DNA of 34,565 nucleotides from Verrucomicrobiia bacterium Tous-C4TDCM (GTDB lineage Bacteria > Verrucomicrobiota > Verrucomicrobiia > Verrucomicrobiales > Akkermansiaceae). Below the pieces are notes generated by a model. It ran no database searches, was not told where the DNA came from, and worked only from the letters and a program-made list of their open reading frames with translations. Positions within the stretch are counted from its first letter, which is position 1. The number at the start of each line of letters is the position of its first letter. Position numbers and translations under genes: made by a program. The stretch is from contig NEUO01000024.1 in assembly GCA_002304315.1 (NCBI GenBank), positions 1-34,565 on the forward strand, in the 5' to 3' direction. Of the stretch, positions 1 through 34,565 are shown piece after piece.

Positions 1-84
1 CACCGACTCACCGACTCACCGACTCACCGACTCACCGACTCACCGACTCACCGACTCACCGACTCACCGACTCACCGACTCACC
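1..84. repeat. Perfect tandem octamer repeat (CACCGACT)n, about 10.5 copies, running off the left edge of the window
   Basis: Direct reading: caccgact repeated without interruption from base 1 to 84; the PfkB stop codon (tca at 80-82) lies in the last unit. Confidence 0.97.
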
Positions 85-1048
85 AAGCCGTCATCTTCCT
101 AAACGCCTCGAGCCGCCCCTCCACATCCGCCGCGGAAATCCCCTCCAGCCTTCTCGTCGAAAACTCCTCGCAAGTGAACGAAGCCACCACCGAGCCGTGC
201 GCCACCGCCTGCCGGATGTTTTCAAACGAAAAATCCCCGCCGGCCCGCGCCGCCAGATAACCCGCCAGCCCACCGAGGAAGCTGTCGCCGGCTCCCGTCG
301 GGTCCACGATCCCCCGCAGAGGAAACGCCGCGCAACGGAAAAAGGTCTCCGGGCAAGGCACCGAATCCGTTTCGCCCATCGCCTGCCCGTTCGCCGAAAA
401 CAACATCGCCCCGAACTCGCCCAGCTTGATCACCACGAACCTCGGGCCTTTCCCCAGCAGGATCCGCCCCGCTTCCACCAGATTCGCCGTTCCCGTGAAC
501 TCGCGGGCCTCGCCCTCGTTGATCACGAACAAGTCGATCTTACCCAGCACCTCGTGCAGCCGCTCGTTGGCGATCCCGATCCACAGGTCCATCGTGTCGG
601 CGATCACGAAGCGCCCCTCGCCCGTGCATTGCTCCAGCATCTGCAACTGGTTGTCCGGCGACATGTTCGCCAGCACCACCACCCGCGCCGTCGCCAACGA
701 AGTCGGCACCTTCACTTGCCAGTTCTCCAGCACGTTGAGTCCCACCCGGTGGGTCACCCGCTCGTTGAGGTTCTCCAGATACTCGCCGCTCCACGTGAAA
801 GAATCGCCCTCGGAGCGCTCCACGCCTTCCAAGCTCACTCCGCGCCCTTCCAGCATCGCCAGATGACGCGCCGGGAAGTCCTTGCCCACGATCCCGATCA
901 GATTCACCTCCGGCGCGTAAAAGCTCGCCGCCAGCGCTGCATAGGCCGCCGAGCCTCCCAGCAGCTCCGTGCCCTCCGCGTCCGGGGTCTTCACGTGGTC
1001 GATCGCGATCGTTCCGCCCACCAGGACGGCATCATTGGAGGAATTCAT
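80..1048 (-). CDS. PfkB-family carbohydrate/ribokinase-like kinase
   Basis: ORF with GGSAAYAALAA N-terminal motif and C-terminal DPTGAGDSFLGG PfkB signature; start chosen at MNSSNDAVLVGG. Confidence 0.88.
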   Translation of the reverse strand: MNSSNDAVLVGGTIAIDHVKTPDAEGTELLGGSAAYAALAASFYAPEVNLIGIVGKDFPARHLAMLEGRGVSLEGVERSEGDSFTWSGEYLENLNERVTHRVGLNVLENWQVKVPTSLATARVVVLANMSPDNQLQMLEQCTGEGRFVIADTMDLWIGIANERLHEVLGKIDLFVINEGEAREFTGTANLVEAGRILLGKGPRFVVIKLGEFGAMLFSANGQAMGETDSVPCPETFFRCAAFPLRGIVDPTGAGDSFLGGLAGYLAARAGGDFSFENIRQAVAHGSVVASFTCEEFSTRRLEGISAADVEGRLEAFRKMTAW

Positions 1049-1153
1049 GGGTGTCGTGGTGCTGGGAGTTCTCAAAGCCCGCGGACCGTGTGGCCCGCAG
1101 CGGTGCTATTCTCCGAAACCCGCCCGATTTGGCAAGACCCTTGACCCAAGGAG

Positions 1154-1173
1154 TGGCGGACTCCGATCCGCCA
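1154..1173. repeat. Short inverted repeat TGGCGGA-ctccga-TCCGCCA in intergenic region
   Basis: 7-bp perfect arms, 6-nt loop. Confidence 0.6.
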
Positions 1174-1619
1174 GAGCCCATATTCTGTAAACCCCTACGC
1201 CCGCGGGTCCCCCGACCGTCCGAACTCCACTGCATACCAGCGTAGCCTTCGAAAGGCCACCTGCAGAATCAGAAGCAATCCTTAACCTCTTACTTCCCCT
1301 AAACGCACTTTCGCCTGCGAAACGCCGCCATCTGAACCATTTCAGGCCGGCCTCAAAAATTCCCACGAAATCAGCCCCGACGCCCGATCCGCCCTCTAAA
1401 AGTCTTCCTGAAGACCCTCGCTTAGCAATCGTAAGTCCCTGAAAATCTGTGATTTGGATCGTTATCAAAAATTACCTTGTGAACCCCACAGGAGTCGCAG
1501 TGAAATGGGGAAGTGAGCAAGAAACCCACGGCCCCAGCCAGAGCTGTTACAATTCCGTTGCCGGAGCCTGGGCTTTTTTCCTCGACGAAAACAAAAACCA
1601 CACCTAAATCTCGCTTGTC

Positions 1620-2636
1620 ATGAAACCAATTATCCCATTCGCGCTGCTCGGAGCGCTTCTTGCTGTAGGCGCGGCTGATGCCGCCGTCACTGATCCCGTT
1701 GGATACATCACCGTGAACATCGTTGCGAACGGAGAAACCTACATTTCCCCGACGCTCGTTGAGCCTGACGTGTTTGCGGCAGCCTCTTCGGTGACTCCAT
1801 CCGGTGGATCGGTCATTACCTTCACTCCGACTTCGGGAGTGCCTGCAGGCCTCAATGGTTCCTACGTTCTTGAGATCAAGTCCTCAGGTTGGTGGGCGAC
1901 GGTCGTATCCTCCGACGCTGCTCTCGGAACAATTACCGTGAATAGCCCCTTCCCTGGGTCGTTGCCTGCCGCTACCGCAGTCGCAGTGCGTAAGCACAGT
2001 ACGCTTGGAACTTTCCTGGGGGAGAATGCTCCCGGACTGATCACTTTCGACGGTGTTAGTCCGTCCGATGAAGTTCAGGTCCTCGACGCTGCTGGTTCGC
2101 CGCAGTCTGTAACTTCGTTTGGCTACGTCTCGGGCGCCAACCTTGGAGATACGCTCTACCCGAACGGTGCTTGGTTTAATCTGGGAACTTCAGCAGTAGA
2201 CAACAACTTTGTCATCGAGCCAGGTTCGGCAATTCGCGTCAAGCGAGTCGGTGCCACCGCCCTCAGCTTCACTGTCGACGGCGAGGTGAAGACGACGCCA
2301 ACTCAGGTCGATTTGTTTTCTAATTTCAATTGGGTTGGGACACCACTTGCAACAGGTGGCACTCTCGATGGAATGGCATTCAACACGCAGTTGATTCAGT
2401 TTGACGGCGTCTCTCCTAACTACGACGAGCTCCAAATTCTCCGTCCTAATCAGACCGCTGTTCCCTTCGCCTCTGCCCTCGACGGTGTGACATCTACATC
2501 TGCGAGCATGTTCAATCTTGCTGACTCTGTATTCGCTCCGACCGAGCCGATTCCCGAGGGTACTGGTGTTGTGATCAATCGTATCGGCAACCCGGCTTCC
2601 GTTATCACTCTTGCAGGCTCAGTCGTTGCGCCTTGA
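1620..2636 (+). CDS. Secreted TIGR02597-like protein
   Basis: Signal peptide MKPIIPFALLGALLAVGAADAA followed by VTDPVGYITVNI; beta-rich, Cys-free; resembles the verrucomicrobial TIGR02597 family. Confidence 0.7.
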   Translation: MKPIIPFALLGALLAVGAADAAVTDPVGYITVNIVANGETYISPTLVEPDVFAAASSVTPSGGSVITFTPTSGVPAGLNGSYVLEIKSSGWWATVVSSDAALGTITVNSPFPGSLPAATAVAVRKHSTLGTFLGENAPGLITFDGVSPSDEVQVLDAAGSPQSVTSFGYVSGANLGDTLYPNGAWFNLGTSAVDNNFVIEPGSAIRVKRVGATALSFTVDGEVKTTPTQVDLFSNFNWVGTPLATGGTLDGMAFNTQLIQFDGVSPNYDELQILRPNQTAVPFASALDGVTSTSASMFNLADSVFAPTEPIPEGTGVVINRIGNPASVITLAGSVVAP

Positions 2637-2666
2637 TCAGTATCTCCCAAACACTACCTAATTAAT

Positions 2667-3203
2667 ATGAAAGCACTTAAAATATTGTCTGCAATCGCCC
2701 TCCTCTGTGGGCCGTCGCACGCCGCAACCATCACGGTCTCGTCTGGTCTACCTTCTCAAGGACTCACGGTGCTAGTCGATACTGTTGTTCCAACTAATTT
2801 CAATGTTGCAGTTGGAACATGGAACTCGATCACGTCCACCTTCACTCAGTTTGGCTCAACTGTGCTCGACACTGCGAAGGTTAATGGTGTCTTTGCGGCG
2901 ACCGCCCCGACTGCTGTCAACGGAGGCATTATTCATGTCTTCGTGGGCACTGGTTCGGGACCGGGTGTAGGTTCGGCTTGGATTCTTTTCCGGGCAAACG
3001 CCAACACCGCATTCCCTGCTGACGTCACGGGAACTAGTGCTGTTACGTTTTCAGCGACTGTTGCTACAAACCTCACGACTGTTGCTTCCGACGGTCGGAG
3101 TAACATCAGCGGCAGCAATCTGAATTTGGTTACTGTTCCTGAGCCCTCTACCGCGCTTCTTGGCCTCCTGGGCATCGCCGGTCTCATCCGCCGCCGCCGT
3201 TAA
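2667..3203 (+). CDS. PEP-CTERM sorting domain-containing secreted protein
   Basis: Signal peptide plus C-terminal VPEPSTALLGLLGIAGLIRRRR (PEP motif, hydrophobic helix, Arg tail). Confidence 0.88.
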   Translation: MKALKILSAIALLCGPSHAATITVSSGLPSQGLTVLVDTVVPTNFNVAVGTWNSITSTFTQFGSTVLDTAKVNGVFAATAPTAVNGGIIHVFVGTGSGPGVGSAWILFRANANTAFPADVTGTSAVTFSATVATNLTTVASDGRSNISGSNLNLVTVPEPSTALLGLLGIAGLIRRRR

Positions 3204-3232
3204 TTCTTCGATCTAGAAGAGACGTTTAATTT

Positions 3233-3260
3233 TGGGCGGGGCGAAAGCTCCGCCCATTTT
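3233..3260 (+). terminator. Intrinsic terminator after PEP-CTERM gene
   Basis: TGGGCGGGGC-GAAA-GCTCCGCCCA followed by TTTT; 10-bp stem with one G-U, GNRA tetraloop. Confidence 0.75.
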
Positions 3261-3273
3261 CGTCAGCTTTGTG

Positions 3274-3433
3274 TGCAAAAATGCCTGTCTGCAAAAATGC
3301 CTTGCCTGTCTGCAAAAATGCCTGACCCTAAGTAAAGGAGCTTGCTAGGATTTCCCCATCCTAGGATTTCCCCATCTGATGCAAAAATGCCTGACCCTAA
3401 GTAAAGGAGCTTGCTAGGATTTCCCCATCTGAC
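3274..3433. repeat. RAYT-associated repeat cluster: two identical 50-bp copies plus partial copies
   Basis: TGCAAAAATGCCTGACCCTAAGTAAAGGAGCTTGCTAGGATTTCCCCATC at 3311-3360 and 3380-3429; partial CTAGGATTTCCCCATC at 3361-3376; TGCAAAAATGCC cores at 3274 and 3290. Confidence 0.93.
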
Positions 3434-3444
3434 ATCCTCCTCCC

Positions 3445-4524
3445 ATGCGCCGGCCCCGCCTGAAAGCTCCCGCCTCCCATCCGGTGGCCTTCTACCATTG
3501 TGTTTCGAGGATTGTGAACCGCGACTTTGTCCTTGGCGACGCCGAGCGGGACAAGCTGGTGGAATACATGCGCACCTACGAACAGCTCTACGGCCTGCGC
3601 GTGCTTTCCTACTGCATCATGTCGAACCACTTCCACATCCTGGTGGAAGTCCCGCAGCGGCCGGCGGAGGCGGACCTGCCGGGCGACGCGGCGCTGGTGG
3701 CCAAGGTCCGCGAGTGCCTCGGCGACAAGCTCGCCAACAGTCTGGAATGGGAGCTTTCCCATCACCGGAGCCAAGGCAACGACGAGGCGGCCGAAGCCCT
3801 GCGCGAAAGCTGGTTCGGCCGGATGTGGAACGTCAGCACCTACATGAAGGTGCTAAAGCAGCGCTTTTCCCAGTGGTTCAACGGCCAGCACGCCCGCCGC
3901 GGAACGCTGTGGGAGGACCGCTACCGCTCGGTGCTGGTGGAAGGCGTCGGCCAGGCGCTGCGGGCGATGGCCGCGTATATCGACCTCAATCCGGTCCGTG
4001 CGAAGATCTGCGATGATCCGAAGGACTACCGCTGGTGCGGCTATGCCGAGGCGGTCGCCGGCGGCAAGGAAGCGCGCGCCGCTGTGAATTGGCTGACCGC
4101 CCTCAATCCCCACGGCGGGATCAAGCCGGAAGCCGCGGCCATGAAGCCGAAGGAGGCCCTCCGTCGCTGGCGTTGCCACCTCTTCGGCATCCCGGAAAGC
4201 GAAGCGCGGCAGGCGCGGCAGGCGGAGCAGGGCGAATTGGCGGCCGTTTTCCGCGACCGGATCCCGCGGGAGAAGGCGCTGGAGGTGCTGGCGAAGGGCG
4301 GCAAGCTCTCGGAGGCGGATTACCTCCGCTGCAAGGTCCGTTATTTCAGTGACGGCGCGGTGCTGGGCGGAAAGAACTTCGTGGAAGGGATCTTCCAAGC
4401 CTGCCGCGAACGATTCGGCCCGAAGCGCAAGGACGGTGCGCGGCCGCTGCGGGGCTTGGCCGGGGAGTCCGTGGACCAACGGCTTTACAACCTGCGACAG
4501 TTGCGGAAAGAGGTGTTTGGGTAA
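3445..4524 (+). mobile_element. REP-associated tyrosine transposase (RAYT; IS200-like Y1_Tnp domain)
   Basis: FYHCVSRIVNRD, CIMSNHFHILVEV (HUH motif), AAYIDLNPVRAKICDDPKDYRWCGYAEA; preceded by short repeats. Confidence 0.88.
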
Positions 4525-4643
4525 CCACGATATGAGTCCCTGTGCGGAGAGTTGGCCGGGTGTTTCTCCCGGCGGATCGATCTCCAGCAACGGATCGGGT
4601 ATGAGGTCTTCCTGGACGAGCAGAAAATCTTGGGTCTGCGGAT

Positions 4644-6251
4644 GTGGACCCACTACGGCGATTGATTGACCCTCGGGCGGGAAGGAAGAATAATTTCGCC
4701 GTGTTCCTACCTCCTAAACGCTCTTCTTGGATCACCCGGGCCACCACCGCGCGCGTGGATCGGCTTGAGATCGAGACCGTGGATGACGAGTTTGTCTTCC
4801 AAGACTTGGATTGTCCGTTCTCCTTGGCAAAGGAAGCCGCGGACTTGGAGACGGAATCCCATGCCACCCAAGCATCGGTGGAGAAAATTGTGGCGGAACT
4901 CGCCACCCTGCTCGGGCCGGGGAAGGTCTCGATCCGGGCATCGGACCTGGTAGATCACGCGGCGGACAAGTGGTACGCCCGGCGATTGCCGGACATCGTG
5001 GTTTTTGCAGAGTCCGTCCAGGATGTCTCCAGGACCCTGCGCTTTGCGTCGAAATTCAGCATCCCCGTGACCACCCGCGGGGCCGGAGTCGGCTACGTCG
5101 GCGGCTGCGTGCCGGTGGAAGGCGGGATTGTGCTGTCGGTGGCCCGGATGAACCGCATCGTGGAGCTGAATCCCGCCGACGGAGTGGCCGTGGTGCAGCC
5201 GGGAGTGATCACCGGCGATTTGCAAAAGGCCGCCCGGGCCACCGGTTGGGACTATCCGCCCGACCCGGCCTCACTCAAGGAGTGCTCGATCGGCGGGAAC
5301 ATCGCGACCAATGCCGGCGGTCCCCGATGCTTGAAATACGGGGTGACCCGCAGCTATGTCCTGGGCCTGGAAGTGGTGCTGGCGGATGGCCGGGTGATGC
5401 GCTGCGGGGGGCGAGTCCATAAGAACAAGACGGGCTTTGATCTCTGCGGCCTGTTCACCGGCTCGGAAGGGATGCTGGGCGTGGTGACGGAGGTCACCCT
5501 GCGGCTGATTCCCAAGCCACCGGCGCGGGCGATGCTCGCGGCCGTCTTTTCCGAGTTCCCGGTCGCGGCCGGTGCGGTGCAGGAAATCCTCAACCGCGGG
5601 CATCTGCCGTCCGCGCTGGAGATTACCGATGGTTTCACTCTGGCCGCCGCCCGCAAACGGCTGGGCCCGGAGATGCTGCCGGACGGCCAGGCCCACCTGA
5701 TCGTCGAGATCGACGGCCGGCCTGCCGCGGTGGAGAGCGAGATCGGCGAGATCGAGGCCCTGCTGCAGGAACTCGGGGCCACGCGGATCGACCGGGCGGC
5801 CGACGAAGCGGCCTGCGACGAGATCTGGCGGCTGCGCCGGGAGTTCTCCTACTCGCTGCGGGACACCGGGCTCACCAAGCTCAACGAGGACATCGTGGTC
5901 CCGCGCTCCAAACTCGTGGCACTGGTCGATTTCGCCCGCCGTCTGGAGGAAGACACCGGCATTCCCATTGCCTGCTTCGGCCATGCCGGGGATGGCAACA
6001 TCCACACCAACCTGATGGTGGCGAACTTCGAAGATCCCGCGACCCGGGAGAAGGCGGAGCATGCGCTCGACCAGCTCTTTGCCTGGGTGCTGGATCACGA
6101 CGGGGCGATCACCGGCGAGCACGGCGTGGGCCTGGCCAAGAAGCCTTGGATCCGCAAGGCGCTCGGTCCGGTGGCTTTCGACGTCCATCAGGCCCTCAAA
6201 AAGGCGCTTGACCCGCAGGGCATCCTGAATCCCGGCAAGTTCCTCGACTGA
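4644..6251 (+). CDS. FAD-binding oxidase, glycolate oxidase GlcD / D-lactate dehydrogenase-like (start uncertain, possibly GTG 4755)
   Basis: PDIVVFAESVQDVSRTLRFA, TTRGAGVGYVGGCVP, NIATNAGGPRCLKYGVTR, GSEGMLGVVTEVTLRL, CFGHAGDGNIHTNLM, GEHGVGLAKKPW. Confidence 0.9.
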   Translation: MDPLRRLIDPRAGRKNNFAVFLPPKRSSWITRATTARVDRLEIETVDDEFVFQDLDCPFSLAKEAADLETESHATQASVEKIVAELATLLGPGKVSIRASDLVDHAADKWYARRLPDIVVFAESVQDVSRTLRFASKFSIPVTTRGAGVGYVGGCVPVEGGIVLSVARMNRIVELNPADGVAVVQPGVITGDLQKAARATGWDYPPDPASLKECSIGGNIATNAGGPRCLKYGVTRSYVLGLEVVLADGRVMRCGGRVHKNKTGFDLCGLFTGSEGMLGVVTEVTLRLIPKPPARAMLAAVFSEFPVAAGAVQEILNRGHLPSALEITDGFTLAAARKRLGPEMLPDGQAHLIVEIDGRPAAVESEIGEIEALLQELGATRIDRAADEAACDEIWRLRREFSYSLRDTGLTKLNEDIVVPRSKLVALVDFARRLEEDTGIPIACFGHAGDGNIHTNLMVANFEDPATREKAEHALDQLFAWVLDHDGAITGEHGVGLAKKPWIRKALGPVAFDVHQALKKALDPQGILNPGKFLD

Positions 6252-6252
6252 G

Positions 6253-7233
6253 TTACTTGTCCTTCTTCTCCTTCTCCGGCTCTTTCTTCTCCGGCTCCTC
6301 CTTCTCGGCAGGTTCGGCCGCCTCGCTCTTCTTGACGTATTTGAGCAGATCCTTGAACTCGTCCGGCAGAGGGGTTCCGCCGCCGAGAGAGAGCTGGTAG
6401 AGTTCAGTCAGGGCCGCGGCTTCCAGCAGGCGCTGATGGCCGGTGGAGCCGGGGATTTCGTCCGGAGTTCCCCACAGCTTGATCGCGGTCTGGACATCGG
6501 TGTCCTTCTTGTAAAGGCGCAGCGAGTTGATGGTCGCGGTGCGAGTGATGTCCTCCGAGGCACCGGTGTCGGCGGTCATCGCGATGTTGTAGGCGTTGAT
6601 TGCCGGGACCAGCTTGTCCTGGGAATCCAGCGCAAGGCCCAGGCAATAGCCGATCTGGGCGCGCTGGAAGCCGGGCATGCGCTCCTTGAGGCGTTCCGTG
6701 CAGATGTTTTCCAAGCGGGCCCAGTCCTTGGTCCGGACGGCATCCCACATCGCGTAGAGCTCCACCTGGCGGAGTTGGAACTCGCGGGTCAGGCCGGCCT
6801 TGTCGAAGGTTTCGAGCGCCTTGGTCAGCCCGTCGAGATCGCCTGACTTGCGGAGGCATTCCAATTCCAGGTAGGCCGCGTTGGTCGACGGGTTGTCAGG
6901 AAGTTCCTCGATGCCCTCGTAGGCGGTCTTGATCGCGGCGAGCTTGTCCTTGGCCTCGGTGTATTTGCGGGCCTGGTAGAGCTCGATGGCTTCGGTGAGG
7001 GCCGGCGGTTCGAGGATGTAGATCGACTGGATCTCGTCGATCTTGCCGTCCTTGGTATCAACCGCCTGTGGGGCCACCTTGTAACGGATGGCTGCGGTGG
7101 TCGCGGCGGTGATCCAGACCTGCTCAAAGTCGCCTTCCTCGAAGATGAGGTAGGCCTCCGCTTGCTGGCCTTGGGCATGGGCGGCGGAGATCGCGAGGAC
7201 GGGAAGGGCGAGGTAGGGAAGAAGGGATTTCAT
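6253..7233 (-). CDS. Small secreted protein with helical/TPR-like repeats, cluster A
   Basis: Signal peptide MKSLLPYLALPVLAISAAHAQ; N-terminal beta region, then helical repeats; Lys/Glu-rich tail EKKEPEKEKKDK. Confidence 0.75.
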   Translation of the reverse strand: MKSLLPYLALPVLAISAAHAQGQQAEAYLIFEEGDFEQVWITAATTAAIRYKVAPQAVDTKDGKIDEIQSIYILEPPALTEAIELYQARKYTEAKDKLAAIKTAYEGIEELPDNPSTNAAYLELECLRKSGDLDGLTKALETFDKAGLTREFQLRQVELYAMWDAVRTKDWARLENICTERLKERMPGFQRAQIGYCLGLALDSQDKLVPAINAYNIAMTADTGASEDITRTATINSLRLYKKDTDVQTAIKLWGTPDEIPGSTGHQRLLEAAALTELYQLSLGGGTPLPDEFKDLLKYVKKSEAAEPAEKEEPEKKEPEKEKKDK

Positions 7234-7267
7234 TGCGGGAAAGGTCGTGGGGTTCGGGGTCGGGGTG

Positions 7268-10200
7268 TCACTTCTTCTTGGCGGCTTCTTCCTTGAGCTT
7301 GGCCATCGACTTCACGTCGGACGAGGCTTCGTACTCGGTGACCAGCGCTTCGATCTGCTGCCACATCTTCTTCTCTTCGTCCGACATCTTGTCGACGAAG
7401 CGGCGGGTCTGGTCGATGTAGGTCCAGCCGGACTCGTAGGCACCCTGGCGGTCGGCCTTGTTGTTATCGGCGCCGCCGCCGGGCGAATTCCGCTGCCAGG
7501 ACAGCTCCATCCATGCCTGCATGGCGGGGGCGGAGATCTTGATCAGGCCCTTGTAGGTGTTCCAAACACGGACGTAGTTGGCGAGGGCGTCATTGATCTG
7601 GCCACGCTCATGGTAGGACTTGGCGAGAGCGAAGCCGACCTCCGGGGCGAAGCGGGTGTAGCTTTGGCCACCTTCCTTGGAGAGGTATTGCTTGGCGGAG
7701 GCTTCCGCGGCATCGTAGTCGGCGGACGACATGTTGGCCTGGACGATGCCATACAGGGCGCGCTCCTTTTCGCCCTTATCCTGGGAGTCGGCGAGGACGC
7801 GCTTGAGGTCCTCGATCGCCTTGGACTTCTCTTCCTTGCTGCCTCCGGCCAGCACCGAGGCGCGGCCGAAAAGGGCGGCGAAGCGGAAGGACAGGTCCTG
7901 GCGGGAAAGCGCCTCGTCGTAGTAAGGAAGCGCCTGGCGGGGTGCCGAGGTTTTCTCGCGAAGGAAGTCGCCGGTGCGGACCAGGATGTAGTTGGAGAGC
8001 ACCTTGACGTCGAAGTCGTTCTTCAACTCCTTGAACAGCACGCTGATCAGGGCCTCGGCCTTGTCCTTCTTCGTCTTGTCTTCGCCGGCTTTCTTGAGCT
8101 CACCCTCGGCGACCCCGATGATGGCGATGCGGAGCAACGCGAGGGCCGCCTTGTTCTGGCCGCCGATCTTGGGGAAGTTGTAGTAGTGCTCCTTCAGTTC
8201 CTCGACGCTGTGCTTTTCAAGATAGACGTCGGTGTAGGAATTGATCGCTTCCTCAAGGCCGCGGGAGTCGGGGTTGACGGCCATTTCGGCGATCACATCG
8301 CGCAGGCGGTTGAGGGCTTCCTCGCCGCGGTCGACGGCGTTGAGGGCGTGAACCTGGGAGACGGCGACCTGGGTCTTGTAGGGGGAATCGGTGCCGTGCT
8401 CCTTCCAGAATTTGTCGGCGTAGGGCACGGCATCCTTGACCCGCGGGTTCGGCTCCTTGCCAACCGTCTTCTCGCCGAGCAGGCCGACGAGGTAGAACAG
8501 CGACTCGCCGGCGACGACGCGGTTTTCGCGGCGTTCGGCCAGCTCTAGGGCCTTCTTGTAGTAGTTCTCAGCTTCCTCGCGGTTTTTGTCACTCTGGAGG
8601 ACGTTGCCCTTGAGGTTGAAAGCCATGTCGAGAATCTCGACGTTGGGGAATTCCTCCTCCAAGCGGTTCAGCTTCTCGAGGGCGGGAGCGTTTTCGTTTT
8701 CCGCGTAGTGGCAGTTCGCGCGGTCGAAGAGGCCGAAGGAGTAGTAGATGTTTTTCGCAGGATCGGGGTGCTTCTCGAAGAAGGCGTCGAGCAGCTTGGC
8801 GGCCTTGGTCCAGAACTGCAGGCGGGATATGTTGGAGGCCTGGAAGTAGAGCGCGGCTTGCTCGAACTGGCTCTTGGGATACTTCTCGACGTGCTGGTCG
8901 AGCAGCGGCTGGGCCTTGTCATACTGGCCGGTGTAGTAGTAGCTGCCGCCGAGGACGTGGAGGCAGATGTCGTGCTCCTTCGATCCTTCCGAAAGCTTCG
9001 GCAGCATCTCGACGGCGACGGTGATGCAGGTCTCGTATTCGCCTTCGTAGAAGAGCGAGGTGAGCATCATGCGGCGGACGGCCGGGACGTGCTTGGAGTC
9101 GGGATAGGCCTTGAGGAAGCGCGAGCCGTACTGCTCGGTGGACATCACCTCGCCGATGACGGAGCTGGTCCGGACGAGGTTGTAGAGGTTGTCCTCGCGC
9201 TTCTTCGCCTTGGGGAAGAAGAGTTCGAGCTGCTCGTAGGCAGCGAAGGCACCGCGGGTGTTGCCGTGCTTTTCGTGGATGAAGGCGGTCGCACCGAGCT
9301 GGATCACCTCGTTCGGGTCGCCTTCGCGGCGTTGCGTCTCGAGGTTGTCGCGGGATGCCTCGAGGTTCTTCTTCACCAGCGTGCGGGTGAGTTCCTTCAT
9401 CCCCGCGCGGCTGCCAAGGCGGGCGAGGCGGGACTTCAGGTCCTCGATCATCACGTCGGTGGAAGGCACCAGTTGATAGAGCGCGATCGCGCTGGCTTCC
9501 ATGTCGGCACCGATGGCATCGCCGGCGAGCTTCAGGTAGAGACGGGAGTAGATTTCCATCTCGAAGGGCTCGATGATGATCTCGGAGCGGTTCTTCTCGA
9601 TGAAGGTGAGCAGGGATTTCTCGTCGCGTTTCTCGACCACCGCGGCGACCATGGCCTGGAAGGCGGCAACGATGCCGGCGTCGGGCGTGCCGAAGCGCAG
9701 CTTGTTTTTGATGGAAGTTTCGAGGTGTTCGATGCCTTCGGGGATCTTGTTGAGCTTGAAGTGGCAGATCGAGAGGTTGATGTAGTAAGAGCCCGGATCA
9801 AACTTGTCGCGGGTCTTGTCGCGCTCCTCGAGGAACTTCTTGAACATCCGGATCGCCTCCTCCCAGTTCTCGGCTCCTTGGGCGGCGTTGCCCCACTGGA
9901 GAAGGGCGCGCTTGTTGTAGAGGTTGCCACCGCCGTCGACCTGTTCACCCTTGTTGACATACTTGCGGTAGCATTCTTCGAAGGATTTCGCCGCGTCGTC
10001 CCAGCGCTTGAGCTTCAGCTCGCAAATGCCCTTGCGGTAAAGAGTCACACCGAACTGTGGCCCGAACAGGGTTAGAGCGTTCTTGCCGTAGAGTTCGTTG
10101 CAGCGGGTGAGCATCGTGAGGGCTTCTTCCCATTTGCCAGCTTCCATCGAGGTGAGCGCTCGGGAGTTCAGCGTCTGGGCGTCCTCCTGGAGCTGGGCCC

Positions 10201-10279
10201 TGGCGGGGGGCGCGGTCAGGATGCCGGTGGCAAGAGCCATGCCGAGGACCGGGATGAGGGTGAGGCGTGAAAGATTCAT
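7268..10279 (-). CDS. Giant secreted TPR-repeat protein (about 1003 aa), cluster A
   Basis: Signal peptide MNLSRLTLIPVLGMALATGILTAPPARAQ; many TPR-like units (e.g. AGKWEEALTMLTRC, YRKGICELKLKRWDDAAKSFEECYRKY). Confidence 0.85.
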   Translation of the reverse strand: MNLSRLTLIPVLGMALATGILTAPPARAQLQEDAQTLNSRALTSMEAGKWEEALTMLTRCNELYGKNALTLFGPQFGVTLYRKGICELKLKRWDDAAKSFEECYRKYVNKGEQVDGGGNLYNKRALLQWGNAAQGAENWEEAIRMFKKFLEERDKTRDKFDPGSYYINLSICHFKLNKIPEGIEHLETSIKNKLRFGTPDAGIVAAFQAMVAAVVEKRDEKSLLTFIEKNRSEIIIEPFEMEIYSRLYLKLAGDAIGADMEASAIALYQLVPSTDVMIEDLKSRLARLGSRAGMKELTRTLVKKNLEASRDNLETQRREGDPNEVIQLGATAFIHEKHGNTRGAFAAYEQLELFFPKAKKREDNLYNLVRTSSVIGEVMSTEQYGSRFLKAYPDSKHVPAVRRMMLTSLFYEGEYETCITVAVEMLPKLSEGSKEHDICLHVLGGSYYYTGQYDKAQPLLDQHVEKYPKSQFEQAALYFQASNISRLQFWTKAAKLLDAFFEKHPDPAKNIYYSFGLFDRANCHYAENENAPALEKLNRLEEEFPNVEILDMAFNLKGNVLQSDKNREEAENYYKKALELAERRENRVVAGESLFYLVGLLGEKTVGKEPNPRVKDAVPYADKFWKEHGTDSPYKTQVAVSQVHALNAVDRGEEALNRLRDVIAEMAVNPDSRGLEEAINSYTDVYLEKHSVEELKEHYYNFPKIGGQNKAALALLRIAIIGVAEGELKKAGEDKTKKDKAEALISVLFKELKNDFDVKVLSNYILVRTGDFLREKTSAPRQALPYYDEALSRQDLSFRFAALFGRASVLAGGSKEEKSKAIEDLKRVLADSQDKGEKERALYGIVQANMSSADYDAAEASAKQYLSKEGGQSYTRFAPEVGFALAKSYHERGQINDALANYVRVWNTYKGLIKISAPAMQAWMELSWQRNSPGGGADNNKADRQGAYESGWTYIDQTRRFVDKMSDEEKKMWQQIEALVTEYEASSDVKSMAKLKEEAAKKK

Positions 10280-10417
10280 GGGAACAGGAGTGGCTTTGGT
10301 TTTTCGAAAGGTAGGGGAAAGACAAGCGCCGGCTCGCTCATCCCGCAAGGGAGGAACGGGCCGGCGCGGGAATCTCTTAGGTTACCGTGCCGGCGGGCGC
10401 GGTGAAACGGGGGGAAA

Positions 10418-10888
10418 TCAGGGATCCACCAGGTCGGTGAAGGTCACGTTGCTGATGCCGACGCCCGCGAGGACGTTCAGCACGTCGATCACGCGCTGCT
10501 GGCTGGCACCGCCATCGACGTAGAGCTGGACCAGCGGCCTGGAGTTGGAGCCGGCCGACTTCGCGGCGCTGGCGTAGCTCTGGAGGTCGGCGGTCAGCAG
10601 CGGCAGGTCGCGGGAGTCGGGGTCCGAATCCATCGGGATCTGCGAGGCACCGGCACCGACGGAGATGGTTCCATTGGCATCGACCTTGATGAACTTGGGA
10701 TCGATGTCCGGCACCGACTCACTGGGAGCGGCGGCGGGCAAGGTCATATCGAGATCCTGTTCCCGCTTCTGGATCGTCGTCGTGACGAGGAAGTAGATCA
10801 GGAGCAGGAAGGTGCAGTCGATGAGCGAGGAGATGTCGAGGGCCGGGAGGTCGTCGTCCATCGGTGCGACTTTTTTATGGCGGGCCAT
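10418..10888 (-). CDS. ExbD/TolR-family biopolymer transport protein, cluster A (second ExbD)
   Basis: LDISSLIDCTFLLLIYFLVTTTIQ single TM with conserved Asp; periplasmic ExbD-like domain ending QQRVIDVLNVLAGVGISNVTF. Confidence 0.87.
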   Translation of the reverse strand: MARHKKVAPMDDDLPALDISSLIDCTFLLLIYFLVTTTIQKREQDLDMTLPAAAPSESVPDIDPKFIKVDANGTISVGAGASQIPMDSDPDSRDLPLLTADLQSYASAAKSAGSNSRPLVQLYVDGGASQQRVIDVLNVLAGVGISNVTFTDLVDP

Positions 10889-10903
10889 GGCGGGTAAGTT
10901 GGG

Positions 10904-11353
10904 TTATTTGGCGGTGACGTAAACCGCGAAGACCACTTGGTCGACGCCGCCCTTGGCAGCGGCTCGGATCACCTGCCGGCTGAACTTGAAAACGGCCTCT
11001 TTGTCACCGCGAAGGTGAAGCTTCGGTTTGTAGCCCAGCAGATCCATCTTCGCCTTTTCGGTTTTTACCAGATCGATGATCGCCTCTTCGCCGTCGAGAG
11101 CTTGTTTCGTCTCCGTCGTGAACTTTCCGTCCTGATAGACGTTTACCACGATTCGGCCATTGCCGTCTTCCGCCTTGCGGGAGTTAACGGCGATTGGGGG
11201 GCGAACCGCGGGATCCTGTTTCACCACGATGACCGTCGCGTTCACCAAGAAGAACATCAGGAGAAGGAACACCATGTCGATCATCGGCGACATGTCCAAC
11301 GTACAGTTATCATCGGCGGACGGGCCGGAATTGCGGAGCTTGGAAGAGGCCAT
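10904..11353 (-). CDS. ExbD/TolR-family biopolymer transport protein, cluster A (first ExbD)
   Basis: CTLDMSPMIDMVFLLLMFFLVNATV. Confidence 0.88.
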   Translation of the reverse strand: MASSKLRNSGPSADDNCTLDMSPMIDMVFLLLMFFLVNATVIVVKQDPAVRPPIAVNSRKAEDGNGRIVVNVYQDGKFTTETKQALDGEEAIIDLVKTEKAKMDLLGYKPKLHLRGDKEAVFKFSRQVIRAAAKGGVDQVVFAVYVTAK

Positions 11354-11422
11354 ATGCGGATGGGTGGTTTGGATTCCTGAAGAGACGGGCCGCCGTGTGC
11401 GTCCCGTCCTTCGTCATTGGAA

Positions 11423-12211
11423 TCAAACGGCGATGCCTTCCGGAATCTTGGCCAGATATGCCTCGGCGTTTACGGTCTGCAGCGAGGCATTGATCATGTC
11501 CTCGGCCGCGTGGTGGCAATCGGCGATGAGGTTGTTGAGGCGGTTTTTGAAATAGTAGTAAGCGACCAGGCAAGGAATGGCGTTGATCAGGCCCCACAGG
11601 GTGGTGAGAAGGGCGACGGAGATCGAACCGGCGAGCTGGCTCGGGTCGGCGGACCCGGTGATGGCGAGAATACCGAAAGCGTCGACCATGCCGAGCACGG
11701 TGCCGAGCAGTCCAAGCATCGGGGAGACCTGGGCGCACAACGAAATGTAGTTGAGCGGGGTCATCATCTTGCGGGTCTCGTTGGTCGTGAAGTCGGCCAT
11801 CGCATCTTCGATCTGGTCGCGGCCGAGGTCTTCGGGGCGGGTGGCGTCGATGTTCGGCAGCGAGTAGGCCATCATGCGGCCGAGGAAGGATGGGTGGGAG
11901 GCGGCGAGCTCAATGGCGGAGCGGACGCGGCAGTTGACCATGTGGTCCATGAGGGCGGCCTTGAGGTCATCCGGGCAGAACTTCGGCTTCGTCAGGTTGA
12001 TGAAATTGAAAACGCAAAGGGCGATGAAGGCAACCATCGCGGCACCGATGAAACCCATGGTCCAGCCACCGTCGATGACCCACTTGGTGAGCAAGGTCTT
12101 TTCCGGCTGGACGGCGGCCTCCTGCGCCATGAGCAAGGGAGCGGTCACCAGAAGGGTGGTGGCGAGTGCTGCCGTGAAGCGGCGACTGCGGGAAGCAAGG
12201 TTGTGGATCAT
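11423..12211 (-). CDS. MotA/TolQ/ExbB proton channel family protein, cluster A
   Basis: VSPMLGLLGTVLGMVDAFGILA and ISVALLTTLWGLINAIPCLVAYYYFKNRL; N-terminal signal-like segment; start at MIHNLASRSRR. Confidence 0.9.
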   Translation of the reverse strand: MIHNLASRSRRFTAALATTLLVTAPLLMAQEAAVQPEKTLLTKWVIDGGWTMGFIGAAMVAFIALCVFNFINLTKPKFCPDDLKAALMDHMVNCRVRSAIELAASHPSFLGRMMAYSLPNIDATRPEDLGRDQIEDAMADFTTNETRKMMTPLNYISLCAQVSPMLGLLGTVLGMVDAFGILAITGSADPSQLAGSISVALLTTLWGLINAIPCLVAYYYFKNRLNNLIADCHHAAEDMINASLQTVNAEAYLAKIPEGIAV

Positions 12212-12333
12212 GGAATTTTGATTGGATTGCCAAGCGAGTAGCGGCGAATTCTGGAAATCCTTCGAAGGCCCGCAAGGAAAGATTTTGGAAAACGTGGGAA
12301 GACGCAGGCGCTGTAAATACAGCATTAAGACGA

Positions 12334-12972
12334 TCAACCTGCCGTTTTCCTTGGGGGAAAGATTTCACGGCAGAGAAGGCATGAGCGGCCGTCGCAGCCG
12401 CGCGCGGTGCAATGGCCCCGGCCGTAGAAGATGATCCGCAGGTGGAGGGCGTTCCAGCGGTCGCGCGGAAAGAGCTTTTTCAGGTCGCGCTCGGTCTGTT
12501 CGACGTTGCGGCCGACGGTGAGTTTCCAGCGTTTGGCGATGCGGTGGATGTGGGTATCGACGGGGAAGGCCGGGACGCCGAAGGCCTGGGCCATGACGAC
12601 GGAGGCGGTCTTGTGGCCGACGCCGGGCAGGGCTTCGAGCGCGGCGAAATCGGCGGGGACCTGGCCGCCGTGCTGGTCGACGAGGATCTGCGAGAGATCG
12701 CGGATGGCCTGGGACTTTTTCGGGGACAGGCCGCAGGGTCGGATGATGGCGCGGATCGCTTCGACCGGCACCTGCGCCATGTCTTCCGGCCTGGAAGCCA
12801 GCGTGAAGAGGGCCGGGGTGACGGTATTCACCCGGGCGTCGGTGCATTGGGCCGAAAGCAACACCGCGACCAGCAGGGTGAAGGGGTCCCGGTGGTCGAG
12901 CGGGATCGGGGTCTCCGGATAGAGTTCTTCCAGCCGCCGGTCGATATGGGCGGCCCGTTGGGCGCGGGTCAT
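12334..12972 (-). CDS. nth: Endonuclease III
   Basis: LLSAQCTDARVNTVTPALF, LPGVGHKTASVVMAQAFGVPAFPVDTHIHRIAKRW, C-terminal Cys cluster. Confidence 0.92.
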   Translation of the reverse strand: MTRAQRAAHIDRRLEELYPETPIPLDHRDPFTLLVAVLLSAQCTDARVNTVTPALFTLASRPEDMAQVPVEAIRAIIRPCGLSPKKSQAIRDLSQILVDQHGGQVPADFAALEALPGVGHKTASVVMAQAFGVPAFPVDTHIHRIAKRWKLTVGRNVEQTERDLKKLFPRDRWNALHLRIIFYGRGHCTARGCDGRSCLLCREIFPPRKTAG

Positions 12973-12975
12973 CGT

Positions 12976-13009
12976 TTCACGGAGCGCAGGCGTTCACGGA
13001 GCGCTGGCG
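12976..13009. repeat. 17-bp near-perfect tandem duplication
   Basis: TTCACGGAGCGCAGGCG / TTCACGGAGCGCTGGCG, one mismatch. Confidence 0.85.
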
Positions 13010-13058
13010 TCTCGCCGGCTTCGACAGTCGGGGAGCCCGACCGCCTCTCTAACCGCGT

Positions 13059-13733
13059 TTAGCGGGCGGCGGTGGACGCCGTCTGGCCTGAGGTCAGGCG
13101 GTTGATGGCCGCATACATTTGCGCGCAGTGGGGATGATGGACCCGCTTGGAGAGAATCTCGGCGCTGCGTGCGTAGGAGCCCCACTGGACGACGGTGAGT
13201 TCGACATTGCGGCGGCCCCAGGTGTTCATGTGGCTCTTGCAGGGGGTGTAGATGTCGACGGTGTTGGTGCCGGTGAGGGCGGAGCCGTAGTCATCGACCA
13301 CGAAGAGCTGCTTCATGCCCTTGATGCGGAAAACGGTGCCAACCGGATAGACGGCCCAATCGGCGGCGGCGCTGCGGACGCGGTCGGTGTAGCGGAGCGG
13401 GGTGCCGGCGGCATTCATCGAGCCGTATTCGATGTGGTCGTCTTCCGAGCAGGTGTAGGCGGTGGTGCGGACCAGACGGGTGCGCTCGGAGGGCTTGTAG
13501 AAGGCCATGCCGTGCTTGTCCTTCGGCTTGCCGGCGGCCTGCGGGGCGAGGGACGCCGAAGGCTGGGCGGTGGTGTAAACGGCGCAGCCGTGGACGATGC
13601 CGCCGGAGCGAGCCATTCCGCCGGACGATGACGTGGCGCGGGATTTGGAAAGGACCGTGAGGTCGGAATCCGAGGCGCAACTGGAGAAGAGAAGGGCAAT
13701 CAACGCGGCGGCGGAAGAGAGGCGGAAAGTCAT
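13059..13733 (-). CDS. 3D (Asp-Asp-Asp) domain-containing putative lipoprotein
   Basis: N-terminal LIALLFSSCAS; YPVGTVFRIKGMKQLFVVDDYGSALTGTNTVDIYTPCKSH resembles the MltA-like 3D domain. Confidence 0.78.
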   Translation of the reverse strand: MTFRLSSAAALIALLFSSCASDSDLTVLSKSRATSSSGGMARSGGIVHGCAVYTTAQPSASLAPQAAGKPKDKHGMAFYKPSERTRLVRTTAYTCSEDDHIEYGSMNAAGTPLRYTDRVRSAAADWAVYPVGTVFRIKGMKQLFVVDDYGSALTGTNTVDIYTPCKSHMNTWGRRNVELTVVQWGSYARSAEILSKRVHHPHCAQMYAAINRLTSGQTASTAAR

Positions 13734-14101
13734 GCGATAGATTTGGGAATGTGGAATTTACACGTTGTCACGTTATTCGAGACTCGGGGTTCTACGGGTT
13801 TGCCCGGGGGGTCGGCAACCCTAAAATCCCCTGTTAGGAGCCGCACTCCGCAGCGGATGGCATGCCAAGGATGGCGATGACCGTGCAATTGAAAGACAAC
13901 GCGCGCGCTCCGGACGCCCCGCCGGCCTGAAAAATGTCAGCCGCTTGGCCTTGTGATCCAATCCGATCCGGGGACGTATTCCGGGACATCGGAATAGGTG
14001 CGCGAGGATCACTTTCATCCTGCCTTGGAAGCATAGCCGGGAACCTCATACGTTTGGCAACGGAAGCCCCGAATCCCGGGGATTTGAATTGACGCCGGAT
14101 T

Positions 14102-16933
14102 TTGATTGCGAAGCGAATAGGTGTGGCACCGCCCCATCAAATCCCGGAAAAAAAGAGGGTTGCTCCTCTTTTCCTGGCCCTGTTTTCGTCGCTTTCTCTG
14201 AGCCTCTCCGGGCAGGTGGACCTGAATCGCGCCCTCAGTGAAGGGATGGCTGCCTACCGCTCCAAGGACTACAACACGGCGATCGAGAAACTTTCCGCGA
14301 TTGTTTCGGCGAAACCGGACGGGCCGGGCGAGAACGTTCTCTACACGCTGGGCTTCGCCTACTACTTTCAGCTCCGCCACCAGGATTCGGCGGACACCTT
14401 CGCGCTTTACCTGAAGAAACACCCGGACACCGCGAACTCGCACAAGGTCCATTTGATCCTCGGGCGGGCGCTGCTCCAGTTGGATGGCAAGGCGGACGAA
14501 GCGCTAGGTCATCTGGCCAAAGCATCGGAGAAGCCCGAATTCGCGGAGGAAGCCCGCTTCCTGGCGGCCGACGCCTACCTCAAGAAGGGCGATACCGAGA
14601 AGGCCGCACAGACCTTGAAGAACGCCATGAAGAACAAGGCGTCCGGGCCGAGTGTCCTGCGGGCTTCGTTGGAACTGGTCGATGTTTACATTTCCGACGA
14701 CAAGCTCGACGAGGCGGTCGAAATGCTGGAGAAGCTCGAGGCATCCGCCGGCTATCCGGACATCATCGTGACGGCGAACAATCGTTTCGTCCGGATTGGC
14801 GACCTGCATCTGGATTCGCAGTCCTATGCCGACGCGCTCGAGGCCTACTCATCGGTCCGTCCCCGCACCCAGGTGATCGCGATCCAGCTCGCCCGGCTCG
14901 AGCAAATGCGGCACCTCAAGGAAGACTTTGACAAACGGATCGCCGCGGCCGCCAAGGCGAAGCAGGCGCTGCCGCGGGGAACCGAGGAAAAGGCGGCGAC
15001 GCTCGCGGCGATGATCGAGAACACCGACAAGGTGCTCGGGGAGATTCGGACCCAGGAGGACTACGATGCCACGATCCAATACCGGATCGGTCGCTGCTAC
15101 TTCAATATGGAGCGCTTCTGGCCTGCGTCGGTGGCGTTCGAGGCGGTCGCGGATGAGAATCCGAAGTCCACGGACGCGCCGACCGCCCTGTTCGGTGCGA
15201 TTGTTTCCCAGTGGCGGCTTGAGCGGCCCGAGGCTGCACGCAAACTGTGCGCGGCTTACCTGGAACGGTTTCCCAAGGGAAAGCAGTTTGCCCAGGTGGC
15301 GGAACTGAACACGACACTGCTCATCCAGCAGGGACTCAACGAGGAAGCGATCGCGTTCCTGAGGCCGTTCCTTGAGAAGAACCCTGAAGTGCCCGGGAGG
15401 CAGAAGCTGCTCGGACTGCTGGCCAACGCGCGATTCCAGGCGGGGGCTTACGATGCGGCCGCGGCCGACTACGACAGCTTGCGCAAGGAATTCGCCTCGT
15501 CGCCGGAGTTCGAGGAATACACCTACCGCCGGGCGCTTTGTAATTTCCTGCGGAACGACTACGAGGCGACCACCGAGGCGTTCGACGCCTACGAGCGGGA
15601 TTTTCCGAACGGCCAGTTCATCCCCGACATCCGCTACCGCCGGGGCATCATCCAGCTCGCGTTGAAGGATTACGATGGCCTGATCAAGGCCATGAACAGC
15701 CTGCTCGAGGATCCGGCGGCGGAGGGCTTCGGCGGCCAGATCCATACCTTGCTCGGGGACGCCTTATCGGCGAAGGGCGACAACGAGGCGGCCGCGGGTG
15801 CCTATGCCAGCGCGGTGAAATCCGCCAATGGCGACGACAACGTCATCCAGTATTCGCTGGAACAGGCGACCAACCTGCTTCGCGGGCTGCGTCGTTGGAA
15901 CGAACTCGAGTCCTTGTGGAAGGAATTCCTGAAGCAGAATCCGAAGCACCCGATGGCGCTGCGGGCGGTGTCGGAGCTGTCGAAGCTGCTGGTCCGTGCC
16001 AACAAGAAGGATGAAGCCCGCCAGATGCTGGCCGGCCAGGTGCTCGGTGACATCCAGAACAGCCGTTCCGAGTATGTGGAAATGCTCATAAGCCAGCTGG
16101 CCGGGCTCCACGTGCCGCCGCGAGTGGTGAAAAAGGACGCGCCCCAGCCTGACCTCGACAAGATTGAGGGCGAGCTAGTCAAGGAACTGGAGGTTGCCGA
16201 AGACAACCGGACGCCGGTCTATCTTGCCCGCGTGCTGTTTGCCAAAGCCGAGCTGGGCCGGATGATGCGGGACGCCGCCCGCAACGAGCGGAATCTCAAC
16301 GCGATCGCCAACACCGCCAATCCAGACGACCTTGGTCCCATTCTTCTCTCGATGATCGGCCAGTTTCTGCTGGACGACGGGCAGCTGGACACGGCGGTCC
16401 CTCTGTTCACTCGCCTCCGCGACGCCTTCCCGCAGTCTCCTTTCTCCGATGCCGCGCCGGTCGGCCTGGGTCGCATCGCCCTGGCCAAGAAAGAGTTTCC
16501 CGCCGCGCTGGAGCAGTTCGACTACGCGCTGACCCGCAGCGTCGGCGGATCGATGCTCAAGGAGGCGACCTTCGGCAAGGCGCTCGCCCTGAAAGGGCTG
16601 AAGAAGCTGGAAGAGTCCAAGAAATTGTTCGAGGAGATCGTTTCCAGCAAGGAATGGCGCGGCCTTGAAAAAGCCGGATCGCTCTTCGAGCTCGGCGAGA
16701 TCGCTGCCGAAACCGGGGACAAAGGGGCCGCCAACGCCTACTTCCAGCGTGTCTACCTGTCTCATGGGGCCTATCCACAATATGCAGCCAAAGCTTACCT
16801 CCGCAGCGCCGAGATGCTGAAGGCCGACGGCCAGAGCGACGCAGCGCAGAGGACCTATCGTGAACTCGTCCGCAACCCGAAGTATGCCGACACCCCCGAG
16901 GTGAAAGTGGCGCGAGCCCAACTCAAGGAATGA
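14102..16933 (+). CDS. Giant secreted TPR-repeat protein (about 940 aa), cluster B; exact start uncertain (TTG 14102 or GTG 14123)
   Basis: N-terminal hydrophobic APLFLALFSSLSLSLSGQ; many TPR-like units (SKDYNTAIEKLSAIV, LGFAYYFQLRHQDSADTFALYLKKHP). Confidence 0.85.
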   Translation: MIAKRIGVAPPHQIPEKKRVAPLFLALFSSLSLSLSGQVDLNRALSEGMAAYRSKDYNTAIEKLSAIVSAKPDGPGENVLYTLGFAYYFQLRHQDSADTFALYLKKHPDTANSHKVHLILGRALLQLDGKADEALGHLAKASEKPEFAEEARFLAADAYLKKGDTEKAAQTLKNAMKNKASGPSVLRASLELVDVYISDDKLDEAVEMLEKLEASAGYPDIIVTANNRFVRIGDLHLDSQSYADALEAYSSVRPRTQVIAIQLARLEQMRHLKEDFDKRIAAAAKAKQALPRGTEEKAATLAAMIENTDKVLGEIRTQEDYDATIQYRIGRCYFNMERFWPASVAFEAVADENPKSTDAPTALFGAIVSQWRLERPEAARKLCAAYLERFPKGKQFAQVAELNTTLLIQQGLNEEAIAFLRPFLEKNPEVPGRQKLLGLLANARFQAGAYDAAAADYDSLRKEFASSPEFEEYTYRRALCNFLRNDYEATTEAFDAYERDFPNGQFIPDIRYRRGIIQLALKDYDGLIKAMNSLLEDPAAEGFGGQIHTLLGDALSAKGDNEAAAGAYASAVKSANGDDNVIQYSLEQATNLLRGLRRWNELESLWKEFLKQNPKHPMALRAVSELSKLLVRANKKDEARQMLAGQVLGDIQNSRSEYVEMLISQLAGLHVPPRVVKKDAPQPDLDKIEGELVKELEVAEDNRTPVYLARVLFAKAELGRMMRDAARNERNLNAIANTANPDDLGPILLSMIGQFLLDDGQLDTAVPLFTRLRDAFPQSPFSDAAPVGLGRIALAKKEFPAALEQFDYALTRSVGGSMLKEATFGKALALKGLKKLEESKKLFEEIVSSKEWRGLEKAGSLFELGEIAAETGDKGAANAYFQRVYLSHGAYPQYAAKAYLRSAEMLKADGQSDAAQRTYRELVRNPKYADTPEVKVARAQLKE

Positions 16934-17805
16934 AATCCCTGCTTCCACTCACAGGCTGCTTTCTCGGTCTTTCCCTGTCCTCCGTTCACGCGCAATCGCA
17001 GGAAGATTTCGAGCTTCGCAACGGCCGCCGCATCGCAGCGGAATCCGTCAAGCCGACCGCGACCGGATTTTCCGCCGTCGTGGTGACTGGCGCGAATGCC
17101 CAGAACATCACCTTCACGGCCAAGGACATCGTCCGCGCGAACCTGCGCGAGCCGGCGGCTCTCGCCGAGGCCCGGACCCTGATCGCCTCCGGCAAGCTGA
17201 TCGCGGCGATTTCCCTGCTGACCACGACCGAAGAAGAGCTGCTGCCCTACCGGCAGGTTCCCGGGGCATGGTGGCACCGCGCCCTCATGCTCCGGATGGA
17301 CGCACTGGCTGCAAAAGGCGAAGCGGCAGCGGCATTGGCTGCCGCCGGGGCTGAAGAGTTGGCCGGGCTTCCCGAGGAGAGCGCGGCTTCCCTGACCGGC
17401 TTCCAGGACATTATCGCGAAACCGATCGGGAGCCCCGAGACGAAGATCGCCTCCCTGGAGGCCGTGGCGAAGCGGACCGCGGATCCCTGGATCGCCGCCC
17501 GGGCGTGGTTGGAGGTCGGCAACACCCACGCCGGACAAGGCAAGATGGAGGCGGCCGTCAAGACGTGGCTCCGGGTGGCGGTTTTCCATCCGGCCGAGCG
17601 GGATCTCGCCGTCCGCGGTACGATCCTCGCCGCTCGCGGTCTCCAGCAGATCGAGCGGCCTCAGGACGGCCTCAAGCTGCTCGACGATTACCTCAACGAC
17701 CACCTTGCATCTCCCTACGAAACCACCATCAAGGCGGAAGCCGCCAAGAGCGACCCGAAACGCGATACCACCCCGGCCGCACCGGCCGATAAAGACCCCA
17801 AGTGA
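16930..17805 (+). CDS. Small secreted helical-repeat protein, cluster B
   Basis: Signal peptide MKSLLPLTGCFLGLSLSSVHAQ; ATGA overlap with the TPR gene stop; charged C-terminal tail. Confidence 0.78.
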   Translation: MKSLLPLTGCFLGLSLSSVHAQSQEDFELRNGRRIAAESVKPTATGFSAVVVTGANAQNITFTAKDIVRANLREPAALAEARTLIASGKLIAAISLLTTTEEELLPYRQVPGAWWHRALMLRMDALAAKGEAAAALAAAGAEELAGLPEESAASLTGFQDIIAKPIGSPETKIASLEAVAKRTADPWIAARAWLEVGNTHAGQGKMEAAVKTWLRVAVFHPAERDLAVRGTILAARGLQQIERPQDGLKLLDDYLNDHLASPYETTIKAEAAKSDPKRDTTPAAPADKDPK

Positions 17806-17827
17806 CCCAACCGATTCATTTCTGAGC

Positions 17828-18670
17828 ATGAACTCCCCAAACATCCTCCGCCGCCTTGGCCAAGCGTTCCGGATCGCCCTTCTCGCCGGTGCCTTCGTGG
17901 TATTCTGTCCGATTCACCAGGTTTCCGCCCAAGAGCCGGCCGCTTCATCGGAAACCGCGGAAGCCAAGCCCGCCGCGACCAAAAAGACCATGTGGGACAC
18001 TTTCAAGCTCGGGGGCTGGGTCATGTGGCCGCTCACGGCTTGCTCGATTTTCACGATCTATCTGGTCATCGATGTGTATCTCCGCACCTCCTCCAGGAAG
18101 ATGTGGCCTGCGGAAGAGATCCAGAAAGCCCAGCAGCTCTTCATGGCCGGCGACTATGTCAACGCCTACCAGGTGATGAAGGCCACGCCCTGTTCCTTCA
18201 ACAACTGCGTGAAATACGGCCTGTCATTCGTCGGCAAGGGAAAGGACCAGACCGAAGAAGCGCTGCTGGTCGAAGTCGGCCGTGAGAACGCACGCATCCA
18301 GAACCGGATCAACTACCTCTCGGTCATCGGCGTTTGCACCCCGATGATCGGTCTGGTCGGCACCGTCATGGGGATGATGAAGGCCTTCGACGAGCTCGGT
18401 GCCTCCGGTGCCGGGGAAACCAGCGCGCTCGCCGGACACATCGGCGAGGTGCTGGTCGCGACCGCCTCCGGTCTCTTCATCGCCATTCCCGCCTTCATGT
18501 TCTTCTACATCCTGCGCAACCGCCTGTCGGCCCAGGTGCACGACCTGGAAGACCAGGTCACCAGCCTCTTCCGGAACATGCCCTACGACCACTTCCACGG
18601 TCTGGAGATCGGCGAGGAAGCCACCTATGCGGCTCTCCCCAACTGGGTTGGTGTCGAGGCGGAAGCCTGA
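17828..18670 (+). CDS. MotA/TolQ/ExbB proton channel family protein, cluster B
   Basis: CTPMIGLVGTVMGMMKAFDELGA and EVLVATASGLFIAIPAFMFFYILRNRL. Confidence 0.92.
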   Translation: MNSPNILRRLGQAFRIALLAGAFVVFCPIHQVSAQEPAASSETAEAKPAATKKTMWDTFKLGGWVMWPLTACSIFTIYLVIDVYLRTSSRKMWPAEEIQKAQQLFMAGDYVNAYQVMKATPCSFNNCVKYGLSFVGKGKDQTEEALLVEVGRENARIQNRINYLSVIGVCTPMIGLVGTVMGMMKAFDELGASGAGETSALAGHIGEVLVATASGLFIAIPAFMFFYILRNRLSAQVHDLEDQVTSLFRNMPYDHFHGLEIGEEATYAALPNWVGVEAEA

Positions 18671-18707
18671 GTTCGCGGACGCCACAAACCCTTTCTAAAC
18701 CAAGTCC

Positions 18708-19148
18708 ATGGCAAGCGCTGGCGGCGGAGATGGAAGCGAACCTGAATTCCAGGTCGCTCCGATGATCGACGTGCTCCTCGTGCTGCTCATTTTCTTCATG
18801 AGCATCACGACCGATCAGGTCATGAAGGTCGACAAGTCGATCAAGCTGCCGCTCGCCCCGGAAGCCAAGGCGCGGAAGCACGACATCAAGAACGAGGCGA
18901 TCGTGAACGTCGACTGGGACGCCGCCCTCGCCCGCGCCCAGGTGCGCTACGGCGCCCAGATCTGCGATCCATTGGAACAGCTCGCCGAACTGGTCCGCCC
19001 CGCGAAAGAAGCAAACCCGAAGCTCAAGCTGATCATCCGCGGCGACGCCGATGCCCCGGCGATCGAGATCCAGAAGGTGATCGAGCAACTCGCAACCGCC
19101 GGCATCGACGACATTTCCCTGTCTGGCACCAACCGCAACTCTCCTTGA
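18708..19148 (+). CDS. ExbD/TolR-family protein, cluster B (first)
   Basis: FQVAPMIDVLLVLLIFFMSITTDQ; C-terminal IEIQKVIEQLATAGIDDISL. Confidence 0.9.
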   Translation: MASAGGGDGSEPEFQVAPMIDVLLVLLIFFMSITTDQVMKVDKSIKLPLAPEAKARKHDIKNEAIVNVDWDAALARAQVRYGAQICDPLEQLAELVRPAKEANPKLKLIIRGDADAPAIEIQKVIEQLATAGIDDISLSGTNRNSP

Positions 19149-19161
19149 TCCCGCGCCCGTC

Positions 19162-19614
19162 ATGAAATCCAAGAAGAGAGGCCGCAGCGCGCCCGAACAG
19201 ATCCACCTCGGCTTCCAGATCGCGCCGATGATCGACGTGGTCTTCGTCATCATGCTTTTCTTCATGGTCATGGCCGGTGCCGTTCAGAAAGAGCACGAAC
19301 TCAACCTGAAACTACCGGGAACGATTTCCGCCGACAAGCCGGTGGACGTGATTGAGGAGACGCAGGTCCGCGTGCTGGATACCGGGGAGATCCTCCTCAA
19401 CGACGAACCGATGGGCGACCCCGAGGATTCAAAGCTTCAGAACCTCTCACTCACGATGATCAAATTGGAGGAATCCTCCAAGGCTGCGGAAAGCAAGGTC
19501 GTCGTCACCATCATGGCCGATGAGTTCGCGCCTTTCCAACGGGTGATCGATGTTCTCAACGCGCTTTCGATCGCCCGAATCCAGAACGTCACCTTCGAGG
19601 TCCCGCCCCAATAA
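19162..19614 (+). CDS. ExbD/TolR-family protein, cluster B (second)
   Basis: FQIAPMIDVVFVIMLFFMVMAGAVQKEHELNLKLPG. Confidence 0.9.
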   Translation: MKSKKRGRSAPEQIHLGFQIAPMIDVVFVIMLFFMVMAGAVQKEHELNLKLPGTISADKPVDVIEETQVRVLDTGEILLNDEPMGDPEDSKLQNLSLTMIKLEESSKAAESKVVVTIMADEFAPFQRVIDVLNALSIARIQNVTFEVPPQ

Positions 19615-19636
19615 AGATTCCAGCCCCGAGTTTGCC

Positions 19637-21297
19637 ATGGAAGAGCCAACCTATTACGAGCCTGCTGCAGAGCCTAAGAATAGCCGGCTGAAGACCCTGA
19701 TCGCCCGGATGGGTCTCGGGGCGTTCACGATCTCGCTGATCGTCCACGCCATATTCATCGTGCTGGCGATTTTCTATTTTGTGAAATGGGTGGAACCCAA
19801 GCAGGAGAAGGTCGATTTCCTGCCCGGCGGAGGTGGTGGCGGGGGTGCCGGTGGCGAGACCGCCCACAAGGTCCAGCAGCAGATGAAGCAGCGGATGATG
19901 ACCAGCACCGCGGTTTCCAAGCGGATCGCCTCCACATCGAACACCGCGGCATTCACCCTGCCGGATTCCTCCAACGAACTGATGGACCCGGGCTTGCCGA
20001 TGGATGTCGGCGCCGCGCAGATGGGTTCCGGCGGCGGCGAAGGCGGCGGACGCGGCACGGGCAAGGGAACCGGCACCGGGTCGGGGACGGGTCCCGGCAA
20101 GGGCATGGGAGAAGGCCAACTTGGCATCGGCGCCCTGATCCCGACCATCATGAAAGGCCGCTGCACCGACAACGAGCGCTCGCTGATGCTGCGGGAGGCT
20201 GGTGGGACCGATCAGGTGGAGGTTGCCGTCAAAAAGTCGCTGGCTTGGTTCAAGTCGAAGCAAAATCCGGACGGATCCTGGGGCAGGAGCCACAATGTGG
20301 CGATGACCGGGCTTACGCTGCTGTGCTTCCTGGGCCACTGCGAAGGCACCCAGTCCAACGAGTATGGTGATACGGTGAGCAAGGGGATTGCCTTCTTGCT
20401 CGATAAGTCGCTCAAGCACAATGGAATGATGGCGTCCCAATTCGGCGGTAACTCGTGGGTTTACGAGCACGCGATCGCCACTTATGCGCTGTCGGAAGCA
20501 TTGACCTTTTCGCGCGGCCTTCAATTTCCGATTCCCGAGCTGGAATCCGCGGTCCAAAAGGCGGCCACGCTCATCATCACGGGGCAAACCAAGGAAGGTG
20601 GCTGGGACTATGGTTATGCGGACAAGGGCCGCAACGATCTCTCGGTGGTCGGCTGGCAGATGCAGGCATTGAAGGCGGCAAAGGCTTCCGGCGTGAAGCT
20701 GGAGAATTTCGACCGCACCATTCGCAAGGCCACCGATTGGCTGGCCGACACGGCCTATCTCGGCGACGGTAAGTTTGCTTACAGCGGAGCTGGAGCCAAT
20801 CCCGGCATGACGGCCGTCGGGAGCCTCTGCCTCCAGCAATGGGACAAGGCAAAAGCAAGCCCGTCCGGGAAGGTGTGAAGCTGATCATGGAGGGCTTGGA
20901 ACTGCGCGACAAACCGAACGCGAAGGTCAGTGACTTCTCTCCGCTCTACTCGATGAAGTATGACGGTCCGAACTGCGACCTCTACGCCTGGTACTACGCG
21001 GTCCAGGTCATGCGCAACGCCGAGGGCAAGGAGTGGGAGGCCATGAACAAGGCCATCCTTGAAGACGTCCTTCCCCAGCAGAACGAGGATGGCTCGTTCA
21101 AGTTCGAAAACGGGAAGATCGATCGTAACGAAAAACTGGTCCACGTCCGCGGCACCGAGGCGGTCGGAAATTCCCGCGACGTCTACCTCCAAGCCCTGAA
21201 CACGCTAATCCTCGAGGTCTATTACCGCTTCCTTCCCGCGACCTCCGCCGGCAAGAGCCGCGGTTCCGGCCTTGATCACCTTGACGACCTCCGGTAA
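19637..21297 (+). pseudogene. Membrane-anchored Gly-rich protein with prenyltransferase/squalene-oxidase-repeat-like (alpha/alpha toroid) domain, split by an apparent -1 frameshift near 20851 (ORFs 19637-20878 and 20839-21297)
   Basis: SLIVHAIFIVLAIFYFV TM anchor, Gly-rich linker, SLAWFKSKQNPDGSWG, GGNSWVYEHAIATYALSEAL, KEGGWDYGY toroid repeats; the next frame continues with YDGPNCDLYAWYYAVQVM... Confidence 0.8.
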
Positions 21298-21416
21298 CGG
21301 CGGGGGGAACGGTCAAGAATCATCGTGGCGGGTCGTGAAGGGCGACCCGGTGGGTGGACGACTCCACAGCAGGTCGCGGCATAAGGGCCGCGGCGGCCAG
21401 CGCGCGGTCCAAAGGT

Positions 21417-23078
21417 TCACGGCTCGAGGTATTTCCGCACCTCCGGCGGGACGAACTCCGCGTCGGTGGCTTCTTCGGCGGCGAGCTGCATCTGGGCGCG
21501 GATGATGGCGGGATCGACCGGCGGCAGGTAGCCTTGGAGGCTGGCGCGGAGGGCGTCGGCGGCGAGGGGCGTGCCGGTTTTGGTGAGGCGGTAGGCTTTC
21601 ACGGCGAGGGCTTCCGCGGCGCCGGGGGTGAGCCAGCAGGGGACCAGCGGGAGGAGCTCGGCCTTGGCGGCCTCGTCGAGCGGGATGCCGCGGCGCTTGC
21701 AGAGGGCGGCGAGCAGGACCATGCCCTCGGCCGGGGTGGCGGTAGGGAAAATCGGGACTTTGACATCGATCCGGCCGGGGCGCTTGAGGTCGACCTCGAT
21801 CAGGTCCGGCCGGCTGGAGGCGAGCACCCACAGGATCTTGCCGCGGTTGCGGGTGTTCGACATTTCGGCGGCCAGCATCGAGTAAACGCGGCTGGAAACG
21901 CCGGAGTCGCCGCTGCCCGAGGCGCGGCGGCCGAGCGCTTGGTCGGCTTCGTCGATGAACACGATGCAGCGGCCGAGGGCGTGGAGCAGGGCGAAGATTT
22001 TCTCAAGGTTCGCCTCGGTCGAGCCGACCCAGCGGTCGCGGAAATTCCGCAGGGTGACCACGGGCACGCCGGCTTCCCCGGCGAGGCATTCGGCGAGGTA
22101 GGTCTTGCCGGTGCCGACCGGGCCGCAGAACAGGTAGCCCATCGGCAAGGCGGCGGTTTCATCCTGCTTCCAAAGCGCGAGGTCCTGGCGGAGGCGGGTC
22201 TTCACGCCATCGAGCCCGATCACGTCGTCGAGGGTGCGGTCGGGCTCGACGAAGTCGATCAGCTCGCCGGCATCGCGCTCGACCAGCGCCTTGCGGAGTT
22301 CGCCGAGGTCGGCGTCGCCGAGCGGTTCGCCGGCGTGGTTGCGGCGGCGGAGGAAGGCTTCCAGCGCGGCGATCGAGGTGCCGGCCAGGCGGGCGGCGAT
22401 GCGCGGGAAATCGGTCACGCCTTCGAGCGCCTTCGGGCATTCCGGGGCCAGGACTTGCAGCGCGCCGGCGAGTTCCGCGCCGTCGGGCAGCGGGATTTCG
22501 ATCTCCGCGGCGCGCGGGTTCGCGGCGACCAGCGGGTGGAGGTGGTGGATCCGGTCGGCGATCAGGAAGACCGCCTGACCTTGCGCGGCGAGGGTGGTGT
22601 CGCTGCCCCAGGTGCGGATCAGCGAGGCGATCGCGCTGAGCTCGTGGTTCATCGTCTGCGGGAGGACGGGGACGTAGAGCTGGGCATCGCGCAGGACCAC
22701 CGCGACGCTCACCGGCTTGGCTCCGACGGCGCGGAGGTTGCGGGCGTATTGGAGGAAGCGGGCGACGGCGCGGATGGCGGGCAGTGGCAGCGCGGGGAGT
22801 TCGCCGATCTCTTTCAAGGCGGGCCAACTGGCGAACAGATCATTGCCGCGCTCGACCCGCAGGCCGAAGCCGGGATCGTAGGACAGCACGATCTGGAAGC
22901 GCGGCAGGAGGACGTCGAGCAGGTAGTCGTTCAGTCGGCCGAGCTTCGGCCCGTCGGCGAGGCGCAGCAGCATGCGGTCGGCGACGTTGCCGTGGAGGAT
23001 GAACTGCCCCGCCGCGCCGCTTTCGTAGCGCGCGACGATCTCGGTGGCCCAGGACGGGAGAGGAAAGGCTTCAGGCAT
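21417..23078 (-). CDS. AAA+ ATPase
   Basis: Walker A GPVGTGKT, Walker B CIVFIDEADQALG, sensor-1 VLASSRPDLI, SRH-like RPGRIDVKV. Confidence 0.9.
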   Translation of the reverse strand: MPEAFPLPSWATEIVARYESGAAGQFILHGNVADRMLLRLADGPKLGRLNDYLLDVLLPRFQIVLSYDPGFGLRVERGNDLFASWPALKEIGELPALPLPAIRAVARFLQYARNLRAVGAKPVSVAVVLRDAQLYVPVLPQTMNHELSAIASLIRTWGSDTTLAAQGQAVFLIADRIHHLHPLVAANPRAAEIEIPLPDGAELAGALQVLAPECPKALEGVTDFPRIAARLAGTSIAALEAFLRRRNHAGEPLGDADLGELRKALVERDAGELIDFVEPDRTLDDVIGLDGVKTRLRQDLALWKQDETAALPMGYLFCGPVGTGKTYLAECLAGEAGVPVVTLRNFRDRWVGSTEANLEKIFALLHALGRCIVFIDEADQALGRRASGSGDSGVSSRVYSMLAAEMSNTRNRGKILWVLASSRPDLIEVDLKRPGRIDVKVPIFPTATPAEGMVLLAALCKRRGIPLDEAAKAELLPLVPCWLTPGAAEALAVKAYRLTKTGTPLAADALRASLQGYLPPVDPAIIRAQMQLAAEEATDAEFVPPEVRKYLEP

Positions 23079-23195
23079 CCGGGAGATGACACCGGGGCGA
23101 TATCGGATTGTCGAGGGGTAAGGCGGAGGCATTCCTGGAATCGATGAATGCCCGGCGCTTGGTCGCGGCACGGAAGAGGCCGGCCGTGCCGGGAC

Positions 23196-23609
23196 TCAGC
23201 CTCCGGCGATCACCGGCTTGAAGCCGGCTGCGGTCAGGATGCGCTTCATCTCCTCCCGCTTGTCGCCTTGGATTTCGATGCAGCCGTCCTTCACCGTGCC
23301 TCCGACACCGCAAGCCTTCTGCATCGCTTTCGCGAGCTCCTGCTTTTCCGCCAACCCGATGCCGGTGAAGTTTTTCGCCACCGTGACGGCCTTGCCGCCG
23401 CGATGGGCGGTCTGGCGGACGATGTCGACCCGGCCGCGGTTGAGGTTCTTCTGCCCGCGTCGGGAAGCCGGTGCCGGGATCGCCGTTTCCGAATGCCGGG
23501 GGACGTCCGGCCCCGCCGGGAGATTGCCAAGCCCGGCCAGCGCCGCGAAAGGATCCGGCGTCCGCCCTGTTTCTCCGCGGCTGGACCCGCTCCCGTTGTT
23601 TCCATTCAT
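23196..23609 (-). CDS. SUI1/YciH-family translation factor
   Basis: GKAVTVAKNFTGI...LAKAMQKACGVGGTVKDGCIEIQGDKREEMKRIL. Confidence 0.87.
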   Translation of the reverse strand: MNGNNGSGSSRGETGRTPDPFAALAGLGNLPAGPDVPRHSETAIPAPASRRGQKNLNRGRVDIVRQTAHRGGKAVTVAKNFTGIGLAEKQELAKAMQKACGVGGTVKDGCIEIQGDKREEMKRILTAAGFKPVIAGG

Positions 23610-23882
23610 GAGGACCCAACCAAGCAGGATGCTCCCGATCTTCACGCTTTTTCCGAGGTCTTTGCCCCGCTGAAGACGACGACGATCCTGTCCCTCGTCC
23701 GCGGCGGCGAGACCGCGGAAGACATTGCCGACTTGCTGGCGATCAGCCTGGAGGGGTGAAAGCGGCGAAGGCGTTTGAACCCAGCAAGGCCGCATGAGGA
23801 TCTACTTCGGGTGATCGGTGAGAGCAGGCGGAAGCCGTTGCGCAGGCTTTGAGCCAGATTTGCGGGTCCATCATCCCGATTC

Positions 23883-24230
23883 TCAACCCCAGAAGCAGCT
23901 TGATTCGTCTTCGTCCACCACCGCGAGGAATTCTTCAAACAGAACCGCTTCGGGATACGGCGGATAGGAGTGCCACTTGAGATCCGCACGCTGCCAAAAG
24001 ATCTTCCACTCCTTCGCACGGCGCACATAGGTCGCCTTCGCCACCGCGTCCTCGATCTTGCGGTCGGGAGAGACCAAGGCGGGGCGTATGTTGAAGATGA
24101 CCACGCTTTGCCCCTCGATCCGCCAGTCGAGATCCACCCGCTGCCGCAGGTGCTCCGGCGGCCGGTGGTGGTCGATGAATTCCGCCATCGCCTCGCGGAT
24201 GGGGACAAGTTCGGACTCGGTGAATGCCAT
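23883..24230 (-). CDS. DUF3024-family protein
   Basis: RPPEHLRQRVDLDWRIEGQSVVIFNIRP...VAKATYVRRAKEWKIFWQRADLKWHSY...LEEFLAVVDEDESSCFWG. Confidence 0.8.
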   Translation of the reverse strand: MAFTESELVPIREAMAEFIDHHRPPEHLRQRVDLDWRIEGQSVVIFNIRPALVSPDRKIEDAVAKATYVRRAKEWKIFWQRADLKWHSYPPYPEAVLFEEFLAVVDEDESSCFWG

Positions 24231-24244
24231 GATTGGGAAATGGA

Positions 24245-24622
24245 TCAGAACGCGATCCGGTCGAGTCCCGGAACGAGGTCGAAGTGCGCATCGTTGCTGA
24301 GCAAGGGGAGTCGGAGTTCCTTGACCATGGCAGCGATCCAGAGGTCGTTCGCGGGGATGGGCGTGCCGGTGGATTTCAGGTGAAGGCGCAGGTCGGCGTA
24401 ATGGCTGGCGGTCGCGGGGCTGACGGGCCTCACCTCGACGAGCGGAATGTTCCCGGCGAGCCATTCTTCATAGCGGGTTCGGTGGCGGGACTGACGGATG
24501 CCGTATTGATACTCGCCGAGAACGATGACCGGGATCACCACCCGCCGCGCCTCGGCAAACGCGGGCCGACAAGCGGGGTGTCCATCGGCCCACGCGGAAA
24601 GGGCGTTGGTATCGAGAATCAC
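24245..24622 (-). CDS. PIN-domain ribonuclease toxin (VapC-like), GTG start
   Basis: VILDTNALSAWADGH; VIVLGEYQYGI; PANDLWIAAM; LLSNDAHFDLVPGL; overlaps the antitoxin by 4 nt. Confidence 0.87.
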   Translation of the reverse strand: MILDTNALSAWADGHPACRPAFAEARRVVIPVIVLGEYQYGIRQSRHRTRYEEWLAGNIPLVEVRPVSPATASHYADLRLHLKSTGTPIPANDLWIAAMVKELRLPLLSNDAHFDLVPGLDRIAF

Positions 24623-24882
24623 GCTTCGTCCTCGGGTTCGAGGGTTGCAAAGGCTTCCGCGATGACGGCTTCGACCCGTCGGTTCTCTTCCCTCAAGTCC
24701 GCCAAAGCGCCGAATCCTTGCATCCAAGGCGGTTCGTTGGCGCCCGCAGGCGAGGCGGAAAGGGCGGAGAGCTTTTCTTCAAGTGCTTCGGAAACGAACT
24801 GGCGCAACGGGATCCCGCGCAGGGCTGCCCGGGCTTTCGCTTGGCGGAAGATGTCGTCGGGAAGTTCCAAAGTGGTTTTCAT
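24619..24882 (-). CDS. VapB-like ribbon-helix-helix antitoxin
   Basis: MKTTLELPDDIFRQAKARAALRGIPLRQFVSEALEEKL; immediately upstream of the PIN toxin. Confidence 0.84.
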   Translation of the reverse strand: MKTTLELPDDIFRQAKARAALRGIPLRQFVSEALEEKLSALSASPAGANEPPWMQGFGALADLREENRRVEAVIAEAFATLEPEDEA

Positions 24883-24892
24883 GGATCCACCT

Positions 24893-24910
24893 TTCCCATA
24901 TTTATGGGAA
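24893..24910. promoter_or_regulatory. Perfect palindrome TTCCCATA-TT-TATGGGAA, candidate TA operator
   Basis: 8-bp arms, 2-bp spacer, 11 bp upstream of the antitoxin start. Confidence 0.65.
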
Positions 24911-25123
24911 GGAGCAATGAAAATGGGTAGAACGGGGGGACCGGGTAAAACGGGAGGACGGACAAGGTTGAAGGACGAGCAAATTCACCCTCTTGCCGTG
25001 GGTGCCAATCCCACTGGATTTCGTTCTTACGCTTTCGCTCGTTTCATCCCTTTCGTGGTTCCCCCTCTTCCCCATCCACCCGCCGGACCTTGGAGGTCGG
25101 GGGCGCGAGACGCACCCTCTCCG

Positions 25124-26437
25124 TCAGTCCCGCGCCTTCAGCACGCCGACGAGATCGAGCTTCGCAAGCATCCGGCTGACGAGGGCGAAAGAGAGGGCGG
25201 CGGCGGTGAGGACGACGCCGATGGCGACCGCATAGGTGGAGGACTCGATGAAGATCGGCATGCGCACGGTCTCGGTGCTGAAGGAGGCCATGATGAGCAG
25301 CGCGAGGCCCTTGCCGAAGAGCAGGCCGGCGGGCAGGTGCTCGAGGTCGTGGAGGCCTTTGCCGGAAGCGGGCTCGACGAGGAAGACGGCGGCGTCCTGG
25401 CGCTGCTGGCGGTTCCACTGGAAGGTAAGCAGGTAGTCGATGCCGCCGATCACGGTGCCGAGCAGGCCGATGATGAAGACGAATTTCAGGTAGTGAACGC
25501 CGACTTGTCGCGACGAATAGCCGAGCGCTTTCATCTGCGCGATCTGCTCGCGCTGGAGTCTCACAATCCGGGCGAGTACCGCGTTCACCATGAAGGCGGC
25601 GACGCTGAGGAAGACCAGCGGGTAGGCGACGGAAAGGGAATGGAGGACGCGCAGCTCGTCATCGAGCCGCTGGGCGGAGGCCTGGTCCTTCCGCACATAA
25701 GCCCCGCCGGCTCCGTAGGGCGCGAGCAGCAGGTCCATTTGCGCGATGACCGGATCGGCGGCGGTGCCGGGGGCGAGGTCGAGGACGATGTCGTTGAAGG
25801 CGCCGTCGAGATTGTAGGCCACGGCGAGGGCGCGGTAGTTCATCCAGATCACGCTGAAGCGGCGGTGGTCGGGCAAGGTCTGGCCCGCTGGTGCCTCGAA
25901 CACGAACTCCGGCGACAGGCCGATGCCGCAGATCTGCAAGGTCTCGCGGTGGCCGTTGATCACCGCGACCAGCGAGTCGCCGGGGCGCAGGCCGTTTTCC
26001 AGGGCGAAGGCCTCGCCGAGCACCACCTCGCGCCGCGCAGCGGGCTCCGGCATCCGGCCGCTGCGGAGGAAGACGCGGTTGAGCTTCGGCTCGCTGCCGT
26101 CCTCGGGCAGCGAGATGATGTGGCCGGTCGCGGGCTCGGACAGCCAGGGCAGGTCGAGCGTGACATCCACCGCCACGCGGGCCTCGACCCGCGACACGCC
26201 GGGCAGCTCGGCGACACGGTCCGCCATCGCGAGCGGCGCGCGTTTCAGCGAGCCGAAGACATCGGCCAGCGCGTATTTCTGGTAATAGGCATCGCGCGTC
26301 GACTCCAGCGTGAGGATCAGGCTGCGCGTCATGATCATCATCGCCAGCCCGCAGGCCATGACCAGGCTGACCGCCACGACCTGGCCCTTCATCCCGGCGA
26401 GGTCGCGCAGCAGCTTGCGGTCGAGGGGGCTGATCAT
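25124..26437 (-). pseudogene. FtsX/MacB-like ABC transporter permease, apparently internally deleted
   Basis: N-terminal MISPLDRKLLRDLAGMKGQVVAVSLVMACG and C-terminal LDLVGVLKARD typical of a roughly 780-aa two-FtsX family, but only 437 aa with discontinuities near 25441 and 25328. Confidence 0.7.
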
Positions 26438-26460
26438 GGAGAAGTTGAGAGCCTATGGTG

Positions 26461-26508
26461 GATGGTTGATAGTTGGAAGACGGCTGTTGGATCGGACTAT
26501 CAACCATC
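26461..26508. repeat. 13-bp perfect inverted repeat between ATPase and permease genes
   Basis: GATGGTTGATAGT (26461-26473) / ACTATCAACCATC (26496-26508), followed by more TATC-AC units to about 26525. Confidence 0.85.
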
Positions 26509-26531
26509 AACTATCCACTATCAACTTTGCC

Positions 26532-27256
26532 TCACCACTTCAGCTCCCGCGCCGGCAAGCGGACGTCGTTGTGCTCCTCGCGGACGATCTTGCCGTCGGA
26601 GAGGTGGAGGACGCGGTCGGCCATGGCGGCCATGGCGGCGTTGTGGGTGATGACGACGGTGAGGGTGCCGAGCTCGCGGTTGATGCGCTCGATCGCCTCG
26701 AGCACGGTGATGCCGGTGGTGACGTCGAGCGCGCCGGTGGGTTCGTCGCAGAGCAGGACTTCAGGGCGCTTGGCGATGGCGCGGGCGATCGCGACGCGCT
26801 GCTGTTCGCCGCCGGAGAGCTGGGACGGGAAATGGTCCATCCGCGCGCCGAGGCCGACCATTTCGAGCGCTTCTTCCGGAGTCATCGGATCGCGCGAGAT
26901 ACTGGTGATCAGCGCGACGTTCTCGCGGGCTGTTAGAGAAGGGATCAGGTTGTAGAACTGGAAGACGAAGCCGACGCAGTTGCGGCGGAAGGAGGTCAGG
27001 GTGTTCTCGTCGGAGCCGTCGAGCGGCCAGCCTTTGTAGCGGAGGTCGGGACATCGAGGCCGCCGAGGATGTTGAGCAGGGTCGACTTGCCGGAGCCCGA
27101 GGCACCGAGCAGGCAGATCAGCTCGCTGGCCTGCATTTGCAGGTCGACGCCGTGGAGTGCGACGACGGTCACCTCCCCGGTGTGATACACCTTGCGCAGC
27201 TTGCGGGCTTCGAAGACGACGCCGGTGGCGGGTGGGGCGGTGGCGAGGGCGTTCAT
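26532..27256 (-). pseudogene. ABC transporter ATPase (LolD/MacB type) with frameshift near 27043
   Basis: MNALATAPP...[24 protein letters not shown] in one frame; [36 protein letters not shown]...[32 protein letters not shown] in another. Confidence 0.82.
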
Positions 27257-27405
27257 CGACCCGGCAAGCCTAACCGCATCAACGGACAAAACAATGGCCA
27301 TCGGGGATCGCGCCGAGGGGCGCTCCCGCCCGGATCTCCCGGTGGAAGAGTGGCCGGAGCCCGCCGGTCTCTTTTCATGCTTCGCAAGCGGGACGGTGGC
27401 GGTGC

Positions 27406-28473
27406 ATGGTCCGCGGCGTGAGCCCGGCTTTGGAGACCTTGTTGATGCCATTTGAACGCGGGGAGATTGCGATCCCGCCGCGGGCGCTGTTTCTCGGGGC
27501 GGAGGTGCACCCGGCGTTCGAGGAATGGCCGCAAGTCACCGGGTGGCAGCCTTTCAAGCCGCTGGCCGTCGAGTGGGAGCAGGCCGGCCATGGGCGGGTC
27601 GATACGCCCGCCGGGACCTGGCCGGTGGTGATGCTGCTGCCGGGGAAGTCGCGCGACGAGGCGCTGGCGGCCTTCGCGAAGGCGTACGACTTGTTAGAAA
27701 ACGGAGGCACGCTGGTGGTGGCGATGGCGAACCTGGCCGGCGCGCAGCGGTTCGAAAAGGAGCTGGAGCGGGCGGCGGGGAAGATCGTTTCGCTGCAGAA
27801 GCACAAGTGCCGCGTCTTCCACGCGGTGAAGGACGGCGACTGGGACGCGGCGCTGCTGGCGGAGTGGCGGCAGCTCGGCGCCTTGCGGGAGGTCGATGGC
27901 TTCACGGTGGAAGCCGGAATTTTCAGCGCGGACCACATCGATCCCGGCTCGGCGCTGCTGGCGGAGCACCTGCCGAAGAACCTGCGCGGCCGGGTGGCGG
28001 ACCTCGGCGCGGGCTGGGGCTTCCTGTCGCGGATGGCACTGGAGAAGAACCCGGACTTGAAGGAGGTGCACCTGTTCGAGGCCGATGCCCGCGCGCTGGA
28101 TTGCGCGCGGAAGAATCTAACGGATCCGCGTTGCCAATTCCACTGGCACGATGTCGCGACGGGTCTGCCGGACAAGTTCGAGAACGTGGTGATGAACCCG
28201 CCTTTCCACAGCGGGCAATCGACCGACATCGGGCTGGGCCGCGCTTTTGTTAGATCCGCGGCGGCCTCGCTGCGGATGGGCGGCCGGATCTTCCTCGTGG
28301 CGAACCGGCAGCTTCCCTACGAGGCGGAGCTCGACGAGCTTGGCCTGGTTTGGCGCAAGCCGGTGGAGGACGCGACCTACAAGCTGCTGTTCGCGGAGAA
28401 GCGATTGGAACGAACCCTTCTTCGCTCGGGCTACGAAGGGCAGGCCGCGGAGACGCAGAGGTCACGGAGGTGA
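27406..28473 (+). CDS. RsmC-like class I SAM-dependent (rRNA) methyltransferase
   Basis: [50 protein letters not shown]. Confidence 0.84.
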
Positions 28474-28492
28474 ACGCGGAGGAAGGTTTTCC

Positions 28493-28600
28493 TTTGGCAC
28501 TTGGAACTTCATCCTTGGAATCCCCCCCTTTGGCACTTGGAACTTCTAAATTGGAACTTCCCCCTCTGGCACTTGGCACTTCTTTCTTGGAACTTCCTTC
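28493..28600. repeat. Three imperfect tandem 36-bp repeats ending at the base before the next gene's ATG
   Basis: Units 28493-28528, 28529-28564, 28565-28600, core TTTGGCACTTGGAACTTC....TTGGAACTTCCCCC. Confidence 0.92.
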
Positions 28601-29305
28601 ATGAAGCTCGTCAAACTACTCGCCAACCTCGGCTACGGCTCGCGCACCCAGGTGGAGCGCTTTCTCCGCCAGGGGGCGGTCACCGATGCTGCGGGCAAGG
28701 TGCTCGGGTCGCGGGACTTCCCGCCGCATTCCGAAATCCGCTTCAAGGGCGAGCCGCTGGACCAGCCGGGTCCGCTGACGCTGATCTTCCACAAGCCGGC
28801 GGGCTACACGTGCAGCACCGACGATCCGGGCGACACGATTTACGACCTGCTACCGGCGCGCTTCGCCCTGCGGAACCCGGTGATGAGCCCGGTGGGTCGG
28901 CTCGACAAGGATACGACGGGGATGCTTTTGATGACCGACGACGGCCAACTGCTGCACCGGTTGATCAGCCCGAAGCATCATGTGCCGAAGACCTATCAGG
29001 TGACGCTCGACCGGCCGCTGGAAGGGCACGAGGGCGAGTTGTTCGGCAGCGGCGAGCTGGTGCTGCGCGGCGAAGAGAAGCCGCTGTTGCCGGCGAAGCT
29101 GGAACTGCTCGGCGAGAAGGAAGCGCGGCTGACGATCGAGGAAGGCCGCTATCACCAGATCCGCCGGATGTTCGCCGCGGCGGGGAATCACGTCGTCGGG
29201 TTGAAGCGCGTGGCGATCGGCGCGCTGGCGATGCCGGAGGATTTGGAAGAAGGGGAATGGCGGGTGCTGGAGGCGGAGGAGCTGGGGTTGCTGAAGGGGG
29301 GGTGA
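28601..29305 (+). CDS. RsuA/RluB-family pseudouridine synthase
   Basis: S4-like N-terminus; HKPAGYTCS; VGRLDKDTTGMLLMTDDG; EGRYHQIRRMFAAAGNHVVGLKRVAIG. Confidence 0.92.
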   Translation: MKLVKLLANLGYGSRTQVERFLRQGAVTDAAGKVLGSRDFPPHSEIRFKGEPLDQPGPLTLIFHKPAGYTCSTDDPGDTIYDLLPARFALRNPVMSPVGRLDKDTTGMLLMTDDGQLLHRLISPKHHVPKTYQVTLDRPLEGHEGELFGSGELVLRGEEKPLLPAKLELLGEKEARLTIEEGRYHQIRRMFAAAGNHVVGLKRVAIGALAMPEDLEEGEWRVLEAEELGLLKGG

Positions 29306-29308
29306 GGA

Positions 29309-29470
29309 TCAGGACCCGTTCCGGAGGCCCTTGATGATCATGACGATCCCGAGCAAGGCCACCGGTGCGGCGTAGGGGATGGCATCGTCCCACAGGCGTG
29401 GGTTCGAGACGACGGGGGCCCAGAGGACTGCGGCGGCGAGGAAGACGATGCTGCCTGAGATTTGGTTCAT
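29309..29470 (-). CDS. Small two-TM hypothetical membrane protein (53 aa)
   Basis: MNQISGSIVFLAAAVLWAPVVSNPRLWDDAIPYAAPVALLGIVMIIKGLRNGS; ATGA overlap with the upstream ORF. Confidence 0.55.
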   Translation of the reverse strand: MNQISGSIVFLAAAVLWAPVVSNPRLWDDAIPYAAPVALLGIVMIIKGLRNGS

Positions 29471-30108
29471 GAGGGGTGGGAGACGTTGATGGGAAGATGA
29501 CTGAAGGATGCGCGTTGTGCCAGCGGGTGCAATGTCCGCATCACCCACAGGGACGAAGGCGGATCGAGGTCCACATGGGCATGAACCCCATTTACATCTC
29601 GAACCCAAAGAGCGGGCAATTCGATTCCTCCCGCGATCGTCAAAAGTCCTCCGCACGGGGTGGGACATTCAGCGTATCCCTCAAATGCCAACTCCGAGTC
29701 CGCGGGTGCCAAAACGGTGGGGTTCTGGTAAAATGATGAGGCACTTCGGGCGTCCAATCCAAGAAACCGATAAAAACCGGAAGTGCATTCGGAGAAGGCC
29801 GCATCCCGAGAGAACTGGACCGCCAGTCTCCCGGAAGTCCTGTGCTCGATTCGCAGGCGATCGCCCCGCAGCGGTAACGGGACCGGGCTGTGGAAATTCA
29901 GAAACGCCATTTCGAGGTAGGGCAGCGGATTGCCCCACGCCTGCACCAGAATCCGGAGCCCCTCGCCGACCATGGGATCGCCTTGTTCCAAGGCCAGTCG
30001 TGTCCGGCAGAAGATGTGGCCTTGGAGGGGGTAGTCATCCCAGCACGCGCCAAGGGTGACTTTGCGAGCTTCGTCGCTGCTATCGATCGCATGCCATCGG
30101 GGAGTCAT
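29467..30108 (-). CDS. Hypothetical protein (213 aa)
   Basis: Intact ORF translationally coupled (ATGA) to the small membrane protein; no family recognised. Confidence 0.6.
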   Translation of the reverse strand: MTPRWHAIDSSDEARKVTLGACWDDYPLQGHIFCRTRLALEQGDPMVGEGLRILVQAWGNPLPYLEMAFLNFHSPVPLPLRGDRLRIEHRTSGRLAVQFSRDAAFSECTSGFYRFLGLDARSASSFYQNPTVLAPADSELAFEGYAECPTPCGGLLTIAGGIELPALWVRDVNGVHAHVDLDPPSSLWVMRTLHPLAQRASFSHLPINVSHPS

Positions 30109-30303
30109 TGGTTTGTGAGGGATGCTTCCCGTTCGTTGTTCACGCTGTAGCGGGAATGGGGCACGGGATCAAGACTCCTCCAGATCAAGTGTTCCGCCGA
30201 CCTCGGTTTCGTCGGCGCGCGGGGCCTGCCTGCTGCCGGGTACCGTTCCGGTCGGCTGAGGGCGGCCGACCCAACCTTTGAAAAGTGGGTGGGACAGGAG
30301 ACT

Positions 30304-30336
30304 CCCCCCTCCTTTCGCGGGGTCGCAGGAGGGGGG
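30304..30336. repeat. G/C-rich inverted repeat CCCCCCTCCT ... AGGAGGGGGG
   Basis: 10-bp perfect arms, 13-nt loop. Confidence 0.85.
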
Positions 30337-30415
30337 GTGGTGCGACAGGGGCTCAGGCAATTCGTCCGCCGGGTTGTTGCAGGGCGGGAAGCTCGAGGGT
30401 GATGGGCGGATGGCT

Positions 30416-30608
30416 GCGATCCCTGCCGGGATCGGAGGAATCCGAGAGTGTCCGTAGCCGGGGGTGGTCGCTGTCGCTCGACCCCCGGCTACTGGGGCTT
30501 TGATCCCTGCCGGGATCGAAGGTATGGGCGATGCTCGTCAGCAAGCCTGGAGGCTGGCGCTCGACTATCGGCTGCTGGGGCTTTGATCGCCCCGGGATCG
30601 AAGGCAAT
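30416..30608. repeat. Cluster of intergenic hairpin repeats
   Basis: GATCCCTGCCGGGATC twice and related GATCGCCCCGGGATC; GTAGCCGGGGGT (30454-30465)/ACCCCCGGCTAC (30481-30492) 12-bp perfect stem; GGGGCTTTGATC twice. Confidence 0.85.
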
Positions 30609-30662
30609 CGGCCTGCTTTCGCACCCTCAGCTCTCGCGCTCGCAGTCGGCTCCTATTCAGAG

Positions 30663-30735
30663 CCTACCATCTACCATCTACGATCTGCCATCTGCCATCT
30701 GCCATCTGCCATCTGCCATCGTGCCATCGTGCGAC
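30663..30735. repeat. Heptamer tandem repeat CTRCCAT, about 8 units, then CGTGCCAT variants
   Basis: ctaccat ctaccat ctacgat ctgccat (x5) cgtgccat cgtgc. Confidence 0.88.
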
Positions 30736-30794
30736 GGAGAAGCTCGCAAAAAAGACGGGTGGAATCCGCGGCCGGGTTGCGGCAACTTCCGGGC

Positions 30795-31727
30795 GTGAGG
30801 TTTCCGGGGACTTGCTTGTGCGGATGGCTGTTGCTGCTGGGTGGTGCCCCGGCGGAGGAGCAGCGCTTTTCCTTCGAGCGGCCGCTGATGGGGACTCGCT
30901 TTGCCATCATCTGCCACGGGACGGAGGAAGCGGTGGCGAAGGCGGCAGCGGACGAGGCCTTTGCGGAGGGGGAAAAGATCAACGCGGTGGCATCCGATTA
31001 TTTGCCGGACAGCGAGCTGATGCGGTTGCCGGCGGGCGGGGCGGCGGTGGGGGTTTCGCCGTTGCTGGCGGAGCTGCTGGACGTTTCGCGGACGATGGCG
31101 GAGCGCTGCGACGGGGTCTTCGACCCGACGCTGGGGCCGCTGACGGTGCTTTGGCGTGAAAGCCGGCGGACGGGCGAGTTGCCGGCGGCAGAAGCAAGAG
31201 GCCATGCGATGGCGGCTTGCGGGTGGCGGGAGCTGGAAGTGGACGGGAAGGCGCGGACGGTCCGGCTGAAGAAGCCGGGGATGCGGCTCGATCTGGGAGG
31301 CATCGCGAAAGGCTTCGCGGCGGACCGGATGTTCGAGGTGATGATGAAGCACGGTTTTGAGCGGACTTGTATCGCGGCGGGCGGCGATCTGCGTTTGGGC
31401 GATCCGCCGCCGGGGAAGACGGGCTGGAAGGTCGGGTTGAAGACCTTCGATGTGGAGAAGCCGGAAGAGGTGGTGGAGCTTTCGAACTGCGCCGTTTCGA
31501 CTTCGGGCGACCTGCACCAGTTCGTGGAGATCGGCGGGAAGCGGTATTCGCACATCCTCGATCCGCGAACCGGGCTGGGGCTGACGGAACGGCTCGCGGT
31601 CAGCGTGATCGCGCCGACCGCGACGGTGAGCGACGCGCTGGCGACGGCGTGCTGCGTGACCGGGGCGGCGGGAGCGGAGGAATTCGGGCTGAAGCGTGGC
31701 GCGACCCGGGTGATCGTGCGGAAGTGA
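30795..31727 (+). CDS. apbE: FAD:protein FMN transferase (ApbE family), GTG start
   Basis: MGTRFAIICHG, GVFDPTLGPLTVLW, MRLDLGGIAKGFAADRM, CIAAGGDLRLG, HILDPRTG. Confidence 0.9.
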   Translation: MRFPGTCLCGWLLLLGGAPAEEQRFSFERPLMGTRFAIICHGTEEAVAKAAADEAFAEGEKINAVASDYLPDSELMRLPAGGAAVGVSPLLAELLDVSRTMAERCDGVFDPTLGPLTVLWRESRRTGELPAAEARGHAMAACGWRELEVDGKARTVRLKKPGMRLDLGGIAKGFAADRMFEVMMKHGFERTCIAAGGDLRLGDPPPGKTGWKVGLKTFDVEKPEEVVELSNCAVSTSGDLHQFVEIGGKRYSHILDPRTGLGLTERLAVSVIAPTATVSDALATACCVTGAAGAEEFGLKRGATRVIVRK

Positions 31728-31731
31728 CCTT

Positions 31732-32601
31732 TCAGCCGGCTTTGGCGCGTTGGCGGAGACCGGTGAGGACCATTTCGGCCAAGGGCGTGAGCTTGCCGCG
31801 CCAGGCGGCGGCGATGGCGAGTTCGGGGCAGTCGGGGATCGCCCAGGCGACGGTGCCTTTCGGTGCGGCGAGGCCCGGAGCCTTCACGCTGAGGCCGCTG
31901 CCGAAGCCTTGCGCGACGTAAGCGTGGACCAGTTCGAGCGAGTTCACCTCGATCCGCGCCGGCCAGTCGAGGCGGGCCTTGGCGAGGGCCTTCGAGAAAA
32001 GGCGGCAGAGCACGGTGTCGGCGGCGGGGCGGATCAGCGGGAGATCCACCGCCATGCCGTGCATGCCGGAGCGGGCGATTTTATAGGAGTCGGGAAGCAG
32101 CAGGATGAGCGGCATCGAGATCAAGACTTCGGTGCGGATGCCGGCGGGCGGGCGGGACTCGAGTTCGCAGACGGCGAGGTCGACTTCCTCGCGCTCCAGC
32201 AGGTCGAAGGCGCCGCGCTGGTCGGTATCGACGAGGCTGAGTTCGAAGTCCGGGCGGGCCTTGCGGACGGCCGCGAGGACATCGGGCAAGTGCTGGCGGA
32301 TAATCGTCGCCGGGGCGGCGAGGCGGAGGCGGCGGGACGCGGTGCCGGAAATCTTGGCGGCGATGTCCGGCAGCGCGCCGAAGAAGGGCGCGAGGAAATC
32401 GTAGAGTTCCTGGCCGGCGGGGGTGAGCTTGAAAGGGCGGCGCTGGAACAGGCGGACGCCGAGCTCGGCTTCCAACAGGCTGATCTGGCCGCTGATCGCC
32501 GGTTGCTGGATGCCATAGGTCATGCCGCGGGCGGCGGCGGTGATGCCGCCGTTGCGGGCGACGTGGTAGAACAGCTCGAGGTGATGGAGGTTGGGAGCCA
32601 T
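31732..32601 (-). CDS. LysR-family transcriptional regulator
   Basis: LHHLELFYHVARNGGITAAARGMTYGIQQPAISGQISLLEAELGVRLFQRRPFKLTPAGQELYDF. Confidence 0.92.
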   Translation of the reverse strand: MAPNLHHLELFYHVARNGGITAAARGMTYGIQQPAISGQISLLEAELGVRLFQRRPFKLTPAGQELYDFLAPFFGALPDIAAKISGTASRRLRLAAPATIIRQHLPDVLAAVRKARPDFELSLVDTDQRGAFDLLEREEVDLAVCELESRPPAGIRTEVLISMPLILLLPDSYKIARSGMHGMAVDLPLIRPAADTVLCRLFSKALAKARLDWPARIEVNSLELVHAYVAQGFGSGLSVKAPGLAAPKGTVAWAIPDCPELAIAAAWRGKLTPLAEMVLTGLRQRAKAG

Positions 32602-32685
32602 GCGGGGATTGATCCCGAAGAAAGCGGCCGCGGCACGCCGAAAACGCGGGGTTTTCTCCGGCGGTGGCACTGCTAGGGTGGCGGC

Positions 32686-33093
32686 GTGGCAGGGGAGGAA
32701 AAAATCGTGCTGGCCTTCGACGGCCAGTGCCTGATGTGCAGCCGGAGCATCCGCTGGCTGGCGGAGCACGATGCCGCGGACCAACTGCGCTTCGTCAGGC
32801 TGCAAAGTCCGCGGGGCCGGGAGATGGAAAAACAGGCGGGGACCGGCGACCTGATGACGGCGCTGGTCGCGGCGGACGGGCGGATTTATTCGCGGTCGGA
32901 CGCGGTGTTGCGGCTATGCCGGGCTTTGGAGTGGCGGTTCCGGGTGATCTCGTGGATCGGGCGCACTTTCATCCCGAGGCGGTTCCGGGACGCGGCCTAT
33001 GATTTCATCGCGGCGCGGCGCCACCGCTGGTTCGGGAAGGGCGATGCCTGTGCGATGCCGTCGGAAGCGCTGCGCGGGCGCTTGTTGGAGTAG
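32686..33093 (+). CDS. DCC-family (DUF393) thiol-disulfide oxidoreductase-like protein, GTG start
   Basis: IVLAFDGQCLMCSRSIRWLAEHDAADQLRFVRLQS; SRSDAVLRLCRAL. Confidence 0.84.
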   Translation: MAGEEKIVLAFDGQCLMCSRSIRWLAEHDAADQLRFVRLQSPRGREMEKQAGTGDLMTALVAADGRIYSRSDAVLRLCRALEWRFRVISWIGRTFIPRRFRDAAYDFIAARRHRWFGKGDACAMPSEALRGRLLE

Positions 33094-33156
33094 TGCCGAA
33101 GGAGGGCAGCGGGAGGGCGGCTACCATGGGATTCACCGTGGCGGGCCGCCAGAAGA

Positions 33157-33175
33157 CGCAACTTGCAAAGTTGCG
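33157..33175. promoter_or_regulatory. Palindrome CGCAACTT-GCA-AAGTTGCG upstream of permease
   Basis: 8-bp perfect arms, 3-nt spacer; about 50 bp upstream of the GTG start. Confidence 0.45.
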
Positions 33176-33223
33176 CTACTTCGCGGGTTTGACAGCACCG
33201 CCCGCAGCCCCTTTTCTCCGTCC

Positions 33224-34276
33224 GTGTCGCCGGATTCCCAACAGGACTTCGCGTTCGCCTTCCTGAGCATTTTGTTCGAAGGCGCGCCGTTCATTTTGCT
33301 CGGCACGCTGATCAGCGGCTTCATCGATATCTACCTGCCCGCCGGCATGATGGACCGGCTGCTGCCGAAGAAGAAATTCCCGGCCATTCTGGTGGCGGGT
33401 CTGTTAGGGTTCATCCTGCCGGTCTGCGAATGCGCCGTGGTCCCGGTGATCCGCCGGCTGGTGAAGAAGGGCCTGCCGGTGTCCTGCGCGCTGACCTACA
33501 TGCTGGCCGCGCCGATCGTCAATCCGATCACCGCGCTGAGCACGTGGAAGGCCTTCAAAGGTCCCGAGATTCCCTTTGGCGCGGACCTGAGCTACTCCGC
33601 CAGCTTGGTGATGACCGTTTCGCGGCTCGGGCTCGGTTTCCTGGTCGCGGTGGCGGTCGGCTTGATCGTTTCGCGGATCCCGATGGTGAAAATCCTGCGC
33701 CAGCGGCTGGTTGACAGCCTGACCAAGGAGGAGACGCCGGCCGTGGCCCACTCCCATGCTCACGATCACCACGATCACGACCATTCCTGCTGCGGTCACG
33801 ATCACGGCCATGATCACGGGCACGACCACCACCATCACGACGAGAAAAGCGACAACCGCATGGTCGCCGCCTTCCGCTCGTCGATGCGCGACTTCGTGGA
33901 TGTCGGCGTTTATTTCACCATCGGCGTGGCGATTACCGCGCTGTTCAACACCGGCATCGCGCCCGGCGCCGAGTGGCTCGACGGGCTGGCGAAGAACGAC
34001 GTCATCGCCCCGGCCGCGCTGATGGCGCTGGCCTTCGTGCTCAGCCTTTGCAGCACCTCGGACGCCTTCATCGCGGCGACCCTGGACAAGTTCACCTACG
34101 GCGCGAAACTTGCCTTCCTGACTTTCGGTCCGATGCTCGACGTCAAGCTGCTGTTCCTCTATCAGACCGTTCTGAAGAAAAGCTTCATCCTGTGGCTCGC
34201 GCTCGGCTTGTTCGTCACCATCGGCGCGGCGGCGATCGCCTGGCAGGCCGTCATCTTCTCCTTCGCCACCCCGTGA
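33224..34276 (+). CDS. UPF0718 (YraQ/YcgR-like) permease with His-rich cytoplasmic loop, GTG start
   Basis: FEGAPFILLGTLISGFID, GFILPVCECAVVPVIRRLVKKGLPVSCALTYMLAAPIVNP, HSHAHDHHDHDHSCCGHDHGHDHGHDHHHHD. Confidence 0.88.
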   Translation: MSPDSQQDFAFAFLSILFEGAPFILLGTLISGFIDIYLPAGMMDRLLPKKKFPAILVAGLLGFILPVCECAVVPVIRRLVKKGLPVSCALTYMLAAPIVNPITALSTWKAFKGPEIPFGADLSYSASLVMTVSRLGLGFLVAVAVGLIVSRIPMVKILRQRLVDSLTKEETPAVAHSHAHDHHDHDHSCCGHDHGHDHGHDHHHHDEKSDNRMVAAFRSSMRDFVDVGVYFTIGVAITALFNTGIAPGAEWLDGLAKNDVIAPAALMALAFVLSLCSTSDAFIAATLDKFTYGAKLAFLTFGPMLDVKLLFLYQTVLKKSFILWLALGLFVTIGAAAIAWQAVIFSFATP

Positions 34277-34565
34277 ATCCGAAACTCCAGCGCGTGTTGT
34301 TTTCGCTCGCCCTGATCACCTGGGGTGGGGTGCTGGTGTATTTCTACGCCACGGGCCGGATCACCAAGTATCTCGCGCCGGATTTCCGCCCGCTGTCTTT
34401 GGCCGGAGGACTCGGCCTGCTGGTGGTAGGCGCTTTCAACCTGCTCACGGCGACCCAGGAGGCATCCTGCGGCCACGATCATGGGCCGGACGATACGCAC
34501 GACCATGAAAGCATGGACGTCCATCCGCTGGCAGCATTCCTGATCCTGCTGGTCCCGCTCGGTCT
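34273..34565 (+). CDS. TIGR03943/DUF1980 (YcgQ-like) family protein, truncated by the window end
   Basis: GTGA overlap with the permease stop; VNPKLQRVLFSLALITWGGVLVYFYATGRITKYLAPDFRPLSLAGGLGLLVVGAFNLL...CGHDHGPDDTHDHE. Confidence 0.72.
   Translation, partial: MNPKLQRVLFSLALITWGGVLVYFYATGRITKYLAPDFRPLSLAGGLGLLVVGAFNLLTATQEASCGHDHGPDDTHDHESMDVHPLAAFLILLVPLG

Follow-up and report, generated by a model that had tools for sequence, protein, structure and literature searches.

TonB and TolA have long been, to our knowledge, the only arms known for motors of the ExbB-ExbD kind. There is precedent for several TonB proteins sharing one motor. A further layout, TPR-tolQ-tolR-tolR-transducer with vWA-type transducers, was published in 2025 for PVC bacteria (Tichowtungia family; PMC12204202). 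In the accessible part of that account, the vWA transducers contact the motor through a His residue in AF3 models. The AglRQS/Glt motor of Myxococcus xanthus combines one TolQ homologue with two TolR homologues and TPR envelope partners, and has its own TonB-like output protein, GltG (PMC3169522).

The window, i.e. the whole stretch of 34,565 nucleotides analysed here, corresponds to contig C124 in a draft genome of 4.28 Mb (72% complete) from the Akkermansiaceae, and it carries two clusters of this general kind, A and B. Judged against the accessible part of the 2025 account, cluster B has in common with the vWA clusters the TPR gene, the tolQ-like gene, two different tolR-like genes and the downstream transducer, and its arm has in common with the vWA transducers the transmembrane (TM) helix, the linker and the motif His (PMC12204202). 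The arm of cluster B, however, is predicted to end in an alpha/alpha toroid instead of a vWA domain, so that cluster B is better regarded as a variant than as a member of the vWA family. Cluster A differs from the published layout in its gene order and in having no transducer. The same part of the account was not found to mention PA14-like ends, several scattered arms for one motor or the exclusion between A and B, and no description of toroid or PA14-like arms, of an arm repertoire or of an A/B exchange was found in a mostly non-subscription literature. A sequence-only reading of the window proposed the clusters as an undescribed machine, which is too strong, since the layout had already been reported in PVC bacteria, though with vWA ends (PMC12204202).

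The analogy with AglRQS drawn in that reading is factually right, and AglRQS is best taken as a functional parallel to the present clusters: the one TolQ and two TolR homologues and the TPR partners are shared, whereas GltG has FHA and TonB domains (PMC3169522), and no Glt-like outer-membrane genes are recognised beside clusters A and B. With the Ton system, cluster B shares the motor family, the proton residues, the three-part topology of the arm and the His in its TM helix; it differs in having no TonB_C domain or adjacent TonB receptor, in having two different ExbDs, and in its constant TPR scaffold. The MUL1 and MUL2 loci of Akkermansia were considered as the same system, which is unlikely for MUL2, as it is pilus-related, and doubtful for MUL1, whose synteny is reported as absent in aquatic Akkermansiaceae (PMC13174399).

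Organisation of the clusters and their motor subunits

Cluster A lies on the minus strand in the order ExbB-ExbD1-ExbD2-TPR-small protein, and cluster B on the plus strand in the order TPR-small protein-ExbB-ExbD1-ExbD2-toroid protein; every gene named in the sequence-only reading is recovered by the ORFs and Pfam. In cluster A, the ExbB gene (11423-12211; PF01618, 7e-27; channel Thr kept) encodes a signal-like N-terminal extension, its start having been chosen by inspection. It is followed by the genes for ExbD1 (10904-11353; PF02472, 4.2e-15) and ExbD2 (10418-10888; PF02472, 6.9e-18), both assigned on the ExbD tree and both with the proton Asp, for a secreted TPR scaffold of ~1000 aa, A_TPR (7268-10279; Pfam TPR, Sec signal by eye), and for a small secreted protein (6253-7233) that has no Pfam match and adjoins A_TPR across the genus. 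The nth gene (12334-12972) and a gene for a 3D-domain protein (13059-13733) separate the two clusters.

Cluster B begins with a secreted TPR scaffold of ~940 aa (14102-16933; Pfam TPR), which is kept in seven relatives of the genus and in relatives of the order. The small secreted protein (16930-17805; no Pfam match) is modelled by AlphaFold2 as a beta domain followed by TPR-like helices (pLDDT 86.6), and Foldseek matches it weakly to TPR proteins and BamD. The ExbB gene (17828-18670; PF01618, 2.2e-27), whose nearest solved relatives are TolQ and then ExbB, precedes the genes for ExbD1 (18708-19148; PF02472, 4e-18) and ExbD2 (19162-19614; PF02472, 3.9e-18), again assigned on the tree and with the proton Asp. 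The very tight spacing reported earlier holds for cluster B, where genes overlap by 4 nt or are separated by 13-37 nt. It holds for cluster A between ExbB, ExbD1 and ExbD2 (69 and 15 nt) and between the TPR and small-protein genes (34 nt), but not between ExbD2 and the TPR gene (~138 nt).

Elsewhere in the window, 2667-3203 encodes a PEP-CTERM protein (Pfam, 2e-5) and 3445-4524 has, by eye, the look of a REP/IS200-type transposase. The long plus-strand ORFs at 21313-27451 resemble antisense artefacts; the minus strand there encodes Pfam-supported AAA ATPase, SUI1, DUF3024, FtsX and ABC ATPase proteins.

The proton Asp in the TM helix is present in 97 of 97 ExbDs, and both channel Thr residues in 68 of 68 ExbBs. 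Each cluster thus resembles a motor driven by the proton motive force, as had been proposed. In the tree of the 97 ExbD rows, the ExbD1s of A fall with those of B (98/89), the ExbD2s are placed on the opposite side (95/91), and the vWA-type clusters of relatives in the order hold the same two kinds. On this sequence tree, the split between ExbD1 and ExbD2 is older than that between A and B. A pair that predates the A/B split and is kept in both motors is as expected of a mixed rotor.

Several related loci depart from this arrangement. Two of them (L123, 8986-9929; L128, 8942-9929) have three ExbDs per cluster: an extra ExbD2-like gene lies ahead of the toroid arm, and the TPR gene is preceded by a PA14-like arm. 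Orphan ExbD2-like genes akin to the ExbD2 of cluster A are found at L069 (G000:C114, 8585-9130), L077, L079 and L080, with no ExbB recognised nearby. The window's own genome contains another TPR-ExbB-ExbD-ExbD cluster (L070, G000:C60, 4299-13279), behind which come genes for a short TM protein whose tail is rich in Pro, a protein of ~470 aa that is DUF4159-like by eye, and a TPR protein; it represents a further PVC motor type. At nine loci (L086, L094, L099, L102, L104, L114, L130, L138 and L150), a second motor set, ExbB-ExbD-TPR (~277, 139 and 800-900 aa), lies directly downstream of the toroid gene.

The toroid protein and its anchor

The toroid gene of the window is frameshifted near 20,854-20,860. 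The TM helix with its His, the Gly-rich linker and the start of the toroid domain are encoded at 19637-20878 on the plus strand (SQHop_cyclase_C, 2.9e-6; AlphaFold2 of the homologue L082), and the remainder of the domain at 20839-21297 in another frame, tblastn with an intact homologue matching two frames. The frameshift, real or an assembly error, is deduced from three relatives (G007, G009 and G011) in which the protein is a single ORF of ~553 aa. The gene of the toroid protein therefore continues to 21297.

In the protein, a single TM helix that contains a His (within SLIVH in the window) is followed by a Gly-rich disordered linker and a globular C-terminal domain. In the AlphaFold2 model of the intact homologue L082, the TM helix spans residues 28-53, disorder extends over 59-167, and an all-helical domain occupies 171-516 with pLDDT mostly above 90. 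Foldseek relates the domain to squalene-hopene cyclase and to glycan-active alpha/alpha barrels (GH76, GH105, epimerases) with TMt of ~0.5-0.6, and by this model the end of the protein is an alpha/alpha toroid. As the topology is that of TonB and TolA, cluster B carries a candidate force transducer. The earlier statement that the window has no classical TonB stands with respect to the TonB_C domain, but it overlooked the TonB-like N-terminus of the toroid protein.

Over 103 anchor sequences, 92 of 100 aligned rows show the His, as do all 29 members of the full-length set A5. Compared with the SHLS motif in the TM helix of TonB and TolA, the His of the anchor is near-invariant, while the residue at -4 is Ser in 53% and Ala in 47%. 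The Pro of the linker motif (L/I)P(D/E) is 98% conserved. A search of the anchor sequence against TonB and TolA in the PDB gave no match other than Gly-rich artefacts. Homology to TonB is therefore not claimed; the likeness lies in topology, the His and gene position.

For the neighbourhood of the toroid gene, an alignment of the toroid was scanned against 84,980 species genomes, and the best 80 loci were fetched, all of which are verrucomicrobial and include isolates of Haloferula, Luteolibacter and Brevifollis. The conservation check proposed with the sequence-only reading comes out in favour of cluster B: TPR, small protein, ExbB, ExbD1, ExbD2 and toroid protein lie on one strand in 32 of these 80 best Verrucomicrobiales loci. 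Among the remaining toroid proteins there, 8 belong to partial clusters, 17 lie at contig edges and 26 have no motor nearby. By this comparison of sequences, the order and strand of cluster B are conserved far beyond chance.

The anchor is not confined to toroid proteins. A profile built on their anchors also finds vWA-ended and PA14-like-ended proteins, and the linker motif is common to all three end types. In L036, L039, L040, L123, L128 and L134, arms with these other ends occupy the same gene slot, immediately after the toroid gene or ahead of the TPR gene. Pfam scores of the ends are modest (PA14, 3.8e-7 at best and often under the curated cut-off; vWA, 7.8e-7). The loci fetched before those of two single-contig genomes, G394 and G363, hold 90 toroid, 24 PA14-like and 10 vWA ends, and among them no PA14-like end was seen without the anchor. 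G394 and G363 add 31 arms, 24 PA14-like and 7 vWA.

Distribution of arms and motors in the family

The survey of the family covers 212 Akkermansiaceae genomes, namely those with a completeness of at least 85% and, in addition, that of the window. Of these 212, 49 have the B ExbB, and the anchor is found in exactly those 49; because the genomes are related, the counts lack independence, yet three genera show the pattern. The 49 genomes together have at least 154 anchors, which are often scattered, and 29 of them have more than one. For example, G394 has at least 19 anchors and G363 has 13, each with one B ExbB. Within the window's genus, seven other B genomes have 4-11 anchors and the window's genome has one, that of the frameshifted gene, whereas the A-only genomes of the genus give no anchor match better than 1e-8. 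Since the shared anchor carries toroid, PA14-like and vWA ends, often from scattered genes, it appears that one motor serves several arms. Other motors, such as at least two apparent Ton systems in the window's genome, could drive some of the arms.

The A ExbB is found in 163 of the 212 genomes. A alone occurs in 157, B alone in 43, both in 6 (the window's genome included) and neither in 6. In the three genera with B, the numbers of A-only, both and B-only genomes are 10/1/6, 17/5/35 and 6/0/2. The two motors are thus largely alternatives, and the facing pair does not hold up as a conserved unit: A and B are adjacent in the window, and partial versions are seen in three relatives. As the window's genome is one of the rare ones with both motors, the pair is a matter of local synteny. 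A chimeric contig as the source of the adjacency was considered and is unlikely, because in G007, G009 and G011 cluster B is likewise found next to the 3D gene, at the same site and in the same orientation.

On a tree of the flanking nth and 3D proteins, the B-only state within the window's genus requires at least two changes. A_TPR is present in 17 of 17 relatives of the genus, in some as fragments, and all B-only genomes of the genus keep it while the A motor is absent; its identity to the A_TPR of the window is 45-54% in these genomes, whereas nth, in those measured for both, has 83-87%. Most B-only genomes of the second large genus have A_TPR gone, fragmentary or with a stop, and over all genera 20 of the 43 B-only genomes keep any A_TPR match. 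The simplest reading of these sequence comparisons is that A was replaced by B, with later decay of A_TPR. An alternative, which we consider somewhat unlikely, is that the A_TPR scaffold works with the B motor in genomes that have no A motor, scaffolds and motors being mixed and matched rather than swapped as sets. It would account for the presence of A_TPR without the A motor in every B-only relative of the window's genus, but the loss or breakage of A_TPR in most B-only genomes of the other large genus looks like decay after replacement.

Proposed mechanism and its alternatives

The explanation of cluster B that we consider probable is a motor driven by the proton motive force which, together with a TPR scaffold, powers TonB-like arms that are interchangeable. 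The motor would be of the 5:2 type in the inner membrane, with an ExbB pentamer and a rotor presumably formed as a heterodimer of one ExbD1 and one ExbD2, and would work with the periplasmic TPR scaffold and the small partner. The arm would be anchored beside the motor by its TM helix with the conserved His, its flexible linker would span the periplasm, and its C-terminal domain, in the window the predicted alpha/alpha toroid, would act there. The arm may contact the motor and thereby exert force on a partner in the outer membrane or at the surface. Cluster A would be a paralogous motor and scaffold without an arm, largely replaced by B. A wider proposal, which we hold only tentatively, is that of a hub-type motor, in which one motor with heterodimeric ExbDs powers from one to at least 19 arms, each engaging a different partner, and which has on several occasions within the Akkermansiaceae taken the place of an older motor that had no arms.

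The arms might help to import glycan-degrading machinery or to display it at the surface (selfish polysaccharide uptake), a role that is at present rather doubtful. Accumulation of fucoidan has been demonstrated in Akkermansiaceae cells (PMC13174399), the PA14-like arms of G009 adjoin GH112, GH38, GH29, sulfatase and PSD1/DUF1501 genes, and arms in G394 and G363 adjoin PL8, GH92 and PATR surface proteins; PSCyt/PSD1 genes have been tied to carbohydrate use by context (PMC5615132). However, PATR proteins are found in 5 of 36 arm neighbours against at most 1 of 38 controls, which is weak, seeded glycan families give 2 of 20 against 0 of 20 controls, an enrichment that is not significant, and many arms adjoin housekeeping genes. 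As controls and seeded searches gave weak enrichment, a role in glycan use or with surface proteins is a lead and not a result. An all-against-all comparison of the neighbours for a conserved partner gene beside orphan arms returned families that were all small; the clearest, a GH43 protein, recurs at 5 arm loci in 4 genomes. Genes of this family adjoin vWA-ended arms in G009 and G007 (L197, L206 and relatives). A Verru_Chthon cassette, considered for a 1170-aa neighbour in L193, was rejected, as it had no NCBIfam match.

An unlikely alternative is that the toroid, PA14-like and vWA proteins are enzymes or binding proteins of the periplasm, tethered to the membrane, whose leader and operon are shared with the motor by coincidence. 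The toroid resembles glycan-active barrels and terpene cyclases about equally, and no relation of the anchor to TonB is detectable by sequence, both of which would suit such proteins; a near-invariant His within a TM helix, a linker motif found with all three kinds of end, and the exact co-occurrence of anchor and B motor argue against them. That the two clusters represent ordinary Tol-Pal or Ton systems is highly improbable and largely refuted: TolQ and ExbB are the nearest solved relatives of the ExbB, but no TonB_C (PF03544), TonB-receptor, TolB or Pal gene is recognised in the window, the two TonB_C proteins of the genome are encoded elsewhere (C138 and C15), near other ExbD genes, and the constant neighbours are giant TPR and small proteins, with ends that are toroid, PA14-like or vWA.

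The vWA arms of 2025, in the accessible part of their account (PMC12204202), hinted at more kinds of arm, and here two further end types are found on the same anchor. The exchange between A and B offers a natural experiment on motor replacement; the group has isolates (Haloferula, Luteolibacter and Brevifollis) as well as relatives for which uptake of large glycans has been demonstrated. Finally, a multi-copy repertoire of arms tied to a single motor lineage makes it a concrete question by what means a single proton-driven motor might supply many outputs across the envelope.
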